Source of the DNA: Mesaphorura yosii
Taxonomy: Eukaryota > Arthropoda > Collembola > Poduromorpha > Tullbergiidae
Reading direction: 5' to 3'
Assembly: GCA_009869945.1 (NCBI GenBank)
Contig: WIXG01000334.1
Location: forward strand, 1-64,000
DNA: 64,000 nt
Positions 1 to 64,000 of this stretch are shown piece by piece. Made by a program: the position numbers and the translations under genes. The number at the start of each line of letters is the position of its first letter. Within the stretch, counting starts at the first letter, position 1. The notes under the pieces were generated by a model that was given only the letters and a program-made list of their open reading frames with translations, did not search any database and had not been told where the DNA came from.

Positions 1-1213
1 TGGCGAGAACAGTCCACGAATTATGCGCAAAATTAAAAAAAATTATTTCATACTTTTTATCGCGCCTCACCAAAGGAAGACCTTTTCCCTAGGAATATAT
101 TTTTTTTTATACTTGTAAAGAGAAAATTATTAAATGAAACTCAACGTCGGCGCTGGCCGAAGAATTATACAGTAAAATGCTCTCTTGCGGTTGGATAGTT
201 GTGGCCGTGTGAATAAATTACTCAAATCAATTCTTCCACATTCCGAATTATTTATTGCAGTTTCAATCTCTGGGAACAAATGTCTGGATCAATTTACTGG
301 GAACAATTTACTGAAGAAATGTCTTGGAACAATTTCTCTGGAAACAAGTAGCCTTAGCCTGAAGAAAATCTGCTCCAAGGAGCCAGCCTCTTCAACGACT
401 TCATTTCTTTCTGGCTTCAAGCTGCCGTCTGGTTCCATTAAGAACTTTAAGGAGGATGAGTGTAAACAGTTTGGACAGCAGAAATGCATTAAATTGCCTT
501 CTTTGCATGTTAAATCATCGGAAGGAATTTCACATGCAGAGGAGCCTACCTTAAAACTGATTGTTAAGGTCTGGTGTCTAGTTTGGCCTTGCCCTTGACT
601 CTCCGAAGAACTGGGAGCGCAACACAACGCACGTGGCCGCCTGCCGGCGACGACGAAGGCAGCACGCGAGGCACGTTCAGACGAAGAGAGATACCTGCTG
701 GTCGCTGGCTCACCTGTACAACTTGTCCGCTCTGGTTGCTGCATTGCTGATTGCTAACACTGACACTCTTTCAATGTCAATCACTCCATGATTTGCATAA
801 ATTCTAGGAAGATGCTGTCCTATAGTCTACTTCTTACGAAGCGTACGAGGCGGATGCTTAAATGGTAGAGCATTTTGATATAAAGTAATGGATACGAGGG
901 TTTCATGCGCAGCGTAGATTTTACATCCTCACAAACTGGTTGGATGAGTTACGTCTTCTTGGATTTTTTATTTACTTGCGTTTACGTTAATCTAGTGTGC
1001 AGCAGTTCAATTCGCATTCGCATTCTCGAGAATCGCAATTTTGCACTGAATTCAAAGAAACCAATTCACCTGTGAAAGGAAGGATTTTGTGCAATTGGCA
1101 AACTGCAGATCAGTTTGGGCTGCGATTTCGACACTCACACAGACACAAGCCACTTTCGTCTCCAGTTTTCTGCTGGCTTCAGAGGTTCCTGCGAAAATAC
1201 GATCTGATCAGCC
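1..1213. other. Upstream flank of the first protease gene; no gene supported
   Basis: No coding gene can be supported here. Open frames exist on both strands between about 185 and 744, but they show no recognisable domain and no splice structure, and they overlap each other. The stretch does hold a degenerate short tandem repeat near 268-352, listed separately. The 5' UTR and promoter of the protease starting at 1214 should lie in the last few hundred bases. I saw no clear TATA box. Confidence 0.5.
268..352. repeat. Degenerate ~14-bp minisatellite (GGAACAATTTCTCT-like), copy A
   Basis: About six imperfect units of 12-15 bp follow one another, with the core GGAACAATTT between CTG/CTC steps. 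The same motif series recurs at about 38918-38995, with one roughly 45-base run nearly identical between the two sites. The repeat keeps one reading frame open by chance, which explains the weak protein similarity between open frames at the two sites. It is read here as a small dispersed minisatellite rather than a gene. Confidence 0.5.
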
Positions 1214-4200
1214 ATGTCTTCAATATTTACTGCAATTATTATGCTTTTGACGGCTCATCTTGCCGTTGAAGTGGTAGGTAAGTTCCCGTACAATATTCGG
1301 ATGGGTCTTGTGGATCTTAGTTGGCAAAACTCTATTGAGTTTGCTTGTCTTTCAGGTGAAGAACAAGAAACGCTATGCCAGACAATCGGCCCGAACAACG
1401 AAACGGTTCATGGATTCTGCATCAACATCAAATCGCAACTGAAACAGTGTCCATCTCATTACAATCTCCTCAAGAACAGAGATTGGGCCCAGCTCCGTAG
1501 GCACATTTGCAACACTAACAATAAGCGAGTCTGCTGTCCACTTAATGAATTCAACGAAATTCAAATAACGGAGGAGGAGCGATTGAATCGAATCAAGTTC
1601 CAAGAACATCCAAACTTCCAGCATTTACCTTCTCTGCGGTCATGTGGATTGTCATTTCACTCGTCGGTTGATAAAATCATTGGCGGCAACACTTCGCTTC
1701 CTGGAGAGTTTCCGTGGGTGGCCCGAATTGGAATGCAGAACGAAGAGGACGGCTCAATTAGTTACACGTGTGGAGGAAGCATAATTTCTAAGCGGTACAT
1801 TTTGACTGCTGCGCACTGCTTCAAGCAGCCACACTTGACACTGTAAGTAAGCCAAGTGCCAAGGTACGTAGATAAACGCTGATCGATGCCTTCTGCAGAG
1901 CACACGTTCGAATCGGACAATCGAAGTCGGACGAACATAAGAAGGAAGAATGCATAGAATTCTTTGGTCGACGAAGTGAAAGAGAAATAATTCCCGTTGC
2001 ATGCGCTGAGCCAATTAATATGGACATTGAGGAGCTTATTTTGCATCCAGAATACACAAGGGAGGTGGGATCAAACGCCGATATTGCGCTTATTCGGCTT
2101 GCAGCAGACATTGACATCAAATCACGTAAGTCAGCCGCTTTTTATTCCCAAATTACTCGAACTTTTGACACAACACAAACTTCCAGTTTATTTTCAAAAT
2201 AACGAAACGGTTGATTTATGGCACAGGTTTCGCAATTTAATTGAGCAGTCATTCCGCTTGGCTCCTTTACTCATTGCTCACGTCATGTTTTGCGCAATCC
2301 AGGTGACGTATTTTGAGACGCGAGTCTGCAGTGACAGAAAAGTAATTCTCAAATTATTAGAAGGAACAGGCCAATTGGAACGACCGTGGCCAATTCCAGT
2401 ATTGCAAGCACTTGGCCCTTACATAAACTCCTGGAAATCCAGGCTCAGCACATCGAATCTATGAAAAGTAGGAACAATAAATTTTAAGTCCGGAAGTCTT
2501 AGAAAGGTAGGAACTTACTCCCCAAGAGACAACGCCCACGACTGACCACTTTCCGTTAATATCCAGCTGCAAGGGTCCTCCTGAGTCCCCTTGACAGCTA
2601 TCGCGTCCGCCTGCCCGCACGCCAGCACAAAGATTGGTTTGCTGCACAGAAATTAAAGCATATGTTTAAAGTTTAGCCTGCGTGAGTGTCCAAGATAGGC
2701 TGACTGGGAGCATACGAGAATTGGCTGTGTATACGCAGATTTGCAGTCGTCTTGCTTCCAGATTGGGACAAGAACTTCCATCAGTTCTGAGGATGAAGGG
2801 CCTCCGTAGTATCTAGAAGGATTGCAACGCAAATGCATTATTTAAAGCTCTAGAATTGAGATACTGAGAATGTTATGACATTTACATGGATCCCCATCCA
2901 GTAACGATTCCGACTTCGTTCACAAATCCTCCATCAATCCGTGGCAGGCAAATGCTCTTCATTTTCTTGTGATAAAACGCTGATTTTGCGAGCTTGAGTA
3001 TGGCGATGTCGTTTTCATACGAATACCTGCCCAAATAATTAATAATTACTCTACTTTGTTGGATGTGAACTATGCTTAGCATTTCTCCTTTGTGCTCACC
3101 GATTGTAATCTTCGTGTGGCTTGATGCTCTCCACAACAAAATCTCTCCTCGAATCACTCGTAGAATTGAAACTGTACTCTCCAAGCCGGACCTTCAACTC
3201 TTGAGGAGCATAACTGCAAAAGGACATTTACAAGCAATGCAATGCATTAGTTGCCACCGCTCTGAGCTAGCGTAATTGATAATTATAAAATTAACGTCTT
3301 TACCCGTCGACACAATGCGCGGCTGTCAGGATATGAAATTCGGAGATAAGAACTCCTCCACAGTATTGCCCGGCGCGAACGTCGTCGCTAGAAGTTGAAA
3401 TCATGACAGCGTTTGCGTTAGCGGAAGGTTGAAGAAAATTTAATTGGACAATCTTACTTTGGAGCACCACTCTTTAGTAAAGCCGCCATCCATGGCCAGC
3501 TTGTCGGATCCGCCTTTCTGCCTCCAACCACTCGAGAGATTTGTTTCTCGCTGTAACCACACGTTGGAGTGTTGACTTTGTCGACTTCCTCGCTTGGAGG
3601 AAAGACGAACGGTTCTTCGGTTGCGGTTGCCTCGGCCTCCTCGTCTAGTTCGGGCTCCGGTGTTGTAGAAGTGGCCGTGCCAGGGCCTTGTGTGGGTCTG
3701 GGCTTCTTCTTTCCACCGCCGCCCCCTCCTCCTCCACCACCACCGCCTCTTCTATTCGAGCAACATACTCCTACGTAACGACGCCCGATGGGGCAGGCAT
3801 ATTGCAAGAAAGTCGCGTAGTCATCCTTGAACTTGTTCTTAACGCAATGCTCAACATGGCGACACCGTCCACCTCTGCCTTTTGGCGTCCTGCACTTGCC
3901 GTAGGGACGATCTTCCTGTAAGAGATTCGTATATCAGCTGCGGGATCAAAAATCATCCACCGAAGGTTCGATTTTCTTACTGTTTGGTGTCCAAAGAACT
4001 GAAAACGAGTGCCTCCAAGGATTGTCGGAACATTCACGCCCGATCCATTGAATTGCTGTTCATTCGGAACCCAGTTCAATCCCAACTCTTCTACTTTGTT
4101 GTCTGACGTAGCGAATTCAAGTCGATGCGTGTGTTGATAATCTTGTATCAGAGGCCGTAACCACGCGGTGATGGCGGCGAGACCGCCTTGGTCATGTCGA

Positions 4201-6099
4201 TGCCCTTGACCAGGGTGACCTTGACCATGTCCGGGAGCACCTTGCCCATGATGCTCGTGGGAGTTGAATTCGTGGTCGTGTCTGTCATTTGGGTGCCAGT
4301 GATCGTGATCTCCGTGCCAGTGCCCATGATTTCCGTTGTTCCACTGATTACCATTGCCACGATTCCCATTCCACTGATTACCGTTCCCACGATTCTCGTT
4401 CCACTGATTACCGTTCCCACGATTCTCGTTCCACTGATTACCGTTGCCTCGATTCCCATTCCATTGGTTACCGTCGCGATTTCCATTATTCCCTCCTCCG
4501 GGTTGACTGGGCCTCAAATTGATGCCCAAGCCGTCCAAATTGATGCCCAAGCCGTCCAAATTGAGATTTAGCCCTCCGGGATTTGATCCGATGTTCCCCT
4601 GCCGGGGATTGTACACCCAAGTACCTCCATGTCCGTGGCCTCCTCCCTGGGCAGATCTTCGACCAACGCTGGATAATAAGCTTCCGATTTGAATTTGAGC
4701 GAATGCTGCACACAACAAGTATATTAGATAATCGGCACTGCGGACCGCTAAATGTGAATTAATTACCGTGTTGGAGTTTGTAATCAGCTAAGAATGCTAG
4801 TAATACAAAAATGGCCTGCAGAAAGTGTGAAAGATTCATTGCAAAATACAAAGACTCGATTTGCGAGACAGATCCGCGGATCCTTCACCTGTTGACTCTT
4901 AGCTGGAAATGCGATCTGCGGTGTCGTCACTCGTCCGTTCCGTCATTAGAGCAGACTTGATTGGCATGCGAGCATGCATGGAGCAGGCAGGCATACTAAT
5001 TAAAATACACAGGACAGGTTTTGAAGCGCAGGCGATTTTTTGCAAATGACCATTGACCATGGACCTTGCATGCGAAAATTCATTCTCGCCAGCCTCTCAC
5101 TCGCGTATCCGCCTGCAGAATGTCACAGCACAACACCTTCTGACGTACCTGATGCGGTGTCGGTGTAGTTCACCTTGCGTGTCCATTTGTTGATCTAGCA
5201 CTTTGACTTTGTCTTTGCTCAGAGGCTCTTGCAAAGTATTGTTGGACAAAATTCAAAATGAGACAACTTACGTAACAACCTGCTTTGTGTACTCACGTAA
5301 ACTCTTCGTTGTGATTCTGAGAACGCTTGTTTTTCGGACAAGCAGGTTAAAAAAGGAGTAATGTACCTGTTTTCGTTGGAAAATTTATCCCATTGATTGG
5401 TCCAATGAATTTCATAGCTACTTTACCAATTAAAAAGTAGAGATAGAATTTTGGATTGAATCCCTTGTTTACTTGCAGATTTCACAAAGCCGATTTGCCT
5501 TCCATTTCTGAATGAGTATCACGTAAAGAATCAGCTCCAGGAAATCAGCACGCTGAGGGATAATAAAACATTGGTGGCTGGATTCGGAAAAGTTCACAAT
5601 GGTGAGCGACTAACAGTGACCAGTGCTTCCTCGTTTGTAGAACCTCACCCAGCAGAATAACTGCTTCCTGGACTTATATTTGGATGCATTTTTCAGATGA
5701 ACAAGTCGGCAGCTCAACTCTGCAGTTCGTCCGATCGCCCATTCAGCCAAATATCATGTGCCGAATTTCTTATCCCAGCTTCAATGTGACCGCAAACCAG
5801 GTAAATTGTAAATTGTGAATGACTAAATGAAGTTTTCGGGCATTTTTGACCTCTTCACTCCTATTCCCTTCTAGATATGCTCTGGAGGATTGACTGGCAG
5901 CGGTTCCTGCTTGGGAGACTCAGGCGGTCCACTCTTCCTGCCAGCAACGCCAGAGCGAGGACCCTCCAGATCAATTCGAAGTTTCCAGCTCGGAATTGTG
6001 TCGTACGGCAAGACACGATGTGCGCAGGGAAATGAGCCCGTTGTGTACACAAAAGTGCGGAGCTACCTGCCTTGGATTTTGGACAACATCCGACAATGA
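1214..6099 (+). CDS. CLIP-domain serine protease (host of a nested gene)
   Basis: Secreted chymotrypsin-fold zymogen of 409 residues. Exons: 1214-1277, 1356-1842, 1899-2125, 5479-5601, 5697-5800, 5875-6099; all junctions are GT-AG and in phase. Residues 1-21 form a signal peptide. A CLIP domain has its six cysteines at 29, 43, 53, 73, 81 and 82. The zymogen cleavage site is K128 before IIGG. The triad is His175 (TAAHC), Asp245 (ADIALIRL) and Ser351 (GDSGGP). The S1 pocket is not trypsin-like: position 189 is Gly and position 226 is Val, suggesting an elastase-like preference. CLIP proteases act in haemolymph cascades (clotting, melanization, Toll activation), but the substrate here is unknown. 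Intron 3 (2126-5478) contains another protease gene on the opposite strand. A poly(A) signal AATAAA lies at 6156-6161. Confidence 0.92.
1278..1355 (+). other. Short stop-free intron 1 of the host protease
   Basis: This 78-bp intron begins GTAAGT and ends TTTCAG. It is a multiple of three and has no stop in the host frame, so retaining it would insert 26 residues between the signal peptide and the CLIP domain without breaking the protein. Splicing is the default reading, because removing it places the CLIP cysteines right after the signal peptide as is usual. Confidence 0.6.
2278..4839 (-). CDS. Nested CLIP-domain serine protease with Asn/Gly/His-rich repeats
   Basis: Secreted protease zymogen of 632 residues, lying wholly inside an intron of the plus-strand protease. 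Minus-strand exons: 4839-4767, 4705-3981, 3915-3458, 3387-3304, 3213-3100, 3026-2886, 2812-2716, 2641-2519, 2458-2423, 2325-2278. The start is followed by a hydrophobic signal peptide. Residues 25-266 are rich in Gly, Asn, Trp and His and include 10-residue tandem repeats. The CLIP cysteines are 274, 284, 290, 307, 317 and 318; a poly-Gly run and an acidic linker follow. Activation is expected after R394 before VVGG. The triad is His443, Asp491 and Ser584, and Asp578 in the S1 pocket makes it trypsin-like. A minus-strand AATAAA at 2192-2187 would end the transcript about 60 bp from host exon 3. It shares two late intron positions with its host, so the two are old paralogs. Confidence 0.93.
4341..4490 (-). 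repeat. 30-bp tandem repeats coding for Asn-Gln-Trp decapeptides
   Basis: Five head-to-tail 30-bp units (4341, 4371, 4401, 4431 and 4461 onward) lie in exon 2 of the nested protease. The units starting at 4371 and 4401 are identical; the outer ones differ by a few bases. Each codes for ten residues of the form [10 protein letters not shown]. Identical neighbours imply recent duplication or conversion, so copy number may vary between individuals. Confidence 0.9.
4518..4565 (-). repeat. 21-bp tandem repeat coding for DGLGINL
   Basis: A 21-bp unit is repeated about two and a quarter times in exon 2 of the nested protease, giving the heptad DGLGINL twice after a related NLNL lead-in. It sits just upstream (in protein order) of the Asn/Trp decapeptide repeats and belongs to the same low-complexity region. 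Confidence 0.85.
4840..5478. other. Rest of host intron 3; candidate promoter of the nested gene
   Basis: No coding sequence is seen between the nested gene's start and host exon 4. This roughly 640-bp block must hold the nested gene's 5' UTR and promoter on the minus strand, plus the host's branch point and acceptor on the plus strand. I found no convincing TATA box. Confidence 0.55.
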
Positions 6100-6538
6100 T
6101 TTTCAGACGCGTGATGCAAGAATGTTTGCAAGTAAAATCCACCAAAGAGTTTAGGAATAAAGGCTGAACCATTTATTAATGTTATAATTGTATCACAGGG
6201 CAAATAGCGATTTAATTTCAGTAGTCATACGGCGACTCGCGCAACGTGAAAAAGTAACGTGAAAAATTAATTTCTCACTGAGGGGCAGGACGCATAATTG
6301 CATAATGAAAAAAGTGCACGTGCAATAATTTGTACAAAGTCCCTGACATTACTAAAATTACATTACAACCGCGTAAATCGATCACTTGGTCATCGATGAT
6401 GAAGTGACGATGACATATTTTAAGCATGAAGGGATGCAAACAAGTAAATTCATATTCTAAGATGTTAATGTAAGGAAAATATTGACGTATTGATTATTAA
6501 TTGCGCTTGGCTTAATAAGTTAGTAGTAGAATTAGCAA
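6100..6538. other. Convergent 3' UTRs of the host protease and the AN1/UIM gene
   Basis: The plus-strand protease stops at 6099 and the minus-strand zinc-finger gene stops at 6539, so both 3' UTRs run into this 439-bp gap. A plus-strand AATAAA lies at 6156-6161, and the only minus-strand AATAAA I see is at 6177-6172. If both are used, the two mRNAs overlap or abut tail to tail. Confidence 0.55.
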
Positions 6539-7668
6539 TTAGGTGACTTGGCAGTTTCGCTGGGACTGGTTCCTGGAGCGGTTTTGTGAACTTGCAGTTC
6601 GCTGGGCTTCTCGTTCGCTTTCTTGGAGTGCTCGGGCAAGGAGGAAATCCGCTTGCTCCTGTGATAGAGCCTGCGTGGAGTTGGAAGCTGCAGCGGGCCT
6701 ACCGGCCGCGCCCGATTCAGCCATTGACGCTTGGAGGGCGAGTTGCAATGCATCATTTTCAGACTACAAAATCAAACAGAAATTCACATGCCAGACAAAT
6801 CACGATGAGTAGTTAATGCAGTCAGCTGCAATGACACTTACAAGATTGCCCTGAATATTAGCTTGACTGTAGGATCCGGCGGCACGACCCGCGTGCCCGT
6901 TTGCCGTGGAACGACCTTTCGGTGGTTGAGCTGTGGCGCCTGAGCTGCGGCCAAGAGCAGCCAGGGCAGCTTTGCTCAAGTGCTTAGAACCAGCAGGCGC
7001 TGTGCAGGCGTGGTCAGGTGGGAGTCGGTGCTTCAAGCAATAATTTTGTCCGCAGTTCTCGCAGACCAATGGAATCATTTCCTTTTGTTTGCAACCTTTC
7101 GATGAGCACTTGTTGGAATAAACTTTCTGCAATTTATAGAAACGGGAACCAAAATCAAAATAGAATTTATGCACTGTTCTTTCATATCTGAACTTAGTTT
7201 AAACAATTTCTAACCTTCCGTTGAGTCACGGCTCGATCTGATTGGCACTCTTCATCGATGTGTCGACTCACTCTTATGTCAGGCAACTCGTCGGGACGAC
7301 CAGGGACTGGAGAATTGCATAGAGGACACACTGGAACTTGAACATTTTTCTGATATGCTAGTGGACAGCTGTGAGCTTCGTATTTGTAATGATCAGAGCT
7401 AAACAAGTAAAATGAATGCATTACAAAATCAGCACCGTTTAATTTGTACCTAATATAAACCCAATTGAGTTATCGGGTATTACTGACTGATCCCTGATCA
7501 CTTACCAAAAAATCTTTTTGCACGCATCACATTTGACTGGCAGGAAATCTGAAAACAAAAATTATTGAGTTGATATAAATCCTTAACAAGGATCAAAGCA
7601 ACTGTTTACTTACCCAACTGGCGACACGAAGATTCATTACAATGCTTTCCCAAGCCTGGAAACTCCAT
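6539..7668 (-). CDS. ZFAND2B: AN1-type zinc finger and UIM protein (AIRAPL/ZFAND2B-like)
   Basis: Proteasome- and VCP-linked ubiquitin-binding protein of 263 residues. In the AIRAP/AIRAPL family these proteins work in protein quality control. Minus-strand exons: 7668-7614, 7548-7506, 7398-7215, 7126-6842, 6763-6539. Two AN1 zinc fingers are clear: the first starts CNESSC and continues CDACKKIFC...H...HSC; the second starts CSSKGC and continues CENCGQNYCLKHRLPPDHAC. The last exon encodes two ubiquitin-interacting motifs (around ENDALQLALQASMAES and EQADFLLARALQES). The protein ends CQVT, which fits a CaaX prenylation box as in the membrane-anchored AIRAPL branch rather than the stress-induced AIRAP branch. 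It points tail to tail at the protease locus. Confidence 0.92.
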
Positions 7669-8416
7669 GTCACTCAATTATCAATGAATTAAATCACGTC
7701 GCGCTGCTATCTTTAATTTTCTCAGGCTTATCGAAAAGGTCGCTAGGCTAATTTAATACAGTCAAGCTGTAATTTAAAACACTTTGGAATTTTGTCGGAG
7801 TGTAAATTTGCACTGCACGTGTGAACTGTTCGAAGGCTTTATCAGTACTGGGGACTTGACTGGACGATGACTTGGCTATTTAGCTGTTGGCTGATGAATT
7901 TCGCCACTCCAATGCTGAGCACTGGGCTGGGTAATGAACCTCATTCTGATTCTGAGGCAGCGCAGTTGTTGGTGCGGAATTAAATACGTTCTCTTCGAAT
8001 TATGATTCAGTGCACTCCTTTTGAATGACTCTGCACATTCACGTGCCAATGCAAGGAACGTGTGATCATGAACGAACGATGACGCAACAACAAAGTGAGA
8101 ACCTTCGAGCTCAATCTCGACTTTCGACATGTCGGAATGGCTGAAATTGGGTGAATCAGCTAAAGTTTCGACCACGACGTCGACGTAGGTGAAATGTCAA
8201 ACTGATGAGTACTGTTCTTGCTGGTCACGAAATTCATGGATTTTACTCGGGTGAATTGACCCAGGCTCATTCACCCATTTTTACCTTTTTGTGGTAAAAA
8301 CTTAAGGTAGGATGTCTAAAAATGCGCTTCAAAGCCTTACAATGATGCCCTTCGACAAACTGGACATGAGGGCACCCCAATGTTTTGCAAAAACCCGTGC
8401 AAAAAATGCAAAAGTG
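7669..8416. other. Intergenic: promoter side of the AN1/UIM gene
   Basis: This holds the minus-strand upstream region of the AN1/UIM gene. An open frame on the minus strand at 8175-7876 (99 codons, with an internal ATG at 8130) has no recognisable domain and no splice support; it could be an upstream frame or chance. The T-runs expected of a Pol III terminator for the neighbouring tRNA gene lie at its right edge (minus strand, about 8413-8401). Confidence 0.45.
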
Positions 8417-8537
8417 TGTCAGAAGTGGGATTCGAACCCACGCGGGATGTCTCCCACCAGAAATCCCAGACGCAATGCACTTTACATTGCAAGCTTTCGC
8501 TTGAGTCTGGCGCCTTAGACCACTCGGCCATCCTGAC
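8417..8537 (-). tRNA. trnL-CAA: tRNA-Leu(CAA) with a 28-nt intron
   Basis: The minus strand starts GTCAGGATGGCCGAGTGG and ends GGTTCGAATCCCACTTCTGACA, giving a full acceptor stem (GTCAGGA with TTCTGAC), A-box and B-box promoters, and the long variable arm of a class II leucine tRNA. The anticodon CAA is at 8503-8501. The intron follows base 37 and runs 8499-8472; its ends could shift by one base. The intron folds with the anticodon, as described under findings. Runs of T just downstream (minus-strand TTTT then TTTTTT) would terminate Pol III. Confidence 0.96.
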
Positions 8538-9387
8538 AGCTTAAAGTGTAAGAGCATTTTTTGCTGTACTTGAAGCAAGCCGGGTCTCCAGTACGAGCAG
8601 TGTACTGAGCTGAATCGTTGAACGATTGCCAAAAGTTTTGTATGCGCATACGCAAATGTAATGCATAATCGCTTGTGAAACAAATCAACTGATCTTGTAA
8701 AAATCTCAACTCAATCCATTGTATGACTTTATATGCGTACGATTGACTAATTACAGCTTCTCTGAATGAAGAGTTTATCGATAAAGAACGTTGGGTCTTC
8801 TCTTCGTCTCGGCATGATAAACTGAATCAATCTTCGCCCATTTGATCGCAATCATACGGAATAGCGTCAATTTCTGCTGACAGTCCATGAGGACTTCATT
8901 ACACTTAATGAAGAGATACGTCTCAATTTTACCATGTCGATTTCGTTAAAAATGATCAAATGAGCCAGAACTTTGGATGCTACAAATAAAATCAGATCTG
9001 CGATGATTCTGCCGGTATCGATTAAAGTATCAAATGAGGTTCATCAAATCATGAAGCTTGACAGCCACGAGCTACGAGTCACGACTTTTCCTAAACGGTT
9101 AAACGGTTAAACAGTAAAAGGTTGAACAAGTCGAACTTGATTTCAATTCTGATTCTTCTCAATATCAGCAATCAGCGAGATCGAATAACAGTTTCGTTTG
9201 TTTAACACTTTGTTAATTAAGCCTAGCCAAGATTGCATGAAATGATCTTCCTCTTCGTTTCATTACTAGTTATAAAGATGTCATCGATTTATTTATAAAT
9301 AGGGGGCCGAGACTGGCCCAATTTTCACTCAGTGTTGATGGTCACGTCAAGTCATTCGAATCAAACCAGCGTAAAAAAGTTAAAAGC
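8538..9387. other. Intergenic between the tRNA and the peroxidase
   Basis: No gene is seen. A short direct repeat of TAAACGGT-like units occurs near 9095-9125. The right end carries the peroxidase core promoter, listed separately, and a 57-base 5' UTR. Confidence 0.55.
9294..9333 (+). promoter_or_regulatory. Core promoter of the peroxidase gene (TATA box and initiator)
   Basis: TATAAATA at 9294-9301 is followed by TCAGT at 9329-9333, the arthropod initiator consensus. The spacing from the first T of the TATA box to the initiator A (9331) is 37 bases, slightly longer than the usual 30 or so. The first ATG after it, at 9388, is the peroxidase start, so the predicted 5' UTR is about 57 bases. 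It is the only clear TATA-plus-initiator promoter I found in this window. Confidence 0.6.
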
Positions 9388-12300
9388 ATGAAGACAATCT
9401 TCCTCGGTGTTTGGTACTGGCTTTCTTGCGTGCTGGCTACCAGTTCCAGCTCCAATTTCGTTCAGGATCCGTACACTCAGCCCTATTCAGTAAATCTACA
9501 TGATAGTCCAACAGATCAAGTCGTTGCATGTGCAGTTTTGTAAGTTTGCATCAAAATTGTCAAATTACTGAAATTGCTGTACACTGCCAACGTCGAACTT
9601 GACATTTTCCATTTCCCAGGATAAGTGACGAGCAGAGTACGACTCCAAGTTACCATTCACCACCACCGCCATGCATTTCCACTGAGTTTATTAACCGTGC
9701 ATTCACGGAAGCTCGGCTTCGTCACGGACTTAAACACCCGATTCCGTACAAAAATCTGGAAAAGCATGCGAATGAGGTGGAACTCCTCGCGTTTGTGCTG
9801 CTGGACACGAGCAGTGCCATTGCACATCACTACGGGCTGGATCCGGATCAAATCTTCGAGCTCCTTCCTAGACTGGACATTAGCCGAACGGATATCGCGA
9901 AATTCTGCCCGATTCCGGTCCGAACTCCCGCGCAAAAGCATTGCAAGGTAGAGCAGAATATTTGCAGGGCATGCTTACTCTCCAGGGAATCCACTTTACA
10001 CTTTGAATTTACAGCTTTCTGCGTACCGCACACTCTCCGGCCATTGCAATAATGTGTATCATCCTCAATGGGGAGCCGCTTTCACTCCATTCCAGAATTT
10101 CTTGAGCCCACATCATCCCGATGGGTTAAGCGAGCCACGAAGCGTTGGCGTTGGCGCTGGCCTTCGATTACCATCAGCAAGACTCGTGTCCCAGCACATT
10201 CACCACGACACTCGAATCGTCCATGATCATGCTATTACAACAATGCTGATTGCATGGGGGCAAATAATTGACCATGACATCACACTGACAGCGGACACTC
10301 AAGGTAAAATTCTGTTGAAAAATGCGCCTGGCGGCCTAGAGTGCGACGAGAGTTTGCTATTTTTAGATCCCAGAACGTTTAAGACACCAGAATGCTGCCA
10401 GGCACCTTCCTTGCCATTTGAGCATGTTCATCATAATTGCCTCCCCATCGAAATTCCTGCTACTGACCCATTGCTTGGTCACAGTGGTCACGGTCATGGT
10501 CAATCGTGCATGTCATTCGCAAGATCGCTGGCCGGACTTCGCCCAGACTGCAGACTCGGTAAATGGCATTTACTTTTCATGAGAATTTTCGTAAAATCGT
10601 AATGCCTCACTCAGTTTCAGTTTTGTGTTCTCGCGTTGACAATTATGACTGTACAGGAACTCGGAAAGCGTACACCCGTATCAGTTCTTTTTTGGACGCT
10701 AATTTCGTTTACGGGACCAGCAAGAAATTAAACATGGAACTGAGAACTGGGAAGTACGGGTTACTAAAATCTAACCGGGCTTTTAGTGAACTCGGACTCC
10801 AAGACCTGCTTCCTCTGAAAGTGCACGAACCAGACCGGGAATGCATTCGAAAGGATGAGTCGCAGTTCTGTTTTCAAGCTGGTAAGATTTGGCAATTGAC
10901 AATTACTAAAAATGGCTCCGGTGAATGATTTGACATATGACTCACGCAATTCTTTTTTCATGCCGCAGGTGATATTCGTGTTAATGAACAACTCATTCTG
11001 ACTGTTCTGCACACGATATTTATGAGAGAACACAACCGACTGGCCAGGCGACTTGGAGCCATCAATCCGAATTGGGACGACGAACGCCTGTTTCAGGTTA
11101 GTCCCAGGCAGTGCTCTTGCATTTACTTTCTGAATTATAGCCGCATTGCACGTTGTTATTCAAGGAAACACGGCGAATTATCATTGCAATGGTCCAACAC
11201 ATCACCTTCAATGAATTCCTGCCAATGGTGCTTGGAAAGCATACGATGCAGACGTACGGACTCATACTCGCCACTAAAGGGGTAGGTTGAGACAAAGTTT
11301 TGAGTCTTCATCATTAGTGCAACTTAAACTTCACCTTTCCCGTCCTTTTGTAGGATTTTTGGGATGGTTACAATCCGCATCTGGACCCAACCGCCTCCGA
11401 AGAGTTTGTGTCGTCAGCCTTCAGGTTTGGACACTCGCTGCTTCCGCACAAAATCGAGCGGTGGTCGCATGGACATCATTTTATTGGTAAACTACGCATT
11501 AATTAATTAAATACTAATAGCCAATGCAGTGCCATAAAGACTTGGGCACTTGGGTTATTTGGTTTGCAGATTCTCAAGACCTTCATCAACTGCTACGGCA
11601 GCCATTCGATTTGTACAAACCAGGCACGCTGGACACTTACGTCCTGGGGCTGGTCAATCAGTTGGCGCAGGCAATGGACGAAGGTGTAACGGTAGAAGTA
11701 AGTTTCAATCGCCACAGGAGTGGTGGTAATAACAAATTGTAGTCAGTTGCTTGTGTTGCTTCTTCGAATTCCATACGATTGAGTACGAAAATGCTGTTAG
11801 AAAGTTGATACAATCACAGAATTGGCGACGTTAAAATCATTTCTATTCTCTTTCAAGACCGAAAGCAAATTGTCTATTTTCCTTCCGCAACTATTTTCAG
11901 CGAGCTTTATTTGTGCAGGTGACGAATCTCCTCTTCAAGGAGCCAAACCAATCACATGGCATGGATTTACCAGCTATAAATATCCAACGTGGACGCGAGC
12001 ACGGAGTACCCAGCTTCGCTTACTACCGCCACTTCTGCGACCTGCCACCAATTTCAGAGCATTGGGACGGTCTGGTCGGTGTTTTCAGAAACGAGACAAT
12101 TTACCGCTACCGAGAAATCTACGCTTCACCCCACGACATTGATTTGTGGTCCGGGGGCTTATCAGAAATTCCACAGCATGACTCGTTGCTTGGACCAACA
12201 TTCAATTGCATCATCGCCAAGCAGTTTTATCTGCTGAGGGCCGGCGATCGGTTCTGGTACGAGAATCCCAATTATCCGTCCAGTTTCAGATTAGGTAAGG

Positions 12301-14014
12301 TCACAGAGCTAGGGATTGAATATTGAGTAGATCATTTAACACAGTATTGTGTGCCTTTGCTCCAGATCAAATTGACGAAATTCGCAGCGTGACACTTTCA
12401 CGCCTGCTCTGCGATAACACCGACGACCTCAAGACAGTACAGCTGTATGCGATGGTCTATCCGGATCTTATCACGTGAGTGTCATGCCAAGCGTCGACAT
12501 GAGTAGAACAGCCCAGCAAAACCTAGCCAGTTAGGGAATTTCTTCGTCGTATTACAGAAATCCGCGAGTTTCCTGCTCCGGCCGAATAATTCCAAGAATG
12601 AACCTGGAGAAATGGAGAGAAAATGTTCCGGAAATCTTCAACACGAGTCTTTATCATTTGAAATCTCAGACCCACGAGCACGAAGATGACTACAGCGTGC
12701 TTGCAGTTGCGGGTCACCCGAAGGCATGTACAGTACAAAGTGTTGTATCTAATCTGCCCTCAAATCAAGTATTTTTATCAGCATAATTATTTATTGCTTT
12801 CCCACTGCCACTGCACGGCTGGCACGGCACGGCATGGGTCATGGGGCTCATCTCGTTTTCCAACGTAATAATATATTTCCGTTTCCTTTCCCTGTCGATT
12901 TTCCATCCTTTTTAACACCATGCACGAACACAGGCACGACTGCATGACATCACGATCACGGCACAAGTTTGGGGTGTATTCTTTTAATAATTCCTGGGTT
13001 CTCGCTTTGCAGGAACCTGGAATTGGAATCGCGACTGCTCCACTGATCCCCTTGACCGATAAGCATAGTTTGTACTACCACAACCACATCGACAATCATT
13101 ATCATCATCACCAGCACCAGCAATCACTCTCACCATCACCAGGCGATCAACCCGATTTCAATTCCATCGAACCGCATGAATACCCGTTTAACAGCTACGG
13201 CGGTGGGTTGGTGGAAGGACTGCAACTTGGTGTTGATGAAGGTTACGATGCTGGCAATTACGCAAAGACACAGGAGTATAATCACCATTATTTTGGTGCT
13301 AATCACGGGTTGTACAACCAGAACAAACACTACGGCCTTCACGGCAGCCACGACCACGATCAATTCGCCGGCATTGGCGTTGGCCTCGTCGGTGTGGGGC
13401 CGCGGCCGGTGGGAGAGGATAATTATCGGTATGAGCCTGGTAATGATATACACGACGATAATTATGATGGTTTAATTGAATCACCAGCACCACAACTGCC
13501 GCCTTTCTTGAACTTGAATTATGCGCATGAATACGAGTATAAGCACCAGCAACAGCAGCCGAGTTATTTCCCAATTTCTCCGGTTCTCAAGCCACCAATT
13601 CAACCACATCACAAAGGTCATGCCCAAAAAACTCCAGACTCATCGGCGTACCCGATTCCGGTGAATCCTCATTATCATAATGAGACGGAGAGCAGGCATC
13701 GGTACCCAGATTTGGGCTCAGTGCATCGACCGATTGAAGTGCACGAACTTCGGGATCTTCTCCATCAAAATCAGGGTCAGGGCAAATACCTAAAAGGAGA
13801 AGCTGGTCGTGAAGCCTACGTCGAACGCATTCCACCGACGAAAAACTACAAGCAAAGTTCAAGCAGGAACGCCCAGCGAAGGAATTCCCTCCCGAAACCA
13901 TTCCCAAACTCGCCATTTCCTGGATTGTCCGGTATTTTCAGCCCAAACCCGGGATATTTGGCGAGACAGAAGTTTTATCTTCCACTGCACTTGAATTTGA
14001 GGCAGAGAGGATAG
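9388..14014 (+). CDS. Secreted animal haem peroxidase with a probable His/Tyr-rich C-terminal exon
   Basis: Animal-type haem peroxidase, nearest to the chorion peroxidase/peroxinectin group, which oxidises tyrosines or small phenols outside the cell. Exons: 9388-9539, 9620-9947, 10015-10558, 10657-10881, 10969-11096, 11165-11281, 11354-11486, 11570-11697, 11919-12294, 12366-12474, 12558-12768, 13013-14014. A signal peptide opens the protein. Key motifs: distal haem WGQIIDHD with His247, calcium-site [18 protein letters not shown] at 436-439, proximal FRFGHS with His525, and NIQRGREHG. The last junction is the uncertain one: without it the protein stops at 12786 (822 residues); with it the protein gains 333 residues rich in His, Tyr and Pro (1150 in all). 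The in-phase donor after CAA at 12768, the strong acceptor at 13012 and the only nearby AATAAA (14202-14207) favour splicing. Confidence 0.85.
12769..13012 (+). other. Uncertain last intron of the peroxidase gene
   Basis: The donor GTATTT is weak. In-phase alternatives exist at 12732 (GTACAA) and 12744 (GTATCT). The acceptor CTCGCTTTGCAG at 13001-13012 is strong and phase 0. If the intron is retained the reading frame ends at 12786. This is the one junction in the gene that RNA evidence must decide. Confidence 0.5.
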
Positions 14015-17000
14015 AGAAATAAGAAATAACGCACGACAAGCTTGGGACGTGTAATTTATCTTGGAGTTGGTGTTCATTCGCTGCTGTTCTTAAACTTTAA
14101 TTAGATTTTCTATGTGATAGCCGAAACAGCAAGAGAACAGAAACAGAAAAGAGGAGGAAACATTTATTAGTGAATGTTGACATTAACGATGATTATGTCG
14201 CAATAAAATACCACACATGCACACGCAGCCTCATTTTCCCATTATTTCATGCCAGAGCTCGACACGCCATGGTTCAGGTTCACGGTTTAAGTAGCACCAA
14301 GGCAAAATAAGGAACATGGAAGCCAGCGCGGCGCAGATGCACGGGCACAACGAGACGCAAGAAGCAAAGGGATGATTTCCATTTTCAACATTTCCACGTA
14401 CAATTTTGAGTGTGAGAACACGCAAGTCAAATCAACGGCAGTCGCAGAAACTCGCAAGGGCAATGACAAACCAACCAAACCCTTCTTCTTTCTGATTTCG
14501 ATCCGAGTCGGAGTCAACAGTCCAAAGGTCCAATGAAATAGCGAGCAACAGCCAGTAAATGCTAAGGCAAAGATTCAAGATCGCATCAGGCATCAAGACA
14601 CAAAACGGCCGACTAGCCGGGCCGAACCATTTTCGAAAAGTCAAGTAAATGAGATCAATCAACATCTCTTTTTGTGGTGTGTGGTTTTATCATTCTTCTT
14701 CAACGTCTCTTCAAGTCCGTCCACTTGTCTTGTCCTGTTTTGTACGTCAAACTCTGAACAAGTCCATGACATGATATTGCACTCTCGACCGGACCGGTCA
14801 GCCGAGCTGCGGTGCGACCATGTAAAAAAGTTGAGAAATTGATTCTTCTTTTCTGCTCGCAATATTTCATAATAATACATAACGTTGATTTTTTTCATCA
14901 GTCGCTGACTGGTCTTGTTTCTTGGTCCACGCAGGCTTGAACGAAGAACTTCAACAAAATTCAGGTCCACGTCCAACGAAGTCAAGAAGTGATGGTAATC
15001 GCTCCTTGTGTTGCCCGTCTCTGAAAAGACACTCATCAATCTCCCACGTAAAATACCAAAAAGTCAAGTCAAAGTCAAGCGAGCCGAGGAAGCAAGCAAC
15101 AATAAAATTTGGATCAACTTCGACCGACCGGCTTGAGGCTTGTGTTCAGTATTTTCAGTGGCGTAGTTTGAATTTGGTCCACAAATGCTTCGAATGCACT
15201 AAAGTACGACGAACTGGACGCTTTTCTTGGACTCTTTCTTCATGTTGTAATTCGTATCGATATCAAACAGGAAAAAACATTCAATTTAGAACTCGTTCGT
15301 TCGCACTCGCGTTCCGCAGCTGACGTTTTATTATTTTCTTACCCTTTCGTACGTGAAACGAAGGTACGATTTTATATTACACTTTTACTCAAAACTCAAA
15401 ACTTGTTCTCTCCTTTACTGCTTGTTACTTGAATTTCTTCATTCGTCGTTCGCATGCCTGGTCCAATATTCATCTATCTCCACTGTCATTTATCTTGGCC
15501 AGAAATCAAGAGCAGCTTTTGTTCTTTTTTACTCGCTCGAGTACGCGTACGAGTTAAACCAACTCAAACCAAGCCTCAGTGACAGCTCGCTACAGGATTC
15601 AGGATTCATTTCCACCAGCTGCGGCTGTGGCCTACGATTGTTGGATTAGTTTCAAGTGACGCAGTCTCAAGCTCAGATTCGAACAGACTTAACAAACTCG
15701 GATAACAATGAGAAAGCGTAAGATACAAAGCGGGACGATTTTACGAGGTGAGTCTGGTGAAAGAATTGCCCAATTCTATTCTCTTCTCCTTTGGCGTCTT
15801 TGGAGAAAACAGCAAGCACATTTTTCCTGACTTCAAGATCTGAAAAGGAAACTTAACCCGAGAGGCAGAAAATTAAGATAGAATCAAGATTCAAGACGAC
15901 AGCGACAGCGAGACACAACTGAACCTTATTCGAGCGACAGCCCAGCTGTAACTACAATTTTTATGAACCAATTAATCAAGAAGAAACTCTCAGCACTAAG
16001 AAATTGCATATTTCTCAGCCCATCTCACCACAACCTACAATGGATCTTTCCTTTTGGTTTGGTTTTCATGCATTGCGTGAAAAAGAAGAAATGACGTGAC
16101 AATTCTATGTCAAGAAGAGCAAGGCCAGCAAGGACCTTGGCACTTGGCTGGGCTTAATTAGTTCCGAGGATGCAATGTAATTCAGTACTCACTTGAAATC
16201 AAATACTTTATGACTAAACTAATTTCGAAGGAAACGTCGACAGTAGACGCGACGCATCTTTTGCTCTTTTGCTGAGTGTCAAGTTCCTAATTCAAATGCG
16301 AATGAATGGAACCTCGAACTGAGCGCCCGGGTCGGGCCACGTCTTACTTCGAATTTCGGTTACGGGTTTCGTTTGCACAGTCCGCAGTCGTTTGCATGCA
16401 TGTGATTGCGATTGGGACTGAGCTGTGCCTAATATAATAATTTATGAGATTGCATAAAGGCTAAGGCCAGGCCGTGAATAACAAGTTTTGAATTCATAAT
16501 TACAGTGATTCGTTAGGAAAAGTGAAAAGGGTGACGGTGACAGTGAATCGCTGGCATTTGTATTTGGTGTTCGGATTTTTTCCACATATGCTCGCCATGA
16601 TGCTGCAAATCAGCAGAAGAGGAACCCTTCCACTCCGGCTCCGACTGTGTCATTTAGATTTAAAGATCCGTGCATCCGAAACGCAGCGGCGCGACCTGGT
16701 TGTGCTGGGTTGTGTTGCAGCGTTGCAGGTGCATTCCAATCTGTCTGCAAGGACTTAATTAGTCCCACATGCTAAGCCTGTACGACAAACTAATTGGCCC
16801 CATCTCCTTTCCTCTCACAAAAATGAAACCAGCTATTTACTACCACAACAAACATTAAATCTGCTTCATGGAGACCGAACCTCCTCACAGCGCAGCCTCA
16901 GAATCAGAAGCTCCTATACTGGTGCCTGGAACATTCAAGACAGAATGAGAATTTCTATTTATGCCATGCCGCTGCTGCTGAATGATGATCTTCCTCTTAT

Positions 17001-20000
17001 TTGTCGTTACTCGTACGGTATCTGTCTTTTTCTTCGTGGCTGTTGCTGCTGTGGTTTACTTGCGAGCACAGGAATTTCTTGACGCCAAAGATACAACGTG
17101 GAATAGATTCCTCATATTTCTTCCACAAGAAAAATACTCTCGCCTCCTTTTTGTTTATGGCAAACAGCAGCAATTTGACATGTCAAACTTTGTCGCTTGA
17201 ATTCTTGAAATATTTGCGGTAAAAAAATAGCAGGAGCACCAGGCAACAATTTCGGATTCGGCTACCGTCTGACACAACAAACTGCACTTGTTTCTGGGCT
17301 TCAGCTAAAATTCTCCAAGATCCTCTTCCTGGCTTCAATCTGAAATGCGCTCATAAATTAAATCATCCTTCGATAAGTACGCATCACGCATGCACTTAAT
17401 GCTTAATGAAATCGGACATGAACAATATGCGACTAATTAAGTTGGTAAAGAAGAATGAAAAGGGTCTCAAAGGGAATTCGATTCGATACGAGAAACGAGA
17501 AAACCCTTGGAGGGGAAGCACTTGAATCAAGTGAGCCTTTGTAGTGTAGTATAGTTCAGCTTCTGATTCTGTCTCTGCCCTCACCGTCGGCCCGCCTGCG
17601 CCTGTTGTATTCAGAGTATTCGTGAACTTGACAACTCAGGCCATTGAGTTGTAATTTGACGACACCCTGCTGTAAGTTGGTCGAGTTGAGTGCTTCTTTC
17701 ATTGCCATTGTCAGGGCCCCAGTCCAAGTCGTTATGCATGAGATGCGACATGGTTCGGGCTCGGACTGAGGGTCATTTCGACTTCGAATCCCAGTCCCAT
17801 CACAGCTTGCACCCTTACCGTGCTGCCTTCGCTTTTGCATGTGGTCGGCTGACTGGCTCCACGAGGTACTCACTTAAATCAACTCATCACGCATTTCCTT
17901 CCTTTGCTGCCCTTCTTGCGTATTGCGTTGCGTGTACGACGCGAAATGTAGACATGCTATCTTGGATGTTTTGTGGTTTTCAAATCATAAACTGCAACTT
18001 TAACCAACCGGACCGGGCAGACACCGAGACACGAAGACTGGACTGGACTGGGGAATCACCCCCAACGCAACGCAGCCCAGTTGTGTTGTGATGTGTGTAA
18101 TTATTCGCAAATACATGCATCTTGGACTTCTTAGGTTCACTACCAGTTGCCACGATTGCGATTGGCACCTCACGCATAAGCATTCCACGTACGCGCAGAC
18201 AACTGAGCGATGATGAACCCAATATTTAAACTTCAACTTCGGTGTTCGGTTAGCTGTAATCATTCAATACAGGAAATGCTAATGACTTATCTGGGGATTG
18301 CTATTGCTTCTTGGAAGGCTTGGAATTGAAACTTCCAACTCCAAGTGGAGACTTGTCAAGTGCGGTTAGAGTTTCGGACTCATGTATATTATGCACTTGG
18401 AGACTTGGGATTTGCGCTTTGCAAGCTTTAATTTAGTGTCTTTGGCTGGGCATCTTCACGTCCGTAAACGAATTTTATTTTTCGTTTCTTTAAGGACACA
18501 AAGTAAAGATTCAGTGGTCGTAATCTGGTTGAGCAATAATCTGTGAAAAAAGTTAAGTCGAAGCCACGATTGCTTTTCTTGGGTCCTCGAACTCGAACTC
18601 GCAGTCCACTGGCCATTAATTTCCCAATAATTTATGGACCAACCAAAGTTATGTTATTGCCTATTGCCCATTGCTTATTGCATTTCCATTCGTTTATAGA
18701 TTTGGACCCATAAATGTTACGATATAAATCCTCATTTTGACAGTTCTCCTTCGTATTTCATGCAGGAACAGCCACAACCTGGGCCTGTACGACAGGTACG
18801 CTTCGACGAGTCATGAGCATCCCACATACATATGTAAATACTTAATGTATGTATTCGATTGTAATTATTCTACAAATACACAAACACAAATGCCAGGCGA
18901 GGATTAATAAATTACGAAAATCCAACTTACGATTATTGGTTTTCTGATATTTACATAATATTACTCGGTGATTCATAAATTATGAATCCAATTATAGAAA
19001 TGTGAACGTGAACAGAAATATTCCTTGCAATGGACCGGAATGAGACTGAGTTGTAGATTGCTTTGCTGCTTCTTCGAAGTGGCGCGTATGGTTCTCGTGT
19101 ATTTTAACCCGGAGTAAAAATATGCATGAACCATGAAATCTGTAAATCTGTGCCGTGCTTGGATAAATATCTTTGATAAAAATCTCAACAATTACTTCAC
19201 TGATCGCATCGTATTCGAGTCGAGGATTTGCATTTTAGCATTTTGTCCTTTGGAATAAAACTGTCGTTTGATCTTTTCTACCTGCACTTACACTGCTTTT
19301 ACTCAGCATTTTATTTGAGCACATGAGCACTTGAGTTTCAGTTCCATGAATGGGTCGGGCAGATTACCATGTTGTTTCGCTCTGATTCTTTTCCATTGTA
19401 ATTCTTCTCAATGAATGCGAGCCGGGCTTGGCTTGGCATGGAGAATAAAGCCGCGTCGCAGACGCAGACTTTATGCGTATGTATGAAGATCAGGCTCATC
19501 GTCAGATTGCGAACAATTGAGCCTACTTGGCCCACTGTTCGCATCAGATGTCTGACTAAGTACCTGCCGTCATCAAAAACCGCATGCTCCCTTAAACAAA
19601 TCTATCATCGGATGCATCATCCGACTGGCTCTCTCTGAATAAATCTGTGTAGTGAGTGGAGATGGAGAGAAAATTGAAAATTGAATCCTGTTCATCTCTC
19701 ATCACCGGCTGTGGCTTAGTAAACACGAAATGAAGCAAAAAGGAGCAAAAGTCAAAGCTAAAAACGAGACAAGAACAACTGCAATCTGCAGTGCGTAGAA
19801 AGCATCAAACACAACGCGTAGTCGTTGATTTTCTTCATTACATGACATTCATCATCACTTTAACTCCTTAACCGCACGTTAGCATAAAAAATCTTCAAGA
19901 CCGCGTCCGAGCAGTCCGGGGCCGATTCCAGCACGAAAAAACTGCCTGCCTGACCGTGCCGTGCGTTGGCTTTACGCTGGACTGCACCATGCTATTATGG

Positions 20001-22974
20001 ACACACACTGTAATAAATAATAAGTGGTTGTACCAGGAGTAAGTGAAAAAAATTAAATATGTAACAATAAAGGGTACAAAAAAAAGAAGTCAGTCTCACT
20101 GCCTGTCTGCTTTGTGGGTTTTGATGATGATAATATGAAATGAATGTTAGTTCGGGGTTGCCGTCCAGTCGCCAGTCGGCAGTTAGTCCAACTACTAAAC
20201 GGACAAGACAAGACAGGCAAAAGCAAAAACTGAACTATTTCCAGTTTCAGTGCGGTGCGGTGTGCAAGGTAAAGTATTAAATCTCGGTGCTGCTCCTACT
20301 GCGTAGTTTTGTGTCTGTGCTGCGGACGTGGAATTTGGACGCATATTTTCAATTTTTAGTCATTTCAACTTAATATCGTGCATTAGACTCGGACTGCGTG
20401 TGGATTTACTTTCGTGCTGCTGCCGAGACAGAGTTTAAAAGAAAGTGGTTCAAGTTCGTAAGAAAAGGGCTCAGATTCTGACCGACTGAGTCGAGCAACC
20501 GCTTGAGCGTGACTGAACGGAGTGACTTGGCTGACTGAGACTTTTTGTGGTACAGTAGAGTCTGCAAGGTCCCTTTTGTTTGATCTGCTGACTAATACAC
20601 CGGCCCAGACCGTACTTCAGTCGTCTCCCGCGCCAGCCTACTGTGCCGTGGCCGTGTTGTGTGTATTTTGGGACGCGGACGTAAAAACATGCGTTCACAA
20701 TCATAGTCACAAGCATTGTACATTTCTTTCCGCCTCACGACGGCGACGATTTGGAATTATTGGAATTATTACTGGCACTGGCGTGTCGTGGAGTGAATTT
20801 ACAGTTTTGACAAGGTGAGACTCTGGTATTAAGCAGTCCAAGTCAAGTTCTGTTTCTGCTTTCTACAATTTACACTACACACCTCAACTGTATAATCATC
20901 TACTGCCCCAGCACCAGCACAGCATCGAGTAAATAACATAATCATTAGTGCCGTCAATCGTCATCATCATCTCATCATCTTTCCACGTCGCAGTGTAGTG
21001 CGCTCTGTACCTCGAATCAAGACAGAATCACTTTCATCATCTCCGAGCCGCGCCAAACGCTAAACGCGAACCTCAGCCACCTTAGCGCCTGCCTGGCTTG
21101 ACAAACCCCAAATTATACATTTGTTAAGCAGACTGTAATCATAATCACGCTCGAGCTGGCAGTCCGTCGACGGTCAGCAATCTAACAGCCTAGTTAGCGA
21201 AATCAAATATTTCCAGACTCGTCCGTCGCCTCGTGAGCCCCGTCTCCAGACACAGCAGCAATTATCGACTAGTCAGTCTCATCCTCACGCACGCTCACGC
21301 ACGGGTACACAAAACTGCTTGCTTAAAACATGTGCGTAGTGTTAAAAACTCGTATCGTGTCGTGTTTTACAATAATTTATCGATTCAGAAATTAGTTGCA
21401 ATGAGCAGCTACTGTGAAATGCCGCGTGAACGTGAACTACGCCTAAAATTCCAGATACCAGATTCCTAATAAGAAGAGAAACATTCAGCAGGCCGTAGCG
21501 ACGTAAAAACAATAGGCGTGCTCTTCTGCCTCCGTCGTTAACGACAAGAATTGATGAAATTCCAAGTTCCATCGTAAAAGTCAAGATATCTCAAGCTGAA
21601 GTTGGACAGGACGCGAGACAGGAGTTGTTTTTACGTGTTTCTCATTTTTCCCAACTCAAGCGTAACGAAAACACGAAAACACTGCAACTGCAAATAAGAT
21701 TCAGCAGCTTCCAAGCAGGCCAGCTCCTAAAAATACAGCCAGGCCTTGCCTCCCGTCGTCTTATCGACTCGATCTCTTGATCTTGCTGCTCTTGTTGCAT
21801 GTCTGCGCATTTCGTGTTTCCAGGCAGTGAAGTTTAGCAAATCCTTTTCTGTCACCAGCAGCAAATCATTTCTTGAGCCTCCTTCACGCTTGCAAAAACT
21901 CGACAGCGTAACGAAAACAAAAGAAGGAGTCCGGGTCTTCGCAGGCAGTCTTGGATTAGAGTTGGTGTTCAAGTCGAAGAAAGGCCGTAGCGTGCCCGTT
22001 CTGTGATCCTGCCGACGATAAAGGGTTGTGTATGGGAAATGAGCTATAGGAGCAGCAGACGCAGATAGAGAACCGAGAGAAGGAGGTGGAGCATCAGTTA
22101 CAAAAGTTGGATCCCACCAAGACAACCTTTTTACTACAGGCGCAGCGGCAGCAGGCGACCGCGACGAGTGGAGATCCTACCAAGCACGAGTAGTGATCGA
22201 AACACTGCTGACTGCACTGCACTGCTGAGTTGGTCTGTCGGCGTGTGCTCGCGCTCGCTGAGAAAAATCATCGTTTCATTTCTCATTTCACAATTTGTTC
22301 GACGATCGAGACAGTCTACAATTCTCAGACTCAGTCTCAAGCCAGTCATTCCCAAAATCATAACCAGTGTTGTGAATGCATAGCAAATTGCAAATTGTGG
22401 TATCCCGAAAAAGATCTGCTGAGCTGACTAATTAACTGCAAGACCCGCCAAAGTCGAGCAAACGCTGGAAAACTGCGAACTTCATCCGAAACAAAGGCAA
22501 GGCAAGAATCTGTTTTTATCACCACCAGCCACTGATTAACCAAGATAAAATTCGGCGACGGACAGCCGCCTAGCCAGCACGCAACACCCGGGCGGGCATC
22601 TCCCTCCTTGTCCGTGTTAATTATTCTAAAAATGAGCATGAAACTGATTAAACTAAGAACAAGGACTCGTGTTGTGGTAAGTCGATAGGACAGCTAAACT
22701 AAACCAAACCTAGCCGAGACAGTGACAAGGTGCGTGTGGTTGTGAAGTAATTTTAGCACATTGTCTGACCGTTCGTGTACGTGAGCGAGATTTGCGGATT
22801 GCGGTGACTGATAAGAGTAAGAACAAAAACTTTTTCTGCACGTGCGTGCGTAAATTATGTGCCACGTAATTAGCAAGCCACAACAACAACCCAGCTCAGC
22901 CCAGCAGCAGACATCAAACGAGGAGTGACAAGATAAGACAATGATTGTGATTGCGTAGTGTTGAGTTACAAAAG
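14015..22974. other. 8.9 kb gene-poor region upstream of the LIM-homeobox gene
   Basis: The first 200 bases are the peroxidase 3' UTR, with AATAAA at 14202-14207. After that I see no supported gene: the open frames are short, lack domains and lack splice partners. The position directly 5' of an apterous-type developmental regulator makes it a good place for enhancers and untranslated first exons, but no element can be delimited by eye. Confidence 0.5.
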
Positions 22975-25900
22975 ATGATAATGGAGGAGTCTGTGGCACA
23001 ACATTGTTCTGGTTGTGGTCTCCGTATCTTGGACAGATACTATCTCCTGGCCGTCGATAGACAGTGGCATAACGACTGCTTGAAGGTATCGTAAACAAAA
23101 CATGTGTTAAAATTTGGTTTGGCAACGTTAATAACATTTGATAATATTGATTCCACTTAGTGCACGATTTGTGGAATCGGACTGGGGAATCATCTTACAT
23201 GCTTTGCACGTGACGGAGAAATTTACTGTCGTGAAGACTACACGAGGTGAGTTGACTTTTAACGAGATACACTGCTTCTGCTGCAGTTGCAGGAGACTAG
23301 CCCGTATTTTATTCAAGCAGCTGAATTGTTGCTCAAGATCCTTAAATTCCTGTCGTTATCCATAATCCAGTGGGCATTAAATAAAAGAACGCGACACTGA
23401 TATCATTTTATGGAAGCATTTGCTTGTGGGTTTGTCAGACATGAAATATCTTAATTGGAAAACGTCTTTGTTCCTTTTATGTTACGTGAATCATGAATCT
23501 CGTGTGCCTGTACTGTGGCTTGTCGCGGAACAGCGTGGCAAGGCGAAGGCAGGGCAGGCACAATGAAGATACGAGATCAGTCATATATTTCAAAAGTCAA
23601 GGGTTTGCCCTGTGCGCTGCCAACATTTTTTGGACAATGACAGGACAGGTCCAGGTCGGTCAGGTTGTTGTTCTGGTTCTGATTCAGTCGTTCAGTTCTC
23701 GTTCACCGCAAAGCAGCAGCCAGCATAAAACACGGAGACGGAGACTAAAAAGTTAAGGTCATAAAAATGAAAGACAAAAATGTAGTCCTAGTCAGTCAGA
23801 ATGCCGGAGAGGGGAAAGAAGCCAAAAGCGAGAAACGAACCAAACCAAACCAGAAACTTGTTATCTGGAAAAATGTATTAACTATAAAATTTATATACGT
23901 ATCCGTATTATTTTATACATCTGTAATCTCTGACTGGCCTGCACGCATTCATAACACAGAAGACAGGACAGAAACCCGATCCTTTTCTTTTGTGGTTTGA
24001 CTCACTCGTCCGAGATCTTCCTCATCTCATCGCTGGACGCGTAAACGTAAACCCAATTGAGTCATTTCACAGAATCTTACAAGTTCCGATAGACATTTAC
24101 GAGCCTCAGCCGCCGTACCTGAGCTCAATATCGCCAATGAGAGTGCATTCGTGGTTCATTTATTGAAGGGAGATGAACAAGCTCCAAATTTTTTCTCCGC
24201 CGAATCCCATCGCCTCGCCATCTCAGGCATCAGGCTTATTAATGTGAGAAAAACGAACCAACTTCATTCAATTTAATTTTAAAAGGATTGTAATGTAAAA
24301 ATGCAGTGCAGTCACTTGTTTCTTCGTGGATAAAGAAATTATTAAGAAGTTGAACAAGTTTTACTCTCCAACAAAAAAGGAATCGAGTCTTGGCCCGGCT
24401 TGGCGCGTACGCAGTAAAAAACTAACATGTCAACAATTTTATGATGATACTTTGTAACTCTCAATTGTTGCTCGACGCTCTTTTTCCAATCTTCGAGCCG
24501 AGCGAGCTCTCAATCCATTGCCAATGCATTGAAGCAAGTTGTTTTGCCTTGCTCTGGTTTGCTCTTGTCAAATCACAATAAACGTCACAGCCACAGTCGA
24601 AGTCGTTGCCGTATAAAAACCAAACCAGAACGAGATCAAGTTTAGGAATTGCATATATGCGTATGCGATGAGATTGTGTCTGTGTTTGTGATGCGGGACA
24701 CGAAATGTGGATAAGAAAACGACAAAATTTATTGATGTTTGCAACAAGATTACAAGCAAGAATTTTTTCAATTTGTGAGAAATGAATGAAATTTCGATTT
24801 CAGCGAACAAGCAAATCGTCAAGCGAATAAGTGAGGCTGAGAATTTGAGAATAAGAAAACTCAATTTGTGAACGAGGCCATAACTCATTTATGTATTGAC
24901 ACTGACTCTTGCATTTTTGGCGTGTTGACGTGCTGATCATTAAAATATGTATTTATTTCAAGATTTTGAGGTTCTACTCTTGCTGCTCTTGTTAATAAGA
25001 TCTTCTTCCTGGAAGTGGAAAGTCTCCTGTCAGGAATTATAGAATTAATCAATGGACAAGGTGAACATATCTATAGTTCATAGCGTGAAGCAAGTAATGT
25101 CAAATCATGTACAAATATGGCATCAATAATATCAAGAAATGCATTGAGATTATTACTAGTGTGTTAGCATGTTAAAAATGAAAAGTCAATCGCTACAAAT
25201 ACGAGGCTAGACTTGAAATGATTTATGTTCTCATTAAGAACACATCTCGAAGCTCCATGCACACATTTTTTCATTTGCCAATCGGGAATCTCTGAAACTC
25301 GAAATTGAGACATAAAATAATCTCTCGGGCTTGGAATCAAGGCTCAGGCTCCATTTTTGTCAGATTGATGAATTAATTTAGTACTGGCCTGATAATTAAG
25401 TCCAGTGAAGAACTTGGTCTCCTGCCTCGCTCTTTCTTCGTTCAATTTTTCACTGTTCATAGTTAATATTCTCCATGTATTCGTATTTTTCAACTTTCCA
25501 CCTAAAAATCCATCTCTAAATCTGAATCTGAACGGTAGTGTTTCCATTGTGTACGTAAACAATGCAGATTTCGTACAATGAGCCTACAATACTACAAAGC
25601 GGTGTTTATTGAAGGGGAAGTATTTATTCTCTGCTCTTCTCTTCTCTTCTCACAATTCAAATCCACATGATGAAGAATGAAGAGGAACCCTTCCTGTTTC
25701 TGTTTCTGTGCCTCTCTATTCAGTCAACATATTTAAGAGCTCTCACACTGCGCCGTGCCGTGCCGACCCTTGTCTGTCCACCTTTACCGTTTACCTTTAA
25801 TGATGACGTTATGACTATGACGGGTCCGGGCCGGGCCCTCTTCTCAGTGAATGAATTATTGATAAGTGTTAACAAGGAGTCAGTCAGCAAGTTCCACGCC

Positions 25901-28900
25901 AAGCCAAGCCAGGTGCTTTCACCTGTGCGCGTACGCTTCCTGAATCTGGAATGAAATCTCATGCGTGCATAAATGAATGGGCATTTTTCACGGCAGGGCA
26001 GCACTGAGCAGAAAAGGCAAATGTCAGTGGCAAAAACTGCAGGGAATTCTGTCATTCTGCAGTTTCACGGGGTTGGAGGGTGCAAAGTTGCCGACGCTGA
26101 TGATGTTTATCAACTCACTTGAATGACATACTTGTCAATATTTATAATTGATTTGTTCCATATGTCGAGCCCAATTTCATGGGTCCTCGTAAAAATTTCA
26201 TGGAGGATCCAACTCGGCGTGGCAGGCTGAAGAGCAGCCCAGCCACTTTGTAAAAAGGGGTAAGGCACATAGGATTTATGAATCCCAGTTCCGCAAGTCA
26301 CAAGCCAAGTTTATTAACTGCGTCCAATTTACTGAGACACTGAGAACTTTACGCTTTTAGCATGCGAATTTTTTGGAAATCGAGCATCCATTCGTTTATT
26401 CATGATGAATTTACTCCAGCGAAGGTGAAAGGTGGGAGTGATGGCTTAAATGAAGCATGACACGGATACACGATCACGCAATTGATTTTAAAAGGGTTAA
26501 AATGATAATGGAAAAGTAATGGTTCGTTTTTGTTGGCAAATTTGCACGTAAGCGACTAGAAAACATGAACCCACTTCCGACGCGACGTTGACAGCGGCAG
26601 CTCTACTATGAATAATGCACACGCAAAAGGGTATAAACATGTTTGGAGACAATCAACGCGATACTGGCGATACGCGCAATTAAAAACACATGGAACATGA
26701 AATTCTACTTTTCGCTTGAGTTTAATGGAGCTGCTGCTGGAATAAAACATGATTTTTGGACTCCTGCTGTGCAGAGAAGAAAAACGCTGGGAATTTAAGA
26801 TTCTTCAACTCTTCCATGTAATAATTAACCAATTAGCAATGTTCTTTCTTCATTTCAGGCGCTACTCCGTCAATGGATCTCATCGAAGCAGTTCGAGCAA
26901 CGGAAGTGATTACCCACACCACCCGGCGCATGAGGGACGATGTGGACGCTGTGGAAACAGTATTGGATCTCAGGAGCTCGTCATGCGGGCGAAGGAGCTG
27001 GTTTTCCATCTTCACTGTTTTGTGTGTGTGATTTGTTTGCGTGTCCTTAACAAAGGTGAGTTCACGTCAGCGTTTGCCGTCCAGTAAACAAATGAATGCA
27101 TGAATCTCATTTATTCAATTGACGGGCACGCGCACGGGTCTGCATGCATGAAATTCCATGAATTCTGATCTGATCGTGGCGCGCCGCGGATCGCGGTTGA
27201 AGATGATTAATAATAATATCATTCCTATTACCATTACGTTAACGGGATTACCATTCTCCTTTCTTTCTCTTCCTTCTGGGGCCTGCCCTTTGCTGTTCCT
27301 GCTGCCGCCGATGTTTTCCGTGCCCGGTTGCTGCTGTTTTCCTGACACAAACATCGACCGTCCACGCTAGGTGACCACTTTGGAATGCGATCGTCTGCTC
27401 TTTACTGTGCTGAGCATTTCGAGCTGATTGAACCCCGCCCACCTTCACCTCAACCAAGTTTCTTCAATGGAGCTGGATCTGGTCAGAAAGGACGACCGAG
27501 GAAGCGGAATAAAGAACCTCAAGACGTCGTACTCACCACGCCTTGCGGTAAGCCAAATAAACGCAGCGTAGCCGTAGCGGTCCTGGAACCTTTAACAAAC
27601 ACATTACGAATTACGACTTTCGACTACTGCATTATTAACTTTATTAAATGACTTTCCTTTGAGGTTCTCCTCTGCGGACGGCAAAGACCAAAGTTAAAGG
27701 CAAAGTGAAGTTTCTTGTAAAGTGCCGAATGCCGACCAAGGCGACTTTCCTCGTTATTCCGGCCGACCAAGGCGGTTACGCCAGATTGCAACAATGCACT
27801 CTGCACTGGCATCATGTTCTTTCTGTGTTGCGGGTACAACAATGCTAGGCACGGCACGACCGACTACAAACCACATAATAAGCGTAACGCGTAATGAATG
27901 ATGATTGTTTCAAATTTCAAGCCCTCATTTTCTTCTTAAATAGACACATTACAGCAGCGGTTTGACTTTTGAATCGCTTTAACGATGCGATGGGCTGCTA
28001 TTTTCAACGAATTTCGTCAGTTTAGTTGGACGGTGTCTCTTTAATCACGTCAGTGGGTCCGACAATGACAGCAACGCCGTCATTGTTCTACTTGAGGAGT
28101 CATATTTAAGGAGTCGAGTCTGAACAACGAGTTCGCATTGCATTGGGTTTGGCGTTTCACTGTTTCGCATTTCGCAAGAACGTCTGTCGCGTTTCTTGTC
28201 GTGGTCTTGGCTTGTATTTTTGACAACCTGTACTCGAACTCTACTCATGTCTTCTCTTCTTGCTTGGGGGAGGTGCGAGCGAGCTGCTGAGTTTTATGCA
28301 AGTTTGCCAGTTAACAATGTCTGAATCCGTGTCTGACTCGCAGCAATGACAACTGAAACCTGACTTGGTGTAGACCTGATTATAATTTTACGCATTGTCT
28401 ACTTCAATATTTCACATGTGGCTAAACCGCGCTTGACGCGTTGGCCTTGAACACATGAACAGCATCGTCCATCCTCGCATGGGACTCAGCGAGCGAATTC
28501 TTGTCGAATTCGTGCATCTTGCCCTTTATTACGACACGGCGGCTCTTATCGCATCACGCAGTTAATAACTCTAGTTAGCGTGTTCATGGCGAACGCGAAA
28601 CGTGTATGCGTACGCATTGTTTCCATTCGAGCAACAATAGCACAGGAACGAAGAAACCGGAAGTCGTATTTAACGTTAAATACCACCAACGCATTGCGGC
28701 ATTGCGTTGTGCTGGTGGACTTGCGTTTGTTTTAGTTTAAGGATATTTCTTGGCGTTTGTTCTTCTTTTTGTTTCTCGTTCATCCACTTCACGACTTCCA
28801 CAATGGCAATACAACAGAACGCAATGCAATGATCAAATTCAAAAGCGAAGGTAATGGGAGAGGAAACACATGTGCGTGCATTGCGTGCAAGCTGGTTCGA

Positions 28901-30992
28901 GTTCGAAGCTGGAGCTTCATGGCAGTGGCGTGTCATTCACGCTGGGGTTAACCATAATCATATAATATGGCTCACCTCCCAAATTTAAGTTAAACTGTGC
29001 TTGTGTTGGTGGTGGCGGTGGTTGGCTTCCACTTTGAATGAATTTGAAGCGGAGCGGAGGGTTGAAATACTGCGTTATATTTGCTGTCTTCTTCTTTAGG
29101 GTTGACGATTTTATTTCTCTCAAATTGCAACTACTTCGAGACGCAAAGAGGCACCCAAGACTCCGAGATGCGTAATGCGTAATTCTGTCCTTACAATTTT
29201 AAAACTCCATGCATTATGCGCTCACTTTAGGCTAAGAGTGATTACCACTGCCATTGCCGACGTGAATGTCGTTGTCACGCTAGTTTACCGCAGATAATAC
29301 GAGCTTTGACATTTCCTTCTGCTCTGGTCAAGCCAAACTTGAGAATTTTCGGTCTCGACTTGGGATGAAGAATATGAGATTGGTTACATTTCGGGAGAAA
29401 AATGCCATGTTGTTATTTTCTTGTGGTTTTGTTTTCGACTCGAATTACTCTGTCAAACGGTAAAAGCGAAAGCAATAGCAAAATTAAAACAACACGAAGA
29501 CGGATAGGAGATTATGGACTCTTGTCGCTGTCGTTTGCAATGGCGGCTTCCGTCTGTTTACTTAATTACTTTTGACATTATTTGGTCGGTCCACCCTCAC
29601 ATGCATCGCAGTCTGCAGTGCATTTTCGGTTCTCGGTTGTGGTCGACCGGAAGAGATGAGAAAGGAATTCCAGGAATTGGTCGGCACTCTTACTTCACAC
29701 GTTTTCACAAAGTTTAAGTTTACATTTCTTATTCGTTCATTCTTGTTTGCATTGCAGGCGATTTGATGGGGACACCACCGTCCGAGTCAGTTGGCGGTGT
29801 CCTAAGACTAGTTGAAGGCGGTGGTTACGAGTCATCCTCCTCATCCTGTCCCGGTGGTGCTGCTGGACAAAGGACGAAGCGAATGCGAACTTCATTCAAA
29901 CACCATCAACTACGAACAATGAAGTCTTACTTTGGCATAAATCAGAATCCAGACGCAAAAGACTTGAAGCAGTTGGCACAGAAGACTGGCCTCAGTAAAC
30001 GAGTCCTGCAGGTACAAATATTACAAATGTGTTTGTGCACTTGCACACTGAATTTGCATATTTACGTATTTTTATGGGCTAAAGCGGATTAAACGCAGTT
30101 TTGAGATCTGCCGCTTGCCAGCGTTAACAAATTGGCATCGAGCCTGAGCTTGAGCTCCAATTTGTCGTCGTGTCATAATCTTATTTATCAACGAATTTAC
30201 AATACAAATTTACATAAGCCATGAATTTGTACTTTTTTAACTTGATGCAGGTTTGGTTTCAAAATGCACGAGCAAAATGGAGACGAAACACGATGCGTAA
30301 TGACAGCGGAGGCAAATCTGGTAAGTCGAGACCTTAATCATAGTAATTCGTATCAAGTTAGCGTGTAGCGTGTATCAAGGGAATATCGACGAACCCTTGC
30401 GCTTCTGCTTCTTTCTCCTCGTAGCCGAAGCCATGGCGTAGCCCATTATTTGCATTGCGCATTACGCATTACTTCCTTTCTCTCACGCGCTGAGTTCACT
30501 TTCTCTGGCTCGCGCTTGTAATACGAAGCCATGCGTTCGGAGCATGTTTTTCCACGGAATCATTCCCTTTGAAGGCACGGCAGGCACCTGCTGCCCGTCT
30601 TGCCTTTTCTGTTTACACATCATTCGTACTTTCATTTCAAAGTCAATTCAAGCGCAGCGCAGTGCCATCAAATTATGGATATTTGTGTTTATGTTTATAG
30701 TATTTTGTAGTATGTTGACTTTCACCGCCAAGCCAAAGCCAAAAATAAATTCTCTTTTTTCTTGCAAGATTGCAAGGTGCTTTGCTTTATGCAACGTTCA
30801 ATTAACATGTGCATATTTTTCTCAGGTGGAACAACTCCGACACAGCACGACTCTGATCTCGGTCAATCAACATCGTCACAAGACCTGCTCCTGCAGCAAA
30901 CTCAGCTTCAGAACGGTCTTGGGAGCGGGTCGCTAATTCACCATCAATCGCTCTCCGATAATGAAGGCGGATTCTCGAATGATATCTACTAA
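22975..30992 (+). CDS. ap: LIM-homeodomain transcription factor, apterous/Lhx2/9 type
   Basis: Nuclear transcription factor of 353 residues. In arthropods apterous specifies dorsal appendage identity and certain neurons, with its LIM domains binding the Chip/Ldb cofactor. Exons: 22975-23085, 23161-23246, 26859-27055, 27371-27547, 29758-30011, 30251-30320, 30826-30992. An in-frame TGA at 22948 sets the start. LIM1 (from CSGC at about residue 10) includes the family-typical DRYYLLAVDRQWH; LIM2 begins at C94 (CGRC). The homeodomain (about 228-287) contains KRMRTSFKHHQLRTMKSYF and, after an intron at the usual 44/45 position, VWFQNARAKWRR. Compared with relatives, the stretch before LIM1 is very short and the LIM1-LIM2 linker has a Ser-rich insertion of about 20 residues. 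The C-terminus is Gln/Ser-rich and ends SNDIY. Confidence 0.95.
23247..26858. other. Intron 2 of the apterous-type gene (3.6 kb)
   Basis: The intron lies between the two LIM domains, with GTGAGT at the start and TTTCAG at the end. No embedded gene is supported. In LIM-homeobox genes large early introns commonly carry enhancers; none can be placed here from sequence alone. Confidence 0.55.
27548..29757. other. Intron 4 of the apterous-type gene (2.2 kb)
   Basis: The intron lies between the LIM2/linker exon and the homeodomain exon. No embedded gene is seen. It contains copies of the 8-mer GCGTAATG at 27889-27896 and 29170-29177 (with an overlapping partial copy to 29183), reported as an observation. 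Confidence 0.5.
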
Positions 30993-32743
30993 CAAACTCA
31001 CAAAGTCCTAATTAATAGTATTAATCCTTCTCCCTGAAAACTTTGTTGTTGTCGCTGTCAAATTCTTACTAAATGCGAATTAGTGCCCTTTGCCCTCTCC
31101 TTCCCTTTGCCATGACCCTTGCTCGCTCGTCACACGTTCGTTCCCCCACGCTCTCCCTAAACAAGGCATTAAAAAACAAGGCACCCAAGTCACATGCACT
31201 CGGCACTCTGCACTTTAATCAGTAATCAGCCATGTGAGCTTCGAGTGAGTTTATATTTAATTTTAACAACCTGTTGTGAATCCTAAGCCCAGAATCCTAA
31301 TCCTACTCGTAGCCTAGCCAAGTAGAGCGAAACAAAAGTCACAAGGTAACTTTAGTTTTAGGTTTTGTAAACCAATTATATTTATTATTGTACTTTTGTT
31401 ATACCAAATTATGACTCATCCTACCGTTTTTCCAAGTTGCGAATGGCCGAATGGCGAGAAAAGAGAAAAGGCGTGATTTGTGAATAAAAACCTTTTACAA
31501 CCAGCAAAATCTTCCTAATTGGAGTGTGGGCTTTGCACGTCTTTCTTCTCCGGTCCGGTCCAGCTTTCTGTAGAAGAATTTTTCGAGCGTTTAGACAGTC
31601 AGCAAGCTCAAAATTTAAATCCTCTGAATGCAACCATATATTAACGTGCAGTATGCAGTAAGTTCAGTTTCTGTCTCGGTTTTCAGTTTGTTCATCTTAA
31701 TCTTTCAAAATTATCTTTCTGGCTGTCAGCAACTTGAATAAAAGTCGTGGAGCTGATGCCTGATGCTCTGAATCACCATTTCACCATGCCTGCTGCCTGC
31801 CTGCCCGAAACAAGATGACTCTTTTCATCGCCATAAATTGTGATGCATGTCGACGGTGACGGTAAAAGCAGTTTGGCTTTAGTCTTAAGTCACCAGGCAG
31901 GTTCTTGCCACCATACAAAAGTTGGAACTTTAGAACAACGCTCTCCGTATTCTTATTCGTAATTCGTATCACCGTATCTCTTCTCTTGTATCACCACCAA
32001 CTTGTTCCTGTTATGCTGCGCTATGCATCGGATTCGCTCTTCGCGTTACGTCGCGTTGCGTTACCCGCACTTTCGCTAATGAAGAGTTGCCCGTAGCAAC
32101 CGAGTCAAAATCGAGTTAACGAGTAGTCGACTCGAGTTGGAGTTGGAGTTCGATGTGTGCAAGGAAGAAAAGAAAATAAGTGCCAGCGCAATGCAATGCA
32201 TAGGAACCAGCAGTACCAGCAGCAGCAGCCAGTTATGAGTACAATAAAGTTGGTAGCTAAAAACAGAGTCATCATCCATCCATCGAGAGCGCGCGGAGAA
32301 ACGTAGTGAGAAAAAAATGTGTATAAAATGTTTATAATGATCCCCACCAACGCCAGTGCTTCTTCTTAAGGGAGGGGTATCTCGTATTCGTATCACCGTA
32401 TCATCATCGTCAAGATTCATACAATGCGGCCACGCAGGACTGCATTGCTGGCATTGCTGCGTTGCAGCGTGGCGAAGGCGAAGGCGAAGGCAATGAGCGC
32501 CGTAAATTCGTGTAAACTCAAATTCACCATTCACGGGGATGGCGACGGATGCAATAGCAGTGGCAAGTGGCAATAAATGGGAAGCTCAAATTCGAATTCG
32601 TACAAAGTGCTCGTTAGCGTTAGCAGCAAAGAACGACTGAATAAAATATACCGGCGCGAACTCGTTATTTTCATTATTTTCCATTTTATTTCAAAATTTT
32701 CACATTTTTCATAGTCATTCGTACCTGTTGGACGGACTCGTGG

Positions 32744-32761
32744 ACGCGTAAGCTTACGCGT
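32744..32761. other. 18-bp perfect palindrome ACGCGTAAGCTTACGCGT
   Basis: The sequence reads identically on both strands with no spacer. It lies in non-coding DNA between the apterous-type gene and the SH3 adaptor. A dimeric binding site or chance are both possible. Confidence 0.5.
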
Positions 32762-34984
32762 ACGTGAACAGATAGCCCGGCATTCTTCCAGCATCATTAT
32801 TCCATTATCTTCAACCGTGCAAGGAAATGCAAACAACAATGGCAGGCACAATGGCGATAACGATACAATGGCCTAGGAGCTAGTTAACAGTTCATTAGCG
32901 TGCCGTGCCTGCGCTGTGCGATTCTTTTGTAATCGTACATCGTAGTCGTTCGCGAGAGGAAGCGCGATTGCAATTTATTAACTAGCTGCCTAAAAATGCA
33001 GCACAGAACACGGCAGGCTACGGAATATAACAAAGTTTTAGTCAAAATTGGAATTGGAGTTCGACATCATTAAAAAATATTGTTGTGAAAAGTACGGCCG
33101 GATGATTTACGATAGGTCAGGAAATACTCACAGCACTCCGAATCACTGCGATGCGACTGCGAAAGTTAACTGCATGTTTACTACTATTTGACATGGGAAG
33201 TTGCGAGTTACGAGTTCCAAATTAGCCGAATTTTCAGTCTTCCGAAATGTGAAATTGGGACCGAAATATTTAATTGCCAATTGGAAATATCCAAGAAGTA
33301 CAAATTCTGAGAAAAATCGCACTGTCCTGAGATTTTTGAGCAATATTTCAATTGCAGAGATTGATAACGAACTCCTGGCACGCTTGCATGCTCACAACAG
33401 CCAGTTAGAGCTTAAATTTAATGATGAGAAGAGTCATTCGTGCGTGGAACATGACTCAGGCAGGCTCGAGGAACAAAGTTATAAAGAAATGATTGGGCCG
33501 GGCCGATTGTTGTTCCAATCACTGCCACTTCTCTGCTCGTGCCTTTTGCTTTTCGCATTTCACATTTTTACAAAGTTAACTCAAGTAATGCGCAATGAAA
33601 CGTGAATAAAATTCCATTTTGAATTGGAATCAGAATCAGTTGGAGTACTAGGCGCAATTATCCGAGTAACTGCACTGCTGGCTGCTTGTGTATACAACAA
33701 AAATCTTTACTCGTACTCTTTTCGTACTTTGATCTTGCTTGTGCGGGCAGCACAAAAAGAAATTTTCAGGCAAGACTTACTACTAAGAAGAGAAATGAGT
33801 TGGAAAAGAACGGAGAAAGTTGGACCGGGACTTTTGAATTGGGGCTTCAGCGACAGGCCACAAGCCCTTGAATTAAAATCGAGACGCGAATGTGTCAATC
33901 AGACGAGATTAACAAGACACTTGACGTTGGTGGAGTTTGTAATCTGCTTAAAGCACAGACTTTGTGCTGCTTTGAAATGTTTCATTCAGTTCTCGAGCGT
34001 CGAGATTATAAGCAAATAAAAATTAATTAATCTCGTGGGAATACATGTTCGTGTTTCGCATTTCCTGTTGTAGGAAGTTGATTGAATATTTGACAGCTCC
34101 AACTTACGTTCTGTTCTGTTACAGAACTAATAATAAAATCAAAGCCTGTGTACATAATCTTAATGAGGAATAAAAATACGAATACCACTACAAAGCTTCT
34201 ACACAATAACAGCAATACAGGGAACACAAGTCATTGAAAAGTGCGTGCAAAATCGAAATGCATCCGACCCTCAATCAGTTCGATGTCGATCGTATCTCGT
34301 CAGCAATATTTCACATCACGTCAAACCCAATTCAACTCAACTCAATGCCCACTCGACGTTTACAAATCAATGAATCCAAAATGAGGCTGCTGCGGTCGGG
34401 CTCAATTATAATGGTGTGCATGTGCAGTGATAAAAATTATGCAAGATTCAGATCTCGCCCTGGGAAACAAACTGAAACGGAGATCATGAACAATATAAAG
34501 GGCTCAGGCACTCGGACGAATCCCGTGCCCGTGATAAAAAGCGCTATAGAGGAAGCTGACTTTCTCTTTGCATCCCTGCCGCTGAGCATACGTTCTAAAA
34601 GTTCTCAGCCTCATCTTCATCGCATCGGATGCTATTGCTTTGCACGTACGTAAAAGGGGCGTGCTCGCCTCAGTCAACCTTCACGCAGCGAAGAACCGTG
34701 CAGTGAGCGAACGCAGTGAAAAGAGTCTCAGTCTCAGTCAGTCTCAGATTACATTTCACTTCAACCCTGAGCAAAAGCAAAGTTTCACTGATCCTCTTTC
34801 ATTGAATCGGAAAACTCGTACATGATCTCATAACCTTTTTATTCGAGTTGCCAACAAAAACATATTCATTAATCCAAATAAAATATTCAATTTCCATGCT
34901 CGTGAATGCGTAATGCATGTGCGTGTGCGTATGCGGACTGCGTAATGATGGAGAGCTTCACTGAACAAATTGTTATCCGGTCGC

Positions 34985-35091
34985 CACGTGCCGTGGCGTG
35001 TCCATTGTAATGCCTGTACCCGTTTTTTTTACTGTGCCGAGTTTTAATAGACTCACGGGAGTCGTTTATAACACGCGGCACGTGCCACGTG
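34985..35091. promoter_or_regulatory. Cluster of CACGTG E-boxes
   Basis: CACGTG occurs at 34985-34990 inside the inverted repeat GCCACG-TGC-CGTGGC, again inside the palindrome GGCACGTGCC (35077-35086), and again at 35086-35091. CACGTG is the canonical E-box of bHLH factors such as Myc/Max and Clock/Cycle. The function here is inferred only from the motif. Confidence 0.3.
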
Positions 35092-36384
35092 CACTATGCA
35101 CGCCGGGCCGGCCGGACAGCGATTAGATCATTTAGCAGGGCAGGGGCTCCGTAAATGTTTAGCGTAGTAATAATCACCATATCAAGAGGTTTTGACGTAG
35201 TTTTCATTCACAATGCTGATGCTGAGTTTTATTGTTCGCAGCAAAGCGCAGTGCACTGCAGAGATTCATGACACGATGCATAAAATTGTAATGAATTTAA
35301 TGAGGAAGAGATGGTTGGTGGGTTGGTTGGAGGTCGGCGCGTCTATGCAAAGGCTAACAGGGGAATGGAGAAAGACCGACATTGACGGCGAGACGCCGTT
35401 GACACGGGGCACGAGTCAAGTTTTTGTTAGCATGGGGTTTGGCGTTGTTGCTTTTGGATCTTCTTTGTTTAGATAAAGAAATTGTACTCCACGCCGTCGC
35501 CGTCCACTCCACAATCCACAAAGGATGCAAGGACACGCTCCCGCCGCCGACGGTGCCACTGTCGAAAATCTCTGCCGAAGTGGAAAAAAATACAATTTGA
35601 AATCAAATCAAATCAGTGCAGTAAACCATGATACAAGTACGTGAATGCAGTCGTGACGTAAGGATTTTAGCCCACCTTGCGCGCGCCAGGCTCCATTCTC
35701 AAGTTTCTAAGAGTGGATAAAAATCAATGAAGGTTTCGATGCTTCGAAGAACACCGCGACTGCTAAACCTCAGAAGCTTCATTTTGGATTCTGTAAAGCA
35801 AAAATCATTGTGTTTGAATGTTCTACAACAGCTTACAAAGGATTATTAAATTCAACAAACTGCTGCTGCTAACGCGATTATGTCGGTGTTCTAATGATTT
35901 TTACAATTGGAGGCATTCATTAATGAAAGCATCAGCTTGCAGCATTTCGCTTGTATTTCGGTGTTGTGTCAACGCTTAATGCTCTGTTCGTGAATGAATT
36001 GAGGGTGAACTTTCAGTTAACCGTGCAACATTCCGTGCCATGCCAGTGCACTCTACATGAAGAGACCACATTTACTTGCACCTACGGTACAGGATCTCTT
36101 CATTATTCCGTGAACACCAGTGAGCTTGAAACAAGCTGAAGACAATTCGATTTTTATTCGACGTTCGTGGTCCAAATAGCCAAATTCACAAGCCATAAGT
36201 TATAGCACAACTAAAGACATTTATTGCACAATTCGCGATGTATGTTTGCGAGGGTCACATGTATCGTGTATGGCAGATGAGCAAATAATGAAATGATAAA
36301 AAAATAAACACTAAACACACAGGTCAAAACTTAAAATAGGTGGCTAATAAGTTAAGAATTGCACTCTCAAGAATCTGCTAATTG

Positions 36385-38108
36385 TTATAATGAAGTCATC
36401 GCCGGTGGCCGTGCGTAGGCTTTGGGGACAAACCCGTACTTCCTCTGTTTTGGCGCGTAGGCCCACAACCATCCTTCGACGGGCTGACAGGTCAAGTCGG
36501 CGTAAACCCAATCACCCCGACGAACTGAAAGATCATCACTAACTTGAGCCTATGAACGAGAATTCAATAAATCAGTCATTAGCGACCAGTTCAAAAGTTA
36601 CTACTTAAAAGGCTGAGGCTGAGGCCAACTTACTTTGTAATCGTACAGCATAATAAGTTCAGTGCCGGCCTGCTTGTCCTCAGGAGACTGACCGCCCGGA
36701 GCCGACATCAGCGCTGGCAAAGACGTGGAAGTCGCTATTGCCGTGTTAGCACCCTGCCCCGAGCCAGAGGCAGGATTAGCAGCCGAATTGATGGCCGGAA
36801 TTGCGGTGATGGCGGACGTCTGAATTCTAATCGAGTCAGGCTCTTTCTGGTTTGTGTTGTAGTAATTGGAAGGCGAGATCGGAGTGGCAAGAGCGGCAGA
36901 AGAATTCGTCATGCCTGCCGTGACTGCAGGCATGGAGTTGGCTATGTGCAAGGCTGATGTTGCGGTAATTAAACTATTAACATTAAAGTTGTGCACAGCG
37001 GATGAAGACGGGTATGGCAGTGTATGTGAATGTGGATGCTGTTGATGGTGTTGCTGTTGAGGATGATGGCCGTAGGCATGTGGGCCGTGCCCGTGTCCGT
37101 TCATCAGCCCAGACGACCCAACGTGACTGCCGTTCCCGTTGCTGCTGCTGCCTCCACTGCCGCTGCTATTCGGGACACTGACGATGAGAGGGTAAATGAA
37201 AGCTGCAGGCACAAATCCTTCTTGACCGTCATAATCACGAATTATCCAGTACCAATCCGGGTCATCTTTGTTGAGCACTGTGATGAGTTCACCGCGATTG
37301 ACGTTGATGTCGTTTTCGTCTCTGGCTGTGAACGTGTACAGCACGATAAACCTGCCGAGCGACGGATCCTGGACAGAACAGATAAGACAAACACACAATT
37401 AGTGCTAATACAATATTCATTTAATGTCAGTTAGCGAAGGGAACGTCCCCTGTTACTGTTACCTTGAAGAATGGATGAATTTCTGAGGACGCTGAGGCGG
37501 CTGAGACCATGGACGCTGCATTTGACGACGCGGTCGAATTTGTTTCTTCACGAGGAACTTTCCTGTTCCGACTGCTCAAGTGTTTATTGTTATCCTGGAG
37601 AAATGGTGTAATATAAGAGTATGGGATGAACCCTTCATTCTGCTGGCCCAGCGGTCGCCGTTCGTCGATGACATACGCCCAGTCGTTTTCGCGATACAAC
37701 AAAGACACCAAGTCGCCCTTCTTCACTTCCAGTTCGTCGTCTACGCAAGGTGTAAAGTCGTGCAGGACGAGCATGCGCGCATCGGGCGAAATTCCTGAAC
37801 ATCAAATCATGAATCATCTTTGCTGTCAAGTTGGGTAACTTGCGGCGGCCACCAGTCATTAATTAAATCGAAATGAAGCATTACCTGCTTCCTTTTCCAG
37901 TCCAACTCTGACGAGCGTTTCGATCGAGCTCGAGCCCGTGATTCTTCCCAGCTGTGGGATGCTGTGATCTTCGCCGTTGTCTGAAAAGACAAATTACACA
38001 CAAATAGAACTTCGATATTACAGATCGGGATTGTACTTTTCGCGTCAGCTTGGTGTTACCTTTCTTCTTTTTGTTTCGACGAATTCTCACTGGACACAAG
38101 AATGCCAT
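36385..38108 (-). CDS. Dlish: Three-SH3 adaptor protein, Dlish/vamana-like
   Basis: Adaptor of 458 residues. In Drosophila, Dlish (vamana) links the Fat-Dachsous growth and polarity pathway to the myosin Dachs at the cell cortex. Minus-strand exons: 38108-38060, 37980-37885, 37794-37463, 37368-36634, 36549-36385. The N-terminus MAFLCPVRIRRNKKKK combines a cysteine with a basic run. SH3-1 covers about residues 55-113 (MLVLHDFTPCVDDELEVKKGD), SH3-2 about 163-222 (FIVLYTFTARDENDINVNRGE, ending GFVPAAFIYPL), and SH3-3 about 393-455 (LIMLYDYK, ending YGFVPKAYARPP). A 170-residue Ser/Ala/His/Gln-rich linker separates SH3-2 from SH3-3. A minus-strand AATAAA lies at 36225-36220. The Dlish name rests on three SH3 domains and the N-terminus; another multi-SH3 adaptor is possible. 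Confidence 0.8.
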
Positions 38109-39309
38109 GCTCAAAAATTAATTAGCTCATCGACAGTTACAGGATTGAGCCGATCAACCGTGCAAATGACAAACACCGCTTCAGCAGCCGCTTCAAGTTG
38201 TAGTCGGTTTCTCCATTATTTAATCAAGTTATTAAAACCATGTAGCCATTGCCGAACCTCTGAACTGGGCTAAATCAAACGAATTCTTACAATATTCACT
38301 ATTCACCCGTACACAGCAGAGATTAGAGTTACGCCTTGGAGATGTGCAGTGTATGTTTTACGACTTCTCTTCTCGGTTTCAGTTTCAAGGGCTTCGTGCA
38401 GGCTCTTCGTCGTCTCAGTCCGACTGAAGAAAGCCTTCAGGACAGGACAGGTACAGGTAATGAGAAGGTACTACAAGAGATGAAATTACAAAGTTCGTGC
38501 AGTGCAATCAGTGCGGTTGTGGTGGAGTCGTGCAAGTGCGCAAGTGGCCCACGTCCAGCGAGCAGCAGCAGTTTACATGATTCGGTTTGAGATTTGAAAT
38601 GTCAGAAGAATTTAAGAATGAGTACATTACTTAACATGCCATGTCTCGGGGCACTTTTGGATTTTATTGTGTACTCATCATCGGTACGGGCTTGATACAC
38701 AACATCAACAATACAAATACAATACCTGTGCCTGTAAAGCAAAGAACCTGTTCATGTAAAACCGTAAAATTCTATTGATGTTACGTAAGAAAGAATCCAG
38801 CTCAGCATCCATCTCTTTGAGACTTGGTTTACACTCTGTAAACCGTTAAAAATCGCTTCAAAAGATGTACGACTGTACGCACGATGAACGTCTGAAGTCA
38901 AAAGTCAACAATTTGCTCGGAACAATTTACCGAAACAAATGTCTCGGAACAATTTCTCTGGAAACAATTTCCCTCAAGACCATCTGTTCCATTGAGCTTG
39001 TTTTACGATGATTTCGAAAGGAGATTGTTGCTTCATGCTCACCGATGAATGGAACCGGTGAATCAGTAAAGAATTTTGATCACTTCATGAGCAAAGAACT
39101 TAAAACTCGTTTTCTAGACTGAAAATGCGAAAGTACCTGGAATTTAATTACGTAAATGACGAGGCGCAACATTCTTGAATTTTTCAAAATAATTATGAAA
39201 AAGAAGCTTAGAGCTACAGTTAATCTTGTTGACAGCACTGCACTGCACCTGAGCTTCGTTCTTAGTTGAACCTCATTTTTGACATACGCGACGATTTCAC
39301 CTTGAAACA
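38109..39309. other. Gap between the SH3 adaptor and Fgop2
   Basis: This holds the adaptor's upstream region and the Fgop2 3' UTR, both on the minus strand. No further gene is supported. The second copy of the ~14-bp minisatellite lies at about 38918-38995. Confidence 0.5.
38918..38995. repeat. Degenerate ~14-bp minisatellite, copy B
   Basis: About five units around the core GGAACAATTT follow one another and match the array at 268-352, including the shared 20-mer GGAACAATTTCTCTGGAAAC. Similarity fades to the right of the array, where both copies keep only a weak resemblance. Confidence 0.5.
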
Positions 39310-39879
39310 TTATTCGCCAGAGAGGGAGGCTGTTGCTGGGAGTGAAGCATACTCGTGGGATATTTCCAGCATTTGACGGAGACCTCTGTTCTCGACGCGG
39401 AGACTGCTAATCAGTTCCTCTTCCTCTAGAATGGCTCCTTCGTCTGCCTTGACCGATTGCTTCATGAGAGACTTCATCTTGCCGACCGGTCCTTCACCTG
39501 CACCTGCGGCCTTTGGAATTGTGCCAACCAAATCGACAAGCTTCTTGGTCATGTTCTCTGTGGATTGCAGTTCGGATATTTTTGTTCGGTATTTAGTCAT
39601 GACGAGGTCCAGAGCAACTTGTTGTTCCATAGCAATAAGACGCAGCTCTTGATTTTCTTCTTTGATGTCGGAGGCACTTCGAAGGTCAGGTATAGGACGG
39701 CTGGGTTGGTGGTCAGACCCGTGATTTCGATGGCTTCCGGCGGCTTGAGCAGGTTGCATCCCTAGAACCTCATCATGAATAGCTTGCATTTGGGAAAGAA
39801 GACTGTCGACACGTACTCCTTCAGTTTTAAGATTAGACGACAACAGACGAACGTTGCAAAAGGCTTCTTGAAATGCCAT
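39310..39879 (-). CDS. Fgop2: FGFR1OP2/SIKE family coiled-coil protein (Fgop2)
   Basis: Single-exon protein of 189 residues. Family members are subunits of the STRIPAK phosphatase-kinase complex, which restrains Hippo and related signalling. The match rests on two conserved blocks: ENQELRLIAMEQQVALDLVM followed by TKYRTKISEL (family form ENKELR...SALELIMSKYR), and LRVENRGLRQMLEISHEY near the C-terminus (family form LEQENKGLREILQITRES). Both are heptad-rich coiled coil. The N-terminal MAFQEAFCNVRLLSSNLKTE fits the family's first helix, so the ATG at 39879 is taken as the start. The protein lacks some of the middle length of the vertebrate proteins. It is divergent from HSD17B10, with 708 bases between the start codons. 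Confidence 0.85.
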   Translation of the reverse strand: MAFQEAFCNVRLLSSNLKTEGVRVDSLLSQMQAIHDEVLGMQPAQAAGSHRNHGSDHQPSRPIPDLRSASDIKEENQELRLIAMEQQVALDLVMTKYRTKISELQSTENMTKKLVDLVGTIPKAAGAGEGPVGKMKSLMKQSVKADEGAILEEEELISSLRVENRGLRQMLEISHEYASLPATASLSGE

Positions 39880-40587
39880 GATCAAAGACGTAGGAAGCAA
39901 AGTCGGGATTAATCAGTGGCTTGTTCAGTTCAGTTTCAGTCAGCTAATGTTCAGAACCAAGCTTGGCTTCTGACTAATCTTTGGAAGAAATACAGACCCA
40001 AATCGATAAATTAAACCGGGCTAATTAACAAGTAACGATTCGCCATCCTTCAACATTAACCGGTTACAACTTACCTTAATATTGTTCTTTTTGAGACAAT
40101 TTCTGATGATTTGCGAATCTTGCAAATCCGTCATTTGATCCGTTTGTACGTACGGACAAGTAATTAAGATTAAAACCCAACATTCAAAAATTACGAAATG
40201 ACACAAAAGTTCCAGCTGTAATTAAAGTGTGAATCCGAATGCAGACGCCGTTTCGTTGATGCAGTTTTCCAAGTGTTACGAAAAAACAAAGAAAAGATTC
40301 CTCGGTGCTAGTCTAACCTTCGCACATGACTTCAAAAGCCGACTTCTTTAACCTTCAAGTAAACCCTTCTATGTACACGTGTACCGTAACGCTGATCAAA
40401 GACTAATCCCGTTAAACGTCAGTTAACTGAGGTTATATCTCCTGAAGGTCGCAAGGTTGACGACTCTAAACCTTTGTAACTCAAAACATTCGGTTCGCAG
40501 CGTCGCAACCCGTCTTCCGGCGACTCGTGCCAGTTTGATAATTAGCCATTTCAGTGACTAATTTAGTTTTTGGACCCGCAAGACAAA
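39880..40587. promoter_or_regulatory. Divergent intergenic region of Fgop2 and HSD17B10
   Basis: The two start codons face away from each other across 708 bases with no coding sequence between. A shared or adjacent pair of promoters is likely. No TATA box is apparent on either side. Confidence 0.5.
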
Positions 40588-41569
40588 ATGTTAAAGGTAA
40601 GCTAGTTGAACTAGCGCAGTGGTCTGAGCCCTGAATTAATTCATACTTTCATACTTCCAGGGCCTTGCCTGTTTAGTCACTGGAGGTGCGTCCGGCCTTG
40701 GTCGAGCAACTGCTGAAAGATTCGTACGGAACGGTGCAAGAGTAGTTATCTGTGATTTACCAAAGTCTGATGGAGCGAAAGTTGCTGAAAGCTTAGGAGC
40801 AAGTGACTGCCTGTTTGCGCCGACCGATGTATACATTAACTTACGGTTAACTGCTATTACAGCATAGGCGGAAATTATTCAACGGCTTATGTACACTTTC
40901 CAGGTCACAGCAGAAGAAGACGTTGCAAAAGCTATTGCACTCGTGAAGGACAAGTTTGGGAAATTGGATGTTGCAGTTAATTGTGCTGGAATTGGAGTTG
41001 CATTCAAAACGTACAACTTCAACAAGAAAACTGCTCACTCGCTGGATGATTTCGCCAGAGTACTGAAAGTAAGTAAGCGGGCAGCAACCGAAGCCTTCAA
41101 TTGTGGCCCCACTCTAATTATTATTTCTCAAAACATTTAGGTTAACACAGTTGGTACATTTAACGTTATCCGACTAACTGCCGGTTTAATTGGTGAGAAT
41201 GGGCCTGATACCAATGGCCAGCGGGGTGTGATAATAAATACAGCGAGTATAGCAGCCTACGATGGTCAAATGGGGCAAGCAGCCTATGCCGCGAGTAAAG
41301 GTGCCATTGTTGGAATGACGCTGCCCATCGCCAGAGATTTTGCATCACAAGGAATTCGAGTTATGACGATAGCTCCTGGTCTCTTCGAAACACCACTGCT
41401 TCTTGCTCTGCCGGAGAAGGTCCGAAAATTCCTGGCGCAAACGGTACCATTCCCGAGCCGCCTGGGTCTTCCGGACGAATACGCGCAGCTCGTTCAGAGC
41501 ATCGTTGAGAATCCGATGCTAAATGGAGAAGTAATCAGGATTGACGGTGCCCTTCGAATGCAGCCTTAA
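40588..41569 (+). CDS. HSD17B10: 3-hydroxyacyl-CoA dehydrogenase type 2 (HSD17B10, scully)
   Basis: Mitochondrial short-chain dehydrogenase of 256 residues. It oxidises 3-hydroxyacyl-CoAs in isoleucine breakdown and, in the animals studied, is also a structural part of mitochondrial RNase P with TRMT10C. Exons: 40588-40596, 40661-40828, 40904-41068, 41141-41569. The first exon codes only for Met-Leu-Lys. The NAD-binding TGGASGLG is at residues 10-17 and the NCAG motif follows DVAV. The catalytic Ser150-Tyr163-Lys167 (YAASK) matches human Ser155-Tyr168-Lys172 with a five-residue offset. The end [12 protein letters not shown] is typical. Length and order agree with the family throughout. A poly(A) signal AATAAA lies at 41688-41693. 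Confidence 0.97.
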
Positions 41570-42886
41570 CCTTGAAGGGTAAAGCAGCTGGAGTGTTTCT
41601 GTAGCGTAGTGAAAGCGAAACTATGCACATGACATTAGATTATGAATTGACATACTGATTGACCAAATTAGACATCTTAGAAATGGGAATAAAATTCTAT
41701 TTTTGTTAACTGAGTTATCATACGGCCACATTTTCGGGGCTTGAAATAAAATGACAGGTGTACGATTAGTTCGAGTACGAAATGTTTTAGTTTATTGTAC
41801 AAACTTGCACATGATTATTCTCGATTTTTAAATTCTCCACACGGGTTTTACATTATTCCGTATTAATATTGCTTATTTAGACTAAAATAATGCGGTTTAT
41901 TAGTTTTATTTGCACGCTATACAATCGTGCAAAATCTGATTAACAGTTGATAAGTTGAAGTTGGAAACTAGTCTAAGGCGAAGCACACGGGCTCTAAACT
42001 TTAGCATATTTTTACGAATTGCATATAAATTATTAATCGATTAGTTTTCTACTTTCACAATACACCACACGCATTCATTTCACTTCACAATATTTCTATG
42101 TCAAACGCTGAACGCAGGGAGCAATGGAATAATCTCAGATTACTAAACAATTAAATCACAAACACAAATCCGCTACAAAAAGATAGGAGAAGAAATGGTA
42201 ATTAGTAATTGGCAATGAAGCAGCAAGCACATAAAGGAATTGAACGCTTGAAAATATTTGTATGCTTGAGAAAATACTGATCTTTAATGCCAATCTTGGC
42301 GTGTATCAGCCTACGAAACTAGAAAACTAGAACGAGACGACGAGAGACCGTAATTTAGAAGGATAAAATGCACCACCAGTTCATGTGAGAGTTTCACAAT
42401 CAATACACCAAACACACTAAATCCGCTAAACCTAATCCGACTTGTGCGCAGCTAAAAGCTAGCTAACAACTATAAGCTTTCTGCTTAATTTCGTATTTTA
42501 AATTGTATGCTAGAGCCTTGAACATTACTCTAAAACTGCAACTTATTGTGCTACCGATTGGTTATTTGCTATCAGGCTAATAAGGCTTTAATTTCTTGCA
42601 TATTGTTTCATTATTACAAAACCACTTTATAAAAAACTTGAGGATAAAAAATGATCAAGTTGATTGGATCCACGGTACGCAAAATAACCTTTCACTTCAA
42701 AATTATAATTATTCCATGATAAATCTAAGCTAACGTACCTTGGAAGTGATTATTGATTATTAGGCTACGCTATCTGCTATTACGGGAAGAAGAAATACGG
42801 TTTATTGAAAAGAAATGGTAAATGAAAGGAAAGGAGTCATAATCAAAATTTTGATAAAACTTTCTACTTATTAGATGCGCGGTCCG
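41570..42886. other. Convergent 3' regions of HSD17B10 and ariadne-1
   Basis: HSD17B10 ends with AATAAA at 41688-41693. Ariadne-1, on the minus strand, has AATAAA at 42806-42801, 81 bases past its stop. The roughly 1.1 kb between the two signals is AT-rich and contains no supported gene; longer alternative 3' UTRs could reach into it. Confidence 0.55.
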
Positions 42887-45115
42887 TTAATTTTCATTGT
42901 ACACCCACCAGTCCTTTTCGTATCCTTCGTACACGTGCTTTAGTAAAACTTCACGTCTGCTTTCACAGTAGCGGTACTTGTCTTGAACCTGCAAAAGCAG
43001 AGGGCAGATTCAGGTTTAGGAAAATTACTCTGCAACTGCAATATTAATTCAGGGTGGTATTTTACCTTTTGCTTGATATCGGCTAGGTTTTCAGAAGTAA
43101 TGTCTCTTTCCAAGTATTCTGATAATTTCTCTGTCGCTGATTCTAAATCACGCTGATTATCTTCAAAAAGGACAGACTGATTGGTTCGGCCCAAATAGAA
43201 TGCGAAAATGTAGGTGTACATCAACGTTTGACGACATTTGCAGAGGATATCAACAGCCTGGAAAGAAAATACAGGTTTCATACTCAGCTTCAGCTCTCAG
43301 CTGCAAAATAATTGACAAGGTAATAATGTAATTAGCTTACCCGTTTCAGAAACTGAACCTCGATCCAAGACATGTTGTGTTGTTGCATTTCTTCCATCTT
43401 GTCCTTTACGGAGGCGTACAATTTGTGTTCAAACTTTAAACTTTGCATGTGGTTCATGTAGCGGTTGCAGTAGAACAAGTAGCGTTGAAGAGCGGAACGA
43501 GATTTTTCTTGTGCATCACGAGCGGCTCGTGCTTCGGTTTCATCGAAGCGATTGCAGTTGTACCTGATAGCAGAAGGCATAAAGACAAAGCTAATTTCAA
43601 CGCGCAAAAAGAAAGACGAAATAGGAGGGTCGTCTGGCTTCAACTTACCAGGAGGATCCATGTGGCTCCCAGGGTCCCAGACAAACCCAACAAAAATCTG
43701 CCTTGCAATTTTGATTTTTGCAAACCATATGATTACAGCCACCATCCTTCTCAATAGTTGCGTTACACCGCGGACACTCCTGTTAAGGGTTACACAACAA
43801 ATGTCACTCACGCCACCAGCAACACTCCTACACGAGCCAAGTAATTTACCTTTGTATTAGCTGCAATCCAATTAGATGTCTCCGAATCGTCATCGCATTT
43901 CTTTAGCCACTTTTTGAGCCAATTACACTTGACAGGATCATGCCATGAATGACCACATTGAAAACAAAATTCGTAACCGCAATTGCAGATTACAGGTTTC
44001 CAGTCAACCCAATCTATTAAGGCAAATGTCAGTGATTATCAAACGGTTTTTGTCCATGTTCTACGTACCAACTAAAACGGCGTTTGTACAGTCAGCCGAA
44101 GGGCACCAGCGCATTAGACGATTACACTGCAAAAATCCATGGCATGACATGATTGCACGTTGTCTAAAATATCTTCACTTAAGATAGTTCACTCAAATTC
44201 ACCTGAACGAAGCTATTGGTGATTAGATGTTGATACTTTAGCTTGACCCTTGGATCTGTGACCAAGGCCATTACAGTTGCGTCGTCCACGAGGATCGGGC
44301 AATTATGCGCTGCGCAGGCAATTGTCTGCCCCATTCCTTCCTCCATTATTTTAGTGGTTAAATATTCTGACCAGCATTGCTTGCAAAATCGATGCCCACA
44401 CTCCAAGCCGTACATCATCTAATTAATTCGTGAATATTATAACACATGTAGTAAGCTTTTCCTTTTGTGTTCAGGCTTTACCGAGGATGGCTTTTGCAAG
44501 TAACAAATGTCACAGTCTTCAACTCCACTTGGCGGAGGAGGTATTAGTGCACGAGATTTGTTTGGATTAATTATGTGAGCATCTTTATCTAAACAAATCA
44601 TATCCGGCAAAGACAGTCATACTTTAGTAGATTATCGCATTATGGGATTTTGGATTATGCTGTATCACTGTATGACCTACATAATTTTTCTTGATCACCA
44701 TCATAGTATCCTTCCAGTAATTTCTCCTTATCCTGAAAAATCAGAACATTTTTTCAAATATGCTATAACTCTACTTTAAAATTACATTAACAGCAATAAA
44801 AACTTACCCAGCCAAAATAATTTAATAGAATTCTCATGGTGGTTGTGGGCAATTGTAACACCGTATTTGCCTGCAGCAAAATCAAGCAATATTTCGATTG
44901 TGCTTCTAGGAACCAAGAACTTTAAGACCAAACTAACAAACCTCTTTGATGGAGTCGATCATATGTTGAACAATACTTCCCGTACTGAGAACAGTGAAAG
45001 GGTATGTATTTTCCTCAGGATCGACGGGCCCATGATCGTCCTTTTCCATTGCAAACTCTACATCTTCGCCGCTGGATTCGTTTCCAGAGTCCTCGTATTC
45101 TTCTGATGAGTCCAT
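42887..45115 (-). CDS. ari-1: RBR E3 ubiquitin ligase ariadne-1 (ARIH1)
   Basis: RING-between-RING ubiquitin ligase of 493 residues (the Drosophila protein is close to 500). In known animals it works with cullin-RING ligases and UbcH7-type E2s. Minus-strand exons: 45115-44942, 44870-44808, 44732-44681, 44588-44482, 44418-44203, 44126-44069, 44013-43850, 43779-43649, 43563-43341, 43257-43066, 42988-42887. In order: acidic N-terminus ([18 protein letters not shown]), UBA-like helix region, RING1 (CDICYLQ...CGHRFCKQC), IBR ([21 protein letters not shown]), RING2 with the catalytic cysteine in [11 protein letters not shown] (Cys293), and the Ariadne domain ending [11 protein letters not shown]. 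The start is the first in-frame ATG and aligns with the usual MDSDE-like beginning, but the frame stays open 5' of it. A poly(A) signal is at 42806-42801. Confidence 0.96.
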
Positions 45116-47110
45116 GATGCTATCAAGATCGTCCTCCTCCTCCGGATCTATTGCAGGAGTGGTTGAGGATGCTGCTGCAGCTGCAGAAGTGGCCTTGACG
45201 GTCGATGAAACCTTGTGGCTCCGCGTACTACTGCTAGCACCTCTTGAAGATCTTGAGGTTGAGGCTATTGTTACCCCCGACTCAAGCTTCAGTTTCTTAG
45301 AATCGGACTTTTTTGGTGAACTGGTGCTTGACGTTGACTCACTTGATCTGGCTGACTTCGACGTGGTGGCGACTGGAGAAAACAAGGCTTCCAAGGGGTC
45401 TGTAGGTTCTTCCGGCTCCCGCGCAGTACTGCTGATGAACGATTCTTGTCCCTGTTGGCTTCTGCCGGAATTGCGAAGGTCGACTCTTGAACTCTTCTTG
45501 GAACTAAATACGAAATGATTACGAATATGATTAGAATGAGTGTTATAGTCTGCAACGCACATTCCATGTCAGTGAAGATTACTCATTCATTTATTATTCC
45601 TGAGCATGCACAGGTGAAACTGGTATCAGACACTGCGTCACAAAATATATTTTATAGAGATATACTGTTACTGGCTACAACACAACTGCATCTTACCTCA
45701 AATTAAAATCACGCAATTAAAACTTTAAACCATTAAGTCATTTCCGAGTTGAGTTTCAGGGTTGGGCAATAATAAAGTTGACGTAAGTGCGCGCAACGAG
45801 GATCAGGTGATCGCTGATAACAATAAACACAACCAAGCCAGATCAATTTCTTCTTGAATTAGTTGCACTTTAAGATCTTGGAAGCCTTATCATCCAGCCA
45901 GGCAAGACGTTACTTAGTTTGGGTTTAATTGTAAGAAAGTGCCAAAGGCTTCTGGCTTAATTTTGAATTTTAATTTAACTCGAATCACGGAACACAAAAA
46001 CAGATGACCTTACACTACGCAATTTGCAAAACTGCCAGAGATCTTTACATTTCGTGTGCGTATTTGCTGTTATTCCTATTTACCACTTTTAATTATGAGT
46101 ATTATTTAATTTTGGCGTGTTTCAACACTTTCTTTTTTATGCAGTTAATCTTAGAATGATAATTGCGGAAGGTTCGTGGCCAATTGTAAAACAAAAACAT
46201 GTACGTAATATGCGAAGTTGCGAGAGCTCAGACACTCATAGACTATTCCATACTCGTGTGCAAAAGCACGGCCACGATCACGAATCACGATGACTGCGAT
46301 ACCAGCAGAGCAGTCAGCGGCCACCAGCACAAGACCCAAGACCATCAGCCAGCACACAAGGCAAAGACCATAAAAACAATAATAAACAAAAGATTCGCAA
46401 TAAGTTCAGTGCATCAGCAGTGGATATGAGCAGGAGTAGGACTACGAACGACGATCTGTGCAATAATGTAGAGTAGAGAATAAGTCGAGGATGGGCCGCT
46501 AGATGAGACAGGAACTGCAAAATTCAGATTCTTCTTTGTTTAGCAGTAGAGTGCCCTGCGATGTAGATACACGTCCACAGCAAAAATTCGCAATTCGCGA
46601 ATATTTTAATCAAACATAATGGATAACAATGGGCCGTATTGTGCTAAATCTAGCAATAGCTATAAATTAATAATATCAATGAACAACTCCGCATTTTCTT
46701 CAAAAATACCTTCTCACTCCGACAGTCTCGGAGTAGAAGTCAAAGTCTTTGAAAAATAGAGAGATAAGAACGTCCAACCATTTCTTCTTTCCATGCCAGC
46801 GTGCAATTGCAATTTTGCAATCATAAACTCGTAGATCAGTTCAAGCTCTGTTAGTCTAGTCTTTATGAATCTCGAATCCTTTTCCTAAAACACAACACGA
46901 TAAGAGCAGGAAAGGAAAGGGAGAAGTTTGCCGTCGTTGTTGAGAGTTTTGCAAAAAAATCGGTGACCGCCAATTCAATAACTCACCAATTAGTGCCTTT
47001 AAAGTCAACTTGTAGAAGTCGTATCGCAAATTCGCATATTAGCAAAAGCTCGAGTAAACCTTCAAGCAACACCAGCATAATAGTTGAAAAACGCCTAGCA
47101 TCTGCTATTT
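45116..47110. other. 5' region of ariadne-1 and 3' region of the large membrane protein gene
   Basis: On the minus strand a good acceptor (TATTTAG) lies just before 45503, so 45503-45116 is probably 5' UTR of ariadne-1 in the same exon as the start codon. A possible donor (GAG before GTAAGA) lies at 45697/45696, marking the end of an upstream non-coding exon. The rest, to 47110, includes the 3' UTR of the next gene; I found no clear minus-strand AATAAA within the first few hundred bases after its stop. Confidence 0.5.
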
Positions 47111-50100
47111 CTATAAAGAAGCACTTGAAAATATATCGCGCCTTTGTCGTCTAGCTGAATGTGCTGATGCTGATTCTGATTCCCCAAATGGATCGACCAC
47201 GCCCTGCCTCTTGGCCAGGACATCAAACATTTGAGATACTGCGCCGTGCGACATTTCATCCTGGCCCGAACTCAATTTGTCTTTATATTTCTTCATTTCC
47301 TTCTCCAAAGCCTGATTGAACTTCATTTCTTCGTAGGAATTGTGTAGATACTCTTGAACTTGCTGAAATATCTTCTGACTTTCTTCTTCTTCCAGTTCTT
47401 CCTCAGTCTTGGGTCTTGGCGTGGTGGTGGTGAAGTCATCTTCGTCGAATCCTGTGAGCTTGCCAATATTTTTGCGAACGCTGATGTCCCCGTTGTCGAT
47501 GTCAATGAACATCTCCACTCCTGGGACATGGATTGGAGGTGGTGCTACAGTTGTTGGAGTGGCACGGGGATGGGTCGGAATAAAGCTGAGCATTTGGTCG
47601 GTTTGGTACTTAATTTTCGCTGTGGTAATGTACGGATTGTCTCTGTGGCCTTGTTGGGACAGGTGTGGGCTCATGAGGTTCGTCAGTTGTTCTGGAGTAA
47701 GATTTGCGCCGATGTGCACTGCCGGACGAGGTTCTGAGTCAGAAGTGTGCTGGTCCCGTTTTGGGCCACCGCCCGTTATTCTGTTGATGACTGTGTCCTT
47801 TATTTTCGACACGAGGCCAGGCAGACGCCTAGTCCCGCCAGAAACAGCTGCAGGGTTCTGATTGGACGCAGCAGTATGTGAATCAGGGTGCGCGTGCGGA
47901 TGTTGTACGGTGACGTTGTGCCCTAGCGGAAGCGGTCTGGCGACAAGAGGAGGCTTCGTAGTCGGGACGTAGTCTCCATTGCAGAAGTAGCAGTTGAATG
48001 TGTCCAAGCTGTCTGGTGGAACGACTTGATCTGGCGAAGGAATTGTGTTTTCGGCACTCATAAGTCTTGTGAGAGGATTGCCCGAAGTCTTCATGTGATT
48101 CCACATTTCAAATACTGAATTGACACTTGGTCGAATCTTCGACAAGATTGCGGGAAGCCCGTCGTCTCCAACATCAAGTATCGTCCTGCGATTTTGGTTG
48201 AAGTGACGAGGAGGAGGACCTCGGTGAGGCATGCGCTGAGGGACGTGTGGCATGTACGGACCCGCATTTCGTCTGATAAAACTATCTTCTCTTTCCGTAA
48301 TGATGTTCTCTTGATTGACATTATTTGCATTTCGTTGGCGGCGCCTTAAGTGCTGGCGCGGCGTGGGATTATTGGCTTGCGCTGATAAATGTTGTTGTGG
48401 GCTTTGTTGCGGGGGCTGTCCCATCGCAACACCCATCCGACTCTGAAACTGATTTCCAGCGCCGTGTGTATTTTCAATCCCATTTGGAACTCCGATTGGA
48501 ACAGGATGCTGAGGAGGTAGTGGGATCGATCTCATCTTCGTGTGCCGTATTTTATCTCTCGACAGCCTTTGTCCAACTGGTGGTAGTGGAATCGGTCGTC
48601 GGTTGATTTGTCGCATTCTCACAATTCTGTTTTGGTTTCGGTTACCAGCACCTGCGCCTAAATTAGGCGATATCCTGCTAAAGATGAATTGATTCGTTCG
48701 TTGAAGGAGTGCTGGCGACTGAATATTTCGTTTTACATGGATTGGAGCGGGTGCGTTAACTGTTCGCCTTGCAAATTCTGCCGCAGGTTGAGCGCTTGGA
48801 GCGACAGCTGGCTGTTGGAGTAAGTGTTTTTCGTATGTCGTGAGAATGCTATTTGCACGCTTGGACTTTGCGGTCGGTTGAGGAAGAATGGCCGTCGCCG
48901 GATTGAATCGGCTGACGCCGCTCTGCTTTGGACGTGGACGGACTTGGGCGGTCATTGCAGTCGGGAGCAGAGCTGGCAATGCGGCGAGCGACTCGGCTGT
49001 CGCGTCGGGCGAGAACAAAATTTCTGACCATGACGGATACGGACGGTGGCGCTTGTTGGTTTTTCTCAGGCGCTGAGTTGAAGCCGCTTGTTGCATTTCG
49101 GACGTGCGACGCTCCACTTCACGCGCAGCTTCAGCAGCTGCTTGTCTCACACGTTCTTCAGCTTGAAGTTCTCTGAAGCGTTTCTCTTCCTCCAATTGTC
49201 TCAGCTGCTGCTGGAGAGTCATCACCTGCTGTTGTTGCTGCTCCAGCTGTTTTCTGGCCTGCTGCTCCCGCATTTTTATGAGTTGCTCTCTTTGCTCGTT
49301 GGGTAAAGGTTCGGTGAATAATTGCGGACCGATTTCCCAGAGAACTTGTGCATCCGCGTTTGGACCAAATCGGTACCCAAGGCCAAGTCGGGTGTCCATT
49401 CCTGAAATTGACAGTTTAAATTCGAAATGAACTCATGAGCATCATGCTCGATGAAATGATAGCTAGACGCTTACCCCTGACCCGTGGTTTCCCACCATTG
49501 CTTCCACTCAGCCCAGTTAAAGCAGTTCCTGCAATTGACGCCAGGCTAGTCCCGATCGTTCCCAAGCTGGAGGCAAGGCTTGGCTGCTGTTGCTGTTGCT
49601 GAGCGCCCAAGAGTCCACCAAAAAGGTTATTTTGAGTGTTGCTTGAGCTTCCAAGAAGTGAGCCGAGTAAATTATTTGGTGGAGCAACAGAAACGTCTTG
49701 AGCGGACTTTCCCGAACCACCATTCAGTATGGTGGCCAAGAAATCGGACGTTTGAGTTTGAGCTGGAGTTTTCGTTTGTTGAGCATTGTTTCCAAACAGC
49801 AAAGAAAGGTAATTCGGGGTTTGTTGTTGTTGCTGCTGCTGAGATGGTCTGAACAAGGAAGACAAATAGTTTGGTGTATTTTGACTTGGAGCTTGCGCAA
49901 AGTTGAAGAGGCTTGAGCTTTGTGATGAACCACCAAACTGTCCGAGCGTATTTAAAAGTCCCATCAGTCCGCTCAATTGGGTCGTTGTGGACTGAGAGTC
50001 CATTTGAGAACCCGTGTTCTTGAAGTTGAGGAAGTTTTGCTGCTGAGGCGGATTGTTGACGTTTGATTGCCCACCGAAGAGGAGATTTGCTAAGGACGAA

Positions 50101-51551
50101 GTGAGAGGTTCACTGAGGCCTAACTGGTTAGCTTGGCGCGTGCCCACTGAGGAAGGCTCCTGAGGGAGACCAAGACTTGCGAGCAGGGCGTTGCTGGATC
50201 CCAAGTTAATATTGTTAACCCCCGCATCATTAGCATTTCCATTGTTATTATTGCCAAGCAGAGAATTGAGCAAAGAAAGCGCTTGAAGAGACTCGTCGAA
50301 GGATAAAGCAGGATTTTCGTCTGTCGTGCTCGCCGGAGTCGTCGTGGTTGTTGTCAACGTTGGCAGGAGCGCAGACGTGATGTCGTCGGCGTTTGCATTC
50401 GTTCCAAGGAGTGTATGCAAAATATTGAGAGACTGAAACAATTCTCCGACCGTGTCGTTGGAGGCGATGGACGTAGAGGATGCGGAGCTTTCACTGTCAT
50501 CCTCTTGCACTTGCTTTGCGGGTGTTGGCAATGCTTCCTGGAGGTACTTCGCTAGCGGGGCTGCAGTCGTCGTGGAGGAAGAAGCGGGCATGACTTCAGT
50601 AGGAATAAAAGACGACCTTGCGGTCGTGGTAGAAAAGTTGGCTTGACCAGACAAAGAAGGAGAACGAGGCTTGGGTCTAATAACAATATTAGCTCTAGAA
50701 TTACTGCTATTTGGTGACGACGGTGACTTGGGTTTGGTTGGGGAAGGAAGCGGCGTTGTTGACGACTGTGGAATCACGCTGGTGCTTCCTGCATTGTAGA
50801 TTTTTAGGTAATTTCGCACTTCGGCATTTGACATGGTTTCATCTCGCCGGTTGAGCATGGGTGGGTTGCGAACTGCGCCAATTTCTTGCACAAGGAGCCA
50901 TGGGACCATCCAGACGAAAGCTGCAGAATAAAAAGATGAATAGCTGAATTTATGTCAAAATTGTCAGTGGCAATGACATATGTTAATTGCACTTCATAAA
51001 TTCGCCTGAAATTGGGCTAATGTCCCACTCGCTCGCGTCTTATCTTCCCTTTCAAGCGCAAAAGTAAAAATTAATTTTACGAAAATGAAGTCATTTGGAA
51101 TGTAAACACGGCAATCACTGCGTGAGCCCGAACAAAAAAGTGTTCCTAATGCGATTTTTTATACTGTCAAAACTGTCACATGCAGGAAAAGGAACAAAGT
51201 AAGCATAAGCGTACGCGTTATCGTTAAAAAGTAAAAAAGCCATTAGTCTTCTCTCAGGCTGTCAGAAATTCTCATACTGCACGAGCCACGAGTACAATGC
51301 CAGATGTCAAAGCCACAGCCTCGTAAAGAGTGAAAATTAGATGAATAAATTCACTCACCTGTTGTGGCGACCAGGATTATGTGATAAAGTCGTCTTCTCC
51401 TTCCATGTCCATTGTTACGTATTCTGTGTACATTTGCGGTTGACATGCTGCTCACAGTGTTGGCGTTGTCAGAGTTCATGTCGCTTTCGCAGAAGCAGTC
51501 GGACTCTTGAGTCATGGTTTCGGTGTCTTCGACGTCGACGGTTGTCATCAT
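47111..51551 (-). CDS. Large low-complexity type II membrane or secreted protein, unrecognised
   Basis: I do not recognise this 1309-residue protein. Minus-strand exons: 51551-51359, 50920-49475, 49401-47111, in phase with GT-AG ends. The first 50 or so residues are acidic/Ser-rich and end in RRRR. A single hydrophobic stretch of about 22 residues follows (LYHIILVATTAAFVWMVPWL onward), split by intron 1; the positive side faces the N-terminus, so the rest should lie outside the cell or in the lumen. The body is Ser/Thr/Pro-rich, then has repeated NLL/SLLG/GGLLG motifs with Gln and Asn runs, then, after the second junction, a charged Gln-rich coiled-coil stretch (about REQLIKMREQQARKQLEQQQ), Pro/Arg-rich sequence, one CYFC pair and an acidic end. 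A furin-like RRQRR precedes the last nine residues. Codon use is even and the frames are long on one strand, so it is a real gene. Confidence 0.82.
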
Positions 51552-54500
51552 GTCATGAATTTGTGGTTGAGAGGATAAACATTCGAGGTTCGAGCTCTCA
51601 AAATACCTGAACGCGGCCTCGTCCCGTGAATCTCCGGAGTCGGAAGGGAAGTCCGCGTAAACAAGCTCACAATGTGCACGTACACGTGCGCAACAAATGT
51701 GCTGTTATTAATTAGCACAGGACAGGAAGTATCAATTGCAGATCCAATCACTCGCGGGAAAGCAGGCGTTATGTACAAAATTTAATTATCAGGGTGTCAG
51801 CCTCGTTTCTATTTCTTCTATCGCCTTCTCTGTCAACCTGTCGCTTGTCTTGTCAGATGCTATGCGCAGAAGAGATTCAGATCTTGCAAAGGATGTGAGT
51901 ACAGATTAGCAGAAACAAATGACAAAGCAACCACCGGCTGTCGCTGTCGCCAAAATTGCGAATTGTTTCATGGCACTCCGCATTAGTAAAGTTTGTCAAT
52001 TCTCGCCTGCGTTTGACGTTTGACTGAACGCCTTGAAGCACGTTTCACACAATTCTGCCTTGTGGTAATATCTCAATTCAGTATGGAGAAATTAGAAGTT
52101 GTCAGCACTTCGTTCAGAAAATGACAAAATGAGGACAGAGCCGCACAGGACAATGTCCTAACCGTATACGTGTTAACACTCACGCTCGCGCTGAAGGGAC
52201 GGCACTCACATTTCAATTAGAGTACTTGATCAGTCGTTGTATCTTAAAGGCCACAAAATCATCTTCGTCGTAAAAATAGAAGAGCACACGGATCTGAACA
52301 GCCACAACTTCGTACCATTTCACAGCAAAGTACTTTAGCTTCTCAAACATTGACAAAATGCAGTCAGGATCCTGTCGTCCGGCTTTCACTCTCGACCGCA
52401 ACTTTAGCAAAAAACGAACAGAATTTGAACTGTCTCAGAACTTCAAAACTGTAAACTGCACTCACTGCCAACCTTCATGCCGTGCAAAGTACGTACTGGC
52501 CTCTTCGCTTCTGAGAGATAGAGAGGAAGAGTTTTGTGCTTTAAACGATTCGCAACAATTGAAAAATACGAGCAGCGTAGAGGAATGAATGACGATTTGC
52601 AGCGTATCACAACGCATCTCGCGTATGTGAAACGCATAACGTGATGAAGACGTGATAAAATTGCATACATAGCACCACCAAGTACAAGTTCAGAGTCAAG
52701 TACATTACACATTACAAGGTGCAAGGAACCATAATAATATGATAACGCATCAGGTTATTAAGTGAATCCTTCGTCTTGTCTTCTCTGTGGTAGTGGTACG
52801 AATACGAAAGGGTGACAAGCCATTTGCAATCGCAATCGCAACAATAAACACGGTACACGCTACGAAAAACGAACAGGAACGAAGATAAAGACATAGTGCA
52901 GTGCAGACACAATAATGAATACAAATATGAGCGAAACGAGAAACAAGAAAGACGAAGACGGGCCGGGCCGGGCCAAGTAATTCGCATTCGCAAAGATTCG
53001 TGAGTCTGAATCAGAATACGCTGACGCTTTCATGCGTGCGTGAAATCTTCATATTCATACGTACAGCGAACAAATGAATGATCTCAAAGAATGGTGAATG
53101 GCCAACGCAATGCGAAATGTAAAAATGCAAGGCAGTAATAAAAAGAGATCTACCTGAAAGAAAGGTGTGCTTGAGGTGCCCGTGCGTCTGCGTCCTCTGC
53201 GTGTATCCACACATCAAATGCAGACGCAGCACAGTGCAGGTGAATTAGTGAAAAGAAATGTAGGTCAGTGGGAGATGAGATGGAGATGAAAAGGAAAAAG
53301 AGATGTGTCGATGTGGACGCGAGCTTCAAGCTTCTTGCGTGCAAAACCGCATATTATTGAATCTTGCCCCTGAACTACTGTTAAGCTAATGCTAATGAAA
53401 TGGGTTGAGCTTTGGCGGCCGAAGGTGAGACGAGGCGTCTTTCGCATACTTCAGTTCGCAAACATAATGAAAGAAAACGTACTTAATTTAATAACAGGTT
53501 GTTACAAGAATAAGCTTATGCTTAACTACTGCTGCTTCTGCATTGTGCACACAGATTTGGAGTAATGAAATTAGTTTTAATTCTATTCTGTAATATTTTA
53601 CCATTACCATTTCCATTGCCGGATTTGGTGTCAGACGACTATAGCAGTTGGCAGTTACAGTAAAGCAAAACATCATAATTCGTATGCGGGCGAAATCGCA
53701 CGTTAGCACTGATCATAATCCTATCCGGGTTGACACTATTGACACAAAGATACACAAAATATGCATACTTCAAAGGATTAAGCACACGACACGACAAAAC
53801 TCACAAATAAATTGAATTATGAAAGAGAGATTCGGGAATTTTTCCATTTGAAATAACAATCAAGCACTAACGAATCATGACTTAATCCAGGCTCAAATGC
53901 TGCTTCCTACTAATTTGGAAATCATCAGCTTTCTAACATGTCCATTTTTACGTTTTACATCTTCACTCAAGCCCAATACACAACAGGCAATTTGTCTCAC
54001 AATTTGTTTGATTTGATGCTGAGCTGAATGAATCGCTGAATTGAGATGAAGATAGTTTAAGACCTAATTCACATTATGAATACACAGGCGCATTAAATTC
54101 ATTCTCCTACGAACTCGTTTGTGTCATTAAATTCAATTCACTCAGATTTGAAAAGATTTACGAATAGCGATCAAAAGACGCAAATGAAGCATGAAATCAT
54201 GAATTAGGGCTCGGACTTGGAAGGTGGGTTGGATTGTAGAACTTTCACAAGAAGAAGCTGTGAATCAACCTAATATCCATTATTCATTATTCATCGTCTA
54301 GGGTTTCGTGATCAATAAATTACGGCCTGGCCTACGAATGCGATCTCAAAGAAAGACGACGAGGAATTCTACGAATGTGATATAGAATTTTGATGCGTGT
54401 TTCAGAATTGGAGCAAAATAATTGCTCCAAAAATTCGCGCATTGCAAGGATAAAGGAGTTGAAAGCGAAAAACAACGCGACACAAGACAGATAACGTCTT

Positions 54501-57500
54501 AAAAATTTAATTACTCTCACACGTACCGTAATTTCTCTAAATAAAAGTGAGTCTGACCTGCATTGCAGTAAAAGTTAAACGCTCATATCAAGTGCCATTT
54601 AAGTCATTTATGCAATCAGCGTAGCAGCAAAATATATTTTGATGAAAACTCGACAACGGTCTCACTGTACTGACCTGAACACGGCATTACATTGTCAATA
54701 GGCAACCTTGGCCTTGAAACGTACACAATGGTCATAAATTAAAATGCGATAGTCTACACCAGGTTTTCGTGACAATCTGGGACTGAATCACTGAATGAAG
54801 CGTAATTTTAGAAATCTATCCTAAAGAGCGACCGCCGCCTGGCTTTCAATGTTAAGCTTTGGCGCTCATCATGGCAGCAACGAAAGCCCAAAAGCACTAA
54901 GCGTTCGCTTGACAATGGCGAGAGTGCCGGAACAATTACGAAATCGATTATCCAAAAGCCTCACGGAACTACAGTTCGAACTCAAACTCACCAAACTCAC
55001 TAAACTGCAATTGACTTACCTCATTCTTGCTAAAGATAAGAAGCCAGAGCAGCCTCAATATGAAAATACAGCAAGTTATCGCTCAAGTGACGAGTTGATG
55101 GTGATGGCCAACACCATGACTTGAATCCTTAGCGTACCTGGAGTAAAGAAAAGAGATATAAAGAGATTCGGTGAAACATTATTGCGGCTTTCCTAAACAT
55201 GAATCATGACAATGTGCGATAATCTTCAGTAAAAGTAGGAACACAATCCTTTGCAGGATGGAGGTCAATCTTAATGTTTATGTTTAGCAATTAACAAAAA
55301 CGAAAACAAGTTTTTCTAGATTTCGATTTCAACTTCGAACGAAGACGTGATTCATGATTCAGACCACAGCCTCAACCGCACCGTTTCATTTGTGACCAAT
55401 GCACAGACGCACACGGAAGAAAACCTGATCTGCATACTTTTAGCAAATAAGTCGTGAAATAAGTTACAAATCACCTCACTTACAATTCCCTAAGCACAAT
55501 TTGCGACTTGTAAGTTTCACTTTCTTTTCCTTCCACTTTTTTGGTCGTGGCTTCGTGGCTGATGTAAAAGTAAAAGTTAATCTTCAAATATAACTGATAA
55601 CACTGCGGTAAAGTCGTCTTAAAACTGAAAGTGGTTATTTAGAATTTGGCGATGTTGAATATAGCGGAATTTTGAGTATTAAACCTACCGAAATTACGAA
55701 TCGAAACTCCAACTCGACATTGCGACTTGACCTCGCTCGGTGGCACTACGCGAAGTCGTCGCTTCGAGATTATGATTCTTGCAATCATAGAAAGACATGA
55801 TAACGAGCAGAGAAGCCTGCCGTTTGTAGTTCGTGGCCCCCATGGCCGCAGTTAAATGTAGGTCTCTGTTTTGTTATTAAGAGTTGTTCATACGTTTCGT
55901 TGTGGAAACAAAGGTACCTGCCGAGTCAAGTGAGTCATGCTTTTATATCCACTGTCATTCCATCATGCGCCTCACAATCTTCGCTGTTGACCCACGCCGT
56001 GGCCGTGGCGCACTTCTCAGATAATCCACACTTGGTTAAAGTTAAGAAATTCAGATTTCTGATAGTTTCTTCAACCTTGACAGAAAGTTCGGGGAAACGA
56101 ACGTATTCATACGATTACAGGGACACACGCATCTGCATTCGAGGGTAAAGACATGAACATTTTATCATCGTCTCCGCACATTTGGTGGCAGAAAGCACAA
56201 ATTAGCTTGCTTCCTACTCAAAATTATAAGCAGGAGGTGAATAAATTCAAGCAGCAACAGCACCAACTTGTCACTAGTTGCTACTTGAGACCTGCAATTA
56301 GGAACTATTTCCGTGCCAAATAAGTGTAGGAGTTTAAGAAGAGTGCGTTCATCCCTCCTAAACACTGTAATCATACACAGTAGCAATGCACGCACCTGGT
56401 GTCAAGAAAGTGAATTGAGAACTGACATCAATTCTTTGGAAACGTAGCCATAATCTGTCCACTGCAATCTTGAAGATCTTCGGTTGCTTCGTTACCTTGC
56501 TTATTAGTGCCACGCGTAATACTTTGATCCCTGATACCGTTTTCCTCTAGTAACTTGGAAAATTCCAGGTTCATTGTTCGCCTTCCTGGAAATTATAGAG
56601 AAGAGCAGGCTTTCAAGCTCGTGTCTTGTCAACTTGTCATTTCGTGGATTGGAGATGGAGGGAAGGCTCATTTACTGGATTAATGACTGATGCTGTGAGT
56701 CGTCTTCACCGTAGTAATCATCACCGCCGCGGCTACCGGCTTTACAAGAACTGCTGTACTGATTGAGCTCGTACCCTTGTAAACACGGACACGGACGTAA
56801 TTATGAGTTACGAAGCTACATGTGTAACTAATCAATTATTAAGGCGGCTAAATACTAGCCCGTGGCGTTGCAAGTACAAGTAAACAATCATCACACTTCT
56901 GGTTCATGGTTCTGGCGACAAAAGTGTAATTTCGTATTTAGAGCAAAGCAAAACATACACAAATACTCAAGACTTCTGTGTTCAACTCCTCAAGCTTGTG
57001 ATCGTGATTCACAACTCATCGAAATTTGCGTCAGACCAGCCTCAATGGAGCGAGGTTACCCAAATACTGACGAGAGCAAGTTGCGCTAGAACGCTCATTC
57101 CTAGAACCTGTGTACTCGAATTCCGAGTTGTGATTTTATTGTTAAGCCTGAAATTCAGACTGTTTTCCAAGGCCAGCAAACGAGAAGTAAAAGTAAAATT
57201 GCAATCCAAATGAATATAATGATGATGAATTCGATTAAAATCGACAACGTAGAGTAAATATTTGTTGCTGGAAAATGTAAACAATCACAAGCACACAATC
57301 CGTCCTGAATTCATATGAAATGGAACACAACAGAAAAATCCCCGTAACACTAACACAAAAATGAGGCCTAATTGCAATTATGTCTGCTAAAACACCTGAG
57401 AAGCAGCTTCGCGGCGTGGAATATAATTCATCGACATCGTGCTCGTTGGCGCCACGAGAAGAAGATGGGCCCGTAATTGCTAATGACACGAGTCATTATT

Positions 57501-60500
57501 GGCGGAGCTCAAATGTCGAATGGCAGGTAGTTCAGCTCACTATTGTCGCTATTATATGGAGATAATGATTCCGAGCCCCGACTAAACAAAATTTTGTTGC
57601 CCTCAAGTTCCCGAGTCCTAATAGCCTAAGCACAAAACAACAGTTCATTCAGTTTGTTGTAGGAGAATCTGATAACTAAAAAGCAAAACCTTGCTGGATT
57701 GAAAAATATTTGGATTTGGATCAAATATCAATATCGCTTTGCCCATTAGCGTAGTAGAATAAGAACTTTACAGTCGGGTGCTTAGCACTGTGAAGTTGCG
57801 AATCTAAATTACACACATGGGAAGATTTTAATGAAGCTGAAATTACAAGCATTAGAATTCCATCATACGCGTACGTCTTGAGTTTCAACTTTTCAAGCTG
57901 CCCGAGTACAAATTTTTAAGGGCCAAACTTCACACTCCACAGCATGAAAACGCTACACAACAATTTGTTGAACAGAATTCTGCTACTTCGTCTCCCGTCG
58001 CTGTCATTGCGAAAGCCAATTCCAAGCAAAGCACTGCCCGGAGTCCTGCTGCTGTTGCCTTGAAAGAGAAAGCAAGCGTGGAGTTGGTGAAAGGATAATG
58101 CACTCTTTCTCTTCCTCCTTCACTGCTCAGCTTGAATGCGGCTGTGGCTGCCTCTCAAGTAAATAATATTTCACTATTTGGCCTGGCCTACTTTTCCCAT
58201 TAGGCAAACAAAGCACCAAGCACCATCAAGAAGTACTAGAATGTTTAGTCAAGCTTGGCGAACTCCGCGTGCGGCTATTGATTTTCCAGGCTTTTCATTT
58301 CCCGATCCCGTTTCTCGCTGCTGGCATGGCACGCGGCATACCACAACGTCAGAATCAGAATCATGCACTCGGCACTCAGCTGGCTTCAGATTTCAATCAG
58401 TTTAAACTAAATCGCAATCCAAAACGCACAATGAGAAGCCGAGAATTGTGATCTTTGCCTTTGCCCCCGTTTGAGCAATAATGGGTTGTTGTCACTATTT
58501 AATGGGGCTCGTGAGTGCTCGAATACTTGGAAGTTGCTGCGGTGGCCGGGAGTCGTGCTTCTTCATGCTCGTGATGTTTAGCTCATTTGGCTGAAGCTAA
58601 GAGAATTCATGGAAAGAATGGAATTCAGCTGCAATGATAGCCAATTTGTAAGCCTACTGTTGCCGCTAATGACTTTTCTTGGCAGAAGCACAAATTACAT
58701 TACAGCTAGCAATAAATATACACAATTAATAAAGTGTGCAGGGCTGCACTGTCACGCATATTGCAAAATAATTCTATCACTTGATTAAAACGTGCTTTAG
58801 TCTGCTTAAGTCAACTCAAGATTTCAACGTATTTTCCCCTGCTTCTGTTGGTTATTGAATTATTGCATGAATTCTAAACGTGCATACTCCAGTGTGGTGT
58901 CACTTATGGACCTCCGCGTGCCATCCTTCCGGTTTCAGGAGGCAGAAACCCACCACACATGAAATTTAAAAAAAACTGGAACATTCCGGACTCAATTGCG
59001 GAACTCTGTCGCATTTGCTTGATAATTGGTTCCAATTAACAACGTGGCGCCATTTTGTCGCGTAGAAGAAGAAAAGTGTCTCAACGCGTCACGGGTGAAT
59101 ACATCAACTTTTTTAATTAAACGTATACTTTTTGCGTAGAGAGCAAATGTCGAACTGCACAATGCAAAGCGAAAATTAAATTAGTCGTACATACTCCGGA
59201 ATAATTTAGTTTTGGTCCATTTACCTTCTACCATCACAATTAGTCAGACAGGCTCACAAAAGCTCAACGCTCAAAATTCATGAGCAGCCCGAGCAAATAT
59301 GAATACGATACGGTTCACGAACTGCGAACTGCGCCGTGGCGTGGCCATAAGCAAAATTAGCAAGCAAAGTTCACCCATTTCAATCAAGTAATTGATAATT
59401 TAAAATAATTAATGCGCGGAAGCCTGAATTGAAATGCACTGTTATTGTGCAATGGAAGCAATAGTAATTAGATACTCCCGTCAATTAGAGCCAGAGGAGC
59501 ACGAGAGAGGAATCTGCCTTCTGCATTTTGCTCCACATTAATTATAATTATTCCGCACCTGAACTGAAGTGCAGTGAACTAACATGACATGCTAAATACT
59601 GAATGTAAACGTGAGGTCAAACGTTTCATTTGAAAGCTCATCATAACAATGATTATATCATTCGTCAAATCTTATTACACGTACACCCGTACATTTCTTA
59701 CATAATTTTCAACCGTACGGTGCAGGTTGTACTCTGCCGACTTAATTACACTACTGCGATTGCAACTGCAGCTATTGCTTGAGGAATCTTCAGATACAAA
59801 ATACGGTACAAGGTAGGGTAGAGTAATGAATCTACGAAGAGTAAAAATAAGTAATCAGAGGGTGAAGCAAAGTGTGACCTTCCGGTTTCCACACAAGATT
59901 TAACATAAATATTCACACAAGCGTTGTGTACTTGAGTTGTGTGAGCACCATGTAACATGCGCTGTAATAACCTGACATGGCAGGAATTTAATGTTAAATT
60001 TGATACAAATTCTCGTCGTGATTAATGGCAATGCGCAGTCGCGCATCGCGCGTTGCGCCCGCGCCGCGAGCCCAGAAATAAGGTGGGCATGCGCACTTCG
60101 CCAGCATTGAAGATGTTTCAATTAACTGTAAATCATAAATCAAGATTAAAAATGGATGCGAATTACTAGCACGTATTGCGAAATAAATAAAAATAATTTA
60201 GTTTCATAAGATCCGTTACTCTCTCGGTCGGTCGGTCGAGAGTTTACGCGGTTCGCTGGCATCTAAATACTTGCAGTAATTAGAATTGGCGAACTTGGCT
60301 TGCATTTTGCAGCGTTGCGCTTCTCGTCAGCCATCAGCCAGTCAGTCGTCAGCACCAGGGCACGCAGTAACCTTGCAGAAAGTGAGTCAAAGGTGAAGTA
60401 GCGTCAGACAATTGATTGCAGTGCAGTACTTAAGTTCAAGAATCTATTCAGCCATTGTTTCTATTTCTACATCCATCAAACGTTCACACTGACGACAGCT

Positions 60501-63500
60501 GATCCACCGAAGAACAGATACAAGAACAAGGAGACTGTGTAAATTGTGTATTACAACATTGACAAGACAAGTTAAAGGACAAGAAAATCAATTCTATCGT
60601 TAATTGAGAATTCAGTTTTACGTGATTTATGCCAATGCGCACTCTGAACTCTGAAGTCATTTCAACTTTTGTGAATTCTACAAATAATGAAAAGAGTAGT
60701 TGCAGTTGACGTTTCAAGATTAAGGGTTTTGAGTGGAGAATCCGTGTTTTTGTTGTGAACGAATTTGTCATCCTAACTGCTGCGAATCCGGTGAAAACTG
60801 ACCTCAAGAAGCTCAAGCAGTAAGTGGGCCGGATTCGAAATTCTCGCATTATTTCCCCTAATGCCTGCATTTAAGTTCATGGCACGACACCCTCTTCTTC
60901 GAAACTTGACTTTAATTGCATGTATTGTTTGTTAAATTGCTGAAATCGCAAATATTTGATTACCAAAATATTCTTAGATGCTTGGTATGGCATTAATGAC
61001 ATGCAATTGATATGAAACCCTTCAAGCGGAGGAAAGGCAAGGACTGTCTAGACCAGAAATGGAAGCAGAATCAGGCAGGCGCGCACATCGTGATCTGCTT
61101 TCTGCAAGACGTTTTCTACTCAAGTTAATTATACCCTGAATCCGCGTCCTGTCCGTGCCCGGCGTTGTAAAGGTCAAAGGAAACGGCTCACTGGCAGACA
61201 GGAGGCAAGACTAAACTGCCTAGAGCATATTACTCCCACACTTGGACCTTGGATCAGGATCCTGAGTCTATTCTCTTCTGCAAGACCAACAACATAAATC
61301 CTCCTGCTTTCACATTGACATTGCTCTGTCATTGGAATTTTCGCAAGTCTCTGCTGTGTTTGTATGAACTTAACGGAACTGCTCGAGCAGAAGCACCAGC
61401 AGCAGCAATAAGGCGAATTGTGTTGCGGCTGTGTTCATGAGTCATAAATCTTGTCTCGCCATTCACAGCACACAGAAAACGTACTTACACCGACACCAGC
61501 CACATTATTGCCATTATAGTCATTATGCGGTCGAAGTTCGTCATCAAAAAAAGTTGTTGAAGTCCAGGGTTCGGTCGTCGGTATTGAATTTTCCATGCTT
61601 TCACGCCCATGCGGGAATCATGACTATAATTAAGGGCGAATACATTACATTCATGACTCAAGATTCACAGAAATAAAGCGCTATTGCGAATTCTTTCAGA
61701 AATAGACTCAGTTTTGGTATTGTGTCAGTGCACAATTATTCACAGGTTGTGGGCGTTCAGCAAAAATTGTGCTAGTTTAATTAAGGCTCAGTAATTCATA
61801 ATTGCAGCTATCAAATATTTTTCTCTCGCATTAGTCCAGTTACATCTTGGGTGCAGTGTTTTGCTATGTTTCTCTTCAATAATTCCAGTTGCGAAGCGTG
61901 TCATCGTCATTTTGCCATTCGGCATTCATTCTGGCTCGCTAGTCTCGTCGCATCATCGTCGTAAAAATATTATATGTTTACATAATTGCAGCAGCAGCGC
62001 ACAACGGCAATAATAATTAGGACACATTACGTATGTATTTAGGTGCGAATACAAGTGTGTAGTATGTTGTTCCATGACTATGATTATGATTATGACTGGA
62101 GTGTGATGCTTGTTTGCAGTGGCAGAAGTACATCGTCAGGCTTGGCTTGACTCAGTTCTTACCAGGAATGGCTTTGGCTTTGGGAAAACAAAGTGCAGTT
62201 CCAAAACTATTGTTTTAAAGGATACCGTTGAAAGAGTTGAAGTTGAGTTGCGACGTTGCGAGTAGCGCTTTGCCAAATTCGATTATCGTATCGTGCTGGA
62301 AGTGGAATGCTGATGCTTCGGCGTTCGAATGTACTCGATTTTGCTGCCTGTGCCTGTCGCAGGTTTCTAGGTGTGCTCTAGACAGCCGAGTTAACTGGAG
62401 CTTCGACTTGAGCGAGCTTCTATGAAGCTCCGTGCTGCTGGTTTGGCTCAGCACATAAGAGCAACTTTCTCTTGCGCTGCGCTTTCATTCGAGTGTTCAC
62501 TCCCACAAGAGCCACGACAACGTGCATCGTCGTCGTGCTCCGTTTCGGTCTCGGGTCTCCGGCATTTACCGTTTGTTGTTTTGGTGAGCAAAGAACCTGA
62601 ACCTAGAATTAGATCACCGTCTCAATCTTGGAGTGTTCCATTCTCCCCAAATTACTTCCGTAAACTCTCCGCGCAACATTGCGTTTACTTTTGGCTCTCT
62701 AGAAACGCACCTGGTCCTCTGCTGCTCTGTACTTGAAAGAACCTCAAATAAAGTGCTCAACTCCAAATTGGGGTTATTAAACAGAAGAACCAGTAGTCGG
62801 CAAAACACTGCTCTGCAACAGTGGGCGGAGGATTTTAAAGTGGATTTGTGATAACCGGAATTAGACATAACTTTGAACTCAAGCGTAGCAGAGTGCTTAA
62901 CTGATTATCCGAAACGAAAACCAGCAACACATGGAAGCACCTGAGACTCCTGTCCATGGAAGGTTCTATTTCTACGAAACCAGTAGCGACGTTCAGTTCA
63001 ACGAAAAATGGGAACTTTGTCAACATTCTCACCGGTATGTAACCTTTTCTTGTTCTCATCCGTCCGAGTTTCTTCTCGTACACGCTTGAGAAACTTGCAT
63101 GTGACAGTTTAGTCTCTACTATCTACTTACTTATAAGTCAATTATTCATGTCATCGTTACACTTTCATATCATGGTTCGGTTCGGTCTTGGAAAGGGTTA
63201 CGGAAATATATTGGCTTCGGTCTAGATCTAAAAAGCGGATAAGCCTGTCTCCAGTTCGGCTCTAGTATGTAACGAAATAATCATATTTGGAACTGCAGCT
63301 ATCTTTGCATGGTGCTCGTTGTCTATTGACCATTAGCCAACCAATTTGTAACAATTCCTAAAAATTCGTAACGAGCACTAAATAATTCAAACACACATGA
63401 ACATCGTCTACAAAGGCCGAGAACCTGTGCCGGGCAGGCCAGTCGCAGGCACAATTTGGGCCAAACTCAGTTAACTCAGACATGACCTGTGGAAGCAGGA

Positions 63501-64000
63501 AAGATAACTCTAACTCTTGGCTTCGCCGGAGTACGAAGAAAGCAGGCGTACAGCACGAAAGCATGCTTTTATTATTAATGAAACGATAAGTAGCTCAAAG
63601 AATGAATATAAAACACTGTCGCCACTTTGTATTTTGTATCTGACATACTTTCTTACACTTGCACCGCTTGGGAAGCTTTTGTGCTTCCAAGTAAAGTAAG
63701 CAGACAGCGAGGACTGGATAAAGCGTTGAGCGTAAGATCAGCACTGAGCACTGCTTGTTTCTTGACGTCAAGAATAGCGCCCAAACGAAAACTCAAAGCT
63801 CGCCGAAAGTTTTGAAATTCTTACATGTAAATCATCCCATCTTTATTCTTGGCGCTGGCATTATCACGGCTCATGAAACTGCAAAACCTGAAATCTGGTT
63901 GTGACACGAAGTGGGCTTAAATGGCCAGATAATTCCTGGAATTCAATTCTCGTATTGGTCGCCTGAGGCCTGAAGCAGTTTATAAAGGTCACAACTCATC
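51552..64000. other. 12.4 kb with no supported gene
   Basis: The left part is the upstream region of the large membrane protein. The remainder holds only short open frames on both strands, without recognisable domains or matching splice sites. The best of these are a minus-strand frame at 52410-52213 with protein-like composition and a plus-strand frame at 52358-52588; neither is convincing and they overlap. Short simple repeats occur, such as CGGT units near 60225. This could be regulatory DNA or the long intron or upstream region of a gene beyond the window. Confidence 0.45.

Follow-up and report, generated by a model that had tools for sequence, protein, structure and literature searches.

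We identified a nested gene pair in the genome of the collembolan Mesaphorura yosii in which host and guest, on opposite strands, are both members of one large protease family. The pair is located in a 64,000-nucleotide stretch of DNA (contig WIXG01000334.1, positions 1 to 64,000), hereafter the window. The guest coding span (2278-4839, minus strand) falls wholly within a single intron of the host (2126-5478, plus strand), and the guest carries start and stop codons and splice sites of its own. A preliminary description of this DNA had placed ten phased minus-strand exons inside this intron, and both its count and its coordinates were correct (Table 1). The arrangement is real, and is of an unusual yet known kind. 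It is very probably an ordinary opposite-strand nested pair, with a guest that inserted into an old, short intron and that shares the host's large family by coincidence.

Gene models and predicted proteins

The host gene comprises six exons in one 409-aa frame, with GT-AG at all five junctions, and the guest ten exons in one 632-aa frame, with GT-AG at all nine. Poly(A) signals occur at the expected places for both genes. Neither TATAAA nor TATATA was found in the presumed guest promoter region. Between the guest stop codon and host exon 3 lie 152 nt; the distance of about 60 bp given previously for the guest 3' end is compatible only with a transcript presumed to end close to the poly(A) signals at 2192-2187 or 2146-2141.

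Table 1. Features of the host and guest protease genes (positions in the window)
Feature	Positions	Strand	Content
Host exon 1	1214-1277	+	Start codon ATG, signal-peptide-like stretch, donor GTAAGT, phase 1
Host exon 2	1356-1842	+	CLIP-like six-cysteine module, activation site (K^IIGG), His-57 block
Host exon 3	1899-2125	+	Through the Asp-102 block inclusive
Host intron 3	2126-5478	+	3,353 nt, GTAAGT...TTGCAG, phase 1; contains the entire guest gene
Host exon 4	5479-5601	+	KPICLP block, GFG block
Host exon 5	5697-5800	+	
Host exon 6	5875-6099	+	Catalytic Ser-195, stop codon
Host poly(A) signal	6156-6161	+	AATAAA, downstream of the host
Presumed guest promoter region	4840-5478	-	
Guest exon 1	4767-4839	-	Start codon at 4839
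Guest exon 2	3981-4705	-	Gly/Asn-rich and His-rich region, tandem repeats
Guest exon 3	3458-3915	-	CLIP-like module, poly-Gly linker, activation site (R^VVGG)
Guest exon 4	3304-3387	-	His-57 block
Guest exon 5	3100-3213	-	
Guest exon 6	2886-3026	-	Asp-102 block, ICLP and GWG blocks
Guest exon 7	2716-2812	-	
Guest exon 8	2519-2641	-	Catalytic Ser-195, Asp-189
Guest exon 9	2423-2458	-	
Guest exon 10	2278-2325	-	Stop codon
Possible guest poly(A) signals, in host intron	2141-2241	-	ATTAAA 2241-2236, AATAAA 2192-2187, AATAAA 2146-2141

Both proteins are members of the S1A (chymotrypsin) family, given that each matches Pfam Trypsin above the cut-off of 20.6 bits (host 2.2e-41 and 142.6 bits, in two stretches; guest 8.3e-61 and 206 bits) and that the catalytic triad is present in each. 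The AAHC motif, the Asp-102 block and GDSGGP are retained in host and guest alike. At residue 189 the guest has Asp and the host Gly, so that, judging from the sequence, the guest is predicted to be trypsin-like in specificity and the host not. Both are predicted to be secreted zymogens.

CLIP modules lie N-terminal to the protease domain and carry a six-cysteine pattern ending in CC. Reading the translations by eye, we recognized such a six-cysteine module ending in CC ahead of the protease domain in both proteins. Searches with the whole proteins reported no Pfam CLIP match at E 0.001. With the N-terminal pieces alone CLIP was the best match, at 18.3 bits for the host and 19.7 for the guest against a cut-off of 20; paralog A, from the same genome, scores 54 bits. 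Because these scores are near misses, we term the modules CLIP-like. The earlier reading of two CLIP-domain proteases with intact triads holds for the triads, while the domain assignment falls narrowly below the Pfam cut-off in both.

The host as a single gene

The join between host exon 3 (ending at 2125) and exon 4 (starting at 5479), proposed from the letters alone, was rebuilt by three paralogs encoded in this genome. Serving as independent queries, the proteins A, C600 and C782 each recover the junction 2125^5479. The left and right halves of the host align to residues 140-279 and 285-432 of A, 214-377 and 378-542 of C600, and 14-157 and 159-320 of C782, leaving 0, 1 and 5 unaligned query residues between the halves across the three paralogs. 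For A and C600 the queries included the full-length proteins; spliced models of distant paralogs are noisy N-terminal to the protease domain, and later comparisons were mostly confined to that domain. With query A the spliced-alignment score is 414.7, compared with 222.7 for the left half alone and 245.4 for the best of 20 trials in which 2126-8000 was shuffled. When the real acceptor or the real donor is masked, the halves are still joined via other sites (scores of 406.2 and 401.3, respectively, vs 414.7). It is therefore the protein match that forces the joining, and support for the exact edges comes from the consensus sites together with the shared position of the intron.

The closest solved relatives of the host also align without a break across the junction. 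These are two CLIP-domain proteases, PPAF-I (PDB 2olg; 3.2e-34) and Grass (PDB 2xxl; 2.7e-33). Unlike either, the host has Gly-189 and a CLIP module under the Pfam cut-off.

The length of the intron, about 45 times that of its homologs, could be read as a sign that 1214-2125 and 5479-6099 are each half of a separate gene, or parts of a broken pseudogene, with the guest between them. The halves are nevertheless complementary for all three paralogs, their frames are intact and their phase matched, and a GTAAGT donor and a TTGCAG acceptor stand at a shared intron site. Moreover, neither half could act as an enzyme alone (His-57 and Asp-102 are on the left, Ser-195 on the right), and we consider a split host very improbable. 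An equally small probability attaches to a misassembly that wrongly placed the guest-bearing segment in a short host intron. The assembly is a draft of 1,127 contigs and the host begins 1.2 kb from the contig start, but the window contains no N, the segment runs unbroken into the splice sites, no repeat of 25 nt or more flanks the guest on both sides, and neither flank of the intron matches anywhere else in the genome (E up to 1, in a search that leaves out simple repeats and very frequent words).

Origin of the nested arrangement

The intron that holds the guest is shared by part of the host's family. An intron of phase 1, four codons ahead of the motif [PS][IV]CLP, is present in five of the 11 genes checked: it measures 3,353 nt in the host, and 78, 68, 80 and 71 nt, at the identical codon and phase, in C23_1, C23_2b, C23_3 and C8. 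It is absent from A, C600, C782 and C23_2a, and has therefore been lost or gained more than once. The family intron within which the guest resides is missing from the guest itself. A first comparison, limited to A, C600 and C782, found no interruption at the corresponding site and at first suggested an intron made by the insertion. Gain of the intron together with the guest was dropped once three tandem C23 genes and C8 were found to carry it in the same phase at that codon. Because this is a conserved family intron of 68-80 nt in relatives, the short intron most likely existed before the guest entered it. In this pair the age of the intron can thus be told apart from that of the nesting, the family intron coming first and the guest later.

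The preliminary description had regarded host and guest as old paralogs, and this view is supported. The two are 30% identical and lie apart in the tree. In a tree of host, guest and 36 other genes, from a genome with at least 177 exon-level trypsin matches, the host falls within a clade of eight rows (100/98) and the guest outside it; the host's own place inside the clade has only moderate support (82/12). Forcing host and guest to be sisters is 33.7 log-likelihood units worse (AU test, p-AU 0.0144). The tree is not final, since the end branches of host (1.12) and guest (0.92) exceed the median of 0.71.

It had also been proposed that two late introns are shared and that the pair may have arisen by inverted duplication into an intron. 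The late introns prove to differ in position, by three codons in both cases (guest column 251 phase 2 vs host column 254 phase 1; guest column 308 phase 0 vs host column 311 phase 0), and by column and phase the alignment contains no intron common to host and guest. Phase-2 introns after His-57 (columns 87 and 101) adjoin alignment gaps, and may or may not correspond. If the guest were an inverted copy of the host or of a close member of the host clade, this would account for the same protein family and domain order, the opposite orientation and the physical nesting. The low identity, the missing clade intron before PICLP, the late introns that do not coincide, and a guest that is neither sister to the host nor in its clade all argue against this origin, and it is very unlikely.

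The nearest relatives of the guest found are C4 (41-45% identity, from two spliced alignments, the higher of which is noisy in its N-terminal part) and C745 (40%). A search of the genome revealed no donor copy or former location of the guest, and its N-terminal query had no other match. Carriage by a transposon or repeat was also considered and rejected. The flanks match only themselves, and a search of 1-9000 for repeats of at least 25 nt found direct repeats of a single family, within guest exon 2, and no inverted ones, so that nothing brackets the guest.

We infer that the event was an insertion. The host belongs to a small CLIP-type clade in which an old intron of phase 1, normally of about 75 nt, is shared four codons ahead of PICLP. 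In the host lineage, a segment of about 3.3 kb that contained an entire multi-exon gene for a CLIP-type protease, with its own flanks, probably entered this intron in antisense orientation, leaving the host splice sites unbroken. Each gene would then have a promoter of its own, with guest transcription running from the 640 bp preceding 4839 to the poly(A) signals just within the intron, and host mRNA would be made by splicing out the entire guest-bearing segment. A host and guest of the same family need not imply local duplication; where a protease family is as large as in this genome, independent insertion suffices for same-family nesting.

Antisense transcription and comparison with known nested genes

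Nesting on opposite strands is common in animals. The host pre-mRNA is antisense to the entire guest, and the nesting might have been kept by selection as a switch, with transcription of one protease suppressing that of the other. Poly(A) signals usually lie 10-30 nt from the cleavage site, so the distal guest signal at 2146-2141 would put cleavage near the host donor at 2126. The same geometry exists in every opposite nested pair, of which C. elegans has 567 (PMC12274878), and hence is no evidence of a special role. A selected switch is improbable, and a shade less probable is its specific form, in which an immune or developmental, trypsin-like CLIP-type guest is mutually exclusive with a Gly-189 host of changed specificity. 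In that form, no cell would ever make both zymogens of the family.

No nested S1 protease pair appeared among the open-licence papers listed in literature searches, and one may be in print elsewhere. Antisense nesting within one family is unusual, as had been remarked at the outset, but same-family nested pairs are already in print for mosquitoes. In the mosquito genomes of PMC3689595, where embedded pairs are mostly opposite in orientation, the Aedes aegypti gene AAEL011239 hosts its paralog AAEL011243. Like the pair described here, these two short-chain dehydrogenases are host and embedded gene from one family in an arthropod; they differ in belonging to another enzyme family and in a nesting conserved between two species, since it is found in Anopheles gambiae too. 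The same source describes six paralogous genes in one intron of A. aegypti AAEL014407 (BCL11A-like), likewise family members within a family member's intron. The embedded copies there tend to cluster together, whereas here a single guest is distant from its host. Drosophila Gart/Pcp (PMC3160391) and tim2/2mit (PMC3786989) resemble our pair in having a complete protein gene in an opposite-strand intron. They differ in kinship: host and guest are unrelated in Gart/Pcp, going by the title of Henikoff (1986), and tim2 and 2mit are seemingly not functionally related, according to the abstract of PMC3786989.

Gene models, splicing and encoded proteins

The host, a plus-strand protease gene, reads as one 409-residue frame across six exons, and the guest, a minus-strand protease gene, as one 632-residue frame across ten; all 14 introns (five in the host, nine in the guest) are GT-AG. 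Host intron 3, of 3,353 nt, encloses the entire guest, whose stop codon lies 152 nt from host exon 3 and whose start codon lies 639 nt from host exon 4. The preliminary description had placed a complete antisense gene within this intron, and the intact frames and GT-AG introns of both genes bear this out.

Splicing of the host across junction 2125^5479 was examined with a purpose-written spliced aligner, validated on both gene models. The queries were proteins of three same-genome paralogs (A, C600 and C782; 40.6, 40.9 and 37.9% identical to the host), which kept the host model out of the query set; for A and C782, the exons had first been located with the host protein. Each of the three queries returned the edges 1842/1899, 2125/5479, 5601/5697 and 5800/5875. 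Aligned separately, the two halves of the host took complementary parts of the queries, with 5 (A), 0 (C600) and 1 (C782) residues in between. With query A, the real score was 414.7, against a best of 245.4 among 20 shuffles of 2126-8000. When the real donor or acceptor was masked, the score fell only to 401.3 or 406.2, because the aligner used other sites; this control therefore backs the joining of the halves and not the exact edges, which rest on consensus sites and an intron position common to relatives.

Pfam Trypsin matches the host at 142.6 bits (in two stretches) and the guest at 206 bits, and the His, Asp and Ser blocks are retained in both. At the N-terminus, each also has a module of six cysteines that ends in CC. 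Pfam CLIP was absent from the whole-protein results of both at E 0.001; with the N-terminal pieces alone it was the top Pfam match, at 18.3 (host) and 19.7 bits (guest) against a cut-off of 20, and paralog A scores 54 bits. Among solved structures, the host is closest to 2olg (prophenoloxidase activating enzyme I) and to 2xxl (Grass); for the guest, queried with its first 266 residues removed, a trypsin and TMPRSS11D head the list. Residue 189 is Asp in the guest, which suggests a trypsin-like enzyme, and also in A as read from its sequence, but Gly in the host. The specificity pocket of the host thus appears changed relative to guest and A. With Gly-189 and a presumed Val at position 226 (residues in exon 5875-6099), the host pocket may be shallow and suited to small residues. 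Guest exon 2 also carries two tandem repeats.

Origin of the guest and history of the host intron

The preliminary description took two late introns as shared by host and guest, implying old paralogs that possibly arose by inverted duplication into an intron. These introns do not coincide: each pair is offset by three codons, and one pair also differs in phase. Host and guest agree at 92 of 303 alignment columns including gaps (30%). We placed them in a tree of 38 rows with 36 other genes, a part of the trypsin family, in which four models from contig C23 replaced one mixed model. Eight rows (the four C23 genes, A, C600, C782 and the host) form a host clade (support 100/98), adjoined by C8 (85/85), while the guest falls outside it among unresolved branches. 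The position of the host within its clade is weak (82/12), and 16 of the 35 inner branches are open. Forcing host and guest together lowered the log-likelihood by 33.7 (p-AU 0.0144). Because of this distance in identity, tree, p-AU and late introns, the guest probably did not originate by local inverted duplication. A donor copy of the guest did not turn up in the genome, its closest relatives found being C4 (41-45%) and C745 (40%). Its N-terminal part, queried with the repeats left out, and its flanks matched the genome only at their own place.

A phase-1 intron splitting the codon four codons before a [PS][IV]CLP motif occurs in five of 11 genes checked: the host, C23_1 (78 nt), C23_2b (68 nt), C23_3 (80 nt) and C8 (71 nt). 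The C8 intron is one column off in the alignment and in the same codon when counted from the motif. No intron is present within the stretch examined in C23_2a, A, C782, C4 or the guest; the C39 intron differs in place and phase, and the C600 protease domain is intronless. Three changes suffice on the tree (15 hand-labelled rows, five with and ten without the intron). Judged from these sequences, the host intron site is old. On the simplest history, the host clade and C8 had an old, short intron; some members would have lost it, and a single expansion, in the host, would have added some 3.3 kb including the guest.

Transcription and neighbouring loci

Host and guest are probably two independent transcription units. 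The guest transcript would terminate within the host intron at candidate poly(A) signals. Cleavage usually follows such a signal by 10-30 nt, and a transcript using the signal nearest host exon 3 would extend as far as the host donor (2126). Neither TATAAA nor TATATA occurs in 4830-5479 or 1000-1215. Transcriptional interference is possible, as with all opposite nested pairs. Published evidence is mixed: passages of PMC12274878 report that C. elegans nested pairs are on average coexpressed below neighbouring pairs and that nested genes can also induce their hosts, and a passage of PMC3786989 cites no significant expression correlation for 109 human and 752 fly nested pairs.

An AN1 zinc-finger gene lies tail to tail with the host. 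Their candidate poly(A) signals face each other 10 nt apart, so use of these signals would make the 3' ends of the two transcripts overlap. A tRNA matched by Rfam probably carries an intron, since the match extends over 121 nt; ARAGORN with the bacterial code listed no tRNA. Pfam matches among ten open frames tested identify other genes within 9952-43856. The window covers bases 1-64,000 of contig C334, which is 85,730 bases long (genome 93.0 Mb in 1,127 contigs). Paralog A, about 74 kb downstream of the host on the same contig and strand, is a third CLIP protease; it belongs to the host's clade and lacks the guest-bearing intron. Contig C23 holds a tandem cluster of four modelled proteases, also of this clade; one search match there has two in-frame stops, where the gene model has an intron.

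Features of the nested locus, its surroundings and related loci
Feature	Position	Strand	Remark
Host exons	1214-6099	+	
Host intron 3	2126-5478	+	
Guest	4839-2278	-	
Guest exon 2	4705-3981, repeats in 4293-4564	-	
Repeat in exon 2	4339-4474		period 30 (15), 4.5 copies, 90% matches
Second repeat in exon 2	4515-4564		21-nt unit, 100% matches
Guest candidate poly(A) signal, ATTAAA	2241-2236	-	
Guest candidate poly(A) signals, AATAAA	2192-2187, 2146-2141	-	
Host candidate poly(A) signal	6156-6161	+	
AN1 candidate poly(A) signal	6177-6172	-	
Tail-to-tail interval of host and AN1 zinc-finger gene	6099-7198	-	Pfam zf-AN1; strand is that of the AN1 gene
tRNA	8417-8537	-	Rfam
Animal haem peroxidase	9952-10602, 11835-12326		Pfam
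LIM exon	26746-27087		Pfam
Homeodomain exon	29718-30092		Pfam
SH3 protein	36601-37398		Pfam
SIKE family	39310-39912		Pfam
Short-chain dehydrogenase	41141-41569		Pfam
Ariadne	43332-43856		Pfam
Paralog A	C334 80422-82034	+	L041:2423-4035
Protease cluster	C23 352500-362400	-	L045
Search match with stops	C23 362044-362415		

Comparison with known nested genes

Intronic nesting is frequent in animals. The sources, as excerpted, give 567 opposite-strand nested pairs in C. elegans (PMC12274878), about 6% of Drosophila genes as nested intronic (PMC3786989) and 2,357 nested intronic genes in a 110-Mb ctenophore assembly (PMC8527503). With at least 177 exon-level trypsin matches in this genome, a protease nested in a protease is less surprising than its appearance suggests. 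No earlier nesting of S1 within S1 was among the matches listed from the open-licence literature. Same-family nesting like that of host and guest is described in passages of PMC3689595, which report a pair of short-chain dehydrogenases, nested in two mosquitoes, as well as a BCL11A-like gene hosting six paralogs within a single intron.
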